Position numbers and translations under genes: made by a program | Shown here: positions 1-64,000 of the stretch, in pieces | Numbering within the stretch: position 1 is the first letter of the stretch | Layout of the letters: each line of letters begins with the position of its first letter | Notes under the pieces: model-generated | Seen by the model: only the letters and a program-made list of their open reading frames with translations | Told to the model about the DNA's origin: nothing | Databases searched by the model: none | From: Clostridia bacterium | GTDB taxonomy: Bacteria > Bacillota > Clostridia > Oscillospirales > Acutalibacteraceae | DNA: 64,000 nucleotides | Direction: 5' to 3' | NCBI GenBank assembly: GCA_017516315.1 | Contig: JAFXDE010000057.1 | Location: 21,225-85,224, forward strand

Positions 1-1
1 G

Positions 2-508
2 TCGGGAAAAATAAAGCTCAGCTGGAAAGCACCTGAGGGTGTCAGCTCCTTTCTGATATACAGACGGAACGAATATTTTCACCAGATGATGCCCGTGGCA
101 GTAGCTGAGGGAAGCAGCTTTACCGATAAGGATATCGTTCAGGGTCAGTTTTACCACTACTGTGTTCAGAGTCTCATAGGTGAAAGACAGGGAAATTTCA
201 GCAGTCAGGTGTCCTGTATCTGTCTTGACTGCGGTGAAATCGTAAATTACAAGGCGAGACTTTTTAAAAAGGTAGACCTACAGGTAAGAATAGTAGCAGG
301 AGCTGACGGGTACATCCTCGAACGAAGCGAAGACGGTGAGAGCTTTACCGAAATAGCAAAAACGAAATCCGATGTTTTTACGAGATTTACGGATAAGGCA
401 GACAAGGTATTTACCGAATATTACTACCGTGTAAGGGCATATAAAAATGTCGGCGGAGAAACCGTTATAAGTAAGCCTTCTGAGGCTATAAAAATCAAAA
501 CAAAATAA
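2..508 (+). CDS. fibronectin type III repeat protein, C-terminal part
   Basis: The reading frame enters from the left edge, so the N-terminus and any signal peptide lie outside the window. About 168 residues are visible. Two fn3-like modules can be seen: one ends near the pair of Cys residues in the middle (VSCICLDCGE), and the second carries the typical ADGYILERS strand and a YYYRVRAY strand. Such modules are usually extracellular adhesion or spacer domains in Clostridia surface proteins. The protein at 4177 has the same module type with the same ADGYQV/YKFKVRAY wording, so the two may be paralogous surface proteins. No catalytic domain is visible in this part. The stop is at 506-508. Confidence 0.7.
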   Translation, partial: SGKIKLSWKAPEGVSSFLIYRRNEYFHQMMPVAVAEGSSFTDKDIVQGQFYHYCVQSLIGERQGNFSSQVSCICLDCGEIVNYKARLFKKVDLQVRIVAGADGYILERSEDGESFTEIAKTKSDVFTRFTDKADKVFTEYYYRVRAYKNVGGETVISKPSEAIKIKTK

Positions 509-523
509 ATTTGTCTTAAATTA

Positions 524-552
524 TTGACTATTTTAATTAATTGAGTTAAAAT
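524..552 (+). promoter_or_regulatory. sigma-A promoter for the 74-residue secreted protein
   Basis: TTGACT at 524-529, a 17-bp spacer and TAAAAT at 547-552. It lies 44 bp upstream of the start codon and just after the stop of the fn3 gene, so the small gene is transcribed on its own. Confidence 0.7.
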
Positions 553-595
553 GAAGTCAAAGATAATATAAAATTCAGATTGGAGGAATAATATT

Positions 596-820
596 ATGAA
601 GAAAAACCTTAAGAAATTTGTAGCACTTCTCCTTTCAGTGCTTATGCTTATGTCCTTCATGGCAGTAGGCGCAAGTGCTGAGGATGTAACAGAAGCACCC
701 GAGACAGAGGGTGAGCATACTCACCGTAATTTCTACGAAGTTATCATTGATTTCTTTGTGGAATTTTACGGCTTATTAAAATACATCTTCTATGATGTAT
801 TCCGCGGCGTACCCGCTTGA
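596..820 (+). CDS. small secreted protein with aromatic amphipathic C-terminus, unknown function
   Basis: 74 residues. Residues 1-28 form a clear signal peptide (basic KKNLKK start, a long Leu/Met core, cleavage after ASA). The mature peptide has a short acidic stretch (EAPETEGE), His residues, and then an aromatic and hydrophobic segment (FFVEFYGLLKYIFYDVF) that could sit on or in a membrane. The gene has its own promoter, a good ribosome site (TTGGAGG, 583-589) and its own terminator, so it is a monocistronic unit. I recognise no family. It resembles in style the two other short peptides at 25530 and 33970, but those lack a signal peptide. Confidence 0.75.
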   Translation: MKKNLKKFVALLLSVLMLMSFMAVGASAEDVTEAPETEGEHTHRNFYEVIIDFFVEFYGLLKYIFYDVFRGVPA

Positions 821-834
821 TGAGATTAAAAATT

Positions 835-867
835 AAGAGAGCTGGTTTTTCAGCTCTCTTTTTTTAT
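835..867. terminator. bidirectional intrinsic terminator
   Basis: 9-bp stem AAGAGAGCT/AGCTCTCTT followed by a run of T on the + strand. It closes the small secreted protein gene. The A-rich side can also stop transcription arriving from coaX on the other strand. Confidence 0.85.
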
Positions 868-871
868 TGTG

Positions 872-936
872 CAACAACAAGGTTCCGGGGTACCCGACTG
901 CAATCTTTGATTGCTCGTCGGGTAGGGTTCTTATTT
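872..936 (+). repeat. dispersed intergenic repeat, AAGGTTCC...GGGTTCTTA type, copy 1
   Basis: This begins CAACAACAAGGTTCCG and ends GGGTTCTTATTTT. Inside are the inverted arms CCCGAC/GTCGGG and GCAATC/GATTGC. A diverged copy with the same ends is at 9178-9243. The 3' end overlaps the last bases of coaX. Confidence 0.6.
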
Positions 937-1698
937 TGCTCTTTCGTAAATAGCTTTAAGTCCGTCTAAAAGAAGATTTTCATCGTAGACAATTTTCTCT
1001 TCGCAGCATGGAATGATACCTGTACTGTAGCCGCCTGTAGCTACGAGGGTACATTCGTCATAGCCGAGCTCTGCTTTGATTCTTTTAATCATACCGTCGA
1101 GCATAGCCGCTGTACCGAAGACGATACCGCTTTGCATACATTCGGTGGTGTTTTCTCCGATGGCTTTTTCGGGAGTAGTGAGACTGATTGACGGTAAAAG
1201 TGCCGCATTTTTAGCCAAAGCATCAAGGGAAACCTTTACACCCGGTGAAATGGTACAGCCGCGGAAGACTCCGTCCTTATCGATAACGAGTATTTTCGTG
1301 GCGGTGCCCAAGTCGCAGACGAGACAGGGAAGAGGATACTTCTCTCTCGCACCTACGGCACCTGCGATAAGGTCAGCACCGAGATAGGAGACGGGAAGGA
1401 TTTCTACCTTTAGCTCACCGTAATTTTCTCCGCCCACTATTACAGGCTCTATTCCTACGGTACGCTTTACTGCTCTGCTTACTGCCTGGGTAAGCTCGGG
1501 AACTACAGAGGCGAAGACACAGCCGGTAAAATCCGACGGCTTTACATTATAAAGATTAAATATATCCAGAAGGTCTATGGCATATTCGTCGCCTGATTTT
1601 TGTCTCGAGGTGTAAAGGCGTGAAACGAAGACAAGTTCGCCGTCTTTGTATGCACCGAGGGTAATATTGGTGTTACCCATATCTATAGCCAAAAGCAT
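931..1698 (-). CDS. coaX: type III pantothenate kinase
   Basis: 255 residues, the normal length. It catalyses ATP-dependent phosphorylation of pantothenate, the first step of coenzyme A synthesis, in the cytoplasm. The ASKHA fold signatures are visible: an N-terminal phosphate loop DMGNTNITLG at residues 6-15, the GAD motif at 107-109 that supplies the catalytic Asp, and the second phosphate motif CDLGTATK at 128-135. The residue after GAD is Leu where many family members have Arg. The gene is monocistronic on the minus strand, with an AGGAGTG ribosome site and its own promoter, and is divergent from the radical SAM gene at 1807. Confidence 0.93.
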   Translation of the reverse strand: MLLAIDMGNTNITLGAYKDGELVFVSRLYTSRQKSGDEYAIDLLDIFNLYNVKPSDFTGCVFASVVPELTQAVSRAVKRTVGIEPVIVGGENYGELKVEILPVSYLGADLIAGAVGAREKYPLPCLVCDLGTATKILVIDKDGVFRGCTISPGVKVSLDALAKNAALLPSISLTTPEKAIGENTTECMQSGIVFGTAAMLDGMIKRIKAELGYDECTLVATGGYSTGIIPCCEEKIVYDENLLLDGLKAIYERAK

Positions 1699-1730
1699 AA
1701 AATCACTCCTGTAAAACAGATTATATAAAA

Positions 1731-1759
1731 AGTATATACAATAATGTGGTAAAAGTCAA
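1731..1759 (-). promoter_or_regulatory. sigma-A promoter of coaX
   Basis: On the minus strand: TTGACT (1754-1759), 17-bp spacer, TATACT (1731-1736). Confidence 0.75.
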
Positions 1760-1806
1760 ATGAATATGCTACAATAAGCTCAAAAGAAAAAAGAAAGTGA
1801 TAAATT

Positions 1807-2679
1807 ATGAAATGTAATATATGTCCCCGTGAATGCGGGGCAGACAGAGAAAAAGGAAGGGGCTACTGCGGTGTGGGGCAAAATTTTACCCTGGCCCGTG
1901 CGGCGAAGCATTTATGGGAGGAGCCTCCCGTAAGCGGTACAAAAGGAAGCGGAACGGTTTTCTTTTCGGGCTGTAATCTCGGCTGTGTATTCTGTCAGAA
2001 TTACGAAATCAGTCACGGCTGTAAGGGTAAAGAGGTAACGGCTGAAAGACTCCGAGAAATATGCGATAACCTTATAGGTGAGGGTGTCCATAACATTAAT
2101 TTCGTAAACCCTACCCATTACTCCTCGGCCCTTTCCTATTTTTTAGAGAAAAACAGCTTTTCCGTGCCTGTAGTCTGGAACAGCGGCGGATACGAGAAGG
2201 CTGACACACTTAAGTCGTTAGAAGGAAAGGTACAGATTTATCTGCCCGACCTGAAATACGTAAGCGATGAAAGAAGCGAAAAGTATTCCTCGGCACCCGA
2301 TTATTTCTCTTATGCCTCGAGGGCGCTCATCGAAATGAAAAGGCAGTGTCCCGAAAGTATTTTCGATGAAGAGGGAATTATGAAGAGGGGAATAATAGTA
2401 AGACATCTTATTCTGCCGAAAAACACTAATCAGTCGCTGAAAATCCTCGACTGGATAAAGGAAAATCTCGGTACGGATACGGTAATCAGCCTTATGTCGC
2501 AATACACTCCCTACGGTAAGATAGCTGCCTTTCCCGAGCTTCAGCGCAAAATTACCGAAAGAGAATATTTTAAGGTAGTCGGTTATGCCGAAAATCTTGG
2601 CTTCGAAAATATCTTTACTCAGAGCTTCCTTTCCGCAGATGAGGATTTTATCCCCGATTTCGATTTTACGGGAATATAA
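1807..2679 (+). CDS. radical SAM protein, PflA-like (COG1313 type)
   Basis: 290 residues. The radical SAM cluster motif CxxxCxxC is at C56, C60 and C63 (GCNLGCVFCQN). The N-terminus carries extra Cys residues (C3, C6, C10, C21) typical of this uncharacterised branch of putative pyruvate-formate-lyase activating enzymes. The family uses S-adenosylmethionine and a 4Fe-4S cluster to make a 5'-deoxyadenosyl radical. The substrate of this branch is not known and no glycyl-radical enzyme lies beside it. The nearest glycyl-radical enzyme in the window is NrdD at 12672, which lacks a neighbouring activase, but no link is shown. The start ATG follows a weak AAAGTGA site. Confidence 0.85.
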   Translation: MKCNICPRECGADREKGRGYCGVGQNFTLARAAKHLWEEPPVSGTKGSGTVFFSGCNLGCVFCQNYEISHGCKGKEVTAERLREICDNLIGEGVHNINFVNPTHYSSALSYFLEKNSFSVPVVWNSGGYEKADTLKSLEGKVQIYLPDLKYVSDERSEKYSSAPDYFSYASRALIEMKRQCPESIFDEEGIMKRGIIVRHLILPKNTNQSLKILDWIKENLGTDTVISLMSQYTPYGKIAAFPELQRKITEREYFKVVGYAENLGFENIFTQSFLSADEDFIPDFDFTGI

Positions 2680-2757
2680 AAAATAGGAAAAGACTTTATT
2701 TTTAAGAAAATATATGTTAAAATCAAAAAAGTAAAAAAACAACGGAGGTTTTTTAAA

Positions 2758-3240
2758 ATGAAGGGTTTTATCAATGAATTCAAAAAGTTTATTATGCGCG
2801 GTAATGTTATTGACCTTGCCGTCGGTGTTATCATAGGCGGTGCCTTTCAGGCTATCGTAAATTCTCTCGTAAACGATGTGGTTTCACCTGTCATTTCACT
2901 CGCTACCAAGGGCATCAACTTTGCCGATAAGTTCATTGTTCTTTCTACTACGGAAGAGGTTTTTGCTACAGCTGAGGCAGCCAAGGAGGCAGGCTACGCC
3001 ACTCTTAACTACGGCGCTTTTATCACAGCCGTAATCAATTTCCTCATTATGGCTACGGTTATCTTCCTTCTCGTCAAGGGTATCAATAAGCTTTCTGATT
3101 TAGGCAAGAAAAAGGAAGAACCTGTTGAAGAAGAACCCACTACAAAGGTTTGTCCCTTCTGTAAGAGTGAAATCAGCATCGAAGCAGTTAAATGTCCGAA
3201 CTGTACCTCTGACCTTCCTGCAGAGGAGGTCGCAGAATGA
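2758..3240 (+). CDS. mscL: large-conductance mechanosensitive channel with C-terminal zinc ribbon
   Basis: 160 residues. Residues 1-112 are a typical MscL subunit: an amphipathic N-terminal helix (MKGFINEFKKFI), the pore-lining first membrane segment (about 16-45, with the NVIDLAVGVIIGGAF signature), a periplasm-side loop, and a second membrane segment (about 86-108). MscL homopentamers open under membrane tension to release solutes during osmotic downshock. After a Glu-rich linker the protein ends in a treble-clef-like zinc ribbon with C132, C135, C146 and C149, which standard MscL lacks. The ribosome site is AACGGAGGT. The stop overlaps the proC start as ATGA, so the two are translationally coupled. 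Confidence 0.93.
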   Translation: MKGFINEFKKFIMRGNVIDLAVGVIIGGAFQAIVNSLVNDVVSPVISLATKGINFADKFIVLSTTEEVFATAEAAKEAGYATLNYGAFITAVINFLIMATVIFLLVKGINKLSDLGKKKEEPVEEEPTTKVCPFCKSEISIEAVKCPNCTSDLPAEEVAE

Positions 3241-4031
3241 TAGGCTTTATCGGTGCGGGCAATATGGCATCAGCTATTATCGCAGGTATGTGTAAGGCTG
3301 AATTCACAGATAAAGGTGATATCGCTGTTTTTGATTTAGACAGCAGTAAAACCGACTGTCTTAAAGAAAGCTACGGAGTAACCGTAAAGGCATCGGCCAA
3401 GGAAATCGCAGAAGACTGTGATAAGGTGGTTTTAGCCGTAAAGCCCAATGTAATCGCATCGGTTCTTTCCGATATTGACAGTATCGCCAAAGAGAAAAAT
3501 CCTCTCTTTATTTCCATTGCCGCAGGCAAAACTACGGAGTATCTTCGCTCTTGTGTGAGCTTCGAAGGTAAATTTATCCGTGTTATGCCTAACATAAACG
3601 CACTCGTAGGTGCGGCTGTGTCGGGACTCTGCGGTACGGAAAATGTAAGCGATGTGGATATGAGCTTTGCTGAGAATTTATGTGAATGCTTCGGTACTGC
3701 AGTAAAAATCGACGAAAAGCTTTTCCCGATTTTCAGCGCTATCGGAGGCTGCTCACCTGCCTTTACTTATATTTATATTGATGCTTTGGCCAGAGCAGCC
3801 GTTAAAAACGGTATGCCGAAGGCGCAGGCTCTCGAGGTAGCCGCACAGTCAGTTCTCGGCAGTGCAAAAACTGTTCTCGGGTCTGCTGAGCATCCCTGGA
3901 CTCTGGTAGACAGAGTATGCTCACCGGGAGGTACCACCATAGAGGGTGTGGCTTCGCTTCAGAAGGACGGCTTTGAGGCGGCAGTGATGAATGCTGTTCA
4001 GGCGAGCTTCGATAAGGATAAGAAAGTTTGA
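3237..4031 (+). CDS. proC: pyrroline-5-carboxylate reductase
   Basis: 264 residues, the normal length. It reduces 1-pyrroline-5-carboxylate to proline with NAD(P)H, the last step of proline synthesis, in the cytoplasm. The N-terminal dinucleotide-binding motif GFIGAGNMA (residues 3-11) and the C-terminal P5CR dimerisation signature (CSPGGTTIEGV) are both visible. It overlaps mscL by 4 bp. Pairing an osmotic safety valve with the enzyme making the osmoprotectant proline suggests a shared osmotic role; this is inference. Confidence 0.95.
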   Translation: MIGFIGAGNMASAIIAGMCKAEFTDKGDIAVFDLDSSKTDCLKESYGVTVKASAKEIAEDCDKVVLAVKPNVIASVLSDIDSIAKEKNPLFISIAAGKTTEYLRSCVSFEGKFIRVMPNINALVGAAVSGLCGTENVSDVDMSFAENLCECFGTAVKIDEKLFPIFSAIGGCSPAFTYIYIDALARAAVKNGMPKAQALEVAAQSVLGSAKTVLGSAEHPWTLVDRVCSPGGTTIEGVASLQKDGFEAAVMNAVQASFDKDKKV

Positions 4032-4037
4032 TGTTTC

Positions 4038-4067
4038 AAGAGGTAGTTTTAAACTGCCTCTTTTTTA
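4038..4067 (+). terminator. intrinsic terminator of mscL-proC
   Basis: 12-bp stem AAGAGGTAGTTT/AAACTGCCTCTT with one G-T pair, followed by a T run. Confidence 0.85.
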
Positions 4068-4176
4068 TTTTAAATATTAATTTTTCTAATCATACTTTAA
4101 TTTTCCGCGAGTATTATATGGGTGTAAAGAGAAACACATATCTCTCAAATAAACATACAGAAAGGTGGAAAAATAA

Positions 4177-5055
4177 ATGAAAAAGGTATTAAATGTTTTA
4201 TTGGCAGCAGTTCTCGGAGCTTCCGTATTTTCGGCGGCATCACTCACAGCCTCGGCGGCTACGCTTCCGAAGGTAACCTCGGTAAAGGCTTATAACATCG
4301 ACGACGATGAAATCAATCTCAAATGGAAAAAGGTCAAGGGCGCAGACGGCTATCAGGTAAAAATCTATTCAAAGGGCGAATGGAAGGCAGTCGGTCTTAC
4401 CAAGAAAACAAATTTTGAGGTCGATGACCGTAAGAGTGCTACGAACTATAAGTTCAAGGTAAGAGCCTACGAGCTTAAAAAGGGTAAAAGAGTTTACGGT
4501 AAATATTCTTCCGTAGTCGAGGCGGCTACAGAACCCGATGAGGTCGAAAATGTAAAGGCTTCCTCGAAAACCAAAAACACAGTAACCCTTAAATGGTCAA
4601 AGGTTCCCCGTGCATCAAGATACCAGGTTTACATCTATGACTCAGCCAAGGGCAAGTATGTAAGAAAGGTAACCGTAAAATCTAACTCGGCTACAGTTAA
4701 AGAGCTTAAGGCAGGAACAAGCTACAAATTCAAGGTAAGAGCTTATTTCAGCGGTAATGCAGGAAAAGAATTCGGTGATTTCTCCGATGTATTATCCGTA
4801 AAGACGAAGGCCTCGTCCTCAGGGGCATCCTCTCAGGCTTCTTCCGGCGCCGTTACAAGGTCAGAGGCAGAAGCTATAGCTTTGAATCACGCAGGTCTCA
4901 AAAGGAATCAGGTAAGGGAGTTTGAAAGTGAGCTTGATTACGAAAGAGGAGTAAAGGTATACGAAATCAGCTTCGAAAAGGACAGATATGATTACGAATA
5001 TACTGTAGAAGCAAGCACAGGCAAAATCCTCCATTGGGAAAAAGATAGAGATTAA
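4177..5055 (+). CDS. secreted protein with two fn3 domains and a C-terminal PepSY domain
   Basis: 292 residues. There is a signal peptide at 1-28 ending in SLTASA. Two consecutive fibronectin type III modules follow (about 31-120 and 122-213), both with the ADGYQV/SRYQVYIY and YKFKVRAY strands, and then a Ser/Ala linker. A PepSY-like domain covers about 226-292 (SEAEAIALNHAG, YEISFEKD, TVEASTGKIL). PepSY domains in secreted proteins are thought to inhibit or regulate proteases. There is no membrane anchor or sorting signal, so the protein is probably released or loosely cell-wall bound. The ribosome site AGAAAGGTGG is strong. It is monocistronic with a hairpin after the stop. Confidence 0.85.
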   Translation: MKKVLNVLLAAVLGASVFSAASLTASAATLPKVTSVKAYNIDDDEINLKWKKVKGADGYQVKIYSKGEWKAVGLTKKTNFEVDDRKSATNYKFKVRAYELKKGKRVYGKYSSVVEAATEPDEVENVKASSKTKNTVTLKWSKVPRASRYQVYIYDSAKGKYVRKVTVKSNSATVKELKAGTSYKFKVRAYFSGNAGKEFGDFSDVLSVKTKASSSGASSQASSGAVTRSEAEAIALNHAGLKRNQVREFESELDYERGVKVYEISFEKDRYDYEYTVEASTGKILHWEKDRD

Positions 5056-5064
5056 ATAAAAGTA

Positions 5065-5100
5065 GGGGACGGCTCGGACAGAGAGCCGTCTCCACATTTT
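5065..5100 (+). terminator. probable intrinsic terminator
   Basis: GGGGACGGCTC/GAGCCGTCTCC stem with a short loop. The T tract (ATTTTT) starts two bases after the stem. Confidence 0.65.
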
Positions 5101-5195
5101 TATCTGGTTATATAAAAATGTAACATTTTGGTTATTTTAATATAATCAAAAGAGTGTATAATCTGTACTGTAAATAATTAACAGAGGTGTTATCA

Positions 5196-6029
5196 ATGAA
5201 AAGAATCGTTACAGTACAGGATATCTCCTGCGTGGGAAAATGCTCCCTTACCGTCGCTCTTCCCATTATCTCCGCTATGGGCGTGGAAACAGCGATAATT
5301 CCCACAGCAGTTTTATCCACCCACACTATGTTCAGCGAATTTACCGTTAAGGATTTAACGGATCAGATTCAGCCTATCTCCGACCACTGGAACAGAGAGA
5401 AGTTCAAATTCGATGCAGTCTACACCGGCTATCTCGGCTCCTTCGAGCAGATTGATCTGATGAAGTCCTTCTTCGACAGATATAAGACAGAAGACAATAT
5501 CATCTTTGTTGACCCTGCCATGGCAGACAACGGAAAGCTTTATCCTGCTTTCGACGAGGCCTTCGCTAAGTATATGGGTACTCTCTGCGCCAAGGCAGAC
5601 ATCATCGTGCCTAATATGACCGAAGCTTCCTTTATGACAGGCATCGAGTATAAGGCAGAATATGATGAAGAGTACGCCAAAAGGATGCTCAAGGCTCTCG
5701 CTGACCTCGGTGCTAAAGTTTCCATCCTTACGGGTGTTTCCTTTGAGGAGGGCAAAACAGGTGTTATGGGCTACGATAAGGAAAAGGATGAGTTCTACTA
5801 CTATTGCCATAAAAAGCACAGCCGTTCCTATCACGGCACCGGTGACATCTTCTCCAGCACCTGTATCGGCGCCATAATGAACGGTCTTGACTGGAAAGAG
5901 GCTGTTAAGGTAGCTGCCGATTACACAAGCGAATGTATCAGAATTACTGCCGAGGATCCCACCTCTAACGATTACGGTGTAAACTTCGAAACAGTAATTC
6001 CCGATTTACTTAAAATGCTCGGCAAATAA
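5196..6029 (+). CDS. pdxY: pyridoxamine/pyridoxal kinase family protein
   Basis: 277 residues. It is a ribokinase-fold enzyme that phosphorylates the 5'-hydroxyl of pyridoxal or pyridoxamine with ATP in the vitamin B6 salvage path. The N-terminal substrate region (TVQDISCVGKCS) and the C-terminal anion-hole/catalytic motif HGTGDIFSS (Asp near residue 217) are intact. The in-frame GTG at 5187 overlaps the AGAGGTG ribosome site, so I start at the ATG at 5196, six bases downstream of that site. The length matches the family. The symbol is by family resemblance; PdxK or ThiD-like activity cannot be excluded. Its own terminator follows. Confidence 0.82.
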   Translation: MKRIVTVQDISCVGKCSLTVALPIISAMGVETAIIPTAVLSTHTMFSEFTVKDLTDQIQPISDHWNREKFKFDAVYTGYLGSFEQIDLMKSFFDRYKTEDNIIFVDPAMADNGKLYPAFDEAFAKYMGTLCAKADIIVPNMTEASFMTGIEYKAEYDEEYAKRMLKALADLGAKVSILTGVSFEEGKTGVMGYDKEKDEFYYYCHKKHSRSYHGTGDIFSSTCIGAIMNGLDWKEAVKVAADYTSECIRITAEDPTSNDYGVNFETVIPDLLKMLGK

Positions 6030-6058
6030 GTCAATAAGGACAAAATTTAAATAATATT

Positions 6059-6100
6059 AAGTGCAAGGTTCTGTTGACAAGCGGATCCTTGTGCTTTTTT
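6059..6100 (+). terminator. intrinsic terminator after the pyridoxal kinase gene
   Basis: 10-bp stem AAGTGCAAGG/CCTTGTGCTT with two G-T pairs and an 18-base loop, followed by TTTT. Confidence 0.75.
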
Positions 6101-6189
6101 GTGCAAAAATGGCTGAGATGATTAAAAACACAAAGACAGAGAATCGTCCCCTTTCTATTATTAGCAGTCTGTGATGAACTTGTTTATAT

Positions 6190-6228
6190 AAAGAATCTGA
6201 CCGCACATCAGCGGTCAGATTCTTTATA
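6190..6228. terminator. bidirectional terminator downstream of the DUF2812 gene
   Basis: A perfect 15-bp stem (AAAGAATCTGACCGC and its complement) with a 6-base loop and T/A-rich flanks on both sides. It sits 8 bp after the stop of the minus-strand gene at 6236. Confidence 0.8.
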
Positions 6229-6235
6229 TCTTTTA

Positions 6236-7516
6236 TCAATCAAACAGTTTATCGTAAGCCAATTCAAAGAAATCCTTTTCACAGCATACGGACCACCTTA
6301 GATAAAGTACCGTGTTATCCTTGACAGCGAAGCCGTCATGTTCATAATCTCCACCACGGGTTATCCTGTAATAATAATCCCACTGTGTTTCAGGGCTTGA
6401 TATCTTTGTTATGTCAAATCCGTACTCCTCATATTCTTCCAGAATTTTATCCGTATATCTTTCGCGGACACGGGGATAGTCAGTGACCAATATGTCATAA
6501 GAGAGATAGCCGTCCGATTTTACCGTATCGGAAATAAAGGTGTACAGCTTACCGAATCTCGTGCTGTTTCCGTAGATGTCATTTTCGTATTCAGCGGTTA
6601 TTCCCAAATCGGGAACCTCTATAGGTACCTGCTGTGCACTATATGTGTTTCCCGAAATTTCAACCGACTCATTTTTCATATAGGTAACCGCTTCAGAAAA
6701 AACAAAAGCAATCATAACCACCAGAAGCAGGAAGGTGAAGCATTTTTTCAGCTTCACAGTTTTTTCGGAGCGTATTTTTAAGGTCAGATAATCTGAAGCG
6801 GACGGCCAGGCGAAAATAATACCGAACACAATACTTGCCGCTGAAAATTGGTCAGGAACTATCCATAAGCAGAATGCCCAGATAATAATACCTGCTGTAA
6901 AAATCATGGCTGTGTATATCGCTCTCTTTTTTACGGTGCTTCTGAGAGAAAAAAGAGTCGTATCCGAGTTGACTTCAGCCTTCCATAAAAGACAGTCGAA
7001 AATCCTTATGAAGGTATCAAACACATAAAAGGCAATTAACGCAAGGCTGAAAAATACCGAAGGGTCGGTTTCGGGAAGATTGATACCGAGGCCACTGTTC
7101 ATATCCATAGATGTCCGTATTAAACGCAGCGCGGCAAAGATGAAAAGAATCCACATATTTTTCTGACGGAATACTTTTTTGCCTATTATTTTATTCTTTT
7201 CCTTTTCATCGGTCATAATGTCTATGGCATCGTGCTTCTGCGTTCTGAAAATATACAGCTCTCTGTTATATGTACCGACATGCTCCCAGCCCTCAAAAGC
7301 ACAGGCTTCGAGAAATTCTTCGGAGGATGAGCCTGTAAACAGCTCTGCACAGTAGCGGAATTTTTCGGGGTGACATCTTTCGAAAATCATATTGTCGCCT
7401 TCGAGCTCTTTAAGCCTGTAACCCTCACTTTCCTTTTTTTCTAGGTATTCAGCTATGGCGGGAAGCTCGGTGTAATAAAAATGAAAGGCTTTAATCAGCC
7501 TGTTATTCTTTTTCAT
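6236..7516 (-). CDS. DUF2812 domain membrane protein
   Basis: 426 residues. The N-terminal ~100 residues form a DUF2812 domain (AFHFYYTELPAIAEYLEKKE, FRYCAELF, GWEHVGTY). After a charged linker come five likely membrane segments between about residues 120 and 285. A C-terminal ~140-residue soluble part follows (ending CCEKDFFELAYDKLFD). The biochemical role of DUF2812 proteins is unknown. They are regularly encoded directly after a PadR-family regulator, as here, where the PadR gene overlaps it by 4 bp. The pair is therefore an autoregulated stress-responsive or membrane-related unit by analogy. There is no enzyme signature. Confidence 0.82.
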   Translation of the reverse strand: MKKNNRLIKAFHFYYTELPAIAEYLEKKESEGYRLKELEGDNMIFERCHPEKFRYCAELFTGSSSEEFLEACAFEGWEHVGTYNRELYIFRTQKHDAIDIMTDEKEKNKIIGKKVFRQKNMWILFIFAALRLIRTSMDMNSGLGINLPETDPSVFFSLALIAFYVFDTFIRIFDCLLWKAEVNSDTTLFSLRSTVKKRAIYTAMIFTAGIIIWAFCLWIVPDQFSAASIVFGIIFAWPSASDYLTLKIRSEKTVKLKKCFTFLLLVVMIAFVFSEAVTYMKNESVEISGNTYSAQQVPIEVPDLGITAEYENDIYGNSTRFGKLYTFISDTVKSDGYLSYDILVTDYPRVRERYTDKILEEYEEYGFDITKISSPETQWDYYYRITRGGDYEHDGFAVKDNTVLYLRWSVCCEKDFFELAYDKLFD

Positions 7517-7830
7517 ACTGTCACCTCCATAATATATTTACCGTCTGCTATAAGGGTGCAAAGGCGGATATACTCATCCTGTAGCATTTTTTTGCCTTCG
7601 TCAGTAATTATATAGCTTTTTGATGTAAGGCTCTGATTTGTACGCTTTATCAAACCGTTTGAGACGAATTTATCAAGCATGGTGTAAAGGGTGCCCGGTC
7701 CTATTGTTATTCTTCCGCTGGATATCCGCTTGACCTCGTTCATTATTTCTGCTCCGTAAAGCTCTGTGTTTAAAGCGAGTAAAACATAATACATTGGCTC
7801 GGAAAGAGTCTGAAGGGATTTTCTCGGCAA
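7513..7830 (-). CDS. PadR family transcriptional regulator
   Basis: 105 residues. It has the winged-helix PadR fold: helix EPMYYVLLALNTELYGAEIM, recognition region ITIGPGTLYTMLDKF, wing SKSYIITDEGKKML. The start is a TTG at 7828-7830 (minus strand), six bases downstream of an AAAGAGGTG ribosome site. Upstream in-frame codons would place the start inside the operator, so they are rejected. The stop overlaps the next gene (7516) by 4 bp. Two palindromes in and just after the promoter indicate autorepression. PadR proteins typically repress a membrane or efflux gene and release on ligand or stress binding. Confidence 0.9.
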   Translation of the reverse strand: MPRKSLQTLSEPMYYVLLALNTELYGAEIMNEVKRISSGRITIGPGTLYTMLDKFVSNGLIKRTNQSLTSKSYIITDEGKKMLQDEYIRLCTLIADGKYIMEVTV

Positions 7831-7853
7831 GGTTATCACCTCTTTCAAGGTAT

Positions 7854-7868
7854 TATCGTTAAACGATA
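7854..7868. promoter_or_regulatory. operator O1 for the PadR regulator
   Basis: A perfect palindrome with 7-bp arms, TATCGTT-A-AACGATA. It lies just downstream of the predicted transcription start. Its centre is 34 bp from that of O2. Confidence 0.75.
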
Positions 7869-7880
7869 CTTTCTGTAAAT

Positions 7881-7909
7881 ATAGTAACATCGTTTAACGA
7901 TATTGTCAA
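7881..7909 (-). promoter_or_regulatory. promoter of the padR-DUF2812 operon
   Basis: Minus strand TTGACA (7904-7909), 17-bp spacer, TACTAT (7881-7886). The spacer is filled by operator O2. Confidence 0.85.
7888..7902. promoter_or_regulatory. operator O2 for the PadR regulator
   Basis: Palindrome ATCGTT-T-AACGAT (6-bp arms) lying exactly between the -35 and -10 elements. It shares its sequence with O1. Confidence 0.75.
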
Positions 7910-8054
7910 TATGGAAGTATAAAATTCTGATCTTTTAAAACGAAAAAACCGTTACTTAGGCCGAAAAATTCGACTGACATGACGGTTTTGTTTTTTTCGC
8001 TCACGGCAAGCCGTGACTCTACAGTAATTTTCTGCAAGGTTGCTGTAATTTCAG

Positions 8055-8079
8055 CGGACGACCAATGGTCGCCCCTACG
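8055..8079 (-). repeat. GTAGGG hairpin repeat, copy 1
   Basis: Read on the minus strand: GTAGGG, then the stem GGCGACC-AT-TGGTCGTCC, then GC. Confidence 0.6.
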
Positions 8080-8124
8080 GACCTCTCCGTCAACCTGACG
8101 GTTGCCACCTTTCCCTCCGTTAAC
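8080..8124 (-). repeat. GGAGAGGT repeat, partial copy
   Basis: On the minus strand it has AAGGTGGCAACC-GTCA-GGTTGACGGAGAGGT. The 5' CTCTCC hairpin arm is eroded. Confidence 0.6.
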
Positions 8125-8199
8125 ACAGGGGACGGTACTGTGTGTTCGGTTGAAGAATGATTAACTGGGCGGTGGTTTCTCCGCCGCCCCCCCGAACTT

Positions 8200-8246
8200 A
8201 AGTCTCTCCTGAAAGGAGAGATGTCACGGAGTGACAGAGAGGTAAT
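8200..8246 (+). repeat. GGAGAGGT repeat, full copy
   Basis: CTCTCCTGAAAGGAGAG hairpin, then the variable hairpin TCACGGAGTGA, then CAGAGAGGT. Confidence 0.65.
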
Positions 8247-8263
8247 AACATCTGAATAGCATT

Positions 8264-8304
8264 AAGCACAGGGCTCGGCGTTAAGCTGTTCCCTGTGCTT
8301 TTTT
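8264..8304 (+). terminator. terminator-like hairpin without an assigned gene
   Basis: AAGCACAGGG/CCCTGTGCTT stem with a 17-base loop and a T run on the + strand. No plus-strand gene ends nearby. Confidence 0.5.
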
Positions 8305-8331
8305 GCGGACACAACCCGTTGTGTCCCTACG
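8305..8331 (-). repeat. GTAGGG hairpin repeat, copy 2
   Basis: On the minus strand: GTAGGGACACAAC-GG-GTTGTGTCCGC. Confidence 0.6.
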
Positions 8332-8353
8332 GTGCTTCATTTATTGCCTTTTC

Positions 8354-8379
8354 GTAGGGTCACGATGCATCATGACCGC
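8354..8379 (+). repeat. GTAGGG hairpin repeat, copy 3
   Basis: GTAGGGTCACGATG-CATCATGACCGC. The stem GGTCA.GATGCATC.TGACC has one mismatch. Confidence 0.6.
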
Positions 8380-8393
8380 ATCCCTCGATCTGC

Positions 8394-9137
8394 TTATCTT
8401 ATGGCATCTATCGGATCCACATTTTTTCCGTCCTTAAGCACCTCGAAGTGAAAATGAGGCTCCTGACCGCTTTCGCAGGGCAAATCGCCTGTCTTGCCTA
8501 CGGTGTCGCCCTTTTTAATTACGGCGTCGAACTTAACGGTAGTGCCTTGCTCCAGACCGCAGTAGCGGCCGGTGAAATCACCGAAGTCGATTTCGATGCA
8601 GTAGCCGTAAGAGGTGTCAGCGTAAACCTTGGTTACCTTACCGTTACCCACAGCGTAAACGGGAGTACCCTTCTCGCAGGTGAAGTCGATAGCCTTATGG
8701 ACCCGCCAATCGTCCATAGTCTCATCGTAAACGGGAGTGGGGGAGTAGTCCTTGAGAATTTCGTCCTCGCAGGGAAGAATGTAGGAGGTGTTTCCGTAGT
8801 CGGCCTTGGTCGGCGCTTCCGTAGTGGCGGCAGTGGTGGTTTCCTTCTGTGCTTTCGTTGTAGCGGGAGCTGTCGTAGTCGGCTTTACGGTAGTCTCCTT
8901 TTCCGTAGTGGTTTCGGTAAGTCTCGGGTCAGCCTCATCCCTTTTGTCTGCCTTGGCCTGCTCGGTAGCAAAGGAAATGCTCGTGTTGGTGTCATAGGCG
9001 ATTTCCGAGATAAGATTCGATGATGCCTTGTAAATGACACCGATTGCTATGGCGATAAGGGAAAGACAGACGGCGCTTGTGATGTAAAAGCCCTTGCCCG
9101 AGTAAAGAGATGAAAAAAGCTTCTTTTTATCCTTCAT
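8394..9137 (-). CDS. M23/LytM-domain membrane protein, SpoIIQ-like
   Basis: 247 residues. One membrane segment (about 17-36) anchors the protein, followed by a Thr-rich low-complexity linker (about 72-112) and a LytM peptidase domain (about 115-247). Zinc-site motifs are present: H147 and D151 (HKAID), and H228 with H230 (HFHFE). The extra His usual in the YxHL motif of active M23 endopeptidases is missing (RYCGL, 191-195), as in SpoIIQ. SpoIIQ is the forespore half of the SpoIIQ-SpoIIIAH channel in sporulation, and an anchor plus linker plus degenerate LytM layout fits. No spoIIIA or other sporulation gene is adjacent, so a housekeeping M23 role remains possible. Confidence 0.78.
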   Translation of the reverse strand: MKDKKKLFSSLYSGKGFYITSAVCLSLIAIAIGVIYKASSNLISEIAYDTNTSISFATEQAKADKRDEADPRLTETTTEKETTVKPTTTAPATTKAQKETTTAATTEAPTKADYGNTSYILPCEDEILKDYSPTPVYDETMDDWRVHKAIDFTCEKGTPVYAVGNGKVTKVYADTSYGYCIEIDFGDFTGRYCGLEQGTTVKFDAVIKKGDTVGKTGDLPCESGQEPHFHFEVLKDGKNVDPIDAIR

Positions 9138-9177
9138 AAAATTTCCTCATTTCAAAAAAATCTTTTCTTTGTTATGA

Positions 9178-9243
9178 AACAACAAGGTTCCGCGGAACCC
9201 GTTTTGCAATTCAATGGGTCTGCGGATCGGGTTCTTAATTTTA
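9178..9243 (+). repeat. dispersed intergenic repeat, AAGGTTCC...GGGTTCTTA type, copy 2
   Basis: It starts AACAACAAGGTTCCG and ends CGGGTTCTTAATTTT, with arms AACCCG/CGGGTT. It pairs with the copy at 872-936. Confidence 0.6.
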
Positions 9244-9303
9244 TTATGGATAGAGTGTCTCTTTTTTATCCTTGGACAAGAAAAAATTTTTTAAAAAAAA
9301 TCA

Positions 9304-9363
9304 GAACAAATGTTTGCATTTTTCGGAAAGATGTGTTATACTGATTTTGTCGAACATTTGTTT
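9304..9363 (+). promoter_or_regulatory. lexA promoter flanked by two LexA (SOS) boxes
   Basis: Promoter TTGCAT (9314-9319), 17-bp spacer, TATACT (9337-9342). Box 1 is GAAC-AAAT-GTTT (9304-9315), overlapping the -35. Box 2 is GAAC-ATTT-GTTT (9352-9363), just after the predicted start. Both differ from the Gram-positive consensus GAACnnnnGTTC at the last base only. Confidence 0.85.
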
Positions 9364-9396
9364 ATTTGTTTTATGTAAAGAAAAGAGGTTATTTTT

Positions 9397-9990
9397 ATGA
9401 AGCCTTTAAGTGAAAATCAGCATCTTATTCTCGAATATCTTAAGGAAAGAATGGGCGACGGTGTGCCTCCCTCAGTGAGAGAAATCTGCCAGGCCGTGGG
9501 TCTTCGCTCCACCTCTTCGGTGCAGGCTAATCTCGACGCTCTCGAGGAAAAGGGCTACATCGTAAGAGACCCGATGCTCAAACGCTCTATCCGTATAGTA
9601 GGCCAGGCTGAAAATGTACGCCATGTACCCTTGCTCGGTACGGTTACGGCAGGTCTGCCCATTTTAGCTGTAGAGCAGGTGGAATGTTATCTGCCCTTTA
9701 CCGGCGGACACCTTTCGAAGGATAAGGAGCTTTTTGCTCTCCGTGTCCGCGGTGAAAGTATGATTAATGCGGGTATTTACGACGGAGATATTCTTTTCGT
9801 GGAAAAGACACCTACTGCCCGTAACGGCGATATAGTTGTTGCTCTTATCGAGGATGAAGCCACTGTCAAGACCTTCTATAAGGAAAACGGACACTTCCGT
9901 CTCCAGCCGGAAAATGATGCCTTTGAGCCTATCATCGTAAACGAGCTTATTATTTTGGGTAAGGCTGTGGCGATGATGAGATACCTTTGA
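9397..9990 (+). CDS. lexA: LexA repressor, SOS regulator
   Basis: 197 residues. The N-terminal winged helix (1-70; PPSVREICQAVGLRSTSSVQANL) binds SOS boxes. The C-terminal S24 autoprotease domain is intact, with the Ala85-Gly86 cleavage site (TVTAGLP), nucleophile Ser121 (GESM) and base Lys158 (ATVKTF). RecA filaments formed on damaged DNA trigger self-cleavage and release of SOS genes. Two boxes around its own promoter indicate autorepression. The ribosome site is AAAAGAGGT. It is monocistronic; a patch of 7-bp repeats begins right after the stop. Confidence 0.96.
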   Translation: MKPLSENQHLILEYLKERMGDGVPPSVREICQAVGLRSTSSVQANLDALEEKGYIVRDPMLKRSIRIVGQAENVRHVPLLGTVTAGLPILAVEQVECYLPFTGGHLSKDKELFALRVRGESMINAGIYDGDILFVEKTPTARNGDIVVALIEDEATVKTFYKENGHFRLQPENDAFEPIIVNELIILGKAVAMMRYL

Positions 9991-9992
9991 TG

Positions 9993-10027
9993 AATGCAGA
10001 ATGCAAAATGCAGAATGCAGAATGGCG
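9993..10027 (+). repeat. 7-bp tandem repeat, five units
   Basis: Units are AATGCAG, AATGCAA, AATGCAG, AATGCAG, AATGGCG. They start two bases after the lexA stop. Confidence 0.8.
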
Positions 10028-10091
10028 TGAAAGACTTCGGGAATGAAGTAATGATACACCGATGCTTTAAGCGCTAAACGCAAAACGATAT

Positions 10092-10143
10092 AACCCCTCC
10101 GTCACGGCATAGCCGTGCCACCTCCCGCTTTCAGGGGAGGCTC
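10092..10143 (-). repeat. GGAGAGGT repeat, full copy
   Basis: Minus strand: GAGCCTCCCCTGAAAGCGGG, AGGTG, variable hairpin GCACGGC-TAT-GCCGTGA, then CGGAGGGGTT. The central stem differs from every other copy yet pairs fully. Confidence 0.6.
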
Positions 10144-10175
10144 TGCGATGCGGCACCTATGGTGCTATTGTATTG

Positions 10176-10202
10176 CGTAGGGACACGGCTTGCCGTGTCC
10201 GC
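10176..10202 (+). repeat. GTAGGG hairpin repeat, copy 4
   Basis: GTAGGGACACGGC-TT-GCCGTGTCCGC, perfect stem. Confidence 0.65.
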
Positions 10203-10218
10203 TGATAAACATTTGCAC

Positions 10219-10246
10219 CGTAGGGCGGGATGACTCATCCCGCCGC
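10219..10246 (+). repeat. GTAGGG hairpin repeat, copy 5
   Basis: GTAGGGCGGGATGA-C-TCATCCCGCCGC, perfect stem of a different sequence. Confidence 0.65.
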
Positions 10247-10271
10247 ATAAAATTTTTGCGAGGATATAAAA

Positions 10272-10928
10272 ATGATAAACATTGCCCACTGGATGAATGA
10301 ATTTCTGAATGCTTTAACTGAAACTTTCGCTGACCGTGTATGGTTTGTCGGAATACAGGGAAGCTATGCCCGTGGTGAAGCCACGGAGAACAGCGACATT
10401 GATACGGTAGTAATACTCGATGAGCTGACTCCGTCGGATATAGAAGCATATAATGCTATGCTCGATACCCTTCCTCACAGAGAGCTTATCTGCGGCTTTC
10501 TTTCGGGTAAAGGTGAGCTTTTAAGCTGGGAGCCGTCTGACCTTTTTCAATTTTACTACGACACCAAGCCGATAAAGGGCAGTCCGGATGAACTGCTTTC
10601 TCTTATTGATGATAAAGCTGTCAGCCGGGCAATTAAAACAGGAGCCTGTAACATTTATCACGGATGTGTGCATAATATGCTCTACGAAAAGAGCGAGGAG
10701 ATTTTAAGAGGATTATATAAATCCGCTTCCTTTGTGGTGCAGGCTGTCTGTTTTAAAGAAACAGGAAAATATATCAGCCGTCAGACGGATTTACTTGAGG
10801 TGGCTTCTGATAAAGAAAGAGTAATAATTGAAACCTTTATGAAGCTTAAAAAGGGCGGAGATTTCAATTTTAAGGAAATGTCAGAGATGCTGCATAATTG
10901 GTCCTCCGGACTGATAAAGGAAGCATAA
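10272..10928 (+). CDS. nucleotidyltransferase-fold protein
   Basis: 218 residues. The N-terminal ~90 residues carry the polymerase-beta nucleotidyltransferase signature: G30-S31 (QGSYARGE) followed by D42 and D44 (SDIDTVV). This two-Asp site binds Mg-NTP in enzymes that transfer nucleoside monophosphates to drugs, proteins or RNA. The C-terminal half is helical, as in kanamycin-nucleotidyltransferase-like stand-alone enzymes. The substrate is unknown. The gene starts a run of three same-strand genes (with a GNAT acetyltransferase and a P-loop kinase), a composition seen in small-molecule modification or resistance clusters. No resistance function can be claimed. The ribosome site is GCGAGGAT. 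Confidence 0.8.
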   Translation: MINIAHWMNEFLNALTETFADRVWFVGIQGSYARGEATENSDIDTVVILDELTPSDIEAYNAMLDTLPHRELICGFLSGKGELLSWEPSDLFQFYYDTKPIKGSPDELLSLIDDKAVSRAIKTGACNIYHGCVHNMLYEKSEEILRGLYKSASFVVQAVCFKETGKYISRQTDLLEVASDKERVIIETFMKLKKGGDFNFKEMSEMLHNWSSGLIKEA

Positions 10929-10953
10929 GAATAACCCGTGAGGTGAGCTTTAC

Positions 10954-11403
10954 TTGAAAATAATCGGATATTACAGCTCAGATAATAAAGAGCATTGGCT
11001 CCGTAAAATAAAAGAAAGTCAGTGGAGCGCAGGTCAGTTTCTCCATAGGCATCTCAGTGAAGATACATTTAAAGATACCGTCGGTGAAAGCTCCGATGTG
11101 CTTATGCTCACCGACGGTGAAAAGCTTATTTCCTTCTGTACTCTCGCTGAAAAGGATGACATTCAGCCGATGGACTTAACTCCGTGGATAGGTTTCGTTT
11201 TTACCTTTCCGCAGTACAGAGGACACCGTTACAGCGGAAAGCTTCTTTCATTCGCTGAAGAAAGGGTGAGGGAAATGGGCTTTGACAGAGCTTATATTTC
11301 TACTAACCATACGGGACTCTACGAAAAATTCGGCTATGAGTTTTTAGGTATACTGAAGGATATAGACGGCGAAGATTCGAGAGTATATGTAAAGAAGGTT
11401 TAA
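10954..11403 (+). CDS. GNAT family N-acetyltransferase
   Basis: 149 residues. The acetyl-CoA binding motif A region is visible as FPQYRGHRYSGKLLSF (about residues 87-102), followed by the C-terminal strand and helix (DRAYISTNHTGLYEKFGYEF). It starts with TTG at 10954, placed by the GTGAGGTGAG ribosome site just upstream. The acceptor substrate is unknown. It is 25 bp after the nucleotidyltransferase gene and 2 bp before the next gene, so the three are probably cotranscribed. Confidence 0.85.
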   Translation: MKIIGYYSSDNKEHWLRKIKESQWSAGQFLHRHLSEDTFKDTVGESSDVLMLTDGEKLISFCTLAEKDDIQPMDLTPWIGFVFTFPQYRGHRYSGKLLSFAEERVREMGFDRAYISTNHTGLYEKFGYEFLGILKDIDGEDSRVYVKKV

Positions 11404-11405
11404 TT

Positions 11406-11918
11406 ATGGTTATACTTATTACCGGTGCATCATACACGGGCAAAACCGCCCTCGCGCAAAGACTCCTCGAAAAATATAAATACCCCTATCTGTCCGTAGA
11501 CCATCTGAAAATGGGTCTTATCCGAAGCGGTAATACAGACCTGACGCCGATGAGTGACGACAGAGAGCTGACGGCATATCTGTGGCCCATAGTCCGTGAA
11601 ATGATAAAGACTGCTATCGAAAATGAGCAGAATCTTATAGTCGAGGGGTGCTATATACCTTTTGATTGGCAGAAGGATTTTTCTGATGAGTACCTTGACA
11701 GTATCAGATATTACTGCCTTGTTATGAGCGAAAATTATATCAGAAATCATTTCGATGATATAAAGAGGTATGCCTGTATAATAGAAAAACGCCTCGATGA
11801 CAGCTACTGTACTATGGAAAGTGTTATTAAGGATAATGCGCAGATGCTGACTCTTGCCGAAAGGTACGGGGTTAATTATGTGCTTATTGATAAAGAATAT
11901 GAGATAGATATTCAATAA
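11406..11918 (+). CDS. P-loop kinase-like protein
   Basis: 170 residues. Walker A motif GASYTGKT (residues 7-14), an adenylate-kinase-like substrate segment (VDHLKMGLI), and an IVEGCYIPF segment at the position of the second phosphate-binding region. The length and pattern match small-molecule kinases of the zeta-toxin/shikimate-kinase-like group. The substrate is not identifiable. It is the last gene of a three-gene unit, with a strong terminator four bases after its stop. Confidence 0.75.
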   Translation: MVILITGASYTGKTALAQRLLEKYKYPYLSVDHLKMGLIRSGNTDLTPMSDDRELTAYLWPIVREMIKTAIENEQNLIVEGCYIPFDWQKDFSDEYLDSIRYYCLVMSENYIRNHFDDIKRYACIIEKRLDDSYCTMESVIKDNAQMLTLAERYGVNYVLIDKEYEIDIQ

Positions 11919-11921
11919 TGA

Positions 11922-11955
11922 AAAAAGAGCTGACACCCGGTGTATCGGCTCTTTT
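11922..11955 (+). terminator. intrinsic terminator of the 10272-11918 gene group
   Basis: AAAAGAGCTGA/TCGGCTCTTTT stem with an inner CACC/GGTG extension, ending in T. Confidence 0.85.
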
Positions 11956-11980
11956 ATGTTTCTCTGCAGGGGACAGCAAT

Positions 11981-12005
11981 AAAAAAAGAACGGCTGTGCC
12001 GTTCT
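11981..12005 (-). terminator. intrinsic terminator of the zinc-ribbon gene
   Basis: Minus strand AGAACGGC-ACA-GCCGTTCT followed by seven T. Confidence 0.85.
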
Positions 12006-12008
12006 CGT

Positions 12009-12344
12009 TTAAGCGATATTGACTCTTATAAGAATGTTCTTTTTGTACTTTTTGCCCTGCTCGTTAAGGAATTTGTATTTTTTTACCATAAAGAGCTGTC
12101 CTGTACAGAAAAGCTTCGGGAAGATAATATGTAAGGGCTCGAGAGCGCCGTCAAATTCGAGGATTCTCTCTGCACCTGTATCTGCTTCCTCTTCGGTGAT
12201 TTCCACTTCTCTGAAAAGAAGGGGATTTCCGTCGTCAGCCTTTCCTTCTACGGGAGCTGCCTTTATTTTTTCGACCTTAGTGCCGCAGTATTTACAGTAA
12301 TTGCTGTTCTTTGCTATCGATTTTTTACATTCGTTGCAGACCAT
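12009..12344 (-). CDS. zinc-ribbon protein, unknown function
   Basis: 111 residues. An N-terminal zinc ribbon with C3, C6, C17 and C20 (CNECKKS...CKYC) is joined by an acidic linker to a ~60-residue beta-rich domain (EPLHIIFPKLFCTGQLFMVKKYKFL, ending KKNILIRVNIA). I do not recognise the C-terminal domain. It has a GAAGGAGAG ribosome site, its own promoter and terminator, and is divergent from nrdD. Clostridial zinc-ribbon proteins of this size are common and mostly uncharacterised. Confidence 0.7.
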   Translation of the reverse strand: MVCNECKKSIAKNSNYCKYCGTKVEKIKAAPVEGKADDGNPLLFREVEITEEEADTGAERILEFDGALEPLHIIFPKLFCTGQLFMVKKYKFLNEQGKKYKKNILIRVNIA

Positions 12345-12375
12345 AATTACTCTCCTTCACATTTTTATAAATTTC

Positions 12376-12404
12376 ATTATACTACATTTTCCCAAAAGTA
12401 TCAA
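12376..12404 (-). promoter_or_regulatory. promoter of the zinc-ribbon gene
   Basis: Minus strand TTGATA (12399-12404), 17-bp spacer, TATAAT (12376-12381). Confidence 0.8.
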
Positions 12405-12471
12405 GTTTTTTTGAAAGAAAAATGCAAATATGTGAGAAAGGGAAAAATGTACAAAATTCTGAATACCTGCA

Positions 12472-12558
12472 CCTCAATATATTGTATATTATTTTATTTT
12501 AAAAAATACAATAATTTGTGCCTTAACTATTGCAATTCACTATATTTTGTGTTATTAT
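12472..12558 (+). promoter_or_regulatory. nrdD promoter with NrdR-box-like operators
   Basis: Promoter TTGCAA (12530-12535), 17-bp spacer, TATTAT (12553-12558). Sites matching the NrdR consensus acaCwAtATaTwGtgt: 12472-12487 (core CAATATATTG), 12506-12521 (CAATAATTTG, weaker) and 12537-12552 (CTATATTTTG). The last fills the promoter spacer. Start-to-start distances are 34 and 31 bp, about three helical turns each. NrdR with bound dATP/ATP represses ribonucleotide reductase genes. Confidence 0.7.
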
Positions 12559-12568
12559 TAGTCCTGCA

Positions 12569-12634
12569 CCCGTCACTTAAGGGGAGAAATACCCTATATA
12601 TGGTGGTTTGGGATTTACCGCCGCAAGTGAACGG
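12569..12634 (+). promoter_or_regulatory. structured 5' leader of nrdD, three-way-junction candidate
   Basis: A closing stem CCGTCACTT (12570-12578) pairs with AAGTGAACGG (12625-12634) with one bulge. Inside are hairpins GGG/CCC (12582-12584/12592-12594) and GGTGG/CCGCC (12602-12606/12618-12622). It is not a riboswitch class I recognise. It ends about 20 bases before the AAGGAGG ribosome site. Confidence 0.45.
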
Positions 12635-12671
12635 AAACTAAAATATGTATTAAACTAAGGAGGAAAAACCA

Positions 12672-15038
12672 ATGTATAATGTTTTAAAAAGAACAGGTAA
12701 AATCATCGACTTCGATTTAGCGAAGATTAACCAGGCTATTACACTTGCCTTTGAAGCACAGGGCAGAGACTACAACCCCGACATCATCGACTTCCTTGCT
12801 CTTAAGGTTACAGCAGATTTCGAACCCAAAATCAAGGACGGCCATATCGCCGTTGAAGATATCCAGGACAGCGTTGAGCATGTTCTCGTTCAGGCAGGCT
12901 ATTCCGATGTAGCCAAGGCTTACATCCTTTACCGCCGTCAGCACGAAAAGCTCCGTGATATCAATACCACTCTCCTCGACTATAAGGAAATCGTCGATAA
13001 CTATGTTAACGTCAATGACTGGCGTGTTAAGGAAAACTCCACCGTTACATACTCTGTAGGCGGTCTTATCCTTAATAACTCAGGCGCTATCACCGCTAAC
13101 TACTGGCTTTCAGAGGTTTATGACGATGAAATCGCTAACGCTCACCGTAACGCTGATATTCATCTTCACGATCTTTCAATGCTTACCGGTTACTGCGCAG
13201 GCTGGTCACTCAAGCAGCTCATTCAGGAGGGTCTCGGCGGTGTAACGGGCAAGATTACCTCTTCCCCTGCTTCCCATCTTGCTACACTCTGTAACCAAAT
13301 GGTTAACTTTCTCGGTATTATGCAGAATGAATGGGCAGGCGCACAGGCCTTCTCATCCTTTGATACCTATCTTGCTCCCTTCGTAAAGGTAGATAACCTT
13401 AACTATGATCAGGTTAAGAAGTGCATCGAATCCTTCATCTACGGTGTAAACACACCCTCCAGATGGGGTACACAGGCTCCTTTCTCAAACATCACTCTTG
13501 ACTGGACTGTTCCCAACGACCTTGCAGAGCTTAACGCTATCGTAGGCGGCAAGGAAATGGACTTCAAGTATAAGGACTGTAAGAAGGAAATGGATATGAT
13601 CAACCGTGCCTTCATCGAAACTATGATCGAAGGCGATGCCAACGGCAGAGGCTTCCAGTATCCCATTCCCACCTACTCCATCACCAGAGACTTCGACTGG
13701 TCAGAGACAGAGAATAATAAGCTTCTCTTCGAAATGACCGCAAAGTACGGCACACCCTATTTCTCAAACTACATCAATTCCGATATGGAGCCCAGCGATG
13801 TCCGTTCCATGTGCTGCAGACTCCGTCTCGACCTTCGTGAGCTTCGCAAAAAGTCAGGCGGCTTCTTCGGAAGCGGTGAAAGCACAGGCTCTATCGGTGT
13901 TGTTACCATCAATATGCCCAGAATCGCTTTCCTCGCAAAGGATGAAAAGGATTTCTATGCCCGTCTTGACAGACTTATGGACATCTCAGCCCGTTCACTC
14001 GCTATCAAAAGAAAGGTTATCACAAACCTTCTCGATGCAGGTCTCTATCCTTACACAAAGAGATATCTCGGTACCTTCGCTAACCACTTCTCAACCATCG
14101 GTCTTGTCGGTATGAACGAAGCAGCTCTCAATGCAAACTGGCTTCGCTGCAACCTTACTGATGACAGAGCACAGCAGTTCGCCAAGGATGTTCTCAACCA
14201 CATGAGAGAAAGACTTTCCGACTATCAGGAAATGTACGGCGATCTTTACAATCTCGAGGCTACTCCTGCCGAGTCCACCTCATACCGTCTCGCAAAGCAC
14301 GACCTCAAGCATTATCCCAACATTATTACAGCAGGCGATACAAAGAAGGGTGAAACACCTTACTATACAAACTCCTCACACCTTCCCGTAGGCTATACAG
14401 ACGATATCTTCGAGGCTCTCGACAAGCAGGATGAGCTCCACACTCTTTACACTTCAGGTACCGTATTCCATGCTTACCTCGGTGAAAAGCTTCCCGACTG
14501 GAAGAGTGCAGCAAATCTCGTTAAGAAGATCGCAAGCAATTACCGTCTTCCCTACTATTCGATTTCTCCCACCTATTCCGTATGTAAAAATCACGGCTAC
14601 ATCGCAGGTGAGGAATACATCTGTCCCGAATGTGGTGAGGCTACAGAGGTTTACAGCCGTATCACAGGCTACTACCGTCCCGTTCAGAACTGGAACGACG
14701 GTAAGAGCCAGGAATTCGAGCACAGAGTGGAATATAACCCCCTTAAGCTCGATAAGGAAATCAGCAGAAGCTTCGCAAAAGAAAATACCGAATGTGCGGA
14801 GTGCGAGACCGAGGACAGAGTTATCCTTTTCGCTTCAAAGACCTGCCCCAACTGCAAAATGGCTGCAAAGTTCCTTGACGATGCAGGCGTAAAATACGAA
14901 AAGATTTTAGCTGACGAGAATCCTGCTATGGCTAACGAGTTTGACATCCATCAGGCACCCACACTTGTAGTTATCAGCGGCGGCAAGGCAGAAAAAATCG
15001 TTAACCTTTCCAATATCAGAGCATATACAGAAAGATAA
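12672..15038 (+). CDS. nrdD: anaerobic (class III) ribonucleotide reductase with C-terminal redoxin domain
   Basis: 788 residues. It makes deoxyribonucleoside triphosphates without oxygen by glycyl-radical chemistry. There is an N-terminal ATP-cone (about 2-95) for allosteric control, then the catalytic barrel. A zinc site (C638 and the C651-x2-C654 pair) precedes the glycyl-radical loop RITGYYRP with Gly666. Beyond the usual end, about residues 716-788 form a glutaredoxin/NrdH-like domain with redox motif C725-P-N-C728 and cis-Pro region HQAPTLVV. The fused redoxin suggests a thiol-reduced rather than formate-reduced enzyme, and thioredoxin reductase is encoded next. No nrdG activase is adjacent. 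Ribosome site AAGGAGGAA; NrdR-type control upstream. Confidence 0.95.
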   Translation: MYNVLKRTGKIIDFDLAKINQAITLAFEAQGRDYNPDIIDFLALKVTADFEPKIKDGHIAVEDIQDSVEHVLVQAGYSDVAKAYILYRRQHEKLRDINTTLLDYKEIVDNYVNVNDWRVKENSTVTYSVGGLILNNSGAITANYWLSEVYDDEIANAHRNADIHLHDLSMLTGYCAGWSLKQLIQEGLGGVTGKITSSPASHLATLCNQMVNFLGIMQNEWAGAQAFSSFDTYLAPFVKVDNLNYDQVKKCIESFIYGVNTPSRWGTQAPFSNITLDWTVPNDLAELNAIVGGKEMDFKYKDCKKEMDMINRAFIETMIEGDANGRGFQYPIPTYSITRDFDWSETENNKLLFEMTAKYGTPYFSNYINSDMEPSDVRSMCCRLRLDLRELRKKSGGFFGSGESTGSIGVVTINMPRIAFLAKDEKDFYARLDRLMDISARSLAIKRKVITNLLDAGLYPYTKRYLGTFANHFSTIGLVGMNEAALNANWLRCNLTDDRAQQFAKDVLNHMRERLSDYQEMYGDLYNLEATPAESTSYRLAKHDLKHYPNIITAGDTKKGETPYYTNSSHLPVGYTDDIFEALDKQDELHTLYTSGTVFHAYLGEKLPDWKSAANLVKKIASNYRLPYYSISPTYSVCKNHGYIAGEEYICPECGEATEVYSRITGYYRPVQNWNDGKSQEFEHRVEYNPLKLDKEISRSFAKENTECAECETEDRVILFASKTCPNCKMAAKFLDDAGVKYEKILADENPAMANEFDIHQAPTLVVISGGKAEKIVNLSNIRAYTER

Positions 15039-15049
15039 GTCAAATTAAA

Positions 15050-15079
15050 GAAAGCGGGCAAAAGAATCTGTCCGCTTTC
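15050..15079 (+). terminator. intercistronic hairpin between nrdD and trxB
   Basis: Stem GAAAGCGGGCA/TGTCCGCTTTC with an 8-base loop but no T run. It could attenuate transcription or stabilise the nrdD mRNA rather than fully terminate. Confidence 0.5.
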
Positions 15080-15098
15080 AATTTGTGAGGTATAAAAT

Positions 15099-16013
15099 AT
15101 GTATGACGTTATAATTATCGGTGCAGGCCCTGCAGGTCTTACGGCTTCCGTTTATCTTCGCAGAGCAGACAAAAGCGTGCTCATTCTCGAAAGAGAGACC
15201 TTCGGCGGTCAGATTACCCATTCTCCCAAGGTGGAAAACTACCCCGGCTTTGTTACTATGACAGGCAGTGAGCTGGGTGACAGACTGGTTGAACAGGCTA
15301 TGGCTCAGGGCGCAGAATTCGAATTGGATAAGGCAGTAGCTATCGAAGGTAATCCCGGTGACTACACCGTTAAGGGTGAAAGAGGGGAGTACAAGGCTAA
15401 GGCTGTTATCATCGCCGTGGGCAGCGAGCACAGAAGACTCGGTCTTCCTAAAGAAGACAAGTTTACAGGCGAGGGCATTTCCTACTGTGCAGTATGTGAC
15501 GGAGCCTTTTATGCAGGCAAGGAGGTAGCCGTTATCGGCGGCGGTAACAGCGCCTTACAGGAGGCTGTTATGCTCTCAAAGCTCTGCACGAAGGTTACAG
15601 TAGTTCAGAATCTCACCTTCGTAACAGGTGAGCCTAAGCTTAAAGAAGAGCTCGACAAAAAGGATAATGTTTCCTTTATTTATTCCACAGTAGTAAAAGA
15701 AATCAAGGGTGAAGACACCTTCGAGGGTATAGTTATCACCAACACGGAAACAGGTGAAGACTCCCTTCTTACCTGCGATGCGGTATTTGTGGCTATCGGA
15801 CAAAAGCCTATGAATGAGCCTTTCAAGGATAATGTCAGCCTTAACGAATACGGCTATATAAATGCCGACGAAAGCTGTCTTCCCGAAAATGCAGAAAAGG
15901 GTATTTTCGTGGCAGGCGACTGCCGCAGCAAAAGAATCAGACAGGTTGCCACTGCCGTTGCTGACGGTGCGGTTGCTGCATTGGCAGCGGTAAGCTTTAC
16001 GGATAGTATATAA
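15099..16013 (+). CDS. trxB: thioredoxin-disulfide reductase
   Basis: 304 residues. It is an NADPH-dependent flavoprotein that reduces thioredoxin-like disulfides in the cytoplasm. FAD motif GAGPAG (8-13), redox Cys pair C130-AV-C133 (SYCAVCDG), NAD(P)-binding GGGNSA (about 147), and the C-terminal FAD motif GIFVAGDCR are all intact. It lies 60 bp after nrdD with only a weak hairpin between. The likely client is therefore the redoxin domain fused to NrdD. The neighbouring-gene argument is inference. Confidence 0.95.
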   Translation: MYDVIIIGAGPAGLTASVYLRRADKSVLILERETFGGQITHSPKVENYPGFVTMTGSELGDRLVEQAMAQGAEFELDKAVAIEGNPGDYTVKGERGEYKAKAVIIAVGSEHRRLGLPKEDKFTGEGISYCAVCDGAFYAGKEVAVIGGGNSALQEAVMLSKLCTKVTVVQNLTFVTGEPKLKEELDKKDNVSFIYSTVVKEIKGEDTFEGIVITNTETGEDSLLTCDAVFVAIGQKPMNEPFKDNVSLNEYGYINADESCLPENAEKGIFVAGDCRSKRIRQVATAVADGAVAALAAVSFTDSI

Positions 16014-16019
16014 AAGAAG

Positions 16020-16045
16020 GGTGCTGTTGCGACTGCAACAGCACC
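16020..16045. terminator. convergent-gene hairpin terminator
   Basis: A perfect 11-bp stem GGTGCTGTTGC/GCAACAGCACC with a 4-base loop, between trxB and the minus-strand gene at 16064. T tracts are weak on both sides. Confidence 0.6.
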
Positions 16046-16063
16046 TGAAATTTTGTGTTCAGA

Positions 16064-16855
16064 TTATTCAAATGTATAAGTTATAATCTTAGTAAGCTCT
16101 GCGGAAACCTCTTCTCTTCCGAAAAGACCTGTCATAAGCTTCGCCGTGCATTTGATGGGCATCTCAATATGAATTGAAACGATATTGCCGTCCTTATCAA
16201 GAGTAAACTTTAAGACGGTTGACGAGAAGGTTATGTCGGCATTTCTGAGGATAGCGCCCTTTGTAAGGTCCTTGATTTCATCTGTGTCGGGGCCGACAAA
16301 GCCAAAAAGCAATTGATTGCCGCCCATAGAAGATATATAAGGATATACTTTCCATAAGTAAAGACCTGTGAAATAGTACACTTCATCGTATAATTTAACC
16401 TCATATTCGGTGAAGCCGTCTTCCTTTTCGGTAATCTTAAGGTCACTTACACCTGAAAGGGTAAAAGCTGAATTACAATCGAAAAAGGGAGTGATGTAGC
16501 TCGCATCATAGGTGACAGTTTTCGTTTTTTCAGTTAAGTCGAAGGCTTCAAGGAGTTTTTCCGCAAGATCGTCGCTGTTTATTTTTTCGGGAATCGAAAC
16601 CTCACCGAGAGTACAGGTGGTTTCAATTTTAGCCGATATGGTTTCATCGGTTTCCGTACTGTCATTCGCCAGGGCGTTTCTTAAAGCAAGAAGATTTTTA
16701 TTGTCTTCCTTATTTATCAGCTGACTATGTACCGGTGTATAATCGTTTTTGTATTTGAAAGGGAAATAAAGGGATGCTGCCTCATAGGCGATAATGCCGA
16801 GGACGAGAAAGATTGCTGCTACGACAGCTAGGATTTTTTTTGTTTTCTTTTTCAT
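16064..16855 (-). CDS. membrane-anchored extracellular protein, unknown
   Basis: 263 residues. A Lys-rich start and a single hydrophobic segment (about 8-30) form a signal anchor. There is no lipobox Cys. The rest is soluble and outside the cell, with a repeated beta-strand-like character (KLYDEVYYFTGLYLWKVYPY, TLDKDGNIVSIHIEMP). I do not recognise a family. The ribosome site (AAAAGGAGAATC) precedes the ATG. It converges on trxB. Confidence 0.65.
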   Translation of the reverse strand: MKKKTKKILAVVAAIFLVLGIIAYEAASLYFPFKYKNDYTPVHSQLINKEDNKNLLALRNALANDSTETDETISAKIETTCTLGEVSIPEKINSDDLAEKLLEAFDLTEKTKTVTYDASYITPFFDCNSAFTLSGVSDLKITEKEDGFTEYEVKLYDEVYYFTGLYLWKVYPYISSMGGNQLLFGFVGPDTDEIKDLTKGAILRNADITFSSTVLKFTLDKDGNIVSIHIEMPIKCTAKLMTGLFGREEVSAELTKIITYTFE

Positions 16856-16976
16856 TTTTTGTGATTCTCCTTTTGTTTTGTTGTGATTTGAGTTTACACC
16901 TTTTTTTACCGTAAGACAATAACATAAACTGCAAAAAAAGCGGATACTTTATTACAAAAACTGCAAAAACTGTTCT

Positions 16977-17678
16977 TTACTTTCTTATTATTTCTCCTGC
17001 TTCTTTTATGTCACCGATGATAAAATCCGGCTTATATCCTTCGGGCAGCTCCTGTCCCTTAAGATTCAGCCATACGCAGGTAATACCTGCGTTCATCGCA
17101 CCCTTGATGTCCGAGGTGAGAGAATCACCTACAAGAATAATCTTATCAATATCCTTTTCATTAATATGTGACAGCACATAATCGAAATATTCCTTTTTCG
17201 GCTTCTGATGGCCTATGGTTTCAGAAACAAAAACTTCCGTAAAGAAGGGGAGGAGACCGCTTTTCGTAAGACGCTTTTTCTGGGTGCTTGCTATGCCGTT
17301 TGTAACGATGTAAAGGTCGTATCCCTTTTCCTTAAGCTCACGGCAAAGGTCTGCGGCACCCTCGAGAGTGTTTCCGCCCTCACTGAGAAAGGAAAGATAA
17401 TTTTCATTGACCGTGAAGGGGTCTGTATCGCAGTGAAAGCCAATGGCAGAAAAATATTTTCCGAATCTGATTCTTTTTAATTCCTCCTTGGTAAGCTCTC
17501 CCGTTTCTATTGTCTTCCACAGGCTCAGATTTATCTGACTGTATGTTTTTATGTTTTCTTCCGTTTCGGGTACTCCGTAAAGAGCCATCACACTTTTCAG
17601 AGCGCAGCGTTCATCCATATCGAAATCGAGCAGGGTGTTATCTGCATCGAAAAGCACGGTGGTATATTTTTTACTCAT
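16977..17678 (-). CDS. HAD hydrolase, YjjG-type noncanonical pyrimidine nucleotidase
   Basis: 233 residues. HAD motif I DADNTLLDFD, motif II IVTNG, and motif III/IV KPKKEYF...GDSLTSDIKGA are intact; the first Asp is the phosphoenzyme nucleophile. The YjjG branch removes phosphate from modified or noncanonical pyrimidine nucleotides, keeping them out of DNA. Longer in-frame starts exist upstream, but the AGAGGTG site seven bases before the ATG at 17678 (minus strand) fixes the start. Confidence 0.85.
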   Translation of the reverse strand: MSKKYTTVLFDADNTLLDFDMDERCALKSVMALYGVPETEENIKTYSQINLSLWKTIETGELTKEELKRIRFGKYFSAIGFHCDTDPFTVNENYLSFLSEGGNTLEGAADLCRELKEKGYDLYIVTNGIASTQKKRLTKSGLLPFFTEVFVSETIGHQKPKKEYFDYVLSHINEKDIDKIILVGDSLTSDIKGAMNAGITCVWLNLKGQELPEGYKPDFIIGDIKEAGEIIRK

Positions 17679-17771
17679 CCTTATCACCTCTGAAAATATT
17701 CTACTAAAAAACCTGCCGTATGTCAATTATATAAGTATTCTTACAAATTAATAAAATTTTCCGTATAGGTA

Positions 17772-17799
17772 TTTACTTTTATTTTTCTTGTGGTAAAAT
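17772..17799 (+). promoter_or_regulatory. promoter of the DUF4364 gene
   Basis: TTTACT, 16-bp spacer, TAAAAT. Transcription would start near 17806, which rules out the upstream in-frame GTG as start codon. Confidence 0.55.
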
Positions 17800-17834
17800 T
17801 AAAATGTATAACTATAATGAAAGGCAGATTTATT

Positions 17835-18389
17835 ATGTCATCAGATACATTCAGCGAGGGCATCGTTCCCGGCGGTCTTCGCGAAAAAAACGAAATCAAG
17901 CTTTTGGTCTGTTATCTGCTGAAAACTCTGAAAAGGTCTCTTACCAGAACTCAGCTTAACGAGATTTTAAGCGAATACTCCGTGGCAAATTATTTCGAGG
18001 TAAACGGAGCAGTGAGCGAGCTTATCTCGGGAGGACAGGTTATCAGCGAAATAAATGACGGTGATGAGCTTATCACTCTTACGGCCAAGGCAGAGCTCGA
18101 TGTGGCTGCCATAGAGAGAAGCTTACCCCGTACCGTCAGAGAAAAAAGTGTGGCGGCGGCCATAAAGGTGCTTTCCAGAGAAAGAATAATCAAAGAAAGC
18201 AGCGTGGAGACCGTTACTCTTGACCACGGCTTTCATGTGAAATTCACCGTTATGGATATGGATACGGAGCTTTTGAAAATCACGGTCTATGTTCCCGATG
18301 AAAGTCAGATAGAAACGGTCAAAAAGAATTTCTTCGATAATGCCGTTTCCGTTTATTCTGACATTATCTCTACCCTTACTACCAAATAA
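17835..18389 (+). CDS. DUF4364 family protein
   Basis: 184 residues. The N-terminal half is winged-helix-like (KNEIKLLVCYLLKTL, LTRTQLNEIL, ISGGQVISEINDGDELITLTAKAE); the C-terminal half is an alpha/beta domain. DUF4364 proteins are widespread in Clostridia and presumed DNA-binding, but no regulon is established. The start ATG at 17835 follows a GAAAGG site. It is 21 bp upstream of the GH43-like gene and has no terminator, so the two are probably cotranscribed. Confidence 0.8.
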   Translation: MSSDTFSEGIVPGGLREKNEIKLLVCYLLKTLKRSLTRTQLNEILSEYSVANYFEVNGAVSELISGGQVISEINDGDELITLTAKAELDVAAIERSLPRTVREKSVAAAIKVLSRERIIKESSVETVTLDHGFHVKFTVMDMDTELLKITVYVPDESQIETVKKNFFDNAVSVYSDIISTLTTK

Positions 18390-18410
18390 AAGAAAGGACA
18401 AGTAAAAGTA

Positions 18411-20663
18411 ATGAAAAAGTTTTTAGCCTTTTTTACTGCGACGCTTCTGCTTTTCGGCGGAGTATTTATGATTTACTGGAAGCATATAAGACCTTCCGAA
18501 TATATGGTTTTCGTCGAGTCCTTCGGCCACGGCGTAATTACCGTTGACAGTAAAAACACTACAGGCACCGACGAAAAATACCGTGTGGCCTGCGATAACG
18601 GACAGGTTCTTACTCTAAATATTAACCCTGAAAGAACGGATTCCACCTACTATGACCTTAAAAAGCTTATAGTAAACGGAGTCAATGTTACCGATGAGGT
18701 AAATATGCTTCAGTATAAGGTAACTGCAGATAAGAAGCTTAATGTTCTTGCCTTCTTCAAAAAGGGTAAAAGACCGGAGGGCTATAAGAGTGAAGAGGCA
18801 ACGTCAAACATTTCGAAGCCTTCCATTGATAAATATGCCGATAATAAATACATCGGCTCCTATGCGGTTTACGATATAAAGGACCCCTGCGTTTTCTACG
18901 ATGAAAAGAGTGATTATTATTACTGCTTCGGCTCAGATAATGTGGTAATCAAATCCAAGGATCTGATAAACTGGACGACCCGTACCACATATTTCCCCAC
19001 TCCCGAGGATGCAGAGAGCAATACCGTAATGTCCTTCTCTGCCTTTAAGAGCGTAAAAAGCTGGGCAAAGGAGCACGGCTACGGTGCCGATGAAACCTAT
19101 TCTGACGAAAATCAGGACAGAACACCCCTTTCTCCCGAAATTATTTACCGTAAGGGTGTTTACTATCTTTACTTCTCTCTTTCTAAAACAGCGGATGCTA
19201 ACGAAAGTGCTATCTTCTGTGTAACCACCGACGACCTGGCAAAGGCGATAGAAACCAAGACCTGGAAGGATGCGGGTCTTGTAATAAGCACCTGCGGAAG
19301 ACATGCGGGAACAGAAATCGTCGAGGATGAGGCTTCGGGCGAGAAAAATAAGCATTCCTTCAAGGCATCCTACGATGCGGCAAATGCTGTTCATCCTGCT
19401 GTTATCAATACGGAAAACGGTCTGTTTATGATTTACGGCGGCTCCTACGGCAGAGAAAAAATCGGCGGTGAAATCTATATCGTCGAGCTCAGTCCGAAAA
19501 CAGGTCTTCTCAAGGCTGCAAGTCCCGTCAACAGCAAGGGCGAGGTTATCTCCACTCTTCACGGCTCTGCGCGCTTCCAGGCAGGCACTCTTATCGCAAA
19601 GCCCGGCAGAATTCCTGCACTTTCTAAAAATGACGGCAGCCTTTTAAGCGGTGCAGACATCGTTTACAATAAGGATACAGGCTACTATTATCTCTTCCTT
19701 ACCTACGGTGTAGAGGAAAGCAACTATAATGTCCGCGTGGCAAGAGCCAAATCTCCCGAAGGCCCCTATACGGATTTCAACGGAGCTGATATGGCTGAAT
19801 TCGGAAAAAGCGGAAGAAACAATCAGTACACAAAGGGGCTTATGCTTACCGCAGGCTATAATTTCCTTTCCAGCAGTAACGGCGGAGTAACCTATACCGA
19901 TATCGGCAGAGCCTCCATAGGAAGTCCCTCTGTAATAAAAACCTCTAAGGGCAAATGGTTTATGGGCTCACAGTCTCAGCTTTACTATAAGATTGATTCG
20001 ACGGTTACTACAGGTGCCGGCAGGGCGACGGAAGCGGGACTCAGAGATGTTTATCCTTTCCCCAGCCTCGAGGTAAGAGAGCTTAAATGGACTGTAGACG
20101 GTTGGCCTGCAGCCTGTCCTGAGACCTATTCGGGTACGGCTGCCTCTACTAAGGTGAAGCAGGCATCTCTCTACGGTAACTGGGATACGGTTATTTTCGA
20201 CCCGTCCGGTGATGCTGAAAGCTATAAGGCTGTGGCAAGAAATACCTCGCAGACCGTTACCATACTCGAAAATGCAGTAATCACCGAAACCGACATCAGA
20301 AAGGGCAGAAAGCTCTCTACAGAGGGTAATCTCTCTAAAGCGGACGGATATTACACCGTAGTTATTGACTCGGTGAAATATAATATCTATCCTATGGCTG
20401 TGTGGGATTTCGAGCTCGAGGAAGGAACCGTCGTATTCACCGGCTACAGTGAGGACGGTACTGCTGTCTGGGCGAAGAAAAACTTCTCCGATGCTCTCGG
20501 TATCAATACCACTACCTTCTATCATGTGCTTTCTATGTGCGATGAGGCAGTACAGAATGAATACAAAGAAAAGATGGAGAAAATCAGCTCTAACCCCTCA
20601 CAGACTGATATTGACGCTATGACAGGCGAGCTTGTTGACATTGTTTTAAGCTCTGCTAAATAA
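18411..20663 (+). CDS. membrane-anchored GH43-like beta-propeller protein
   Basis: 750 residues. A signal anchor at 1-22 leads to a small beta domain (about 30-120) and a five-bladed-propeller region of GH43 character (about 145-560). One blade starts with the catalytic-base segment DIKDPCVFYDE and the next with SPEIIYRKGVYYLYFS. A later blade reads SGADIVYNKDTGYYYLF, where arabinanases have EAP, so the general acid is not evident. A C-terminal lipocalin-like beta domain (about 590-690) is typical of secreted arabinan endo-1,5-alpha-L-arabinanases. The likely role is plant arabinan or related glycan binding or cleavage at the cell surface. It has an AAAGGACAAG ribosome site and a strong terminator. 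Confidence 0.75.
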   Translation: MKKFLAFFTATLLLFGGVFMIYWKHIRPSEYMVFVESFGHGVITVDSKNTTGTDEKYRVACDNGQVLTLNINPERTDSTYYDLKKLIVNGVNVTDEVNMLQYKVTADKKLNVLAFFKKGKRPEGYKSEEATSNISKPSIDKYADNKYIGSYAVYDIKDPCVFYDEKSDYYYCFGSDNVVIKSKDLINWTTRTTYFPTPEDAESNTVMSFSAFKSVKSWAKEHGYGADETYSDENQDRTPLSPEIIYRKGVYYLYFSLSKTADANESAIFCVTTDDLAKAIETKTWKDAGLVISTCGRHAGTEIVEDEASGEKNKHSFKASYDAANAVHPAVINTENGLFMIYGGSYGREKIGGEIYIVELSPKTGLLKAASPVNSKGEVISTLHGSARFQAGTLIAKPGRIPALSKNDGSLLSGADIVYNKDTGYYYLFLTYGVEESNYNVRVARAKSPEGPYTDFNGADMAEFGKSGRNNQYTKGLMLTAGYNFLSSSNGGVTYTDIGRASIGSPSVIKTSKGKWFMGSQSQLYYKIDSTVTTGAGRATEAGLRDVYPFPSLEVRELKWTVDGWPAACPETYSGTAASTKVKQASLYGNWDTVIFDPSGDAESYKAVARNTSQTVTILENAVITETDIRKGRKLSTEGNLSKADGYYTVVIDSVKYNIYPMAVWDFELEEGTVVFTGYSEDGTAVWAKKNFSDALGINTTTFYHVLSMCDEAVQNEYKEKMEKISSNPSQTDIDAMTGELVDIVLSSAK

Positions 20664-20668
20664 AAAGA

Positions 20669-20720
20669 TAAAATCCATTGTAAGGGTCGTAGAAACCGAC
20701 TGTTTACAATGGATTTTTTT
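20669..20720 (+). terminator. intrinsic terminator of the DUF4364-GH43 unit
   Basis: AAAATCCATTGTAA/TTACAATGGATTTT arms enclosing a small inner hairpin, with a T run. The same CCATTGTA arm is used by the mfd terminator at 21873. Confidence 0.85.
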
Positions 20721-20728
20721 GATGTTAC

Positions 20729-21120
20729 GGATCGTAGGGGCGACCATTGGTAAAAAAACTAATCTTTGTAGGGGATGGCGTCCCCGACACCGAAGTGATT
20801 ACCTCTCAGTCACTGCGTGACAGCTTTTCTTCCAGAAACGGGAACCCTTTTGTCTGCTTTGCAGACATTTTTCTCTCCGAGAACGGGCACTCCCTCGTCA
20901 CTCCGTGACACTCCCTCTAACAGAGGGAATTACCTATCAGGGGAATTACCTTTCAGGAGAGCCAAATTAAGCCTCGCCTGAAAGGAGAGGTGTCAACCGT
21001 CAGGTTGACGGAGAGGTTTCTTCGTTTCAATGAAACTGTTGATCGGCATCCGCTCGAGCCGCGGGGGCTCTTACTTTGCTCCGGAGGCGGCAAAGTAAGC
21101 AAAACCCCTCTTTTTTAAGA
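20729..21120. repeat. cluster of degenerate intergenic hairpin repeats
   Basis: This holds a truncated GTAGGG repeat (20729-20750), a GTAGGGGA...TCCCC hairpin (20768-20785), several GAGA/TCTC and GTCAC/GTGAC palindromes, and a CTTACTTTGC/GCAAAGTAAG inverted repeat near 21070-21100. No coding potential is supported. Confidence 0.6.
20971..21018 (+). repeat. GGAGAGGT repeat, full copy
   Basis: CTCGCCTGAAAGGAGAG, GTG, variable hairpin TCAACC-GTCA-GGTTGA, CGGAGAGGT. Confidence 0.65.
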
Positions 21121-21210
21121 AGGGAAAAGAGTGTGCTGTTCAGTTGAGTGTATAGAAACAGTAACAGTTAGTTTTTCAATAAAAGCTCAGAAACAAATAC
21201 TTTCCCTTGG

Positions 21211-21239
21211 GGTGCGACCCGTGGCAGGGTCGCAGACAG
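21211..21239 (+). repeat. GTGGCA-loop hairpin, copy 1
   Basis: Stem GCGACCC/GGGTCGC around the loop GTGGCA, followed by AGACA. Confidence 0.7.
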
Positions 21240-21342
21240 GAAACTGCCGTTCTGCATTAATGTTTATGTTATTCTTACTTGCCTTCTTAAGCTGTGTTTT
21301 TTCTGTTTCACCTTTCAGTACCTCCTTACGAAACATCCTACA

Positions 21343-21371
21343 GGGGTTGCCCCGTGGCAGGGGCAAAGACA
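21343..21371 (+). repeat. GTGGCA-loop hairpin, copy 2
   Basis: Stem TTGCCCC/GGGGCAA around the identical GTGGCA loop, followed by AAGACA. Several stem pairs differ from copy 1 by compensatory changes. Confidence 0.7.
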
Positions 21372-21872
21372 ACCGATAAGGCTTCGGATTTACTTAAAGG
21401 TTTTTACTAACCTTTATTCCTTTTACGTTCATAAAATCAAAAGCTCGGAGCTTCTTCCTTTATGACGTTTTTCCCCATGTTATAAATATTTATTTCAGTA
21501 GAGAGCCCGTAAATAGGGAGGACGCATCTTTGTGTGGGCATAAAAATGAACCGCGGGAAAACCTGACGGAAAAGGAAGCGAAAATACTTTTTCTTACGGT
21601 GCGAAATGAATTTTTTCGGTAGTGCTGTAGGTAAAAAACATTTTCTGCGGCAGACTGAGGCGGTATCATAAACTTATTCATCGACCTTTTTCCGAAAACA
21701 TTTCCGCTTTTGCATCCGACAAGCGGTATATTCATTGTCAGCCGGAGAATGATTTTGCCTACTTTTGTCGAAACAAAGTTAGGTCTGCGAAGCTATGCCG
21801 ACTGAATGTTTCATTGAAACAAAAATAATAATGTTAGCGTCTTACTGTAATCTTTAAAATACTTATCAAAAT
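21372..21872. other. gene-free stretch
   Basis: No ORF here has a ribosome site, codon pattern or recognisable product. It contains short inverted repeats only. It may be a decayed gene, but no family can be read. Confidence 0.5.
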
Positions 21873-21916
21873 AAAAAATCCATTGTACAAACCTTTACGG
21901 CTTATACAATGGATTC
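21873..21916 (-). terminator. intrinsic terminator of mfd
   Basis: Minus strand AATCCATTGTA/TACAATGGATT stem followed by TTTTTAT. Confidence 0.85.
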
Positions 21917-21924
21917 ATTTTATC

Positions 21925-24900
21925 TTACTGTTCCTCACTCAGTGCCTCCACAAGCTCTCTCATTCCCTCTATGGGACTTACATTTTTAAGCTTGTAGGAG
22001 ATATAGGGACTGGTTTTGGCGGCACTTATCATAGCCTTACCGCGGAGCTTATGGCCTACGGCGATTATGAACTGAGGCTTCAGCTCATTTACGAAAGCTA
22101 AAAGCATAGTATTCTGCTGCTTGATTTCGTAAATACCGAGCTTTGCCGCCTTTGAACGGAGAAGAGCTACCTCTACGAGACCCTCTACAGCCTTTGGCGG
22201 TTCACCGAAGCGGTCGATAAATTCGTCGAGAACATCCATAGCATCCTCTCTCGTTTCTATCTCCGCTATTCTCTTATACATACCGATACGGTTTTTGACT
22301 GAGTCGATGTAATTTTCGGGAATGTGAGCATCGACTGAAATATCGATAAGACATTCCTGCTTTTCCTTTACCTCGATGCCTGTCTTTTCCTCTTCGATGG
22401 TTTCCGAAAGGATCTGCAGATACATATCGTAGCCTACAGCCTCCATATGTCCGTGCTGCTGTGCGCCTAAAACATTACCTGCACCTCTTATTTCCAGATC
22501 ACGCATGGCGATTCTGAAGCCTGAGCCGAATTCGGTAAATTCCTTTATGGCAGAGAGCCTTCTCTGAGCGATTTCGCTGATTTCTCTGTTTTTATTATAG
22601 GTGAAATAAGCGTAGGCGCGGCGCGAGCTTCTGCCCACACGGCCTCTTATCTGATGTAGCTGCGCCAGACCCATTTTATCTGCATCCTCGATAATGAGAG
22701 TGTTTGCGTTAGGCACATCTACACCCGTTTCGATGATAGTAGTGCAAAGAAGAATGTCTATTTCATTTTCTAAAAGCTTTCTCCATATCTCGCTCAGGTC
22801 ATCCTCACTCATTTTACCGTGGCCGATACCTATTCTCGCGTCGGGCAGATATTTTCTTATCTCTGCGGCCCGTCTTTCGATGGATTCCACACGGTTATGG
22901 AGATAGTAAACCTGACCGCCGCGTCTTATTTCTCTTTCCATAGCCTCGGCTAAAATCTCCATATCCTGAGGTACCACATAGGTCTGAACAGGGTATCTGC
23001 CTACGGGCGGAATTTCCAGAACGGACATATCCCTTATGCCGGTCATAGCCATATTAAGAGTACGGGGAATAGGTGTAGCCGAAAGGGTAAGAACATCCAC
23101 GAGAGGAAACTTCTCTTTCAGCTTTTCCTTCTGTGCTACGCCGAAGCGCTGCTCCTCGTCGACGATGAGAAGACCTAAATCCTTGAACTCCACGCTTTTG
23201 GCGATAATGGAGTGAGTGCCGACGATAATGTCTATACTGCCCCTTTTGAGGGCTTTTTTTATTTTCGTTCTGTCCGACTGACTGCGGAAGCGTGAGAGCA
23301 TATCTATCTCTATGGGGAAGCCGTCGAAGCGCTTTTTTATGGTCTGAAAATGCTGGAAGGCGAGTATGGTGGTGGGAACGAGGATAGCGCACTGCTTTCC
23401 GTCAGCGACGCATTTGAAGGCGGCACGGAGAGCTACCTCGGTTTTTCCGAAGCCTACATCACCGCAGAGAAGACGGTCCATAGGACTCGGCCTTTCCATA
23501 TCACGCTTGATTTCGTTTACAGCCTCGAGCTGGTCTTCCGTTTCCTCGAATTCGAAGCGCCTCTCGAAGTCATTCTGCATATCCATATCGGGGGAGAAGG
23601 CGAAGCCCTGAGAGTTAAGTCTCGCCGAATAAATCTTCGTAAGCTCCGCTGCCATATCCTTGACTGCGCTTTTTACTCTGGAACGGGTTTTCTTCCATTC
23701 GTCGCTTCCGAGACGGTTGAGCTTTATTACCTTGTCGGTATCCTTAGGCGAAATGTATTTGGCGATAAGGTCGAGCTGTGTTACGGGCAGATAAAGCACA
23801 TCGGTGCCCCGGAAATTTATTTTTATAAAATCCTTTATCTTGCCCCCTACGGTCATAGTGGTTATTCCGTCGAAAATACCGATGCCGTGAACGGCGTGAA
23901 CTACATAATCGCCCCGTGATATTTCTTCGAGAGAGGTTATTCCTTTTTTTCCTCTGAAGGCGGGATTAACCTTTCTCTGCTGCTTTTCTACAGCTCTTCC
24001 GTAGGTGAACAGGGCAAACTTAAGAGCGTTATATTCTATGCCTGAAGAAACACTGCCTGAAATAACGCTGACGGTTTTTTCGGGAAACTCTGCAGGAATT
24101 ACGGGAAAATAGTGACTTTTTATGCCTTCCGTTTCCAGATCGTAGGCGAGCTCCTTGGCACTTTTTTCCGTGCCTGCCATAATAACACAGGTAAATCCCA
24201 GCTTCATCAGCGGCTCCAAATCCTCCATAAGGAAGGAGAGAGTGCCGTCCCAACGGGAAAGAAGAGAGGCATTTATGCTTACGAGAGCCTTTACGGGAGT
24301 GTCAAAGGAGCCTCGGGCAAGGTTATCCATATAGACAGTACCGCTGGTTTCGTAGTAATTCAGTATCTCATTCCAGGAAAGAATGAAGGTATCAAGACCT
24401 TTGGTGAGTATACCCTCCTCGAACATAGCCTTGATGTCCTCGGTCATAAGAGCAGAAACGGAATTGAACCGCTGCTTTACCGAGGAGCTTTCGCATACGA
24501 AAATAAGGCTGTCCTGCATATAGTCGAAAACAGTTTCCTTTTCGCTGTAGGCGAGGGATATATATTTATCGTTTGCCACGCTTATAAAGTGGCTGAGCTT
24601 TTCTATGTCTTGGCTTATGAGGGCCTTGGCCTTTACGCTTCCTTTTCCCTTTACAGAGGGGAGAAAATCCTCGAGGCGCCTTTTCATTTCCTCCGTCGAA
24701 TCGAAAAGAACCTCGCGTGAGGGAGTGATTTTAACGAAGTCAAGACTTTCCTTTCTTCTCTGACTTTCCGTGTCAAAGGAGGAGACGGAATCTACCGTGT
24801 CACCCCAGAATTCTATTCTTACGGGACAGTCATTTCCGGGAGGAAAGATGTCGAGTATACCGCCGCGCAGCGAGAACTGACCCGTACCCTCTACCTGCTC

Positions 24901-25389
24901 GGTACGGGTGTAGCCTGCGCTTAAAAGAGCGTTGACGGCCTCATGGGTGGAGATTTCCTGAGAAACCTCTATTTTAAAGGAGCGCTTTTCCAGCTCACCT
25001 CTCGGTACGGTAATCTGCACGGCAGCCTCTATACTGCAAAGAGCAAGCTTACATTCTCCGTCGAGAATATTTTTCAGCACACCCATTCTTTTCTGCTCAA
25101 AGTCGAGAGATTTGCTGTCGCTTTCTCTGAAACGGAAATCACGGGCAGGATAAAGCTGCGCTCCGTCACAGAAGGCAGAAATATCCCTGCACAGCTTAGT
25201 TGCCTCGCCCTCGTCGGGACAGATAATAAGCGCTTTTTTACCTGTTTCCTTAACCAGGGAGGAAATGAAGTGCGCTTTGTGTATACGGGAAAGACCTATA
25301 ACGCCGAAAGGATGTACCCCCCGGCGTATACAGTCTTTTATTTTAAGGTATTCTTCGCTTTGACTGAGGATTTTTTCAAAAGCAGACAT
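21925..25389 (-). CDS. mfd: transcription-repair coupling factor
   Basis: 1154 residues, the usual length. Mfd binds RNA polymerase stalled at DNA lesions, pushes it off and recruits UvrA. Visible parts: an N-terminal UvrB-homology region, a CarD-like RNA-polymerase-interacting domain in the middle (GDYVVHAVHGIGIFDGI), a RecG-like SF2 translocase with Walker A GDVGFGKTEVA (about residue 640), the DEEQ box (VDEEQRFGV) and helicase motif VI (QLHQIRGRVGRS), and a C-terminal TRCF domain. It is monocistronic on the minus strand with a GAGGATTTG ribosome site. The + strand reading frames inside it are shadows. Confidence 0.97.
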   Translation of the reverse strand: MSAFEKILSQSEEYLKIKDCIRRGVHPFGVIGLSRIHKAHFISSLVKETGKKALIICPDEGEATKLCRDISAFCDGAQLYPARDFRFRESDSKSLDFEQKRMGVLKNILDGECKLALCSIEAAVQITVPRGELEKRSFKIEVSQEISTHEAVNALLSAGYTRTEQVEGTGQFSLRGGILDIFPPGNDCPVRIEFWGDTVDSVSSFDTESQRRKESLDFVKITPSREVLFDSTEEMKRRLEDFLPSVKGKGSVKAKALISQDIEKLSHFISVANDKYISLAYSEKETVFDYMQDSLIFVCESSSVKQRFNSVSALMTEDIKAMFEEGILTKGLDTFILSWNEILNYYETSGTVYMDNLARGSFDTPVKALVSINASLLSRWDGTLSFLMEDLEPLMKLGFTCVIMAGTEKSAKELAYDLETEGIKSHYFPVIPAEFPEKTVSVISGSVSSGIEYNALKFALFTYGRAVEKQQRKVNPAFRGKKGITSLEEISRGDYVVHAVHGIGIFDGITTMTVGGKIKDFIKINFRGTDVLYLPVTQLDLIAKYISPKDTDKVIKLNRLGSDEWKKTRSRVKSAVKDMAAELTKIYSARLNSQGFAFSPDMDMQNDFERRFEFEETEDQLEAVNEIKRDMERPSPMDRLLCGDVGFGKTEVALRAAFKCVADGKQCAILVPTTILAFQHFQTIKKRFDGFPIEIDMLSRFRSQSDRTKIKKALKRGSIDIIVGTHSIIAKSVEFKDLGLLIVDEEQRFGVAQKEKLKEKFPLVDVLTLSATPIPRTLNMAMTGIRDMSVLEIPPVGRYPVQTYVVPQDMEILAEAMEREIRRGGQVYYLHNRVESIERRAAEIRKYLPDARIGIGHGKMSEDDLSEIWRKLLENEIDILLCTTIIETGVDVPNANTLIIEDADKMGLAQLHQIRGRVGRSSRRAYAYFTYNKNREISEIAQRRLSAIKEFTEFGSGFRIAMRDLEIRGAGNVLGAQQHGHMEAVGYDMYLQILSETIEEEKTGIEVKEKQECLIDISVDAHIPENYIDSVKNRIGMYKRIAEIETREDAMDVLDEFIDRFGEPPKAVEGLVEVALLRSKAAKLGIYEIKQQNTMLLAFVNELKPQFIIAVGHKLRGKAMISAAKTSPYISYKLKNVSPIEGMRELVEALSEEQ

Positions 25390-25463
25390 AGCAAATCCTC
25401 CTTACGGATATTCCGTTAATCTATTATAGTACATTATCCGCTTAAAATAAATACCTTTTTGAT

Positions 25464-25502
25464 AAAAAAAGAGACTGCCTGAGAAATAATTCCGGGCAGT
25501 CC
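25464..25502 (-). terminator. intrinsic terminator of the 31-residue peptide gene
   Basis: Minus strand GGACTGCC/GGCAGTCTC stem followed by seven T. Confidence 0.85.
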
Positions 25503-25529
25503 TTGAATTCTAATTTATGAAAACTGAAA

Positions 25530-25625
25530 TCAGTCGATGATTTCCATAAGTAAGCTGATGCACTTGTCAACGAGGGCTACGATTTTATCCCAATTATCCG
25601 TAATCCAGTCAAATACTACTTCCAT
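25530..25625 (-). CDS. 31-residue acidic amphipathic peptide
   Basis: ATG at 25623-25625, stop TGA at 25530-25532. The peptide starts MEVVFDWITDNW and ends LLMEIID. It has alternating hydrophobic and acidic residues, two Trp and one Cys, no signal peptide, and probably forms one amphipathic helix. The support is regulatory: a consensus promoter (25671-25699), a GAAAGGAG ribosome site and a dedicated terminator, all at normal distances. It could also be read as a small RNA, but the intact frame with a good ribosome site favours translation. The size and pattern recall delta-hemolysin/PSM-type peptides or small membrane-protein regulators. This is a loose comparison, not an assignment. Confidence 0.7.
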   Translation of the reverse strand: MEVVFDWITDNWDKIVALVDKCISLLMEIID

Positions 25626-25670
25626 TTTTCTTTTTCTCCTTTCTTTTACCTCTTTTCTTATGCTGGAAAT

Positions 25671-25699
25671 ATTATACAATAATCGGAAAACAAAGTCAA
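25671..25699 (-). promoter_or_regulatory. strong promoter of the 31-residue peptide gene
   Basis: Minus strand TTGACT (25694-25699), 17-bp spacer, TATAAT (25671-25676). Confidence 0.85.
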
Positions 25700-25853
25700 C
25701 AAAACAGAGAGGAAACAGTATTTATTATCAGATTTTTAATTTTTTCGGAAAAATTTTGATATATTCGGGGGTATTTTTGCGTAAAGCCTGCAAAAAACGG
25801 CATTTTCCCCTGTATAGGTGAGAGACAAAACAAAAACACACAGAAAGGGGTTA

Positions 25854-26336
25854 ATGAACATAGGCAATCTTACATCAAAGGAAAGGCTCTTTTGTACCTA
25901 TTACTGTATTTCGAGAAACGGCGGTGAGGCGGCGGCAAAGTCAGGCTATATTTTCCCTGAAAAAAGCGCCGCGAGACTGCTTAAGAAAAAAGAGGTAAAG
26001 GAAGAAATCGAAAGAAGTGACAGAGAAAAAAGAGCCGCACAGAAGGATATTATATCGGGCTATTACCGTCTCGCCTTCGGCTGCTTTGCCGACGCGGTAA
26101 GTCTCCTTTTTAAGGACGAGGTAACTGAGGAAGAAATCAAAAAGATGGACCTTTATAACATATCCGACATTAAAAGAAAAAAGGGCGGAGAGATAGAGAT
26201 TAAATTTTTCGACCGCCTTAAAGCCCTGGAGCATTTACAGCAGATAAGCTCGCAGGAGGAAAAGGACCCTGCTGAATCTCTTTTCAGAGCGATAGAAAAG
26301 GGGGCGGCGGCCTTAAGAGATGATGAAAATGGCTGA
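25854..26336 (+). CDS. phage terminase small subunit
   Basis: 160 residues. It resembles the Terminase_2 family: LTSKERLFCTYY at the start and a helix-turn-helix-like segment GGEAAAKSGY...SAARLLKKKEV. It recognises the phage packaging site and delivers DNA to the large subunit. The ATG at 25854 is preceded by AGAAAGGGG; an upstream in-frame GTG at 25818 has no comparable site. It overlaps the large terminase by 17 bp. No clear sigma-A promoter is seen upstream, only an imperfect inverted repeat around 25768-25810. Confidence 0.85.
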   Translation: MNIGNLTSKERLFCTYYCISRNGGEAAAKSGYIFPEKSAARLLKKKEVKEEIERSDREKRAAQKDIISGYYRLAFGCFADAVSLLFKDEVTEEEIKKMDLYNISDIKRKKGGEIEIKFFDRLKALEHLQQISSQEEKDPAESLFRAIEKGAAALRDDENG

Positions 26337-27594
26337 AAACAGATTTGAAGCATTTTCGGAGAAGCAGCTTACGGCTCTTTCCTGGTGGCATAAGTCCTCA
26401 CCTTACAGCAGTCTTGACGGACTAATATGCGACGGAGCCGTAAGAAGCGGAAAGACCACATGTATGTCTCTTTCATTTGTACTGTGGAGCTTTTACGCTT
26501 TTGACGACACTTCCTTTGCTGTTTGCGGCAAAACCATTTCCTCTCTGAGGAGGAACATAACCGTTTCTCTTGTTCCTACTCTCAGAGCCCTTGGCTTTGA
26601 TTGCAGAGAGAAGATAAGTCAGAATCTCATCGAAATCTCTTATAAAGGCCGTACAAACCGTTTTTATCTTTTCGGCGGCAGAGACGAAAGCTCTGCTTCT
26701 CTGATACAGGGTATGACCCTCGGCGGTGTTCTTTTAGACGAGGTGGCGCTTATGCCGAGATCCTTCGTAGAGCAGGCGCTGGCACGATGCTCTCTCAGCG
26801 GCTCGAAATTCTGGTTCAACTGTAACCCCGAAAACCCGAAGCATTGGTTTTATGAGGAGTGGATAAAGAAGGCAAGGGAAAAGAACTGTCTTTATCTCCA
26901 CTTTCTTATGAAGGACAACCCCTCTCTTTCTCCTAAGGTTATAAAGCGCTATGAGCGTCTTTACAGCGGAGCCTTTTACGAACGCTTCGTTCTGGGAAGA
27001 TGGGTATCCGTTGACGGCCTCGTTTACGGCGAGGCGGCAAAGGGAAAATATACCTGCACACCTCCGACGGAGAACTTCGAAAAGCACTACATTTCCTGTG
27101 ACTACGGTACGGTAAATCCTACCTCTATGGGTCTGTGGGGACTTTACGGGGGAAAATGGTACAGATTTGACGAGTATTATTACGCTTCACGCCTGGAGGG
27201 CAGACAGCTCACCGATGAAGAATACTATGAAAAGCTGTGCGAGCTGGCAGGAAGCAGGAAAATCGAGGGTGTGGTAATCGACCCCTCTGCCGCCTCCTTT
27301 GCCGAATGTATAAGGAGAAAAGGAAAATACAGGGTTATTCCGGCTAAAAACGATGTGGTTTCGGGTATAAGAAGGGTCCATAGTGCCTTTAAGGAAGGAA
27401 AGATCCTTATTTCACCGGTGTGCGTGGATTCAATCAAGGAATTCTCCCTTTACAGATGGGATGAAAAAGCGGCCGGAGATACACCGAGGAAGGAAAACGA
27501 TCACGCTATGGACGATATAAGATATTTTGTCTCTACCGTACTTGCCGACGGAAGCAGCGGGGGCTTTTTTGCCCTTGCTGCGGCAAGAGAATAA
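26320..27594 (+). CDS. phage terminase large subunit
   Basis: 424 residues, PBSX-like. The N-terminal ATPase motor has Walker A GAVRSGKT (39-46) and Walker B GVLLDEVAL. The C-terminal RNase-H-fold nuclease has acidic residues in SCDYGTVNP, VVIDPSAAS and HAMDDIRYF. It cuts concatemeric DNA and pumps it into the prohead through the portal. Both active sites look intact, which argues against simple decay. It sits between terS and portal in the canonical order. Confidence 0.94.
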   Translation: MMKMAENRFEAFSEKQLTALSWWHKSSPYSSLDGLICDGAVRSGKTTCMSLSFVLWSFYAFDDTSFAVCGKTISSLRRNITVSLVPTLRALGFDCREKISQNLIEISYKGRTNRFYLFGGRDESSASLIQGMTLGGVLLDEVALMPRSFVEQALARCSLSGSKFWFNCNPENPKHWFYEEWIKKAREKNCLYLHFLMKDNPSLSPKVIKRYERLYSGAFYERFVLGRWVSVDGLVYGEAAKGKYTCTPPTENFEKHYISCDYGTVNPTSMGLWGLYGGKWYRFDEYYYASRLEGRQLTDEEYYEKLCELAGSRKIEGVVIDPSAASFAECIRRKGKYRVIPAKNDVVSGIRRVHSAFKEGKILISPVCVDSIKEFSLYRWDEKAAGDTPRKENDHAMDDIRYFVSTVLADGSSGGFFALAAARE

Positions 27595-27631
27595 AATTAT
27601 TTGTCCGACGGACAAAAGAAAGGAGAATATT

Positions 27632-28798
27632 TTGGCATTAGGAAAACGCAAAAAAGCATCTGAAATCAGAGAAGTAGTCGCTGTTCCGCAAACGGGAAGC
27701 ACAGCTCATCCCTTTTCGTCGCTTTCCTCATATATGCCCTCGTCACCTGTAGATACCCGTCTTTATGCGGGGCTTAGGGAGGCAGTGCCTGTAATCGATG
27801 CGGCCATAAGCAAGCTTGTCCGTCTGCTGGGTGAGTTCAGAGTTGTCTGTGACGATGCGGCGGCTCAAAAGGAGCTTACATATTTTCTCGAAAATGTAAA
27901 TGTAGGCGGAACAAGACAGGGCATCAGCGCTTTCGTGGGAACCTTTTTCGAGCAGCTTCTTACCATGGGTACTGCCGTAGGCGAGATGATTACCGATTCC
28001 TCGACCATTACCCATCTTTTTAACAGCTCACTTGACAGCGTTTATCTCTCTGAGGGTAAAAATCCTCTCGACATAGTGATAAACGCCGAAAGCTCAAAGG
28101 GACAGTTCGTTCCCGTCAGATATCCTGAGCTTATCCTTCTTTCCGTGCATAATCCCGAGCCGGGAAAAATCTACGGCACCTCTGTGCTTAAGGGTCTTCC
28201 CTTTGTAAGCGATGTGCTTTTAAAGATTTTCAATACTCTGGGTCTCAACTGGGAAAGAGTGGGAAATGTCCGCTTCGCCGTTACCTACAAGCCTCAGAAC
28301 GACACTATCGATAAGGCTTATGCTCAGGAAAGAGCTGTTCAGGTAGCCAAGGAATGGAGCAATGCCATGAAGTCGGGCGGTCCCGTAAAGGATTTTGTAG
28401 CCGTAGGGGATGTAAGCATAAAGGCTATAGGTGCCGATAATCAGATTCTTGACAGTGAAATCCCCGTAAGACAGCTTCTCGAGCAAATAGTGGCAAAGCT
28501 CGGTATACCGCCTTTTCTTCTCGGTCTCAATTGGTCGACCAGTGAAAGGATGAGCTATCAGCAGGCGGACATTCTTACCAGCGAAATAGATTCCTACCGA
28601 AGAGAAATTACTCCCGTCATAAACCGCATCTGCAGAACCTTTCTCAGTATGCACGGCTACGGATGTGATTTCAGAGTGGAATGGGATAACCTTACCCTGC
28701 AGGATATTTCTCTTATGGCGCAGAGTGAGCTTTACAGAGCTCAGACAGACCGCATTTACCATGAAATAGGAGGTGAAAAGGATGAATATGACGATTGA
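27632..28798 (+). CDS. phage portal protein
   Basis: 388 residues. It forms the dodecameric ring at the capsid vertex through which DNA enters and to which connectors attach. Recognisable portal features are the early VPVIDAAISKLVRLL helix and the later KLGIPPFLLGLNWSTSERMSY stretch typical of the SPP1/HK97-like portal core. The start is TTG at 27632, seven bases after AAAGGAGA. A longer frame running back into terL is rejected because it lacks a ribosome site. The end overlaps the protease gene by 17 bp. Confidence 0.85.
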   Translation: MALGKRKKASEIREVVAVPQTGSTAHPFSSLSSYMPSSPVDTRLYAGLREAVPVIDAAISKLVRLLGEFRVVCDDAAAQKELTYFLENVNVGGTRQGISAFVGTFFEQLLTMGTAVGEMITDSSTITHLFNSSLDSVYLSEGKNPLDIVINAESSKGQFVPVRYPELILLSVHNPEPGKIYGTSVLKGLPFVSDVLLKIFNTLGLNWERVGNVRFAVTYKPQNDTIDKAYAQERAVQVAKEWSNAMKSGGPVKDFVAVGDVSIKAIGADNQILDSEIPVRQLLEQIVAKLGIPPFLLGLNWSTSERMSYQQADILTSEIDSYRREITPVINRICRTFLSMHGYGCDFRVEWDNLTLQDISLMAQSELYRAQTDRIYHEIGGEKDEYDD

Positions 28799-29720
28799 AA
28801 AAGAGCTTGAGCTTATAAACGGCTACACCCGTTCTACTCTTTCTGCCGAGGATGTGTATATCTTTTCCGTCACTCTCTGCGACAATGAGGTGGACAGAGA
28901 TTTCGAGCGCTTCAGTACAGAAAGCCTCGCCCTTTTAGGTGAGCTCTTTAAGGGAAAAACAGGTATTTCGGACCACAGCATGCGCTCAGCGGATCAGAGG
29001 GCGAGGATATTCAGAACCTATACCGAAAAGCAGCCGGGTAAAAAAACCTCCTGCGGTGAGGATTACACGGCTCTCAAGGCCAGAGCATATATGCTCCGTA
29101 CCGACGAGAATGCTTCTCTCATCAAAGAAATAGAGGGCGGCATAAAAAAGGAGGTAAGCATAGGCTGTGCTATGAAGGATTGCCTTTGCTCTGTCTGCGG
29201 AAAGGATATGAAAAGGCATCTGTGCGAGCATATCAAGGGAAAGCTCTACGGCGACAAGCTTTGTCACGGAATCCTTAAAAATCCCACAGATGCGTATGAA
29301 TGGTCCTTTGTGGCCGTGCCTGCTCAGAGAAATGCAGGTGTAACCAAAGCTTTCAACAAGGAGGAAAAAAGAGAAAAAATGACCATAGAGAAATTTAAAA
29401 ATCTCAAGGAAGACACACTTATTACAGCCGAGGAGCTTGAAAGCCTCAAGGCACATATCGGCTCTCTCGAAAATCTTGCCTCAGAGGGCAGGGCATACCG
29501 TGAGCATCTTATTTCGGAAATAAAAAGGTACGCTCTTATCATTATGCCCACAGTAAACCTTTCAGCCTTTATAAAGGGCTGTGACTGTATGGATATCGGT
29601 GAGGTTAAAAGCCTTTGCAAATCTCTCAGAGAGCAGGCTGACAGCCGTATCCCCGCAGCACCTCAGCTCGCACCCGTAAAGGAAACACACAGTAGCGATA
29701 ATTCATATTTTAAAATCTAA
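28782..29720 (+). CDS. prohead protease-like protein with scaffold-like C-terminus
   Basis: 312 residues. The N-terminal ~190 residues look like the HK97/U35 prohead protease fold: the candidate catalytic His is H65 (GISDHSM) and Ser is S126 (KEVSIGC). An inserted Cys/His cluster (CSVCGKDM, HLCEH) probably binds zinc. The segment YEWSFVAVPAQRNAGV ends the protease part. The rest (about 200-312) is helical and charged, as expected for a scaffold region removed during maturation. The start ATG at 28782 follows AGGAGG. It lies upstream of the capsid genes, the usual place. Confidence 0.75.
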   Translation: MNMTIEKELELINGYTRSTLSAEDVYIFSVTLCDNEVDRDFERFSTESLALLGELFKGKTGISDHSMRSADQRARIFRTYTEKQPGKKTSCGEDYTALKARAYMLRTDENASLIKEIEGGIKKEVSIGCAMKDCLCSVCGKDMKRHLCEHIKGKLYGDKLCHGILKNPTDAYEWSFVAVPAQRNAGVTKAFNKEEKREKMTIEKFKNLKEDTLITAEELESLKAHIGSLENLASEGRAYREHLISEIKRYALIIMPTVNLSAFIKGCDCMDIGEVKSLCKSLREQADSRIPAAPQLAPVKETHSSDNSYFKI

Positions 29721-29732
29721 GGAGGAAACATA

Positions 29733-30074
29733 ATGGATAATTATTTTGACGGCTTCGAAAGAAAGGAAGTCACTTTAATCTCAACTCAGGATGTAAAAAA
29801 AGGTGAGGTGGTGGAGTTTCTGGACTCCTACACCGTAGACAAATCTCACAGCGGAGTTAACTTCATTGGTGTATGCACCTATGCACATAAATACAATGCC
29901 AGCGTTCAGCTTAAAGGCTATACCAAAGTTAAATATACGGGTACGGCTCCTCAGTGCGGCTATGAAAAGCTCGTCGGCGACGGTAACGGCGGCGTAAAGG
30001 TCGCTGATAACGGCAGATATATTCTCGTTACCGATGTAGACAATGTGAACGGCATCTGCGGAATCATACTTTAA
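29733..30074 (+). CDS. capsid decoration (cement) protein-like
   Basis: 113 residues, beta-rich (VKKGEVVEFLDSYTV, YILVTDVDNVNGICGIIL), located between protease/scaffold and major capsid. That is the standard place of small decoration proteins that stabilise expanded heads (lambda gpD-like or DUF2190-like). The assignment rests on position, size and strand pattern. Ribosome site AAGGAGGAA. Confidence 0.6.
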   Translation: MDNYFDGFERKEVTLISTQDVKKGEVVEFLDSYTVDKSHSGVNFIGVCTYAHKYNASVQLKGYTKVKYTGTAPQCGYEKLVGDGNGGVKVADNGRYILVTDVDNVNGICGIIL

Positions 30075-30095
30075 TTTTAAGGAGGAAAGAATAAT

Positions 30096-31106
30096 ATGGC
30101 AGCATTTGATAATATCAGACTCGAAAAGGGTCTTTATACCACAGGAAAATCCTTTACTCAGGCTCTCGAAAGCATTGACCCCAGCGAAAACTACAAGGGC
30201 ACCTCGCTCGAAGGCCTCGATGCCTATCAGAGACAGCTCAAGCGCTTCGATATCAAGGTAGGCGGCAGAAACAGTGACTCCATCGAAAAGTTCTTCAGAA
30301 CCACAGACTCTGCGGCGCTTTTCCCCGAGTATATTTCCAGAGCCGTTCATCAGGGCTTTACGGAAAACGATATGGTTTCCCGTATGGTAGCTACTACTAC
30401 GGAAATCGACTCTCTTGACTACCGTTCTCTCGGAATCGATAATACGAAAAGAGAGAACTATATGACTCCGATTTTTGAGGGAACACATATTCCCGAAACA
30501 AGAGTTTCCGTAAAGGAAAATCTCGTCAAGCTCAAAAAAATCGGCAGAATGATTACCTCCTCCTATGAGGCGATCAAATTCCAGCGTCTCGACCTTTTCA
30601 CCGTAGCTCTCAAGCAGATCGGCTATTCCATCGCAATGTCAGAATTTTACAGCGCTCTCGAGGCTCTTCTTGTCGGTGACGGAAGCGGTAAGGATATCCA
30701 GGTAATCACTGTGGAAAACAGCGGTGAATTTACCTATAATGACCTTCTTAAGCTCTGGTCGTCCTTCGACGAGTTCAAGCTTACAACTCTCATTATGTGC
30801 AACGGTATGCTTTCAAAGGTTCTCAGGATGGAGGAGTTCAGAGACTCAGCGGCAGGTCTCAGCTTCCACGGCACAGGCAAGCTTATTACACCCTTCGGTG
30901 CAGAGATTATTTCCTTCCCCGGTCAGGAAGATGAAAGCATTGTAGCTATCGATAAGTCAGCCGCCCTCGAGAGAGTACAGGCAGGCGGTATCGTAACCGA
31001 TTTCGATAAGCTTATCGACAGACAGCTCGAAAGAGCCGCCGTAACGGTAACCGTAGGCTTTGCGAATATTTACAGCGATGCGGCGAAAATGCTCAGCTCA
31101 TACTGA
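30096..31106 (+). CDS. major capsid protein, HK97 fold
   Basis: 336 residues. It builds the icosahedral head. The N-terminal extension (about 1-70) is followed by the HK97-like core, with segments IPETRVSVKENLVKLKKIGR, a spine-helix region QRLDLFTVALKQIGYSIA and the glycine-rich LLVGDGSG turn. The C-terminal part (RQLERAAVTVTVGFANIYSD) fits the axial domain strands. The frame is intact, with a strong AAGGAGGAA site. Confidence 0.85.
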   Translation: MAAFDNIRLEKGLYTTGKSFTQALESIDPSENYKGTSLEGLDAYQRQLKRFDIKVGGRNSDSIEKFFRTTDSAALFPEYISRAVHQGFTENDMVSRMVATTTEIDSLDYRSLGIDNTKRENYMTPIFEGTHIPETRVSVKENLVKLKKIGRMITSSYEAIKFQRLDLFTVALKQIGYSIAMSEFYSALEALLVGDGSGKDIQVITVENSGEFTYNDLLKLWSSFDEFKLTTLIMCNGMLSKVLRMEEFRDSAAGLSFHGTGKLITPFGAEIISFPGQEDESIVAIDKSAALERVQAGGIVTDFDKLIDRQLERAAVTVTVGFANIYSDAAKMLSSY

Positions 31107-31118
31107 TGAGGTGAAGGT

Positions 31119-31481
31119 ATGCCTGATGTCAGCGATGTACTTTCCTGTCTGATGAAATATGCTGATTTAGCGACCTATTTTCCCGAACAGCTTCAGAACT
31201 ACTGCGAAAGGGGACTTAAATGGGTAGAGGATAATCTGAAGCCCGGTGCCGATAAGGAGAGTCCCCTTATCGTACCCACAGCGGCTGCTGTTGCCCACTA
31301 TTACTTTTTTCTTACACGCTTTTCGGAAACGGATAAATACGAGGCTTATACTGCAGGTGATATGACCGTGAGACGAAACATAGAAAAAGAGATGAGCTTC
31401 GAGGTCCGTATAAGGGACGAAGCGTTAGCGGCCGCTAAAGAAATTCTCAGAGACGGAGGCTTTTTATTCCGTGGAATTTGA
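31119..31481 (+). CDS. putative head-tail adaptor
   Basis: 120 residues, mostly helical (VSDVLSCLMKYADLATYF, RIRDEALAAAKEILRDG). It directly follows the major capsid gene, where gp6/gp15-like adaptors that dock under the portal are encoded. There is no diagnostic motif; the call is by position, size and helicity. It overlaps the next gene by 11 bp. Confidence 0.55.
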   Translation: MPDVSDVLSCLMKYADLATYFPEQLQNYCERGLKWVEDNLKPGADKESPLIVPTAAAVAHYYFFLTRFSETDKYEAYTAGDMTVRRNIEKEMSFEVRIRDEALAAAKEILRDGGFLFRGI

Positions 31482-31809
31482 GCTTACCGTAAAAAACAAG
31501 CTTTTCGAAAAGCTGGGAGTCAAAATCACCGTATCTAACGGAGAGAACACCGTTATTTTCAACGGATTTCTTCAGCCCTTAAGATACAAAAATAAAATAT
31601 ATCTCAGCGGTGTTCCTACAGAGCTCGGCTATGACGGACTTAATAAGTATCTGCTTATTGCACCGTGTGAGGTGGGAGAGAGCTGGCTCGAGAACAAGGA
31701 GTATACCATTCAATGTGAAGGCAACACATTTTCTACAGATCACTGCGAGCCTGTTTATTTGGGAAAGAATATTCTTTATTACTGGGCTATAGTCCATAAG
31801 GAGGGGTAA
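31471..31809 (+). CDS. putative head-closure (stopper) protein
   Basis: 112 residues, beta-rich. It starts with GTG at 31471, eleven bases after GGAGG. The length, fold character and second position after the capsid gene fit a head-closure/stopper protein. I see no sequence signature, so another connector role is possible. Confidence 0.5.
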   Translation: MEFELTVKNKLFEKLGVKITVSNGENTVIFNGFLQPLRYKNKIYLSGVPTELGYDGLNKYLLIAPCEVGESWLENKEYTIQCEGNTFSTDHCEPVYLGKNILYYWAIVHKEG

Positions 31810-31810
31810 T

Positions 31811-32221
31811 ATGCAGTCAGCGACAGCACTTATCGATTCTTTTATAATAAGGATTACCGAATCTGAGCTTCTGAGTGATTCCTGCTGTGCCATAAGAGCC
31901 TATGAAAGTAAAAACCTGCCTGTTCCCATAAGAAAGACATATTTTTCTTTTTCGGCAGCGGAGAATAAGCTTTATTATTCCTTTGATACCGACGGCACTA
32001 AAAAGGAAATAAACAGCGTAAAAATTTCAGTCAACTGCTTTATTCCTCTCGAGCTTTCACCTGCTGTAATATATACTCTCACGGAAACGGTTATGGATAT
32101 GCTTATGAAGGGAAATAAGGATATTATCGGCTTGACTGTGGGAAGGATAGAGTTTGACAATGATGTGAATGCTTTCCGCATAAACAGCGAAATTCATTTT
32201 CAGACAGAAAAAAAGGTATAA
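31811..32221 (+). CDS. putative tail-terminator/completion-like protein
   Basis: 136 residues, alpha/beta (SATALIDSFIIRITES at the start, then alternating strands). It is the last gene of the head cassette, placed where siphophage tail-terminator or neck proteins sit. If it truly is a tail-terminator, the cassette was cut exactly at the head-tail border, since no tail tube, tape measure or baseplate gene follows. The ribosome site AAGGAGG is strong. The function is by position only. Confidence 0.45.
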   Translation: MQSATALIDSFIIRITESELLSDSCCAIRAYESKNLPVPIRKTYFSFSAAENKLYYSFDTDGTKKEINSVKISVNCFIPLELSPAVIYTLTETVMDMLMKGNKDIIGLTVGRIEFDNDVNAFRINSEIHFQTEKKV

Positions 32222-32227
32222 AAAACC

Positions 32228-32258
32228 GAGCCGTATCCTAAAAAGGGTACGGCTCTTG
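32228..32258 (+). terminator. hairpin at the end of the phage head cassette
   Basis: 11-bp stem GAGCCGTATCC/GGGTACGGCTC with a 6-base loop. Only two T follow, and they are part of the next promoter. Confidence 0.6.
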
Positions 32259-32284
32259 CTAATGAAGGCTTTAAGTGATATAAT
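32256..32284 (+). promoter_or_regulatory. promoter of the histidine-phosphatase gene
   Basis: TTGCTA (32256-32261), 17-bp spacer, TATAAT (32279-32284). It starts directly after the hairpin, so the gene is transcribed separately from the phage cassette. Confidence 0.75.
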
Positions 32285-32308
32285 AGTCTTATGAAAGGAG
32301 AGAGAAGA

Positions 32309-33028
32309 ATGGAAATACTTATTGTGCGACACGGCGACCCCGATTATGTCAGAGATTCTCTTACTTACAAGGGAATAGAGGAGGCGAGGCTTTTAGCCGA
32401 AAGACTTTCAAAGACAGAGATCACGGATTTTTACTGCTCACCCTTGGGCAGAGCGCAGAAAACAGCATCCTATACTCTCGAAAGGGTCGGCAGAACAGCC
32501 GAAACTCTTCCCTGGCTTACGGAGTTTGAGGGAAGGGTGCGTCAGGGCCTTTTTATGAAAACTGCCTGCTGGGACAGACTTCCCTCCTATTGGACGGCTG
32601 AGCCTGACTATTATTCCTATGAGCGCTGGCACAGAGTAAAGCTTATGAAAAAGGGCGGGGTATATAAGCAGTATAAGCAGGTATGCGACGGGGTAGATGA
32701 GCTTTTGAAAAAGTACGGCTATTGCCATAAGGGAAAAATCTTCCGCGTGGAGAAGGAGAGTCACGCCCGTATAGTTCTTTTCTGTCATTTCGGAGTAGAG
32801 TCCGTAATCCTTTCTCATCTTTTCGGTATATCGCCTATGATTATGTGGCATAACTTCGTAGCACTTCCCACCTCGGTGACGCGTCTGGCTACCCAGGAAA
32901 GGGAGAAGGGGACTGCGATTTTTACCTGCATACAGTACGGGGATTTAAGCCATCTTTATGCGGGAGACCATGAGCCTTCCTTCCAGGCCAGATTCTGCGA
33001 GTGCTACTCGGATAAGACAAGACACTGA
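32309..33028 (+). CDS. histidine phosphatase (phosphoglycerate-mutase superfamily)
   Basis: 239 residues. The phosphohistidine motif LIVRHGDPDY is at the N-terminus, and the second catalytic His sits in VLFCHFGVES. It is too divergent to call a glycolytic mutase; such members dephosphorylate varied small molecules. The start ATG at 32309 follows AAAGGAGAG; an in-frame ATG at 32291 precedes the ribosome site and is rejected. It converges with rlmA, with three bases between stops. Confidence 0.85.
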   Translation: MEILIVRHGDPDYVRDSLTYKGIEEARLLAERLSKTEITDFYCSPLGRAQKTASYTLERVGRTAETLPWLTEFEGRVRQGLFMKTACWDRLPSYWTAEPDYYSYERWHRVKLMKKGGVYKQYKQVCDGVDELLKKYGYCHKGKIFRVEKESHARIVLFCHFGVESVILSHLFGISPMIMWHNFVALPTSVTRLATQEREKGTAIFTCIQYGDLSHLYAGDHEPSFQARFCECYSDKTRH

Positions 33029-33031
33029 CTG

Positions 33032-33829
33032 TCAGTATATGAAAACAGCGAAATCCACCGTTACATCGAGACTGTCAAAGGATAAAAGCTTTTCCTTGTC
33101 TCTGTCGCTTGTACGGTAATAATAAGGGGTCATTCTGAAAAGAGCATCTATATCCTCACGGGAGGAGAGATGTATTTTTTCGGTGACCTTTCTTTTTTCT
33201 TTTATGACGAGGTTTTCGGTTTCCGGAGGCCTTTCGTCGTTTTTATAGGGTGTGTCATAAAGGATTTCCTTAAGCTCGAAAAGATGGTTTTCACCTGCGA
33301 CTGCGGTAATGAGCGTACCGCCGTCCTTGATTATCCTCGAAAACTCCCTTTCGTGGAAGGGTGCGAAAAGATGAAAGGCGATGTCTGTGCTTTTGTCCTT
33401 TAAGGGGATACGGGAAAGATTGGCGACAAAGTATTCACAGCCGTTTTTCCTTTTGGCGGCGAGACGGACCATTTCCTTTGAGATGTCAAAGCCGTACATT
33501 TCACATTCGAAGGCTTCCTTGATTTTATGGGAGTAATAGCCCTCTCCGCAGCAGATGTCGAGAATACGCGGACAGGGAATGTTCTTTTCCTTTATTATGC
33601 TTATCAGCTCTTTTACGAGAGAATCAAAGTAGCCCTTTTCGAGAAATGACCTTCTGGAAACTGCCATATCCTTGTTATCGCCGATAAGTGAGCCGTTTTT
33701 ACGGGCGCCTGCTATGAGATTTACATAGCCTTCCTTTGCTCTGTCGAAGCAGTGGCCCTTTTCGCAGCGGAGGCTTCTGCCGTCTTCCTTTAATTCTTCT
33801 GCACATACGGGGCAGATAATACTGTTCAT
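33032..33829 (-). CDS. rlmA: 23S rRNA (guanine-N1) methyltransferase, RlmA family
   Basis: 265 residues. The N-terminal zinc site C6PVC9...C23...GHCFD (the usual CxxC...C...GH arrangement) is followed by the SAM-binding Rossmann domain (ILDICCGEGYYSHKI). RlmA enzymes methylate G745 or G748 in helix 35 of 23S rRNA near the macrolide/tylosin site. Which of the two guanines is modified cannot be read from the sequence. It is monocistronic on the minus strand. Confidence 0.88.
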   Translation of the reverse strand: MNSIICPVCAEELKEDGRSLRCEKGHCFDRAKEGYVNLIAGARKNGSLIGDNKDMAVSRRSFLEKGYFDSLVKELISIIKEKNIPCPRILDICCGEGYYSHKIKEAFECEMYGFDISKEMVRLAAKRKNGCEYFVANLSRIPLKDKSTDIAFHLFAPFHEREFSRIIKDGGTLITAVAGENHLFELKEILYDTPYKNDERPPETENLVIKEKRKVTEKIHLSSREDIDALFRMTPYYYRTSDRDKEKLLSFDSLDVTVDFAVFIY

Positions 33830-33905
33830 TCAATCACCTGAAAATTAAAATATATGTTAATTATAATCAAAAAATTCAGCCTGTCAAATAAAGTGAAATA
33901 ACCAC

Positions 33906-33934
33906 TTGAATTTTACCTTTATTTGGTATATAAT
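33906..33934 (+). promoter_or_regulatory. promoter of the 47-residue peptide gene
   Basis: TTGAAT, 17-bp spacer, TATAAT. Confidence 0.8.
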
Positions 33935-33969
33935 AATATCAACAATTAAACCAAAGGAGGAAAAACATT

Positions 33970-34113
33970 ATGACAATGGCAGAATTCTGGGCAAAGTTTG
34001 ACGAGTTTTTCACAAAGTTATGGAACTGGGTATACGAGCTTGTTTGCGAGAAATTCGATGAAGAGCCCAACGAAGATTTTTATGTTGACACAATGTTTCC
34101 CGAAGAGAAATAA
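33970..34113 (+). CDS. 47-residue aromatic amphipathic peptide
   Basis: It begins MTMAEFWAKFDEFFTKLWNW and ends in an acidic tail (MFPEEK). The first ~28 residues form an amphipathic helix unusually rich in Phe and Trp (6 Phe/Trp in the first 20), with one Cys. There is no signal peptide. The ribosome site AAAGGAGG, its own promoter and a hairpin terminator with a T run support a real monocistronic gene. The family is unknown. It resembles the 31-residue peptide at 25530 in layout and composition. A stable membrane-associated peptide is the simplest reading. Confidence 0.75.
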   Translation: MTMAEFWAKFDEFFTKLWNWVYELVCEKFDEEPNEDFYVDTMFPEEK

Positions 34114-34124
34114 TTAAACATCAC

Positions 34125-34155
34125 GGCTGTTTCCGAGGAGACAGCCTTTGTTTTT
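34125..34155 (+). terminator. intrinsic terminator of the 47-residue peptide gene
   Basis: GGCTGT(TTCC)/(GGAG)ACAGCC stem followed by TTTGTTTTT. It lies just before rimM. Confidence 0.8.
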
Positions 34156-34170
34156 GAAAGGTCAGGCTTT

Positions 34171-34689
34171 ATGATAAAAGAATATCTTGAAATAGGAAAA
34201 ATAACCTCTACCCACGGTATAAAGGGCGAGGTCAAGGTTCAGCCCTGGTGCGACAGCGTGGATTTTATGAAAAAGTTCCGTACTCTTTATCTTGACAAAA
34301 AGGGTGAAAAGGCTATCAAGGTAAAGGTAAGGCAGGGCGGAAATATGGCTATAATGAAAATCGAAGGCGTGGATACTCCCGAGGAGGGAAATAAGCTGCG
34401 CAACCGTATTCTTTATATCAAGCGCACCGATGCCGTTTTACCCGAGGGTTTTTATTTTATGCAGGAGCTTTTCGGTTGCAGGGTTATTGATGCCGACGAC
34501 GAAAGCAAAACTTACGGTACCCTTACGGATGTGAGCGAAACGGGTGCCAACGATGTATGGCACATTAAAAACGGTGAGGGTGAGGAATATCTTATCCCTG
34601 CCATACCTTCCGTGGTTATAGATGTGAATGTGGCTGAGGACATAGTAAAAATACGCCCTCTGAGAGGAATTTTTGACGATGAAGATTGA
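34171..34689 (+). CDS. rimM: 16S rRNA processing protein RimM
   Basis: 172 residues. It is an assembly factor that binds the 30S head region with ribosomal protein S19. The N-terminal RimM beta-barrel (GKITSTHGIKGEVKV) and C-terminal PRC-barrel (YLIPAIPSVVIDVNV...IRPLRGIF) are complete. It overlaps trmD by 11 bp, the classic rimM-trmD order. The rpsP and rplS genes that often flank the pair are absent here, so the operon is reduced. Confidence 0.96.
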   Translation: MIKEYLEIGKITSTHGIKGEVKVQPWCDSVDFMKKFRTLYLDKKGEKAIKVKVRQGGNMAIMKIEGVDTPEEGNKLRNRILYIKRTDAVLPEGFYFMQELFGCRVIDADDESKTYGTLTDVSETGANDVWHIKNGEGEEYLIPAIPSVVIDVNVAEDIVKIRPLRGIFDDED

Positions 34690-35431
34690 TATACTTACCC
34701 TTTTTCCCGAGATGTGCGAGGCTGTTCTTTCCGAGAGTATCATCGGAAGGGCAAGACAGGAGGGAAAGGTAGAAATTAACTGTATACAGATAAGAGATTA
34801 CTCCAAGGATAAGCATAACCGCGTGGACGATGCTCCCTACGGAGGGGGTACGGGTATGATTATGCAGGTTCAGCCTGTATATGACTGCTTTGAAGCGCTC
34901 TGCGAAAAAAGGGGAGTGAGACCTCATCTTATTTTTATGTCACCCCAGGGTAAGACTCTTACTCAGAAGAGGGTAAAGGAGCTTTCGCAGATGGATAATA
35001 TAGCTGTTCTCTGCGGACATTATGAGGGCATAGACGAGAGGGTTATCGAGGAAATCGTAGACGAGGAAATATCTATAGGCGATTATGTGCTTACGGGAGG
35101 CGAGCTTCCCGCGCTCGTTTTAGCCGACAGTATTTCCCGTATGCTTGACGGGGTGCTGGCAAATGAGGACGCCTTTACCGACGAAAGCCACTATAATTCT
35201 CTGCTGGAATATCCTCAGTATACGAGACCTTACGAGTGGCACGGACGGACTGTTCCCGATATACTGTTATCAGGACACCATAAAAACATAGAAAAGTTCC
35301 GTCGAGAAAAATCTCTCGAAAGAACCTATCTGCGCCGTCCTGATATGCTCTCCAAGGCGGAGCTTTCTAAAAAGGATATCGAACACCTCCGTGAGTACAA
35401 AAAAGCTCTTAAAAGTGAGGAAAAAGAATAA
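34679..35431 (+). CDS. trmD: tRNA (guanine-N1-)-methyltransferase
   Basis: 250 residues. It methylates G37 next to the anticodon to prevent frameshifting. The trefoil-knot SAM site is visible (LCGHYEGIDERV, SIGDYVLTGGELPAL) together with the LFPEM and DDAPYGGGTGM motifs. The start ATG at 34679 is inside the rimM end; the GAGAGGAA site lies upstream. An in-frame TTG two codons earlier is less likely. It is the last gene of the pair, with an inverted AAAATAACC/GGTTATTTT repeat downstream that may terminate transcription. Confidence 0.97.
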   Translation: MKIDILTLFPEMCEAVLSESIIGRARQEGKVEINCIQIRDYSKDKHNRVDDAPYGGGTGMIMQVQPVYDCFEALCEKRGVRPHLIFMSPQGKTLTQKRVKELSQMDNIAVLCGHYEGIDERVIEEIVDEEISIGDYVLTGGELPALVLADSISRMLDGVLANEDAFTDESHYNSLLEYPQYTRPYEWHGRTVPDILLSGHHKNIEKFRREKSLERTYLRRPDMLSKAELSKKDIEHLREYKKALKSEEKE

Positions 35432-35561
35432 AAATAACCTTTTAATTGTGCATACTGCTTTCTATGTAAAATATTTTGTGGTTATTTTGCACAAAAACAA
35501 ACCTTGATTTTTATTGATGTTTAGTCTTGCAACCAAAATCTTTTAAAGTACGTTTTAACCA

Positions 35562-35589
35562 TTGACGAAGAAAAGTTTTGTGGTATAAT
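35562..35589 (+). promoter_or_regulatory. promoter of ptsH
   Basis: TTGACG (35562-35567), 16-bp spacer, TATAAT (35584-35589). Confidence 0.75.
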
Positions 35590-35635
35590 ATATAGCGACA
35601 CTCAAAAGAAAAATTTATGTGTGGGAGATATAGAT

Positions 35636-35899
35636 ATGTTTGTTAAAGATGTAAAAGTTCAGAATCAGGTTGGTCTTCACGCTCGTCCTGCTACCTTCTT
35701 CATCCAGAAGGCAAATGAATTCAAATCATCCATCTGGGTTGAAAAGGAAGAAAGAAGAGTAAATGCAAAGAGCCTTCTCGGTGTTCTCTCTCTCGGTATT
35801 ATGGGCGGTACAGACATCCGTATCATCGCCGGTGGTTCCGACGAAGAACAGGCTGTTGAAGAGCTTGTTAAGCTTGTAGAGTCAGGCTTCACAGAATAA
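35636..35899 (+). CDS. ptsH: phosphocarrier protein HPr
   Basis: 87 residues, the normal length. It accepts phosphate from enzyme I at His15 (GLHARPA) and passes it to sugar-specific EIIA proteins. Ser46 (NAKSLLGV) is the site for HPr kinase, used in Gram-positive catabolite control with CcpA. The start ATG at 35636 follows GGGAGA; an in-frame GTG at 35621 overlaps that site. No ptsI is next to it, so HPr is a solitary gene here. Confidence 0.95.
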   Translation: MFVKDVKVQNQVGLHARPATFFIQKANEFKSSIWVEKEERRVNAKSLLGVLSLGIMGGTDIRIIAGGSDEEQAVEELVKLVESGFTE

Positions 35900-35916
35900 T
35901 TATTATCTGATATCTG

Positions 35917-35946
35917 AAAAGTTCGGTTTTATGCCGGACTTTTTTG
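35917..35946 (+). terminator. intrinsic terminator of ptsH
   Basis: AAAGTTCGG/CCGGACTTT stem with a T run. Confidence 0.85.
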
Positions 35947-36174
35947 TTTTTCCGTAAATCCTTTTCAGTGGTTTTTCAGAGACAGTACTGCCGTTCCTTT
36001 TTTTGCTGTCAGGGTGTTATGCTATGCTGAAAAAATCCTTTGTCAACTCTTCCTTTTTCCGGGAAGGCTTATGCGGATTCCCTGCCCTGTGTAAGGTATA
36101 GGAAAGCATATATTTTTATATAGAAAAAAGTATAAAAAAATCTTATTTACGGGCGTTTTTTCTTCCTTAAACAG
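35947..36174. other. gene-free upstream region of the hdr operon
   Basis: About 230 bp, T- and A-rich, with no supported gene. I looked for a Rex-type operator (TTGTTAAnnnnTTAACAA) and saw none. Confidence 0.5.
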
Positions 36175-36203
36175 TTGAAATTTTGTCGAAAAAATGTTAT
36201 GAT
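36175..36203 (+). promoter_or_regulatory. promoter of the hdr-flx-frd-fum operon
   Basis: TTGAAA (36175-36180), 17-bp spacer, TATGAT (36198-36203). The leader to hdrB is about 110 bases. Confidence 0.7.
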
Positions 36204-36319
36204 TAACCGAATGGACTGTGTTGGTGTTTTATGAACTTAAATACAGGAGAAATATGGAGTTTTTTAAGCTTAAACCTCAACGCCCAAAAACTATTTTTCA
36301 GAGAAAGGATCATAGATGT

Positions 36320-37111
36320 ATGAAGTACAGTTATTATCCAGGTTGTACCTTACGAACAAAGGCAAAAGACCTTGACACCTATGCGAGAAAATCCGCAAAG
36401 GTTCTCGGCTTTGAGCTCGAGGAGATCGAAAACTGGCAGTGCTGCGGCGGCGTGTATCCCTTAAGCAGCGATGAAATCGCCAGCAAGCTTTCTTCCGTCC
36501 GTGCTCTTAACGAGGCTAAAGTCAAGGGTCAGGAACTCGTTACCCTCTGCTCTGCCTGCTATCATGTACTCAAAAGAGTTAACGACGATATGCAGAATGT
36601 AGAGGATATCCGAGTAAAGGCAAACAACTACATGAAGCTCGAAGAGCCCTATTCAGGCGAAGCACAGGTTCTTCATTTCCTCGAAGTTCTCCGTGACAGA
36701 ATAGGTTTTGACGAGCTTAAGAAAAAGGTTGTTAATCCTCTCACCGGTAAAAAAATAGGCGCTTATTACGGTTGTCTTCTTCTCAGACCGGGCAATATTT
36801 TAGGATTTGATAATCCCGAAAACCCCACAATCATCGAAGACTTTATCCGTGCCTTGGGTGCTGAGCCTGTTATCTATCCTTACCGTAACGAATGCTGCGG
36901 CGGATACATTTCTCTTAAAGCAAAGGATCTTGCCTCGAAAATGTGCGACAACATTATGGACAGCGCAGCAGGCTTCGGTGCAGATATGCTCATCACAGCC
37001 TGTCCTCTTTGCCAGTATAATCTTACCAAAAACTCCAAGGCTACAGTTCCCGTGTACTATTTCACGGAAATTTTGGCTGAGGCATTAGGTGTGAAAGGGG
37101 AGGAAGAATAA
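36320..37111 (+). CDS. hdrB: heterodisulfide reductase subunit B-like
   Basis: 263 residues. Both CCG domains are complete: C9, C41-C42, C77 and C80, then C152, C192-C193, C228 and C231. In methanogen HdrB these hold two noncubane 4Fe-4S clusters that split the CoM-S-S-CoB disulfide. This organism is not a methanogen, so the electron acceptor must differ; with frdBA downstream it may hand electrons to fumarate reductase. The start at ATG 36320 gives the family N-terminus (YPGCTL); longer in-frame starts lack a ribosome site and the family N-terminus. The stop overlaps hdrC by one base (TAATG). Confidence 0.88.
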   Translation: MKYSYYPGCTLRTKAKDLDTYARKSAKVLGFELEEIENWQCCGGVYPLSSDEIASKLSSVRALNEAKVKGQELVTLCSACYHVLKRVNDDMQNVEDIRVKANNYMKLEEPYSGEAQVLHFLEVLRDRIGFDELKKKVVNPLTGKKIGAYYGCLLLRPGNILGFDNPENPTIIEDFIRALGAEPVIYPYRNECCGGYISLKAKDLASKMCDNIMDSAAGFGADMLITACPLCQYNLTKNSKATVPVYYFTEILAEALGVKGEEE

Positions 37112-37506
37112 TGAGCCACGCAAACAACAAAACAGCAGCGGCTAAAATCGCCGAAATCAGCGGTACTAACCCTCTTAAATGTATGAAGTGCGGCAAATGC
37201 TCTGCTTCCTGTCCCGCTTTCGATAAAATGGACATCAAACCTCATCAGTTTGTATCCTATGTAGTAAACGAAGATATTGATGCTCTTGCCAAATGTGAAT
37301 CTCTCTGGTACTGCCTTTCCTGCTTCGCCTGTGTGGAAAGATGCCCCAGAGATGTTAAGCCCGGTAAGATTGTCGACGCGGCCAGACAGATGGTTGTAAG
37401 ACAGAAGGGCGGAAATTATCTTTCAGCTAACGAAATCCCCGCACTTATCGATGACGATGTTCCTCAGCAGCTTCTCGTAAGTGCTTTCAGAAAATTCAGG
37501 AGGTGA
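37111..37506 (+). CDS. hdrC: heterodisulfide reductase subunit C-like ferredoxin
   Basis: 131 residues. Two 4Fe-4S sites: C24-C27-C30-C34 (CMKCGKCSASC) and C68-C71-C74-C78 (CLSCFACVERC). HdrC wires HdrA to HdrB. It is shorter than methanogen HdrC but retains both clusters. It is translationally coupled to hdrB and lies 4 bp before hdrA. Confidence 0.9.
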   Translation: MSHANNKTAAAKIAEISGTNPLKCMKCGKCSASCPAFDKMDIKPHQFVSYVVNEDIDALAKCESLWYCLSCFACVERCPRDVKPGKIVDAARQMVVRQKGGNYLSANEIPALIDDDVPQQLLVSAFRKFRR

Positions 37507-37510
37507 GTAA

Positions 37511-39499
37511 ATGAACGGAATAGGCGTTTTCGTCTGCCATTGCGGCAGTAACATCGCAGCTACGGTAGACGTTAAAAAGGTTGTTGAAATGGCTAAGCTT
37601 GAGCCGGGCGTAGTACACGCTGAAGAATATCAGTACATGTGCTCCGAGGCCGGTCAGGAAAGAATAGCCAAGGCTATCAGAGAAAAGAAGCTTTCCGGTA
37701 TCGTTGTCTGCTCCTGTTCACCCCGTATGCACGAAACCACTTTCAGAAAGTGCGCGGAAAAAGCAGGTCTTAACCCCTATATGGTAGAAATTGCTAACCT
37801 TCGTGAGCAGTGCTCCTGGGTACACAAGGACATTAACGAGGGTACCGAAAAGGCAGTTATCCTCACCAGAGCAGCTATCGCAAAGGTAAGCCTCAATACC
37901 TCTCTTTATGCAGGTGAAAGCGGCGTTACAAAGAGAGCGCTCGTTATCGGCGGCGGTATCGCAGGTATTCAGACAGCTCTCGACATCGCAGATGCAGGCT
38001 ACGAGGTAGACATCGTAGAAAAGACTCCCTCCATCGGCGGTAAGATGGCACAGCTTGATAAAACCTTCCCCACTCTTGACTGCTCCGCCTGTATCCTTAC
38101 ACCGAAAATGGTTGACGCAGCAGCACACGAAAAGATCAATATCTATTCCTACAGTGAGGTAGAAAAGGTATCGGGCTTCGTCGGCGACTTCACCGTTGAC
38201 ATCCGTAAAAAGGCAAGATATGTCAATATGGACAAATGTACAGGCTGCGGTGCCTGTATGGAAAAATGCCCCAGCAAAAAGGCTCTGAGTGAATTTAACA
38301 GCGGTCTCAGCACCCGCCCTGCCATCTACACTCCCTTCGCTCAGGCGATACCCAATGTTCCCGTAATCGATCCCTCTCAGTGCTTAAAGCTTAAAAATGA
38401 CAAATGCGGTCTCTGCGAAAGAGTTTGCCAGGCAGGAGCCATCGACTATAAGCAGGAGGACGAAATCGTAACCCGTAAGTACGGTGCTATCGTAGTAGCT
38501 ACAGGCTTTGAGGTAATCAAGCTCGATAATTACGATGAATATGCTTACAGTCAGAGTAAGGACGTTATCACTTCTCTTGAACTCGAGAGAATTATGAACG
38601 CTGCAGGTCCTACCAAGGGTCACCTCGAGCGTCTCTCAGACGGTAAAGCTCCCAAAAATATCGTATTTATCCAGTGTGTTGGCTCGAGATGTGCAGACGG
38701 CAAGGGTAAGAGCTATTGCTCAAAGATCTGCTGTATGTATACAGCTAAGCACGCTATCCTTATAAGAGATAAATATCCCGATGTAAACGTAACAGTATTT
38801 TACATCGATGTGCGTACACCCGGTAAGAACTTCGATGAATTCTACAGACGAGCAGTCGAGGAATACGGAGTTAATTACGTTAAGGGCCAGGTAGGTAAGG
38901 TCACTCCCGAGCCTAACGGTAAGCTTACCGTTCACGGTGTAGACCTTCTCGATAATAAGCAGCTTAAGGTTGAAGCGGATATGGTTGTTCTTGCGGCAGC
39001 TATCGAGCCCTCTCCTGAGGTAAGAAATATCGCTACAATGCTTACTGCAAGTATCGATACAAATAACTTCATAACAGAAGCTCATCCGAAGCTCCGTCCC
39101 GTAGAATCACCTACAGCAGGCGTATTCCTTTCAGGTATTTGTCAGGGACCGAAGGATATTCCCGAAACCGTTTCACAGGCAGGTGCCGCAGCAGTTAAGG
39201 TTATCGGTCTTCTCGCTAAAGATAAGCTTCTCACCAATCCCTGTACGGCTAAGGCTGACGAGCTTCTCTGTAACGGCTGCAGCGCTTGCTTCAATGTCTG
39301 TCCTTACGGTGCTATCAGCTATGAAGACAAGCTTATCAATGACCACGGTGTAAGAGAAACACGCCGCGTAGCCGTTGTAAACAATGCTCTTTGCCAGGGC
39401 TGCGGTGCTTGTACCGTTACCTGTCCCTCAGGTGCTATGGACCTTCAGGGCTTCTCAAACAGACAGATTATCGCGGAGGTGGATGCTATATGTCGATAA
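37511..39499 (+). CDS. hdrA: heterodisulfide reductase subunit A-like, bifurcating flavoprotein
   Basis: 662 residues, the normal HdrA size. N-terminal Cys domain (VCHCGSN, CSCSPRMHE), FAD domain with GGGIAGIQTA and an inserted cluster motif (FPTLDCSACILTPK), a ferredoxin pair in the middle (CTGCGACMEKC, CGLCERVC) and a C-terminal ferredoxin pair (CNGCSACFNVC, CQGCGACTVTC). In known HdrABC complexes the HdrA FAD is the bifurcation site that sends one electron to HdrB and the other to ferredoxin. All features needed for this appear present. Ribosome site CAGGAGGTG. Confidence 0.93.
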   Translation: MNGIGVFVCHCGSNIAATVDVKKVVEMAKLEPGVVHAEEYQYMCSEAGQERIAKAIREKKLSGIVVCSCSPRMHETTFRKCAEKAGLNPYMVEIANLREQCSWVHKDINEGTEKAVILTRAAIAKVSLNTSLYAGESGVTKRALVIGGGIAGIQTALDIADAGYEVDIVEKTPSIGGKMAQLDKTFPTLDCSACILTPKMVDAAAHEKINIYSYSEVEKVSGFVGDFTVDIRKKARYVNMDKCTGCGACMEKCPSKKALSEFNSGLSTRPAIYTPFAQAIPNVPVIDPSQCLKLKNDKCGLCERVCQAGAIDYKQEDEIVTRKYGAIVVATGFEVIKLDNYDEYAYSQSKDVITSLELERIMNAAGPTKGHLERLSDGKAPKNIVFIQCVGSRCADGKGKSYCSKICCMYTAKHAILIRDKYPDVNVTVFYIDVRTPGKNFDEFYRRAVEEYGVNYVKGQVGKVTPEPNGKLTVHGVDLLDNKQLKVEADMVVLAAAIEPSPEVRNIATMLTASIDTNNFITEAHPKLRPVESPTAGVFLSGICQGPKDIPETVSQAGAAAVKVIGLLAKDKLLTNPCTAKADELLCNGCSACFNVCPYGAISYEDKLINDHGVRETRRVAVVNNALCQGCGACTVTCPSGAMDLQGFSNRQIIAEVDAICR

Positions 39500-39927
39500 A
39501 TCAGGAATTTAAACCGAAAATAGTCGCATTCTGCTGTAACTGGTGCAGTTATGCAGGTGCTGACCTTGCCGGCGGCAGCAGACTTTCCTACCCCGCCGAT
39601 GTAAAGATTATCCGTGTTCCCTGTTCCTGCAGAGTAAACCCTATGTTTATTCTCCGTGCCTTCGAAAGAGGCGCTGACGGTGTTATTATCTGCGGCTGTC
39701 ATCCCGGCGACTGCCATTACAGTACAGGTAACTATTATGCCAGAAGAAGAATGACTCTTCTCTTCTCAATGCTCGATTATCTCGGTATCGAAAAGGAAAG
39801 AACCCGTGTAGAATGGGTATCTGCAGCAGAAGGTGTTAAGTTCTCCACCACTATGAATGAATTTGTTTCGGCTGTCCGTGAGCTCGGTCCGAACAGAAGA
39901 TTGGGGGATTTAAGATGCAAAGATTAA
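39490..39927 (+). CDS. flxD: MvhD/FlxD-type 2Fe-2S electron-transfer subunit
   Basis: 145 residues. It has the MvhD family Cys pattern (FCCNWCSYAGAD, VPCSCRVN, CGCHPGDCHY). MvhD bridges an input module (hydrogenase in methanogens, an NAD(P)H flavoprotein in Flx systems) to HdrA. The start ATG at 39490 follows GCGGAGGTGG and overlaps the hdrA end by 10 bp; a longer frame back into hdrA is an extension artefact. The end overlaps the next gene by 13 bp. Confidence 0.88.
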   Translation: MSINQEFKPKIVAFCCNWCSYAGADLAGGSRLSYPADVKIIRVPCSCRVNPMFILRAFERGADGVIICGCHPGDCHYSTGNYYARRRMTLLFSMLDYLGIEKERTRVEWVSAAEGVKFSTTMNEFVSAVRELGPNRRLGDLRCKD

Positions 39928-40880
39928 TAGACAGAATGAAAGAGCTTTTAGCTGACGGTACAGTTCAGCGTGTACTCGGTTGGAAGCAGGGAGATCTCGG
40001 TTATAATCCCGAACCCCATTACTTTAACAGCGCAGAGGAGCTTGACGAGTTCATCTACGACGGCTTCTGCGGTGCTAACCTCAGCAAATATATGATAAAG
40101 GGCTCAGAGCTCGAGGGTAAAACTCTCGTTCTCCTTAAGCCCTGCGATACCTACTCCTTTAATCAGCTCATCAAGGAGCACAGAGTAGACCGTGAAAAGG
40201 CTTACATCATCGGCGTAGGCTGTAAGGGTAAGCTTGACATCGAAAAGATCAAGGCTCAGGGCATAAAGGGTATCACAGCTGTTAAGGGCGCTGAAATCAG
40301 CGGCGACTGTGACGAGCTTACGGTAGAAACCGTTTACGGCGAAAAGAAGGTAGCCTATAAGGATGCGATGCTCGAAAGATGCCATGTATGTAAGGGTAAG
40401 GAGCATAAGATTTATGACGAGCTTCTTCTCGACAGCGTTGACACCTGTGACGGCGACCGCTTCGAATGTGTAGATGAACTTGACAGCCTTACTCCCGAGG
40501 AAAAGTTTAATTTCTTCCGTAAGGAGCTTTCTAAGTGTATCAGATGTAACGCCTGCCGTAATGTCTGCCCCGCCTGCTCATGCAGAAAGTGTGTGTTCGA
40601 TTCTAATAAATTCGACTCGGCACAGAAGGCAAATGTGGACCCCTTTGAAGAAAGTATGTTCCACATTATCCGTGCTTTCCATGTAGCCGGCAGATGCACT
40701 GACTGCGGTGAATGCAGCCGTGTATGTCCTCAGGGTATTCCTCTTCACCTCTTTAACAGAAAGTTCATCAAGGACATCAATGAATTCTACGGTGAATTTA
40801 TAGCAGGTGAGGATGCAGAGACCAAAGGACCTCTTACCGATTTTACATTAGATGATATTGAACCGGGCGAAAGGAGATAA
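39915..40880 (+). CDS. 4Fe-4S electron-transfer subunit, FrhB-like N-terminus (Flx-type)
   Basis: 321 residues. The N-terminal part resembles the F420-hydrogenase beta-type domain (LLKPCDTYSFNQLI, IIGVGCKGKL), with a CHVC pair after it. The C-terminal part carries a Cys-rich ferredoxin region (CIRCNACRNVCPACSCRKC) and a second cluster motif (CTDCGECSRVC). It corresponds in content to the FlxB/FlxC iron-sulfur subunits of Flx-Hdr complexes; I cannot say which. No hydrogenase catalytic subunit is nearby, so it is an electron conduit rather than an F420 enzyme. Confidence 0.8.
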   Translation: MQRLIDRMKELLADGTVQRVLGWKQGDLGYNPEPHYFNSAEELDEFIYDGFCGANLSKYMIKGSELEGKTLVLLKPCDTYSFNQLIKEHRVDREKAYIIGVGCKGKLDIEKIKAQGIKGITAVKGAEISGDCDELTVETVYGEKKVAYKDAMLERCHVCKGKEHKIYDELLLDSVDTCDGDRFECVDELDSLTPEEKFNFFRKELSKCIRCNACRNVCPACSCRKCVFDSNKFDSAQKANVDPFEESMFHIIRAFHVAGRCTDCGECSRVCPQGIPLHLFNRKFIKDINEFYGEFIAGEDAETKGPLTDFTLDDIEPGERR

Positions 40881-40884
40881 GAAA

Positions 40885-41913
40885 ATGAAAAAGTTTTTAA
40901 AATCAGACCTTAACGCTCTTCTTGATATTATTAGTGAAAAGGAAAGAATTTATCTTCCCGTTTCTGAAGCAGGTCAGACAAACTACGCTATATATAATGA
41001 AAACAGCAAGGTTGATCTTGATACTCTCAAAACCGTAAAGAGCGCCAAGGAGGTATTCTTTCCTCAGAGCGAAACTCTTTACACCGCCTTTATGGACGGC
41101 AAAAAAATCCGTATCGCACAGGAAGAGCTCGAAAAAGAAGAGTTTGTTCTTTTCGGTGTAAAGGCCTGCGATGTCAGAGGTATAGAGGTTCTTGACAAGG
41201 TTTTCCTTTCAGAGCCCGTTGACTCCTTCTATAAGGCAAGAAGAGACCACGGTGTTATCGTTGCTCTCGCCTGCGGTGAGCCTGAAGAAAGCTGCTTCTG
41301 TAAGGCCTTCGGTATCGACTGTGCCGAGCCTGAGGGCGATGTAGCTCTTTATGACTGCGGTGATTATTATTTCTGGGATGTAAAGACAGAAAAGGGTACA
41401 GCTCTTACCGAAAAATGTGCTTCTGTTCTCTCCGATGCCGAGGAGGCTCCCGTAAAAGAAAAGCAGGAAGAAATCAGAAAAATCGTTTCCCTTCTTCCTT
41501 ATATGAATATCTCCCTTGATTCCTGGAAGGGTGCAACTACTGACGAAAAGTTCAATTCCGATGTATGGGAGGAGCTTTATAAGCCCTGTCTTGCCTGCGG
41601 CACATGTACCTTCGTTTGTCCCACCTGTCAGTGCTATGACATAAAGGACTATAAAACAAAGAACGGCGTACAGCGTTACCGCTGCTGGGACTCCTGTATG
41701 TATTCCGATTTCACTATGATGGCTCACGGTAATAACAGAACAAGTCAGCTTCAGCGCTTCCGTCAGAGATTTATGCACAAGCTTGTTTACTTCCCTGCAA
41801 ATAACGACGGTATGTTCTCCTGCGTCGGCTGCGGCAGATGTGTCGATAAGTGTCCTGCAGCAGCGAATATTATCAAGGTAATCAAGGCATTTGAAAAGGA
41901 GGGCAACAGATAA
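40885..41913 (+). CDS. 4Fe-4S dicluster subunit, AsrA/HydB-like (Flx-type)
   Basis: 342 residues. The N-terminal domain (FVLFGVKACDVRGI, with ACGEPEESCFC) matches the beta subunits of sulfhydrogenase and anaerobic sulfite reductase. Two ferredoxin motifs follow (CLACGTCTFVC and CVGCGRCVDKC). The start ATG at 40885 is placed by GAAAGGAGA; a longer frame overlapping the previous gene is rejected. It touches the next gene by one base. It probably forms the electron path between the flavoprotein at 41913 and FlxD/HdrA. Confidence 0.82.
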   Translation: MKKFLKSDLNALLDIISEKERIYLPVSEAGQTNYAIYNENSKVDLDTLKTVKSAKEVFFPQSETLYTAFMDGKKIRIAQEELEKEEFVLFGVKACDVRGIEVLDKVFLSEPVDSFYKARRDHGVIVALACGEPEESCFCKAFGIDCAEPEGDVALYDCGDYYFWDVKTEKGTALTEKCASVLSDAEEAPVKEKQEEIRKIVSLLPYMNISLDSWKGATTDEKFNSDVWEELYKPCLACGTCTFVCPTCQCYDIKDYKTKNGVQRYRCWDSCMYSDFTMMAHGNNRTSQLQRFRQRFMHKLVYFPANNDGMFSCVGCGRCVDKCPAAANIIKVIKAFEKEGNR

Positions 41914-42767
41914 TGTGCGATTGTAAATGTCACGAAAATTATAATCTTGACACACTTGTACCTCTGGTAGGTGTGGTTACGGATATCCGTCAGGAAACTC
42001 CCGACGTAAAAACCTTCAGAGTAAATGCTCCCGAAGGCGGAAAGCTTTTCGAGCATATGCCCGGTCAGTGTGCTATGCTTTCAGTTCCCGGTGTCGGTGA
42101 GGCTATGTTCTCTATTACCTCTTCACCCACCAATAAGGAATATCAGGAATTCAGCATTAAAAAGTGCGGTGTTCTTACCGATTATCTCCACGAGCTTGAG
42201 GTTGGTGACGAAATCACCGTAAGAGGTCCCTACGGTAACGCTTTCCCCGTGGAAACAGAGCTTAAGGGAAAGGACCTTCTCTTCGTTGCCGGCGGTATCG
42301 GTCTCGCACCCCTTCGTTCCGTTATCAATTATGTGCTTGATAATCGCGAAAACTACGGCAAGGTAGACATTCTTTACGGCTCCCGTTCCGCTGATGACCT
42401 CGTTCAGCTCAAGGAAATCCAGGAAAAGTGGATGAATGCAAAGGATGTAAATGTTTATCTTACCATCGACAGACCCCAGGAGGGCTGGGACGGTCATGTA
42501 GGCTTCGTTCCCGCTTATCTTAAGGAGCTTGAGCTTTCAGCGGATAAGACTGTTCTTGTCTGCGGTCCGCCGATTATGATTAAGTTTGTTCTTGCTGCCC
42601 TTACTGAAATGGGCTTTTCAAAGGAGCAGGCATATACTACTCTCGAGCTTCGTATGAAGTGCGGCGTAGGTAAATGCGGCAGATGTAACATCGGCTCCAA
42701 GTATGTATGTAAGGACGGACCCGTTTTCCGTTGTGACGAAGTAGACGAATTACCCGACGAGTATTAA
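41913..42767 (+). CDS. flxA: NAD(P)H-binding flavoprotein, FlxA/AsrB-like
   Basis: 284 residues. Ferredoxin-NADP-reductase fold: an FAD-binding barrel (TFRVNAP, MFSITSSP), then the NAD(P)-binding domain (LLFVAGGIGLAPLRS, VLVCGPPIM), and a C-terminal 2Fe-2S site (CGVGKCGRC...C). It takes electrons from NADH or NADPH and passes them to the iron-sulfur subunits. The same protein type is the NAD(P)H entry point in FlxABCD-HdrABC and gamma subunits of sulfhydrogenases. The sequence does not settle NADH versus NADPH. Confidence 0.85.
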   Translation: MCDCKCHENYNLDTLVPLVGVVTDIRQETPDVKTFRVNAPEGGKLFEHMPGQCAMLSVPGVGEAMFSITSSPTNKEYQEFSIKKCGVLTDYLHELEVGDEITVRGPYGNAFPVETELKGKDLLFVAGGIGLAPLRSVINYVLDNRENYGKVDILYGSRSADDLVQLKEIQEKWMNAKDVNVYLTIDRPQEGWDGHVGFVPAYLKELELSADKTVLVCGPPIMIKFVLAALTEMGFSKEQAYTTLELRMKCGVGKCGRCNIGSKYVCKDGPVFRCDEVDELPDEY

Positions 42768-42788
42768 TCTGGAAAGGACATTATAAAT

Positions 42789-43463
42789 ATGAGCAATTTA
42801 GTAAATGTATATTTTTTCGGTAAAAAGTATGAAGTACCGGGCGAAATGACCATTATGACTGCTATGGAATATGCAGGCTATACTCTCTCCAGAGGCTGCG
42901 GCTGCCGTCACGGCTTCTGCGGTGCCTGTGCCACCATTTACAGAATCAAGGGTGACAATACTCTCAGAACCTGTCTTGCCTGTCAGAAGCAGGTTGAGGA
43001 TGGTATGTATGTAGCATCTATTCCCTTCTTCCCCACAGACAAGAGAATCTACGATATCAACGAGACAAAGCCCACAGAAAAGGTTATGATGGAGCTTTAT
43101 CCCGAGATTTACAGCTGTATCGGCTGTAATGCCTGCACAAACGCTTGTACTCAGGACCTTAATGTAATGCAGTACATCGCTTATGCACAGAGAGGCGAAT
43201 ACGAGAAGTGTGCTGAGGAATCCTTCGACTGTGTAGCCTGCGGCTGCTGCAGCGTAAGATGTCCTGCAGAAATCTCTCATCCTATGGTAGGTCTTCTTGC
43301 CAGACGTATGGTCGGCAAGTACATCGCTCCCGAAACTGAGCATCTTCACACCAGAGTAGAAGAAATCAATAAGGGCGCTTATGATGAGCTTATCGAAAGC
43401 ATTATGCAAAAGCCCATCACAGAAATGAAAGAACTCTACAATACCAGAGAAATCGAGAAATAA
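42789..43463 (+). CDS. frdB: fumarate reductase/succinate dehydrogenase-type iron-sulfur subunit
   Basis: 224 residues. The N-terminal plant-type 2Fe-2S site is C37, C39, C44, C47 and C62/C65 (CGCRHGFCGAC...CLAC). The C-terminal domain has two cluster motifs (CIGCNACTNAC and CVACGCCSVRC). It lacks the HdrB-like CCG extension of methanogen TfrB and the quinone-site context of membrane Frd. No membrane anchor subunits are encoded nearby. It should connect the Hdr module to the flavoprotein encoded 14 bp downstream. Confidence 0.85.
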   Translation: MSNLVNVYFFGKKYEVPGEMTIMTAMEYAGYTLSRGCGCRHGFCGACATIYRIKGDNTLRTCLACQKQVEDGMYVASIPFFPTDKRIYDINETKPTEKVMMELYPEIYSCIGCNACTNACTQDLNVMQYIAYAQRGEYEKCAEESFDCVACGCCSVRCPAEISHPMVGLLARRMVGKYIAPETEHLHTRVEEINKGAYDELIESIMQKPITEMKELYNTREIEK

Positions 43464-43477
43464 GGAGGGAAAATCCA

Positions 43478-45076
43478 ATGTTTACAGCTGATATGCTCGA
43501 ATCAATAAAAAAGGTTGAAGCAACCAGAGAAGAAAGAATGAAGACAGAGCCCCGCAGAATGACTGCTGAGGAAAAGGAGACCCTTCTTAAGGAATATCAT
43601 CCCGACTACCGTGCAGACGGCTTTGCTGAAATCAAGATAGGTCCCAATAAGGGCCAGAAGGCTCCCAAAGAGCTCACAGACCTTCTTCATTCAAACAGCA
43701 GACTTTTAAAGACACCGGTTGACCTTTCAAAGGTTGACTATGAAACAGATGTTCTCGTTATCGGCGGCGGCGGTGCAGGCTCATCTGCAGCTATCGAAGC
43801 TAACGAAGCAGGCGCTGATGTAATGATCGTTACAAAGCTCCGTATCGGTGACGCCAACACAATGATGGCTGAAGGCGGTATCCAGGCAGCTGACAAGGAA
43901 AACGACTCTCCCGTACAGCATTATCTTGATGCTTTCGGCGGCGGTCACTTCGCAGCAAGACCCGAGCTTCTCAGAAGACTCGTTATGGAAGCTCCCGACG
44001 CTATCAGATGGCTTAATGACCTGGGCGTTATGTTCGACAAGGAAGAGGACGGCAGAATGGTTACTACCCACGGCGGCGGTACCTCGAGAAAGAGAATGCA
44101 CGCATGTAAGGACTATTCAGGTGCAGAGATTATGAGAAACCTCCGTGACGAGGTTCTCAACAGAAACATTCCCGTTATCGAATTCACCTCAGCAGTTGAG
44201 CTTATCAAGGACGATAAGGGTCAGGTAGCAGGTGCTGTTCTCCTCAATATGGAAACAGGTGACTACCTCGTAGCTAAGGCTAAGACAGTAGTTATCGCTA
44301 CCGGCGGTGCAGGCAGACTTCACTACCAGAACTTCCCCACCTCAAACCACTATGGTGCTACAGCTGACGGTCTCGTACTCGGCTACAGATGCGGCGCACC
44401 TCTTCTTTATCAGGATACTATCCAGTATCATCCCACAGGCGTTGCTTATCCCTCACAGCTTTTCGGTGCTCTCGTAACCGAGAAGGTTCGTTCACTCGGC
44501 GCAATGCTTGTTAACAAAGACGGTGAAGCTTATGCTCATCCTCTCGAAACCAGAGACGTTTCCGCATCCGCGATTATCCGTGAATGTGCTAACGGAAGAG
44601 GCGTAGATACTCCTCTCGGCAGCGGTGTATGGCTTGACACTCCGATGATCGAAATTCTCGGCGGTGAAGGCACTATCGAAAAGAGAATCCCCGCTATGAT
44701 GCGTATGTATCTTAACTACGGCATCGATATGAGAAAAGAGCCCATACTCGTTTATCCCACACTTCACTATCAGAACGGCGGTCTTGAAATCGGCGGTGAC
44801 GGCTTTACCAAGGCTATTCCCAATCTTCTTGTTGCCGGTGAAGCAGTAGGCGGTATCCACGGCAGAAACAGACTTATGGGTAACTCTCTTCTCGACATCA
44901 TCGTATTCGGCAGAAACGCAGGTAAGGCTGCAGCTGCTAAGGCCAAGAGTGTAGAGCTCGGTGCGATGAATCTTGACCACATCGTTTCTTATGCCAAGGA
45001 GCTCGAAGAAGCAGGTCTTGCTACAGATGCAGTATCACCCCTTCTTCTTCCTAAATATGCAAGACACGAAAGATAA
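43478..45076 (+). CDS. frdA: fumarate reductase flavoprotein subunit, soluble type
   Basis: 532 residues. It reduces fumarate to succinate at FAD. FAD motif IGGGGAGSSAA, MMAEGGIQAA, active-site elements HPTG, VTEKVR, TRDVSAS, LHYQNGG and GRNRLMGNSL are in order, so fumarate chemistry is expected. At the place where membrane FrdA/SdhA carry the His that binds FAD covalently (HTVAAEGG) this protein has Asn (NTMMAEGG), so FAD should be noncovalent, as in soluble fumarate reductases and L-aspartate oxidase. It is followed 14 bp later by fumarase. Aspartate oxidase is unlikely given the paired FrdB. Confidence 0.88.
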   Translation: MFTADMLESIKKVEATREERMKTEPRRMTAEEKETLLKEYHPDYRADGFAEIKIGPNKGQKAPKELTDLLHSNSRLLKTPVDLSKVDYETDVLVIGGGGAGSSAAIEANEAGADVMIVTKLRIGDANTMMAEGGIQAADKENDSPVQHYLDAFGGGHFAARPELLRRLVMEAPDAIRWLNDLGVMFDKEEDGRMVTTHGGGTSRKRMHACKDYSGAEIMRNLRDEVLNRNIPVIEFTSAVELIKDDKGQVAGAVLLNMETGDYLVAKAKTVVIATGGAGRLHYQNFPTSNHYGATADGLVLGYRCGAPLLYQDTIQYHPTGVAYPSQLFGALVTEKVRSLGAMLVNKDGEAYAHPLETRDVSASAIIRECANGRGVDTPLGSGVWLDTPMIEILGGEGTIEKRIPAMMRMYLNYGIDMRKEPILVYPTLHYQNGGLEIGGDGFTKAIPNLLVAGEAVGGIHGRNRLMGNSLLDIIVFGRNAGKAAAAKAKSVELGAMNLDHIVSYAKELEEAGLATDAVSPLLLPKYARHER

Positions 45077-45090
45077 GGAGGACTTTTCAA

Positions 45091-45933
45091 ATGCGCGAAA
45101 TCAGCACAGATATTATCAGAGACACTATTGAAAAGCTTTGTATCGAAGCTAACTGCCACCTTCCCGGTGACGTAAAGTGTGCCATCGAATCCTGCCGTAA
45201 GTGTGAAGACGGACTTATTGCTCAGGGTGTTCTCGATGACATCATCGAAAACTATAAAATCGCTGACAATGAAAATGTACCCATCTGTCAGGATACAGGT
45301 ATGGCTTGTGTATTCCTTGAAATCGGTCAGGATGTACACATCGTAGGTGAAAACCTTGCGGACGCTGTAAACGAAGGTGTTCGTAGAGGCTACGATAAGG
45401 GTTATCTCCGTAAGAGTGTAGTTAAGGACCCCATCAGAAGAGGTAACACAGGTGACAACACACCCGCTATGCTCTACACAGAAATCGTTCCCGGCGAAAA
45501 CATTAAAATTACTGTAGGTCCTAAGGGCTTCGGCAGTGAAAACATGAGCGCCATCCGTATGTTCAAGCCCTCCGCAGGTCTTCAGGGCATTAAGGATTTC
45601 ATCATCGAAACAGTCGAAACAGCAGGTCCTAACCCCTGTCCTCCTATGGTAGTAGGTGTAGGTATCGGCGGTACCTTCGACAAGGCTGCTCTTTTAGCTA
45701 AGAAGGCTCTTATGAGACCCATCGACTCCGAAAATCCCGATCCCTACTATGCAGATCTTGAAAAGGAAATGCTCGAAAAGATCAACGAGCTCGGCATCGG
45801 ACCTCAGGGCTTCGGCGGTAAGACCACAGCTATCGGTCTTAACATCGAAACTCTTCCCACTCTCATCGCAGGTATGCCTTGTGCCATCAACATTAACTGC
45901 CACGTAACACGTCATCAGTCGGAGGTAATCTAA
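45091..45933 (+). CDS. fumA: fumarate hydratase class I, alpha subunit
   Basis: 280 residues. Fe-S hydro-lyase alpha domain: [10 protein letters not shown] holds one cluster Cys, with [10 protein letters not shown] and [12 protein letters not shown] downstream and [17 protein letters not shown] near residues 184-200. With the beta subunit it interconverts malate and fumarate via a 4Fe-4S cluster. L(+)-tartrate dehydratase uses the same two-subunit layout, but direct linkage to fumarate reductase favours fumarase. Ribosome site AAGGAGGA. The beta subunit begins one base after this stop. Confidence 0.92.
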
Positions 45934-45934
45934 A

Positions 45935-46492
45935 ATGGAAAAGAAAATTACATTACCCCTCACCGAGGAAATCGCCAAGACCCTCAAGGCAGGCGACAGA
46001 GTTCTTCTTACAGGTATTATCTACACCTCCAGAGATGCAGGTCACAAGAGAATGTGTGAAGCTCTCGCAAGAGGCGAAGAATTACCCATCGATCCCATGA
46101 ATGCTACCATCTACTATGTTGGTCCTACACCTGCCAAGCCCGGTACGGTTATCGGCTCAGCAGGTCCCACAACCAGCGGCCGTATGGATGCTTATGCTCC
46201 TACAATGATGTCCGTCGGTGCCAGAGGTATGATAGGTAAAGGTGCAAGACTTCCCGAAGTAGTAGACGCTATGAAAAAATACTCCGGCGTTTACTTCGGT
46301 GCTATCGGCGGCGCAGGTGCTCTCCTTGCTAAGTGCATCAAGAGCGCAAAGCTCATCGCATACGAGGATCTCGGTGCAGAGGCACTCCGTGAGCTTTATG
46401 TTGAGGATATGCCTCTCGTAGTTATTATTGACAGCGAGGGTAACAACCTTTACGAGCTCGGCAGAGAAGAATATCTTAACAGCAAGAAATGA
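45935..46492 (+). CDS. fumB: fumarate hydratase class I, beta subunit
   Basis: 185 residues. Fe-S hydro-lyase beta domain with LLTGIIYTSRDAGHKRM, IYYVGPTPAKPG and SAGPTTSGRMDAYAP. It completes the fumarase active site. It is the last gene of the 11-gene operon, with a perfect-stem hairpin right after the stop. A separately encoded beta subunit is normal for clostridial and archaeal fumarases. Confidence 0.92.
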   Translation: MEKKITLPLTEEIAKTLKAGDRVLLTGIIYTSRDAGHKRMCEALARGEELPIDPMNATIYYVGPTPAKPGTVIGSAGPTTSGRMDAYAPTMMSVGARGMIGKGARLPEVVDAMKKYSGVYFGAIGGAGALLAKCIKSAKLIAYEDLGAEALRELYVEDMPLVVIIDSEGNNLYELGREEYLNSKK

Positions 46493-46500
46493 TTATAAAC

Positions 46501-46534
46501 AAAGAACCGCCGTGGTAAAAAACGGCGGTTCTTT
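46501..46534 (+). terminator. terminator of the hdr-flx-frd-fum operon
   Basis: A perfect 13-bp stem AAAGAACCGCCGT/ACGGCGGTTCTTT with an 8-base loop. The T tract is short. Confidence 0.75.
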
Positions 46535-46571
46535 GCATTAGTTCGGCTACTATCTTTTTTAGTGGAATTTC

Positions 46572-46620
46572 AGCCTCTCCTGAAAGGAGAGGTGGCAGCC
46601 ATTAGGCTGACGGAGAGGTT
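46572..46620 (+). repeat. GGAGAGGT repeat, full copy
   Basis: GCCTCTCCTGAAAGGAGAGG, TG, variable hairpin GCAGCC-ATTA-GGCTGA, CGGAGAGGTT. Confidence 0.65.
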
Positions 46621-46679
46621 AAAAATCAAGGTTATGTATTTCTGTGTTTATTATTTTTTATGAAAAAGGAATGAAAGAG

Positions 46680-46708
46680 TTGTATTCTCACTTTTCAAAT
46701 GTTATAAT
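46680..46708 (+). promoter_or_regulatory. promoter of the AT-rich orphan at 46730
   Basis: TTGTAT, 17-bp spacer, TATAAT (46703-46708). Confidence 0.7.
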
Positions 46709-46729
46709 TGTCAACGGAGATGATTTAAT

Positions 46730-47182
46730 ATGAAACTAAAAAAGATTCTGATTACTGTCTTGATAATTTTTTTAATCGGTAGTATAGTTTATGTTTTTTC
46801 TTCTGAAGAGGAAAATATTAGTGATATAAAAATTGCACAAGGATATTATGATTGTGCAGTAAATGAAAAGGTTGTTCCCGGTGATGCCATTTGTTATTCC
46901 GAATACTATTATAATGCTGATATTTCGAATGATATTAAAGGCATGTATTTGTCAGTAAATGCTGAAAATATATCTGAAATAAAACACTATATGGAAAAGT
47001 TTGAAGACGAGTATCTTTATAGTGAGGACAAAGGCAACAAAGATTTTTCAGAAAAGCTGAATGAAGGCGATTATTATTTTCTCGATTCGGGATGTTCATC
47101 AGAGCTTTCCGATAATCATTTTAAACTCTACCATTATGACATTGAAAGTTATACTTTGTATTATATGTGGAGATGTCAATAA
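46730..47182 (+). CDS. membrane-anchored extracellular orphan protein
   Basis: 150 residues. A signal anchor at about 5-24 (ILITVLIIFLIGSIVYVF) is followed by an acidic, Tyr-rich soluble domain with four Cys. No family is recognised. Codon use is clearly more AT-rich (ATT, TAT, GAT, AAT, AAA) than in flanking genes, which suggests recent acquisition. It has its own promoter and an ACGGAGATG ribosome site. The aldo/keto reductase gene follows 14 bp later with no terminator between, so they may share a transcript. Confidence 0.6.
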   Translation: MKLKKILITVLIIFLIGSIVYVFSSEEENISDIKIAQGYYDCAVNEKVVPGDAICYSEYYYNADISNDIKGMYLSVNAENISEIKHYMEKFEDEYLYSEDKGNKDFSEKLNEGDYYFLDSGCSSELSDNHFKLYHYDIESYTLYYMWRCQ

Positions 47183-47196
47183 AAAGGAGAATTCTT

Positions 47197-48117
47197 ATGA
47201 AATACATTACCCCCTTCACCCCCGAAGAAAAAATCTCCCAGGTAGCTCTCGGCTGTATGAGAATAGGCGATAAGACCGACAAAGAAATGGACTTCTACCT
47301 GGGTAATGCCGTAGAGCTTGGCTTTAACTACTTTGACCACGCAGACATTTACGGCAGAGGTAAATGCGAAGAGGTTTTCGGCGCGGCACTTAAGAGAAAT
47401 CCTACCCTTAAGGATAAAATCTTTATCCAGACCAAATGCTCAATTGTACCGGGCAAGATGTACGACTTTTCAAAGAAGCATATCATTTCATCTGTAGATG
47501 GCTCTTTAAAAAGACTCGGTGTGGACAGAGTTGACACTCTTCTGCTTCACCGTCCCGATTTACTTATGGAGCCCGATGAGGTGGCAGAAGCCTTCGATGA
47601 ATTAGAAAAGGCAGGTAAGGTAAAATATTTCGGTGTATCCAATCACAGTCCTATGCAGATTGAGCTGCTTAAAAAGAGCGTAAAACAGCCTTTACTCTTT
47701 AATCAGATGCAGTTGTCCGTTACTAATGCCGCTATGATTGCAAGCGGTGCAAATGTAAATCTTCCCAATAATGACGGTGTTAATTATGATGGCTATCTTC
47801 GTGATTACTGCCGACTGAATAATATTACTATCCAGCCCTGGTCACCCTTACAGTACGGCTTCATCGAGGGTAGCTTCCTTAAAAATAAAAAGTACAAGGA
47901 TTTGCACAAGGTAATCGATGAGGTGGCTGAAAAGTACGGTATCACCGACACAGGTGTGGCTATCGCGTGGCTTTTACGTCTTCCCGAAAAAATGCAGCCT
48001 ATAGTCGGCTCCACTAATCCCGAGAGAATAAGGGCAGTAGCCGAGGCGGCTGATGTGACCCTTTCCCGTGAGGACTGGTACAGAATTTACCTCGCCGCAG
48101 GATATAAATTACCGTAA
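47197..48117 (+). CDS. aldo/keto reductase
   Basis: 306 residues. It has the TIM-barrel AKR catalytic tetrad: Asp and Tyr in FDHADIYGRG, Lys in IFIQTKCS and His in LLLHRPD. The NADP-binding end is IVGSTNPERI. It reduces aldehydes or ketones with NADPH; the specific substrate is unknown. It is of the YdhF/oxidoreductase branch by layout. The start ATG at 47197 follows AAAAGGAGA; a longer frame into the preceding gene is rejected. Confidence 0.9.
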   Translation: MKYITPFTPEEKISQVALGCMRIGDKTDKEMDFYLGNAVELGFNYFDHADIYGRGKCEEVFGAALKRNPTLKDKIFIQTKCSIVPGKMYDFSKKHIISSVDGSLKRLGVDRVDTLLLHRPDLLMEPDEVAEAFDELEKAGKVKYFGVSNHSPMQIELLKKSVKQPLLFNQMQLSVTNAAMIASGANVNLPNNDGVNYDGYLRDYCRLNNITIQPWSPLQYGFIEGSFLKNKKYKDLHKVIDEVAEKYGITDTGVAIAWLLRLPEKMQPIVGSTNPERIRAVAEAADVTLSREDWYRIYLAAGYKLP

Positions 48118-48171
48118 ATCTCTCTTAAAAGGACATTTCACTGTGTATGTGATGACGGAGCAGAAAAGCTT

Positions 48172-48221
48172 GCCTATCCTGAAAGGAGAGGTGAATTTGC
48201 CGAGGCAAAGACGGAGAGGTT
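48172..48221 (+). repeat. GGAGAGGT repeat, full copy
   Basis: CCTATCCTGAAAGGAGAGG, TGAA, variable hairpin TTTGCC-GA-GGCAAA, GACGGAGAGGTT. Confidence 0.65.
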
Positions 48222-48244
48222 AATTCTTAAGATTTCCTTAATTT

Positions 48245-48276
48245 GACCGTAAGACTATTGCCTTGCGGTCTTTTTA
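48245..48276 (+). terminator. intrinsic terminator after the aldo/keto reductase gene
   Basis: GACCGTAAG/CTTGCGGTC stem, 8-base loop, TTTTT. Confidence 0.8.
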
Positions 48277-48313
48277 AGTGCTAAACTTAAGAAGGAAAAA
48301 GGATGGTGATATT

Positions 48314-49069
48314 ATGAAGAAAGCAGTTAAATACGCTTCTTTTATTTGCGGAGTGCTTCTTTGGGGTAACGGTCTTCTGATGTCGGTTATCGCCAATTTC
48401 AATATCGGTCTTGTGCCCGTGTACGGTCTCGGTGCCGTTCTGACAGCTTACGGAGTATTCTTTGATAAGATTAAAAAGAGGGTTGTTTTTGATGTGCTTT
48501 TAGGTGTGGGTATCTCTGCTCTGTTGGTTTTCGGTGTTTCTATTGCAGTTATCGGTAATAACGATACGGCAGATTATGAGGAAGAGACGGTTATCGTACT
48601 CGGCTGTGGTATAAGAGGGGAGAGAGTGAGCGTAGGTCTCGCCAAAAGACTCGATAAGGCTTATGAATACCACACAAAAAATTCCGATGCGGTAATTATC
48701 TGTTCGGGCGGTCAGGGTCCGCAGGAGAATATACCGGAAGCTCTCGCTATGAAGAGATATCTTGTCGAAAAGGGAGTACCCGAGGAAAAGATAATAATGG
48801 AGGACAAATCAACCTCCACCATAACGAACTTCAGAAATTCTTATGCGATTATGACAGAAAAGGGGATGTCAACCTCGTCGGTGGTTTTCGTCACTAACGG
48901 TTATCATGTTTACCGTTCCTCCTGGTATGCAAAGAACGAAGGCTTCCTTGAAGCGTCACATCTGGGAACAGATATAATATGGTACACGGTGCCGATGAAC
49001 TATATGAGAGAAATGCTCGCCATAGTCAAAATGTGGGTAATAGACCAACGCTCTCCTCAGACAATATGA
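48314..49069 (+). CDS. YdcF/SanA-type DUF218 membrane protein
   Basis: 251 residues. Three N-terminal membrane segments (about 4-24, 28-48, 54-78) precede a DUF218 domain (VIVLGCGIRGERVSVGLAKRL, ICSGGQGPQENIPEA, STSTITNFRNS, VTNGYHVYRS). DUF218 proteins (SanA, ElyC, YdcF) are linked to envelope integrity and peptidoglycan/undecaprenyl metabolism. No exact reaction is established. The start ATG at 48314 follows AAGGATGGTG. Confidence 0.85.
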   Translation: MKKAVKYASFICGVLLWGNGLLMSVIANFNIGLVPVYGLGAVLTAYGVFFDKIKKRVVFDVLLGVGISALLVFGVSIAVIGNNDTADYEEETVIVLGCGIRGERVSVGLAKRLDKAYEYHTKNSDAVIICSGGQGPQENIPEALAMKRYLVEKGVPEEKIIMEDKSTSTITNFRNSYAIMTEKGMSTSSVVFVTNGYHVYRSSWYAKNEGFLEASHLGTDIIWYTVPMNYMREMLAIVKMWVIDQRSPQTI

Positions 49070-49070
49070 C

Positions 49071-49101
49071 AAAAAAACACCGCAGACTGAATCTGCGGTG
49101 T
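49071..49101. terminator. bidirectional terminator between convergent genes
   Basis: A perfect 10-bp stem ACACCGCAGA/TCTGCGGTGT with a 5-base loop. Seven T follow on the minus strand, so it mainly serves the transporter gene at 49122. Confidence 0.85.
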
Positions 49102-49121
49102 AAAATTTTATCTTGCCCTAA

Positions 49122-50384
49122 TCAGAAAAGAATGATAAGGAACTGTGACACAAGCACGACTGCGATAAGTGCGATGGGGTAGGTAGAAGCATAAGCTGCT
49201 GCTACATCCTCTGTACCCGCTGTACTGATGAGAGTACCGAGGGCGGGAGTAGAGGTCATACCGCCGGTGATTGAGCCGAGGTTATTGAGAAGGCTTAATT
49301 TGAGTACATACTTAGCGAAGAGGTAACCGATGATGAGAGGAAGAAGAGTCATAATGATACCGTATACAAAGTACATAGCATCGAAGTTCTCTACAAATTC
49401 TGCACCGCCGGGGATACCTGCACCGACGAGGAAGAGTACGAGACCGAGCTCACGGAAAAGCTTGAGAGTGGTCTGTGAGGGCATAATGCTGAGCTTACCG
49501 ATGCGTGAGAAGTGACCGAGTATAAGGCTTACAAGAAGGCAGCCGCCTGTGGTTGTAAGTGAGAAGCAGGTACCGCTGAGACCTGCGGAGGAAAGGGGAA
49601 TTTTTATCTGACCTAAGAAGGAGCCGAGGATAGCAGCGAGAGAGAAAGCGGCTATACCCATGTGGTCCAGGTGGAAAAGCTTACCTGTGTAGGCTTTCTT
49701 TTCTTCTTCTTCCTTGATTACGAGCTTTGCTCTTTCTTCGTCCATATTAGCCTTTGTGAGCTTAGGGATGATCTGAACGAAGAGAACTACGCCGATAACA
49801 CCGAAGATGTAAGCGATGCCGTGACCTACGGAAACGAGAGCCTGATACTGCTCAGCGACTGTGGCTTTAGCGGCTGAGAAAGCAGGAGTAGAGGTAAGAG
49901 AGCCTGAGAGAAGACCTACGATCATAGCAACGAAGCCGTCCTGCTCTGTGATGGAGCCGCCGTAGCCGAGAACTTCACCGAGAGCGATACAGCCGGCAGC
50001 GGAAAGACCGCCTGCGAGGATAATGATGAGACCTAAAAGAACATAGGATTTAAAGTTTCTTTTGAAGTTGCCGAAGAATTTCGGACCTGCGATAAAGCCT
50101 ACTGATGTTACGAAAAGAACGAGGCCAAGGCTTTCTATCAGAGAAAGTCCCGCGTTAAAGTCATAAGGCTTAGAGGAAAGAGCGAATACTAACTGTCCGT
50201 CAGCGTTAACGCTGAAAGCAAGAGCGCCGAGAAGAAGAGCGATGATAAAAACGCCTGCGTCGCCCAGAGAGATACCCTTAACTGTGATTCTGCCGAGAGC
50301 ATAACCGCCGAAGAGAACAGCGAACACTACTAAAAGTAAGGTTGAGATGTTACTGATGGAGATGACTCCGCCTAATAAACTCAT
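49122..50384 (-). CDS. AspT/YbjL-family (AAE) membrane exchanger, possible dicarboxylate exporter
   Basis: 420 residues with about ten to eleven membrane segments in two halves. Each half has the family repeat: LLSGSLTSTPAFSAA in the first and ITGGMTSTPALGTLIS in the second, with a central charged cytosolic loop (LTKANMDEERAKLVIKEEEEKK). Aspartate:alanine exchangers and the succinate exporter SucE1 belong to this family. Given the fumarate-reducing operon 3 kb away and pckG at the right edge, succinate or another dicarboxylate is a reasonable substrate guess, but aspartate/alanine exchange is equally compatible. The TrkA_C domains found in many homologues are missing. It is monocistronic. Confidence 0.83.
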   Translation of the reverse strand: MSLLGGVISISNISTLLLVVFAVLFGGYALGRITVKGISLGDAGVFIIALLLGALAFSVNADGQLVFALSSKPYDFNAGLSLIESLGLVLFVTSVGFIAGPKFFGNFKRNFKSYVLLGLIIILAGGLSAAGCIALGEVLGYGGSITEQDGFVAMIVGLLSGSLTSTPAFSAAKATVAEQYQALVSVGHGIAYIFGVIGVVLFVQIIPKLTKANMDEERAKLVIKEEEEKKAYTGKLFHLDHMGIAAFSLAAILGSFLGQIKIPLSSAGLSGTCFSLTTTGGCLLVSLILGHFSRIGKLSIMPSQTTLKLFRELGLVLFLVGAGIPGGAEFVENFDAMYFVYGIIMTLLPLIIGYLFAKYVLKLSLLNNLGSITGGMTSTPALGTLISTAGTEDVAAAYASTYPIALIAVVLVSQFLIILF

Positions 50385-50592
50385 GATTGAAACCTCCGAT
50401 AATTTTTTCTTATTTTATGGTATATCATTTTACCTCGATTATTCTATCATTTACCCCGAAAAAAGACAAGAATAAAACTGTACAAACATAACAAAATTAA
50501 CCATAAGGTTTTGTTGAATAAGCATAAGTGATGTGCTTTAAAAGGAGGAAAAACTTAAGTTGGAAAAAAATAAAAAAACTTCTGAAAAAGAC

Positions 50593-50621
50593 TTGACTTT
50601 TGATGTGCAGGTGTGTATAAT
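50593..50621 (+). promoter_or_regulatory. promoter of tRNA-Gln
   Basis: TTGACT (50593-50598), 17-bp spacer, TATAAT (50616-50621). Confidence 0.85.
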
Positions 50622-50634
50622 ATCACTTGTTCGT

Positions 50635-50708
50635 TGCGGAATTGTGTAAGGGTAGCACAGCAGACTCTGACTCTGTTTGTCTGGGTTCGAATCCTAGTTC
50701 CGCAGCCA
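50635..50708 (+). tRNA. tRNA-Gln, anticodon CTG
   Basis: A full cloverleaf can be drawn: acceptor stem TGCGGAA/TTCCGCA, D stem GTGT/GCAC, anticodon stem GCAGA/TCTGT with loop CTCTGAC (anticodon CTG, reading CAG), T stem CTGGG/CCTAG with loop TTCGAAT, discriminator G and an encoded CCA. It has its own promoter and terminator. An accessory AT-rich stretch follows, as is common downstream of tRNA genes. Confidence 0.95.
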
Positions 50709-50709
50709 A

Positions 50710-50739
50710 AAATCCAAGTCTAAGGACTTGGATTTTTTA
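50710..50739 (+). terminator. intrinsic terminator of tRNA-Gln
   Basis: AATCCAAGTC/GACTTGGATT stem, 4-base loop, T run. Confidence 0.9.
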
Positions 50740-50744
50740 TTTTT

Positions 50745-50925
50745 ATGTCCGCAGAACATAACTTCGTTACGAGCAAAGCGAGTACCTCATTTGACAGCTT
50801 GCTGTCAACTACATTGTCAGCAAAGCGGACATAAACGAATGAAGTTGCCTTACGGCAAATGAAGTGCTGACGCAATGAAGTGTGCGAAGCCAATGAAGTT
50901 GTCCTACGGGCAAACGGAATTTATC
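50745..50925. repeat. array of AATGAAGT units separated by mini-hairpins
   Basis: The right half has four AATGAAGT-type units spaced by short variable inserts: TGCCTTACGGCA (perfect hairpin), GCTGACGC, GTGCGAAGCC and TGTCCTACGGGCA. The left half carries the reverse-oriented unit (ACTTCGTT, CATTTGACAG) with GACAGCTTGCTGTC. The whole stretch is bounded by ATGTCCGC...GCGGACAT. No coding role. Confidence 0.6.
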
Positions 50926-50935
50926 TTGCACTCGA

Positions 50936-50964
50936 TTGTATTTTCAGATTAAGCGTGATATAAT
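50936..50964 (+). promoter_or_regulatory. promoter of the DUF5131 gene
   Basis: TTGTAT, 17-bp spacer, TATAAT (50959-50964). Confidence 0.8.
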
Positions 50965-51000
50965 CGCTTAGATAAATAAAAATTTGGAGAAATATATATT

Positions 51001-51717
51001 ATGTCTATGTGGAATCCGTGGCGTGGTTGTAAAAAATGCAGCGAAGGGTGTTTGCATTGCTATATACACAAAGGCGATGCAAAAAGAGGTGTTAATACAA
51101 ACAACATTGTCAAAACAAAAAATTTTTATAAACCAACAGAGAGGTTGAAAAACGGAAATTACAAAATGAAAGCAGGGATAGTTTATCTTTGCTTTTCAAC
51201 AGATTTTCTGATAGAAGAAGCAGACGAGTGGCGTAAAGAGTGTTGGGATATGATAAGAGAGCGACAAGATTGTACTTTCCTTTTTCTTACAAAACGAATA
51301 GAAAGATTTGCAGCTTCTGTTCCTGACGATTGGGGTGAAGGGTATGATAATGTTATTGTGTGTTGCACCATTGAAAATCAAAAAAATGCAGATGAAAGAT
51401 TGTCATTATTCGAATCGCTTCCGATAAAGCACAAATGTATTACAGCGCAACCGTTGCTTGAAAGAGTAAATGTTGAACCGTATCTTGATAATATTGAGCT
51501 TGTAGTTGTAGGGGGAGAGTCTGATCATTATGCACGAGTGTTTGATTATGATTGGGCACTTGATATAAGAGAACAATGTATTCGCAAAAACGTATCTTTT
51601 GAGTTCAGACAATGCGGAACTCATTTTATCAAAAACGGTAAAGAATACAACTTGCAAACAAAAGATCTGTGTAGTCAAGCAAGAAAAGCAGGAATAGATT
51701 TTAGGGCTCGCAGATAA
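51001..51717 (+). CDS. DUF5131 (phage Gp37/Gp68-type) radical-SAM-like protein
   Basis: 238 residues. It starts MSMWNPWRGCKKCSEGCLHC, with CxxxCxxC at C13, C17 and C20 as in radical SAM enzymes. Later conserved pieces are FLTKRIERF, ITAQPLLERV, VVVGGESDHYAR and EFRQCGTHF. Such proteins occur in phages and mobile regions; the reaction is not known. Codon use is AT-rich relative to the left flank. The gene stands alone, 290 bp after tRNA-Gln, with its own promoter, so horizontal arrival is likely. Confidence 0.82.
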   Translation: MSMWNPWRGCKKCSEGCLHCYIHKGDAKRGVNTNNIVKTKNFYKPTERLKNGNYKMKAGIVYLCFSTDFLIEEADEWRKECWDMIRERQDCTFLFLTKRIERFAASVPDDWGEGYDNVIVCCTIENQKNADERLSLFESLPIKHKCITAQPLLERVNVEPYLDNIELVVVGGESDHYARVFDYDWALDIREQCIRKNVSFEFRQCGTHFIKNGKEYNLQTKDLCSQARKAGIDFRARR

Positions 51718-51831
51718 CATAACTTCGGTAAAACAGATCCTCCACTGTATATCTGCGCTCGTTTCTTAATTCAAATTATGTAAAGATACGGATACACGCA
51801 TTTATTTAACATTTTAGCTACATTTGTAAAG

Positions 51832-51860
51832 TTGACAATTTTTGAGTCAAATGCTATCAT
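51832..51860 (+). promoter_or_regulatory. promoter of the kinase/CDF-like gene pair
   Basis: TTGACA, 17-bp spacer, TATCAT (51855-51860). Confidence 0.7.
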
Positions 51861-51914
51861 AAAGTTTATATATAGTTAATTCATATCGTAGTTTTCTTGA
51901 AAGGATGTAGAAAT

Positions 51915-52640
51915 ATGCAGGATGTGCTTCAGGAGCTGTTACATGGCTTCGGAATTTTAAGCATATATTTTATTATTGCTGCCTCAACAGTTCTTTTGTG
52001 TCGCTTTTTTATTAAAATACCGAACGAAATATTTCGTAAAACCTTACATTTTGTTTTGCTCGGTTCGGTTTTCGTTTTTGTTTACGGCTTTAACACCTGG
52101 TGGGTTTCAGCTTTGTCTGCAATTATTTTTGAAATAATAGTCTTCCCGATTCTTATGGTGGTTGAGCATATCAAGAACTTTTCTGAGTTTACAACGGAGC
52201 GCAAAAAAGGCGAGCTTAAAAATAGCCTTTTGTTAGTGTTTACAATGTTCGCTTTTGTTATTTCGGTGTGTTGGGGCTTGTTTGACGACAAAATTCTTGT
52301 AATTGCAAGTATTCTTGCCTGGGGAATCGGTGACGCATTTGCTGCCTTAATCGGCAAAAAATTCGGCAAGCATAAAATAAAAGATAAATTTACAGACGGC
52401 AAGAAAAGCTACGAGGGGACAATTTCCATGTTTGTTTCTTCGTTTGTAACTGTTACAGTAGTTATGACCCTGCACGGGGGCCTTAGCAAAGCCGGTTATA
52501 TTATCATCCCCCTTGTTACTGCTGCAATAAGTGCTGTTGCCGAATTATATTCGAAAAACGGAATGGATACAGTTATATGTCCGGTTGCAGCTATGATTGT
52601 TGTTGATGGGCTTACATATTTATTTGGAGGAAAGTTATGA
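51915..52640 (+). CDS. CTP-dependent polyprenol/diacylglycerol kinase-like membrane protein
   Basis: 241 residues, about seven membrane segments. The family signature of SEC59/DGK1/VTE5-type lipid kinases is visible: EIFRKTLHF near the N-terminus, WGIGDAFAALIGKKFGKHKI in the middle, KKSYEGTISMF after it, and AELYSKNGMDT near the end. These enzymes phosphorylate lipid alcohols with CTP. The substrate here is unknown (undecaprenol, diacylglycerol or another alcohol). The start ATG at 51915 follows GAAAGGATG; an in-frame TTG at 51897 precedes it. It overlaps the next gene by 4 bp. Confidence 0.82.
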   Translation: MQDVLQELLHGFGILSIYFIIAASTVLLCRFFIKIPNEIFRKTLHFVLLGSVFVFVYGFNTWWVSALSAIIFEIIVFPILMVVEHIKNFSEFTTERKKGELKNSLLLVFTMFAFVISVCWGLFDDKILVIASILAWGIGDAFAALIGKKFGKHKIKDKFTDGKKSYEGTISMFVSSFVTVTVVMTLHGGLSKAGYIIIPLVTAAISAVAELYSKNGMDTVICPVAAMIVVDGLTYLFGGKL

Positions 52641-53257
52641 GTAATAAAAAATCAGGAAACAGAACATTACTGATGTCTGTGTTAATGTCGTCTCCCGGGC
52701 CGATTATTGTCGGCTTGGGACTTATCGCAGGTAAAAGCTCAACTCAGCTCGCCGATTTTGTTCGCAGAAGCTCAGAACTGCTTGGTATTATTTTAGCTTA
52801 TGTTATTTATCGTATAACCTCTAAGAACGGGGAAATTGACACCGGAAAAAAAGCAAGGCTTGAAAAAATGTCAAACATTTTCGTCGGTGCTACAATGTGT
52901 ATCGGTGGTGCAATTATGCTTGTTCTTGCGTTCGTATCCAAAGAGCAGGAAAAAGGTAATGTAATTCCCGGCCTTATAGTGGCTCTTCTCGGCGTTGTTG
53001 CCAACACCTTGTTTTTTATAAAATATACACGCCTGAATCGTGTTGAGCCTAACGCAATAATAGAGGTTCAGGCAAGACTTTATAAGGCGAAGAGTCTTGT
53101 AGATATGTGTGTATCTGCGGCGTTACTTTCAGTAGTAATCGCTCCTCAATCAACATTTTCATATTATCTTGATAAAACAGGCTCTGTAATTGTAGCTGTT
53201 TATCTTCTTTGGTGTGGGCTTAGGACAGTTTATGAAAAAATTAAAGGTACTAACTAA
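52637..53257 (+). CDS. cation-diffusion-facilitator-like membrane protein
   Basis: 206 residues, five to six membrane segments (LMSSPGPIIVGLGLIAG, ELLGIILAYVIYRI, IFVGATMCIGGAIMLVLAF, VIPGLIVALLGVVANTLFF and others). Its layout resembles the transmembrane domain of CDF transporters, but the Asp/His metal-site residues expected in the second and fifth membrane segments are not obvious, and the cytosolic C-terminal domain is missing. It is translationally coupled (ATGA) to the lipid kinase-like gene, so a lipid or envelope role is also possible. Confidence 0.6.
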   Translation: MSNKKSGNRTLLMSVLMSSPGPIIVGLGLIAGKSSTQLADFVRRSSELLGIILAYVIYRITSKNGEIDTGKKARLEKMSNIFVGATMCIGGAIMLVLAFVSKEQEKGNVIPGLIVALLGVVANTLFFIKYTRLNRVEPNAIIEVQARLYKAKSLVDMCVSAALLSVVIAPQSTFSYYLDKTGSVIVAVYLLWCGLRTVYEKIKGTN

Positions 53258-53320
53258 CCGGTAATTTTGAGTGATAATTTTAGTAATATATTTTAGCTGT
53301 TGCTAAATTGAGATTTAAAC

Positions 53321-53362
53321 ACAAAAAAGAAAAGTCGCACGCCAGTGTGGCTTTTCTTTTTT
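53321..53362 (+). terminator. intrinsic terminator of the 51915-53257 pair
   Basis: A long stem ACAAAAAAGAAAAGTCGCAC against GTGTGGCTTTTCTTTTTTG, ending in T. Confidence 0.85.
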
Positions 53363-53480
53363 GTGTTATTCATTTTCATTATTCATTAGTGCTGATGTGA
53401 CTTTTCTTAATGAATAATGAAGCCGCTTCGCTGATGAAGAATTAATAATGAATAATAGCAGGAGGGACACCCACACCCGA

Positions 53481-53509
53481 TTGTAATTACAGATTATATG
53501 TGTTATAAT
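53481..53509 (+). promoter_or_regulatory. promoter of the DUF1349 gene
   Basis: TTGTAA, 17-bp spacer, TATAAT (53504-53509). Confidence 0.75.
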
Positions 53510-53539
53510 CAGTTCGTAAAAATTAGAAGAGGTGCTATT

Positions 53540-54148
53540 ATGAATTTAGATACAAGCAAATTAAAATGGACAAGAATGCCATCGGATTACACAATTTCAG
53601 CCGACAAAATTGAAATCGTAACTACCCCTCATACGGATTTATGGCAGAGAACATATTATCATTTCAGAAATGATAATGCTCCTGTTCTGCAGCTGGAAAC
53701 GGATGAACAGTTCTTTTCATTTACGGTAAAAACTGAGTTCGAAAGTAAGCACAGATTCGACCAGTGCGGAATTGTAATGTATCTTGACAGCGAAAACTGG
53801 CTCAAGGGATCAATTGAATATGAGAACGAAAGGTTTCAGCATCTTGGCTCTGTTGTAACAAATAAAGGCTATTCCGACTGGGCAACTACTGAAATTGATG
53901 CAGGTATCAAGTCAATGTGGTACAGATTGAGTCGCCGTGAAGATGATTATTGCATTGAATGCTCCGAGGACGGCGTTACTTTCAAGCAGATGAGAGTTTG
54001 TCACATGTGGAAGGGCGCAGGGATGATTACCTTTGGTATTTATGCGTGCAGCCCCGAGAATTCAACTTTTAAAGCCACCTTCACGAATATGGAAATCACT
54101 GACTGTAAATGGCTTGCTCATAACGGTCAGCAACCGGACGCGGAATAA
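53540..54148 (+). CDS. DUF1349 domain protein
   Basis: 202 residues. A concanavalin-like beta-sandwich domain typical of DUF1349/regulation-of-enolase-1 proteins: FSFTVKTEFESKHRFDQCGIVMY, SEDGVTFKQMR and MITFGIYACSPE. There is no signal peptide, so it is probably cytosolic. The function is unknown, possibly carbohydrate binding given the fold. The start ATG at 53540 follows AGAGGTG; an in-frame ATG at 53498 lies in the promoter and is rejected. Confidence 0.85.
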   Translation: MNLDTSKLKWTRMPSDYTISADKIEIVTTPHTDLWQRTYYHFRNDNAPVLQLETDEQFFSFTVKTEFESKHRFDQCGIVMYLDSENWLKGSIEYENERFQHLGSVVTNKGYSDWATTEIDAGIKSMWYRLSRREDDYCIECSEDGVTFKQMRVCHMWKGAGMITFGIYACSPENSTFKATFTNMEITDCKWLAHNGQQPDAE

Positions 54149-54260
54149 TAAAGTCCGGTTTCTCCGAACGGTATCGGATTTATCCGTAATTTATTCGTTT
54201 ATCTCCGCAAGACAAAGCTTTTCACCGTATATGTGCAAGCTATCTTTTGGTAATAGAACA

Positions 54261-54297
54261 GCTCCCGTCCATTTTTGAACGGGAGCCTTATTTTTTA
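54261..54297 (+). terminator. intrinsic terminator, DUF1349 side
   Basis: GCTCCCGT/ACGGGAGC stem, 10-base loop, then a T run. It lies between the convergent genes. Confidence 0.8.
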
Positions 54298-54319
54298 TCT
54301 TGCTTAAGATTAGTTCAGC

Positions 54320-55792
54320 TTATGCACAAATCTGTGCGAAATAGTAAGCAGCCTCTGCTTTTGTTACGGATGCGCTGATGTTGAAGCTCTTTGAAGTGAG
54401 AATCTTATATGTAAGAGTGAAAGCCTTGAAGAAGGATACGAAGCCCTTCTTAGCGGAAACGCCTAAGAGACCTAATGCGAGAGAAAGAGCTGTTGCCTTG
54501 CCGCCGTCTTCGCTTCTGTCTTCCTTGCCGTTTGCTGCATTGATGGCATTTGTAAGCTCACCCTTGGTAAGTGCATTATCAGCACCGAAGCTTGTTTCTG
54601 ATTCGGGAGTAAGAATTCCGTTTACAAGACAGAATTCGATTTCGCTGTAGTACTTATGGCCGGGTGTAACATCGGTATATTTGTTGTAAACCTCTTTTGA
54701 GGGGAGTGCTTCGATAATCTTGTTAGCTACGAATACGTGGCCGTCAGCGTCGTAGTGGCTGTCAACATAGGATGCACCGTCGATGTCTACGAAGGTGTAG
54801 CCGAACTTCTTTTCGCCTTCGATCATGGGAGCGTTACCTACACCCATAATAAAGTCAATAATCATTGAAACTGCACCGGCGATTTCGGCGGGCTGTTCCT
54901 GAGCAGTAATCTTTTCACCCTCTACACCGTTGTAATCGTAGTGCTTACCCTTGATGCTGTTGTCACTCATACCGACTACCATGAGAGTAACATCGGGATT
55001 AAGATCATAAATGTCCTGAATCATAATGTCCCAGTTGGTGTAGAAATTGCTAAGGCCGTATTCGAGAGCCTTGGGAAGTCTCTGTAAAAGTGCGGGAAGA
55101 GCACCTGCGATGTGAGCGATTTCTACAGCCTTTTCGACAGTGGCAAGATCAAAATTACCGTCCTTGAAAAGCTCTGCGAGATCGTTGATGTATTTGTCGC
55201 CGGCATGCTGCTCTTCGAGAATGTCAGTGATTACCCAACCGAGATATGCGCCCCAGTCGTTACCGCCGATACCGAGAGTGATAAGATCAGCTTCTGCGAT
55301 AGATTCTTTGAAAGCATCTCTGAAATGCTCAGAGCCGGGAAGAAGATTTACATTATGGCAGTCACATACCTCATCCTCGTAAACATAAAGATGGCTGGTG
55401 TGGAAGAGATATTCGTCAGTACATTCAGCTGCGAAATCGTCTTCGAGCATATAACGCATTTCGATGGTTCTGTAGCCGGGTGCAGCGAGAGGAACCATTT
55501 TTCCGCCGTTGTCTTCGTCGATGATAGCCTTTGTGATGATGTCGGCATAGGCACCGGGAACTCTGTAATAAACGGAATCCTTATTGGCTTCGTTGTAGTT
55601 TGCGTCATTGTCTGACACTTCGTCACGGTAGCCGCTGGCTGCGCTGTCACCGAGGAGTACATAATTTTTGTACTGACCGAAGTGAGCGTCTACTGCTTCC
55701 TGATTAAGCTCTGCTGCGAAGCATACGAATGAACCGGAAAGCATAAGAAGAGCGAGGACTACTGCGAGAGTTTTTCTGATAATTTTTCTCAT
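54320..55792 (-). CDS. secreted SGNH/GDSL hydrolase with C-terminal SLH-like region
   Basis: 490 residues. There is a signal peptide at 1-26 ending FVCFA. SGNH blocks: GDSAASGY (block I, catalytic Ser), GIGGNDWG (block III) and DSHYDADGH (block V, Asp and His). These fit an active ester hydrolase outside the cell. The C-terminal part (about 385-490) has surface-layer-homology-like pieces (KYTDVTPGHKYYSEIEFCLVNGIL, NALTKGELTNAI, VTKAEAAYYFAQIC) suggesting cell-wall attachment. The substrate is unknown (lipid, acetylated glycan or peptidoglycan ester). Ribosome site CGGAGGTAA. Confidence 0.85.
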   Translation of the reverse strand: MRKIIRKTLAVVLALLMLSGSFVCFAAELNQEAVDAHFGQYKNYVLLGDSAASGYRDEVSDNDANYNEANKDSVYYRVPGAYADIITKAIIDEDNGGKMVPLAAPGYRTIEMRYMLEDDFAAECTDEYLFHTSHLYVYEDEVCDCHNVNLLPGSEHFRDAFKESIAEADLITLGIGGNDWGAYLGWVITDILEEQHAGDKYINDLAELFKDGNFDLATVEKAVEIAHIAGALPALLQRLPKALEYGLSNFYTNWDIMIQDIYDLNPDVTLMVVGMSDNSIKGKHYDYNGVEGEKITAQEQPAEIAGAVSMIIDFIMGVGNAPMIEGEKKFGYTFVDIDGASYVDSHYDADGHVFVANKIIEALPSKEVYNKYTDVTPGHKYYSEIEFCLVNGILTPESETSFGADNALTKGELTNAINAANGKEDRSEDGGKATALSLALGLLGVSAKKGFVSFFKAFTLTYKILTSKSFNISASVTKAEAAYYFAQICA

Positions 55793-55842
55793 TTTTATTT
55801 ACCTCCGTATGAAAATAATTAAGACTTATTAAAGCCATTAGA

Positions 55843-55871
55843 ATAATATCACAACAGTTCTTTTAAGTCAA
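55843..55871 (-). promoter_or_regulatory. promoter of the SGNH hydrolase gene
   Basis: Minus strand TTGACT (55866-55871), 17-bp spacer, TATTAT (55843-55848). The rest of 55793-56120 holds no gene, only this promoter and the divergent one at 56055. Confidence 0.8.
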
Positions 55872-56054
55872 TAGAAGAAGATGAGCAGTACAGGATATTT
55901 TTTTGCGAGTAGGGAAAAAATCCTTTATATAATTAAGGAAAAAGGCTTATTTACCTCGGAATTGCTTTGTTTACTGCATCATATTTTCAGTAAATGTAGT
56001 ATTGTTGCATAATTTTGACAGAGAAATTATTTTTTTTATTTTTCAAAAAAGACA

Positions 56055-56083
56055 TTGTATTAACAGAATGTTAATGGTATAAT
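56055..56083 (+). promoter_or_regulatory. promoter of the 56121 gene with operator-like palindrome in its spacer
   Basis: TTGTAT (56055-56060), 17-bp spacer, TATAAT (56078-56083). The spacer region contains the perfect palindrome ATTAACA-GAA-TGTTAAT (56059-56075). Confidence 0.75.
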
Positions 56084-56120
56084 AGCTTAGCAATAAATAA
56101 AGAAAAAGAGGTAATGTGTT

Positions 56121-57779
56121 ATGAAAAAGTTCATTTCTGTTATTATTGCACTATTGATGCTTTTCGCTCTTATGGCGCCCGCTGCTTCTGCGGTGACAGA
56201 GGAAAGGCTTCCCATCGTTTACATAAGAGGTAACGGTGAGACCATCTACGGTCCTGACGGAAAGCCTGTAGGTGCCCGCCTGGAGGATATGTTGGGTGGA
56301 GAAGAGGAAGGCATAGCCGGTGTGGATAAGGATACTATCGTTGAGGCAGCGGTAAACATTATTCTTCCTCTGCTTACTGAGGGCCTTATTTTCGATAAAT
56401 GGGACACCTACGGCAGAGCAATTTATGACGAGATCTCTCCGCTTTTCAAAAATGCGGCTCTTGACTCGGAGGGTAATTCTCCCGAGGGTGTAGGCGTATC
56501 ACAAAAAAGACTTGAAGAGTCTGAGGCAAGGTCCAAAGCAGACACTAAATATTATAACCTTTATGATTATGAGTTCTGCTTTGACTGGAGACTTTCTCCT
56601 TATGACCATGTAGACAGACTGGATGAATACATTCAGAACATAAAAAAAGCTACAGGCAAAAGTCAGGTATGTATTTATGTAAGATGCTTCGGCGGCTCTC
56701 TGGCTATGGCATACTTAGAAAAATACGGCAGTAAAAAAGATGTAGCCAGAGTTATGTTCACTGATGTTCTTTCTAACGGTACAGCCGTAGTCAGTGATGC
56801 CTTCAGCGGAAAGGTTGAGTTTGAGGCTGCTTATGTGCAGAGATATCTCGGTCAGCTCGAGCAGTGCGATGCTCTCAATGTAGGTCAGGGCTTTACTCTT
56901 ACAGGTCTTGCTAATGAAATCGTTTTCAAAACTCTCGACCTGTTTACTAAGACCGGTACTGCAGATATGCTCCTTGACGGCGTGGAGGGTCTTTACGAAA
57001 AGCTTTACAAGTCTCTTCTTCCTGCCCTTTGCTTCGCTACGGGTATAGCTACACAGGTCAATTATTGGACATGTGTTTACGAGAAGGACTTTGATGCTGC
57101 TCTTGATGTTATGTTCGGCAGCAAGGAGGCACAGGAGGCTTATCCCGGTGTACTCAGAAAAATCAAAGAGTACAGAGAAAAGGTTACCTCTAAGCTTCCT
57201 GAGCTTTACAAAACCTTCAGCGAGGATTACGGTATCCGTATCGGCGTTTCCGCTAAATACGGATATATGAATGTTCCCTTTATCGAAAGTGTACACGATA
57301 TGACCGACTCTCTCGTTTCGGTAAAGGATGCCGCCTTCGGTGTTACCTGTGCAGACATAAGCACAGTGCTTTCGGATAAAGATCTGGCAGGTGTGGACGA
57401 AAAGTATATTTCTGCAGACAAAAAGATAAACACCTCTACTTGTCTTTTCCCGGAGACTACATGGGTAATAAAGAATGCACACCATGACTGCTGGGAGCTC
57501 AGTGATACGATAGGTCTTCTTTTCCTCAGAAGCAAGGATATGACAGTCGATTCCTATGCGCAGTATCCTGCTTTTATGAGATTCTATGAGGAGACGAGAA
57601 CCTTTGAGCCTCTCACTACGGAAAACTGTGAGGATTATGAATGGTATTCCTTAGCAGAGGAGAAGCCTACCACAGAATCAATTCTCGTTTCTATGATGCG
57701 TTGGTTCAAAATGATTTTCGAGCTTCTTACCAAGCTTTTCAAGGGTGAGCTTGATTTAGGCTCTCTTCTCAGTATGTAA
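56121..57779 (+). CDS. secreted alpha/beta-hydrolase-like protein with Cys at the nucleophile elbow
   Basis: 552 residues. There is a signal peptide at 1-24 (PAASA). The N-terminal LPIVYIRGNGETIY and DYEFCFDWRLSP segments match the opening strands of lipase/LCAT-like alpha/beta hydrolases. At the nucleophile elbow, where GHSMGG is usual, this protein reads VRCFGGSLA, so the nucleophile position is Cys and the first Gly is lost. A conserved late His may be in IKNAHHDCW. It may be a thiol hydrolase or a pseudoenzyme. The C-terminal ~35 residues (MMRWFKMIFELLTKLFKGEL) form an amphipathic aromatic helix resembling a membrane tether. Ribosome site AAAGAGGTAA. Confidence 0.7.
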   Translation: MKKFISVIIALLMLFALMAPAASAVTEERLPIVYIRGNGETIYGPDGKPVGARLEDMLGGEEEGIAGVDKDTIVEAAVNIILPLLTEGLIFDKWDTYGRAIYDEISPLFKNAALDSEGNSPEGVGVSQKRLEESEARSKADTKYYNLYDYEFCFDWRLSPYDHVDRLDEYIQNIKKATGKSQVCIYVRCFGGSLAMAYLEKYGSKKDVARVMFTDVLSNGTAVVSDAFSGKVEFEAAYVQRYLGQLEQCDALNVGQGFTLTGLANEIVFKTLDLFTKTGTADMLLDGVEGLYEKLYKSLLPALCFATGIATQVNYWTCVYEKDFDAALDVMFGSKEAQEAYPGVLRKIKEYREKVTSKLPELYKTFSEDYGIRIGVSAKYGYMNVPFIESVHDMTDSLVSVKDAAFGVTCADISTVLSDKDLAGVDEKYISADKKINTSTCLFPETTWVIKNAHHDCWELSDTIGLLFLRSKDMTVDSYAQYPAFMRFYEETRTFEPLTTENCEDYEWYSLAEEKPTTESILVSMMRWFKMIFELLTKLFKGELDLGSLLSM

Positions 57780-57801
57780 GCATAACATTTGAATTAAGAC
57801 A

Positions 57802-57836
57802 AATCCACTGTGTCGGCTGACACAGTGGATTTTTTA
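57802..57836 (+). terminator. intrinsic terminator of the 56121 gene
   Basis: AATCCACTGTGTC/GACACAGTGGATT stem, 4-base loop, T run. Confidence 0.9.
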
Positions 57837-57846
57837 TAGGAAGAAG

Positions 57847-57873
57847 AAAAGGGGCTGTGTTTAACACGCCCCT
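57847..57873 (-). terminator. intrinsic terminator of lacZ
   Basis: Minus strand GGGGCGTGT/ACACAGCCCC stem with one bulge, followed by TTTTCTT. Confidence 0.75.
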
Positions 57874-57925
57874 TATAGCTTTTTTGAGTAAAGGTAAGAA
57901 ACTGAACTTTCAGAATCGTTTTTTA

Positions 57926-61078
<3,153 letters not shown>

Positions 61079-61085
61079 TCATTAT

Positions 61086-61107
61086 TGCAGTTTTTCTCGT
61101 AACTGCA
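61086..61107. promoter_or_regulatory. inverted repeat in the lacZ leader
   Basis: TGCAGTT and AACTGCA, perfect 7-bp arms around 8 bases, just downstream of the lacZ -10. It is either an operator or an mRNA hairpin. Confidence 0.5.
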
Positions 61108-61117
61108 TACTGCTTTC

Positions 61118-61147
61118 ATTTTACTAAATTCTTCTGCCTTTTGTCAA
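61118..61147 (-). promoter_or_regulatory. promoter of lacZ
   Basis: Minus strand TTGACA (61142-61147), 18-bp spacer, TAAAAT (61118-61123). Confidence 0.75.
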
Positions 61148-61258
61148 GAAAAAACATACCATATTAATTGTATATTAAAAATATTTCAAAAAGGACTTGA
61201 AATAGATATGATATATTTACGGTATAAGTGACTAACTTATTAAATTTACTTTTTTCTG

Positions 61259-61287
61259 TTGACGGCTATTTAAAAAAATGGTATTAT
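61259..61287 (+). promoter_or_regulatory. promoter of the Cys-repeat secreted protein
   Basis: TTGACG (61259-61264), 17-bp spacer, TATTAT (61282-61287). Confidence 0.75.
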
Positions 61288-61331
61288 AATGATGAATAAT
61301 AATATAAATTTCTGTTTCGGAGGTAAATATT

Positions 61332-62906
61332 ATGAAAGCAAGAAAAATCACGGCATTAGTGATATGTATTCTTACCGCCTTTGCTCTCTTTGCTGTTTTC
61401 GCATCCGCTGAGAGCAGCTGCGCACATGAATTTATCACTATCTATACCGATAAGAACCCCACCTGTACAGCAGAAGGCACGGCCACTAATTTCTGTACCA
61501 AATGTAATGCCTTTGTAAAGGTGACCTTACCTATCGATCCCACCAACCATAGATACGGCGAATGGGTTACAAAAACCGAAGCTACCTGTATCGCTGAGGG
61601 TGTAAAGGAAAGAAAGTGTGTACGCGTAGGATGTGAAAATCCGTTGGAGACAGGGGTTATTCCCGTTGATGACAGTAAGCACATCGCCGATAATAAGGGA
61701 TGGACTACGGTTACAGCCGCTACCTGCTATGCTGAGGGCCTCGAAAAGGCTAAGTGTAAGGTTTGCGGAAAGGATTTTACACGCAGTATTCCCATTCATT
61801 TCGATTATGCTGAAAACAGCACCGATTATAAGCTCGTAAAGAAAGTCGAAGCTAAATGTAATGCAGTCGGCTACACTCAGTATCAGTGTCTTAAATGCTT
61901 TGAGCTCATTACCGTAGACAGAGGCGTAGATGCAAATAATCACGACTTCTCCGATGAGAGCCTTTGGGAATATCCTGAAGATGCGACCTGTCAGAGCACG
62001 GATGCTAAAATAATCAAGCACTGTAAGAATCAGAATTCCCATATACTCGAGGTAAGCTACACTCCCGACCACGATTTTTCGGGTGAAGTGACCGTTATCG
62101 AGCCTTACTGTGAAAATGTAAACGGTGAATCTGTCCTTCATGAAGGCAAGAAAATTACCGAGTGCCGCTATTGCGATGCTACCAAAGAGGAGGCTATTGC
62201 AGGAGCGCACAGCTTCGGTGACTGGACCGAAATCAACGGCACCTGTGAGTATGGCGGAAAGGCATCCAGAACCTGTGCCTGCGGAGCCAAATCAGAAACT
62301 AATGTTCCCTTCGAAGCAGGTACACATCTCAACTACGAGGTTCTCAGAGAAAGAGAATCTACCTGCGAATATAAGGGCTGGACAGAAATTTACTGTGAGG
62401 TTTGTAATCAGACTCTGAAAATTTACCGTTCTGCATTAGGTCATATACCCGGCCCGTGGAAGGTAACAGATGAGGCAAACTGTCAGAAATCAGGTCTCAG
62501 AGAGGTTATCTGTAAGGTTTGTAATCAGACTCTCGAATCAGAGGTTATTCCTCAGAAGGACCACGAAAAAATTATTATTAAAAACAGCGTCGCTCCCACT
62601 TGTACGGAAAGCGGTCTGACACCTTACTATTACTGCAGTATGTGTCTTGAGGGCATTGCACAGGAGGTCATTCCCGCCCTCGGTCATAACTATGTTCTTC
62701 AGTATACTCCCGAGGAGGGTGCCGTAAGAATTTGCGACAGATGCTACGAGTACGAAATCATCGACGAAAGCGGTAACACCGTAAGCTGCGACTGCCTTTG
62801 CCATAACTCAAGCGGATTAGCAAAGATGGTATGGAAAATAGTAATCTTCTTCTGTAAGCTCTTCGGCTTCAATCAGGTATGCGGATGCGGTAATATACAT
62901 TTCTGA
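61332..62906 (+). CDS. secreted Cys-rich repeat protein
   Basis: 524 residues. A signal peptide is at 1-26 (FAVFASA). About eight imperfect repeats of 40-60 residues follow, built on ATCxxxG...C..C.....IP...H (for example PTCTAEGTATNFCTKC, ATCIAEGVKERKC, ATCYAEGLEKAKC, PTCTESGLTPYYYC). The CxxC pairs with a following His suggest a small metal-bound or disulfide-stapled module; repeats of this style are common in clostridial surface proteins of unknown role. The end is distinctive: CDCLCHN, then the hydrophobic aromatic segment MVWKIVIFFCKLFGF, then CGCGNIHF. Ribosome site CGGAGGTAA. Monocistronic. Confidence 0.8.
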   Translation: MKARKITALVICILTAFALFAVFASAESSCAHEFITIYTDKNPTCTAEGTATNFCTKCNAFVKVTLPIDPTNHRYGEWVTKTEATCIAEGVKERKCVRVGCENPLETGVIPVDDSKHIADNKGWTTVTAATCYAEGLEKAKCKVCGKDFTRSIPIHFDYAENSTDYKLVKKVEAKCNAVGYTQYQCLKCFELITVDRGVDANNHDFSDESLWEYPEDATCQSTDAKIIKHCKNQNSHILEVSYTPDHDFSGEVTVIEPYCENVNGESVLHEGKKITECRYCDATKEEAIAGAHSFGDWTEINGTCEYGGKASRTCACGAKSETNVPFEAGTHLNYEVLRERESTCEYKGWTEIYCEVCNQTLKIYRSALGHIPGPWKVTDEANCQKSGLREVICKVCNQTLESEVIPQKDHEKIIIKNSVAPTCTESGLTPYYYCSMCLEGIAQEVIPALGHNYVLQYTPEEGAVRICDRCYEYEIIDESGNTVSCDCLCHNSSGLAKMVWKIVIFFCKLFGFNQVCGCGNIHF

Positions 62907-62935
62907 TAGTCTGAATACATTAGAATTATACAAAG

Positions 62936-62963
62936 AGTGGTACCCTTGAGGTGCCACTTTTTA
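62936..62963 (+). terminator. intrinsic terminator of the Cys-repeat gene
   Basis: AGTGGTACC/GGTGCCACT stem, 5-base loop, TTTTT. Confidence 0.88.
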
Positions 62964-63000
62964 TGTAAAAAATTAAATTTTCCATTTTTTCCCTAAACTA

Positions 63001-63029
63001 TTGAAAAACCGTATAAAAATCGGTATAAT
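63001..63029 (+). promoter_or_regulatory. promoter of pckG
   Basis: TTGAAA (63001-63006), 17-bp spacer, TATAAT (63024-63029). About 70 bases of leader precede the start codon. Confidence 0.8.
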
Positions 63030-63108
63030 ATCAAAGAATGGTAGTATGGAGTACAAGGAGTAATTTTAGGCTACTGAATCAAATTCAATTGTGAAAGGAA
63101 GATTAATT

Positions 63109-64000
63109 ATGCTTCAGAATGCACCCACAAAAAACAAGAGTGTACTTGAATGGCTTGAAGAAAAGCTCGCACTCGTAAATCCCGACAAAGTAGTTTGGAT
63201 TGACGGCTCTGACGAACAGATTGAAGCTCTCCGTGCAGAGGCTTGTTCAACAGGCGAAATGATCAAACTTAATCAGGAACTTCTTCCCGATTGCTATCTT
63301 CACAGAACAGCAGTTAATGACGTTGCCCGCGTAGAAGGCAGAACATTTATCTGTGCTGAAACCAAAGAAGAAGCAGGCCCCACAAACAACTGGATGGATC
63401 CCAAAGAAGCCTATGAAATGCTTTACGGTATCGCTAAGGACAGCTACAAGGGCAGAACAGCCTACATCATCCCTTATTCAATGGGCCCCGTAGGTTCAAA
63501 ATTCTCAAAAGCAGGTATCGAGCTTACTGACTCAATCTATGTTGTACTTAATATGTGCATTATGACAAGAGTTGGCTTCAATGTACTCGAAGCTCTCGGT
63601 GACAGCAATGACTGGGTTCGCGGTCTCCACTGCCGTTGTGACATCGACGAAGAGAAGAGATATATCTGTCAGTTCCCCCAGGACAACACTATCATCTCCG
63701 TTAACTCCGGCTACGGCGGAAACGTTCTTCTCGGTAAAAAGTGCTTTGCACTCCGTATCGCTTCCAACCAGGGCAGAAAAGAAGGCTGGATGGCTGAGCA
63801 TATGCTTATCCTCGGCATCGAAAAGCCCGACGGTGAAGTTAAATACATCTGCGCTGCATTCCCCTCAGCCTGCGGTAAGACAAACCTTGCTATGCTTATT
63901 CCTCCCGAAGGCTATAAGAACAAGGGCTACAAGGTATGGTGCGTAGGTGACGATATCGCCTGGATCCGTAAGGGTGCAGACGGCAGACTTTATGCTATCA
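63109..64000 (+). CDS. pckG: GTP-type phosphoenolpyruvate carboxykinase, N-terminal part
   Basis: 297 complete codons are visible; the gene runs off the right edge (about half of a ~600-residue protein). It interconverts oxaloacetate and PEP with GDP/GTP. The GTP-class P-loop FPSACGKTNLAM is at about 251-262, with the reactive Cys255 and Lys257. NNWMDP and YIIPYSMGPVGSKFSKAGIELTDS-type substrate segments are present. The ATP-class motif is absent. In anaerobes it often runs toward oxaloacetate, saving energy and feeding malate, fumarate and succinate, which fits the frd-fum operon. Ribosome site AAAGGAAGA. Confidence 0.95.
   Translation, partial: MLQNAPTKNKSVLEWLEEKLALVNPDKVVWIDGSDEQIEALRAEACSTGEMIKLNQELLPDCYLHRTAVNDVARVEGRTFICAETKEEAGPTNNWMDPKEAYEMLYGIAKDSYKGRTAYIIPYSMGPVGSKFSKAGIELTDSIYVVLNMCIMTRVGFNVLEALGDSNDWVRGLHCRCDIDEEKRYICQFPQDNTIISVNSGYGGNVLLGKKCFALRIASNQGRKEGWMAEHMLILGIEKPDGEVKYICAAFPSACGKTNLAMLIPPEGYKNKGYKVWCVGDDIAWIRKGADGRLYAI

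Follow-up and report, generated by a model that had tools for sequence, protein, structure and literature searches.

An operon of 11 genes in the window, that is, the whole 64,000-nucleotide stretch of DNA that was analysed, from a gut-type Clostridia genome, probably specifies a soluble succinate-forming complex, Flx-Hdr-Frd, that works by electron bifurcation, with NAD(P)H reducing both ferredoxin and fumarate; the probability of this reading was put at about 0.72. The idea of ferredoxin-coupled fumarate reduction is not new, since it was earlier proposed for Pseudoclostridium thermosuccinogenes, and a 2019 preprint by Koendjbiharie and van Kranenburg is said to be the earlier source of that proposal. 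What is new here is the recurrence of the unit across many genomes of the host order.

All ORFs of the unit were found in the order given by the initial annotation and on one strand: 11 co-directional ORFs (36320-46492, +) encoding HdrB, HdrC, HdrA, FlxD, two FeS subunits, FlxA, FrdB, FrdA and the alpha and beta parts of a class I fumarase. Their names were backed by Pfam and NCBIfam matches (Table 1). The start of flxD, which was missing from that annotation, was read from the sequence as 39490. The packing, described as overlaps or gaps under 25 bp, was borne out: neighbouring genes overlapped or lay at most 21 bp apart (-1, 4, -10, -13, 4, -1, 21, 14, 14 and 1 bp, in order). As had also been claimed, the 11 genes include none for a hydrogenase, for DsrC or for CoM/CoB, and a membrane anchor gene for Frd was absent from the unit. 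The highest 19-residue Kyte-Doolittle mean (1.84, above the usual limit of 1.6) was located in the NAD-binding domain of FlxA; the maximum for each of the other ten proteins was at most 1.33. The single promoter and single terminator of the initial annotation were retained as candidates. A promoter consensus match was present, but it was one of 30 such matches in its region, against 19.0 (sd 4.6) in shuffles. Likewise, a hairpin followed fumB, and the 68 nt 3' of this gene had a predicted fold of -27.0 kcal/mol, but the T-run was unclear and the terminator scan made no call on the hairpin.

Table 1. Features of the operon and its surroundings (positions in the window)
Feature	Position	Strand	Description
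Candidate operon promoter	36175..36203	+	sigma-70-like match TTGAAA-17-TATGAT; consensus match only
hdrB	36320..37111	+	two CCG domains; 10 Cys for two noncubane [4Fe-4S] clusters; of Frd-specialised subfamily
hdrC	37111..37506	+	two [4Fe-4S] subunit (Fer4 match) of 131 aa, short form
hdrA	37511..39499	+	FAD/FeS subunit, candidate bifurcation site; HdrA2-like 792 bits; 5odc_A 677 bits
flxD (FlpD/MvhD-like)	39490..39927	+	Pfam FlpD 185.6 bits; NCBIfam VhuD 136 bits, under cut-off
flxC	39915..40880	+	FeS subunit, 4Fe-4S dicluster domain
flxB	40885..41913	+	FeS subunit, sulfhydrogenase beta / AsrA-like; 9nez_B 162 bits
flxA	41913..42767	+	FAD- and NAD(P)-binding FeS subunit, sulfhydrogenase gamma / HydG/AsrB-like; 9nez_C 208 bits
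frdB	42789..43463	+	N-terminal [2Fe-2S] domain, two [4Fe-4S] motifs, no [3Fe-4S] pattern; 224 aa
frdA	43478..45076	+	fumarate reductase flavoprotein; 87-residue N-terminal extension; Asn at covalent-FAD His
Fumarase class I alpha	45091..45933	+	NCBIfam PRK06246 410 bits, cut-off 276
Fumarase class I beta (fumB)	45935..46492	+	NCBIfam PRK06842 297 bits, cut-off 238; TIGR00723 over cut-off
Candidate terminator	46500..46535	+	14-bp hairpin without clear T-run; folding of sequence after fumB
Candidate succinate exporter	49122..50384	-	AspT/YidE/YbjL family; 60.5% identity to transporter of locus L013; duplication domain over cut-off

The co-occurrence survey proposed with the initial annotation was performed on 394 genomes of the host order and upheld the association: FlpD was found over the cut-off in 68 genomes (a sub-cut-off match of genome G399 was dropped before counting), the FrdA clade in 66, and both in 62. 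In 60 genomes, the two were linked on one strand with a spacing of 3.5-3.9 kb. Among the best 80 of 588 matches in named genomes, 27 loci with less than 8 kb upstream were set aside, and 52 of the 53 loci with at least 8 kb upstream contained the complete, ordered hdrBCA-flxDCBA-frdBA set. The full unit occurred, among these best 80, in Blautia glucerasea MSK.21.93 and [Clostridium] asparagiforme DSM 15981; because these are strains with names and not labelled MAGs, the unit is directly testable. It was also found in 55 of 63 host-order loci, a count that is not independent, because 40 of these loci were picked from FrdA-carrying genomes nearly all of which were already known to have FlpD nearby; the 394-genome counts provide the independent sample. 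Outside the host order, the permuted orders frdBA-hdrBCA-flxDCBA (L035, L038-L040) and hdrCBA-flxDCBA-frdBA (L049) were observed. Because the nine-gene order recurs across the host order and in named contigs, the 11-gene arrangement is beyond chance. Fusions among the unit proteins, including Frd-Hdr fusions, were not found in loci L001-L190 and the window, a fusion being defined as two matches at E 1e-8 within a single ORF of at least 60 aa (control loci L191-L210 left out).

In the phylum sample, a FlpD match was present anywhere in 35 of 39 genomes with the FrdA clade versus 160 of 398 genomes overall; FlpD gave no match in four phylum-sample genomes carrying the FrdA clade. In the host family, FrdA was present and FlpD absent in two genomes that were 99% complete. 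In 17 of 30 FrdA-clade loci fetched from outside the host order, no HdrB and no HdrA with FlxD was seen in the vicinity, five of the 17 having less than 3.2 kb on one side; 9 of the 39 phylum-sample FrdA-clade rows (own excluded) were left out of the fetched loci. These loci and genomes indicate that FrdBA can take electrons from another source.

It may be inferred that the subunits form a physical complex, whose electron path, bifurcation, direction and nucleotide would be as follows. NAD(P)H would be oxidised at FlxA, the putative entry point, and the electrons, after passing via FlxB, FlxC and FlxD, would be split at the HdrA FAD. One branch would run through the FeS domains of HdrA to ferredoxin and the other through HdrC, HdrB, FrdB and FrdA to fumarate, with the net reaction 2 NADH + fumarate + 2 Fd(ox) -> 2 NAD+ + succinate + 2 Fd(red). 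Standard potentials gave -33 to -49 kJ/mol for this proposed reaction. The fumarase would supply fumarate from malate on the spot, the AspT/YidE-type exporter may export succinate, and the reduced ferredoxin would be consumed by Rnf or hydrogenases. The genome itself had an Rnf match (483 bits) and four [FeFe]-hydrogenase domain matches outside the operon. Since RnfC matches were found in 58 of 59 relatives and [FeFe] hydrogenase matches in 59 of 59, the presence of these enzymes does not discriminate.

The traits of an HdrA-type bifurcating complex were present, namely, the flavin-N5 lysine, the FlpD/MvhD adaptor (FlxD) and the electron-donor module FlxCBA. K413 of HdrA aligned with Lys409 of M. 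thermolithotrophicus HdrA, the flavin-N5 lysine according to the published description; K413 and E359 were conserved in 64 of 64 sequences, and the FeS cysteine motifs were kept. Bifurcation by the unit is suggested by FlpD and this lysine, an argument from homology only, which, together with the presence in other lineages of FrdBA without Flx-Hdr nearby, would also suit an enzyme that reduces fumarate with NAD(P)H and does not bifurcate, HdrA serving only to relay electrons. Such an enzyme is nevertheless unlikely, because HdrA retains the lysine, E359 and the cysteine motifs, ferredoxin-using enzyme families are present in the genome, and a nine-subunit machine would apparently be costly for an uncoupled reaction.

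The relation of HdrB to FrdBA was studied by comparison with ordinary Flx-Hdr units (20 control loci fetched; 15 HdrB and 13 FlxA kept after filtering by length and score). In the HdrB tree, 67 of 68 Frd-linked HdrB fell on one side of a branch with an SH-aLRT support of 99, and the 15 ordinary HdrB fell on the opposite side; the exception was HdrB of the Frd-linked unit L045, which fell on the ordinary side. A matching split in the HdrA tree was weakly supported (64). The median length of HdrC was 130 in Frd-linked units with Flx-Hdr versus 190 in ordinary units. Judged by its sequence, HdrB of the window belongs to an Frd-specialised subfamily. Four of the 67 Frd-side HdrB came from loci with FrdBA and without HdrA/Flx; because these hdrCB-frdBA-only loci keep the same subfamily, it is suggested that an FrdBA-HdrBC module predated or outlived the coupling to HdrA-Flx. 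The NCBIfam SdhE model gave 155 for the window HdrB against a cut-off of 500. Of six Frd-linked HdrB, five scored better on this model than on the HdrB model, which none of the five ordinary HdrB did. All scores were far under the cut-off, and the five ordinary HdrB had higher absolute SdhE-model scores than the Frd-linked ones.

In the proposed complex, HdrB would dock to FrdB and, like SdhE, pass electrons on; it would not serve as a disulfide reductase. The ten cluster cysteines were invariant in all 67 HdrB aligned, and because both noncubane clusters are kept, HdrB could still perform disulfide chemistry. TfrB carries C-terminal CCG domains; no Pfam match to a CCG domain was found on FrdB. 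Flx-Hdr might reduce a disulfide as in Desulfovibrio, with FrdBA being a separate enzyme sharing the operon or fed by thiols. The retained cysteines would agree with this, as would the Desulfovibrio model, which pairs Flx-Hdr with DsrC (PMC10084766). This arrangement is quite improbable, however: DsrC had no match in the window's own genome (82% complete), FrdB has no CCG domain such as TfrB carries, and the HdrB subfamily is Frd-specific and accompanies FrdBA even in the four loci lacking HdrA/Flx.

The label FrdB stood insofar as the protein is an FeS subunit beside FrdA, but it is not a canonical SdhB, having a [2Fe-2S] cysteine set and two [4Fe-4S] sets; its 12 cysteines were invariant in 87 of 87 sequences. 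The AlphaFold model of FrdB had a mean pLDDT of 69, and Foldseek returned weak matches to [2Fe-2S] proteins and nothing at E 0.001 or better. FrdA gave TfrA/SdhA-like NCBIfam matches under the cut-offs, the best being TfrA (341 bits, cut-off 718). Its structure model (pLDDT 75) was closest to E. coli FrdA, and the N-terminal extension was predicted confidently (ten-residue means of 77-97). Three assignments were rejected: L-aspartate oxidase (NadB 260 bits against cut-offs of 453 to 726 for the NadB models listed, and below TfrA; a separate NadB-like match of 36% lies elsewhere), classical QFR (FrdABCD; no anchor gene in the unit, no [3Fe-4S] pattern and no covalent-FAD His) and TfrAB membership (FrdB without a CCG domain). 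Conserved-residue counts omitted duplicate loci L001-L010 and ORFs beyond the length and identity limits, and five FrdA rows truncated at contig ends were kept out of the FrdA tree. The residue at the covalent-FAD His was Asn (Asn127 here) in 93 of 93 FrdA, and work on His44 of E. coli FrdA reportedly leads one to expect that loss of this His favours fumarate reduction over succinate oxidation. This Asn argues against a reversed complex that would oxidise succinate and ferredoxin to yield NADH (confurcation), as do the MDH-type dehydrogenase, fumarase and exporter-like neighbours, which suit the reductive branch. The reversed direction is very improbable, even if a published account reports reversal of Flx-Hdr in Desulfovibrio pyruvate fermentation (PMC10084766).

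The genes adjoining the unit were also studied. In the 63 host-order loci, the fumarase beside the unit was of class II in 35 (FumC model over the cut-off), of class I in 22, not seen in 6 and of both classes in none. Because the neighbouring fumarase is of class II or class I and never both, fumarate is very likely the substrate. Adjoining dehydrogenases had the MDH-type Arg in 55 of 63 loci, 8 being without a pattern match; in loci of relatives, the neighbours included malic enzyme, pyruvate carboxylase or MDH-type genes. A transporter of the AspT/YidE/YbjL type was located near frdA in 33 of 62 fetched host-order loci; in the window, this gene lies 2.6 kb downstream of the operon on the opposite strand. 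By its PDB matches, FrdA shares a superfamily with urocanate reductase and aspartate oxidase, but there is very little likelihood that FrdA acts on another 2-enoate with an incidental fumarase, given the dicarboxylate-site residues (five in 93 of 93 FrdA, Thr in 92 of 93), the recruitment of two unrelated fumarases to the same unit, the malate- and pyruvate-related neighbours and a separate NadB-like match (36%) at G000:C36. The conserved linkage, permuted orders, interchangeable fumarases and Frd-specific HdrB strongly support the initial proposal of fumarate as the acceptor and of cooperation between Flx-Hdr and FrdBA.

UbiA-family matches were absent from the window's own genome (82% complete) and from 54 of 58 relatives. 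The chances are about even that gut Clostridia commonly carry a bifurcating fumarate reductase that needs no quinone, and that its key novelty is the conversion of HdrB from disulfide reductase to FrdB-docked SdhE-like relay, retargeting Hdr bifurcation from disulfides to an organic acid. If the unit works as inferred, succinate formation lets many gut fermenters conserve energy with no need for quinones, with fumarate as the high-potential acceptor paying for ferredoxin; succinate production by Clostridia without detected quinone synthesis would be explained, and an organic acid would join the acceptors of Hdr complexes.

The unit was also compared with known systems. The comparison with TfrAB made in the initial annotation held for FrdA, whose best NCBIfam match was TfrA, but not for FrdB, which lacks the CCG domain, a role that would fall to the separate HdrB; CoM/CoB genes, moreover, are absent among the 11. 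Desulfovibrio vulgaris FlxABCD-HdrABC, which couples NADH and ferredoxin with a disulfide (DsrC) as the acceptor (Ramos et al. 2015, via PMC10084766 and PMC7282089), has the seven Flx-Hdr genes in common with the window unit. The 15 ordinary clostridial Flx-Hdr units differ in their HdrB subfamily and in a longer HdrC. In the E-type SdhABE of Wolinella, a second [4Fe-4S] cluster of SdhB replaces [3Fe-4S], and SdhE has a ten-Cys motif and is related to HdrB (PMC2680327). In FrdB, with two [4Fe-4S] cysteine sets, and HdrB, with ten cysteines, the cysteine pattern is that of E-type enzymes, which suggests direct HdrB to FrdB transfer. However, the Wolinella enzyme is quinone-linked (PMC2680327), whereas here no UbiA match was found and the HdrB-like subunit is part of a Flx-Hdr module. 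In Thioflavicoccus and tubeworm symbionts, Flx-Hdr genes are likewise interspersed with a putative thiol:fumarate reductase (korABCD-tfrAB-flxABCD-hdrABC), and direct electron delivery was suggested in 2019, but that cluster belongs to the reverse TCA cycle, with 2-oxoglutarate:ferredoxin oxidoreductase (PMC6315080). P. thermosuccinogenes was not among the best 80 of the 588 named-genome matches (alignment headed by L075). Its 'succinate operon' (CDQ83_RS03315-03365), for which fumarate reduction linked to ferredoxin reduction was proposed, contains fumarate hydratase, seven Flx-Hdr genes, two fumarate reductase genes and a possible succinate exporter (BMC Microbiol 2020, PMC7282089). There, a single fumarase gene lies next to Flx-Hdr by locus-tag order and the exporter is within the operon set, whereas here class I fumAB follows frdA and the exporter's relative is downstream on the other strand. 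By described gene content alone, the window unit has the P. thermosuccinogenes set of fumarase, seven Flx-Hdr genes and frdBA, all adjacent.

The initial annotation had described a tightly spaced 11-gene unit, hdrB-hdrC-hdrA-flxD, genes for two FeS subunits, an flxA-like gene and frdB-frdA, followed by fumarase alpha and beta genes, and this was confirmed: eleven ORFs lie on one strand, and adjacent genes overlap or are at most 21 bp apart. Of the single promoter and terminator also claimed, the candidate promoter is a consensus match and nothing more, and the hairpin 3' of fumB is present but has no clear T-run. The genome (G000) comprises 2.06 Mb in 57 contigs and is 82% complete.

Features of the unit and its surroundings (subunits assigned with Pfam/NCBIfam models)
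Feature	Position	Remark
Window	G000:C10:21225-85224	
Unit, 11 ORFs	36320-46492 (+)	
HdrB		two CCG domains
HdrC		
HdrA		HdrA2, 792 bits
FlxD		FlpD, 185.6 bits
Two FeS subunits		
FlxA-like subunit		FAD/NAD(P)
FrdB-like protein		
FrdA		top model TfrA, 341 bits, under its cut-off of 718
Class I fumarase, alpha and beta		both above their own cut-offs
FrdA N-terminal extension (residues 1-87)	43478-43738	conserved; outside matches to solved SdhA/FrdA chains; high-confidence structure prediction
Transporter copy	49122-50384 (-)	60.5% identical
Same-strand ORF block	25818-32221	by eye like phage packaging and head genes, from ORF starts alone

The co-occurrence survey proposed by the initial annotation was performed with 394 genomes of the order Oscillospirales, the FrdA clade being defined by E ≤1e-60 (best rows 63-100% identical). 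FlpD was found above the cut-off in 68 genomes and the FrdA clade in 66; both were found in 62, and in 60 of these frdA was located 3.5-3.9 kb 3' of flxD on the same strand. In two further genomes they were on separate contigs. Six genomes had FlpD without FrdA and four had FrdA without FlpD; two of the latter were contig-edge fragments in genomes 73-77% complete, and the other two (G214 and G321, 99% complete) were true exceptions. Because the sampled genomes are related, the Fisher value overstates the evidence, and the gene order, which stayed constant while FlxB fell to approximately 50% identity, is the stronger argument. A scan of named genome contigs confirmed at least 588 relatives, the best 80 of which were analysed; these were mostly gut MAGs titled Clostridia, Oscillospiraceae or Lachnospiraceae. 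Among the 53 with at least 8 kb of upstream sequence, 52 contained the full hdrBCA-flxDCBA-frdBA set, and only flxD was undetected in the 53rd (L129). The full unit was present in Blautia glucerasea MSK.21.93 (L174) and [Clostridium] asparagiforme DSM 15981 (L177).

Within the window's own genus the presence of FrdA was patchy (19 of 34 genomes, E ≤3e-91), and the gene product came in two versions sharing about 75% identity. The corresponding units (loci L012-L018 and L022-L030) carried FrdA 90-96% or 72-75% identical to that of the window. Since the two versions occupied separate positions on the FrdA tree, horizontal exchange of the unit is likely to have taken place.

The commonest unit in the order was mdh-fumC-hdrBCA-flxDCBA-frdBA, often with a transporter 3' of it; that of the window is a variant with class I fumAB 3' of frdA. 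Counting the window, 63 loci of the order were compared: fumC was present in 35, class I fumarase in 22, neither in six and both in none; the corresponding numbers for the best 80 named loci were 43, 11, 26 and 0. Because one unit recruited two unrelated fumarases, fumarate is likely its substrate. FumC scored 712 bits, above the cut-off. The neighbouring dehydrogenase exceeded the cut-off of L-lactate dehydrogenase models and fell slightly short of that of one malate dehydrogenase model. Arg versus Gln at the specificity loop distinguishes malate from lactate dehydrogenase, and the malate-type Arg was found in 55 of 63 neighbouring dehydrogenases, the remaining 8 being without a pattern match. 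The unit-adjacent transporter belongs to the AspT/YidE/YbjL family and resembles the Corynebacterium succinate exporter SucE.

The FrdA residues that align with H242, E255, R286, H354 and R399 of E. coli SdhA were invariant in 93 of 93 sequences, and Thr was retained at the position of T254 in 92 of 93. The position of the covalent-FAD His was occupied by Asn in all 93; E. coli FrdA without this His retains fumarate reduction and loses succinate oxidation. FrdB contained 12 cysteines in 87 of 87 sequences, corresponding to one [2Fe-2S] and two [4Fe-4S] sets, and HdrB contained ten in 67 of 67. K413 and E359 of HdrA were present in 64 of 64 (one of them, L063, not Frd-linked); K413 aligns with Lys409 of the M. 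thermolithotrophicus enzyme, which binds flavin N5.

The control comprised twenty FlpD loci of genomes in which this FrdA clade is missing. These ordinary units were mostly hdrC-hdrB-hdrA-flxDCBA, with a median HdrC length of 190 aa versus 130 aa in Frd-linked units with Flx-Hdr. In a tree of 83 HdrB (68 Frd-linked, 15 ordinary), 67 of the 68 lay on one side of a branch with SH-aLRT 99, including those of four hdrCB-frdBA loci, and the 15 ordinary rows and L045 lay on the other. The corresponding HdrA split had a support of only 64, and on the FlxA tree the distinction required two changes. When HdrB sequences were scored with both models, SdhE came out above HdrB for 5 of 6 that were Frd-linked (including L045) and for none of 5 that were ordinary, all far below the cut-off; the absolute SdhE scores were higher for ordinary HdrB. 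In the Wolinella E-type enzyme, SdhB carries a second [4Fe-4S] cluster, and the ten-cysteine motif of SdhE is related to HdrB (PMC2680327), a cysteine pattern shared by FrdB and HdrB of the window. Taken together, these observations suggest that HdrB hands electrons directly to FrdB.

The phylum sample (398 Bacillota genomes) yielded 40 FrdA-clade rows (E ≤4.4e-183) in 39 genomes, own included. A FlpD match was present somewhere in 35 of these 39 versus 160 of 398 overall; G495, G498, G722 and G803 had none. Excluding the window's own, 39 rows remained, and the loci of 30 were examined. HdrA and FlxD were present in nine. Their order was frdBA-hdrBCA-flxDCBA in L035, L038, L039 and L040 and hdrCBA-flxDCBA-frdBA in L049; L031, L033, L037 and L045 had a larger unit containing several HdrA-like ORFs. 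In these last four, frdBA is preceded by hdrC, hdrB, hdrA, more HdrA-like ORFs, flxD and an ORF distantly resembling FlxC, a putative larger Hdr complex. In four loci (L041, L043, L055 and L059), hdrC-hdrB-frdBA was present and HdrA and Flx were not. The stretches of the remaining 17, five of which have <3.2 kb on one side, contained no HdrB and no HdrA accompanied by FlxD; the neighbours of some were malic enzyme plus fumarase, pyruvate carboxylase or an NrfH-like cytochrome. Because many loci outside the order have no Hdr-Flx nearby, FrdBA is a module able to accept electrons from other donors. In the FrdA tree (88 sequences), Hdr-Flx presence required 7 changes, at least 6 of them forced by well-supported branches.

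In L051 (9429-12253), frdBA adjoins a cytochrome c gene resembling NrfH (78 bits against a cut-off of 134), which suggests that another donor may serve FrdBA in this lineage. Long end branches (median 0.094) were seen for FrdA without Flx-Hdr nearby (L060, 0.27; L061, 0.76; L042, 1.31; L048, 0.96), as if constraint had been relaxed, but some Flx-Hdr-linked rows have long branches too (L049, 0.54; L045, 0.36). Many FlpD matches of the phylum sample (e.g., G472, G726, G441 and G487) contained one in-frame TGA, which was absent from every FlpD match in the order list, and HdrA was split over two ORFs in L194 and L197; a likely reason is that FlxD and HdrA have selenocysteine forms.

G000 contained an RnfC match (483 bits) and four [FeFe]-hydrogenase matches; neither DsrC nor the UbiA family was matched. 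A lone absence from a genome 82% complete is weak evidence. For UbiA, the pattern across relatives is stronger: no match reached E 0.001 in 55 of 59 genomes (own included), and all 14 control genomes had one. Taking published standard potentials for NAD(P) (-320 mV) and fumarate (+33 mV), and a ferredoxin potential of -420 to -500 mV, the coupled reaction came to -49 to -33 kJ/mol.

Overall, the prediction that the operon is a Flx-Hdr-Frd succinate unit is strongly supported. From the reading in the initial annotation, the unit with fumarate as likely substrate was upheld by the conserved linkage and the two fumarase types, and bifurcation, like the stoichiometry and the physical complex, stays proposed. 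No experimental proof was found among the open-licence literature matches listed. The reading is not new since two proposals precede it. For Thioflavicoccus and tubeworm symbionts, Flx-Hdr was proposed to pass electrons directly to a Tfr-type reductase (PMC6315080). A report on Pseudoclostridium thermosuccinogenes describes a 'succinate operon' of fumarate hydratase, seven Flx-Hdr genes, two fumarate reductase genes and a possible succinate transporter, which rose approximately 4-fold at low CO2, significance not being reached for every subunit; its authors assumed a link between fumarate and ferredoxin reduction (PMC7282089). The window operon, with its built-in class I fumarase, thus represents a type of unit that had been put forward in the literature before, and by the published description its gene set is the same as that of the P. 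thermosuccinogenes operon.
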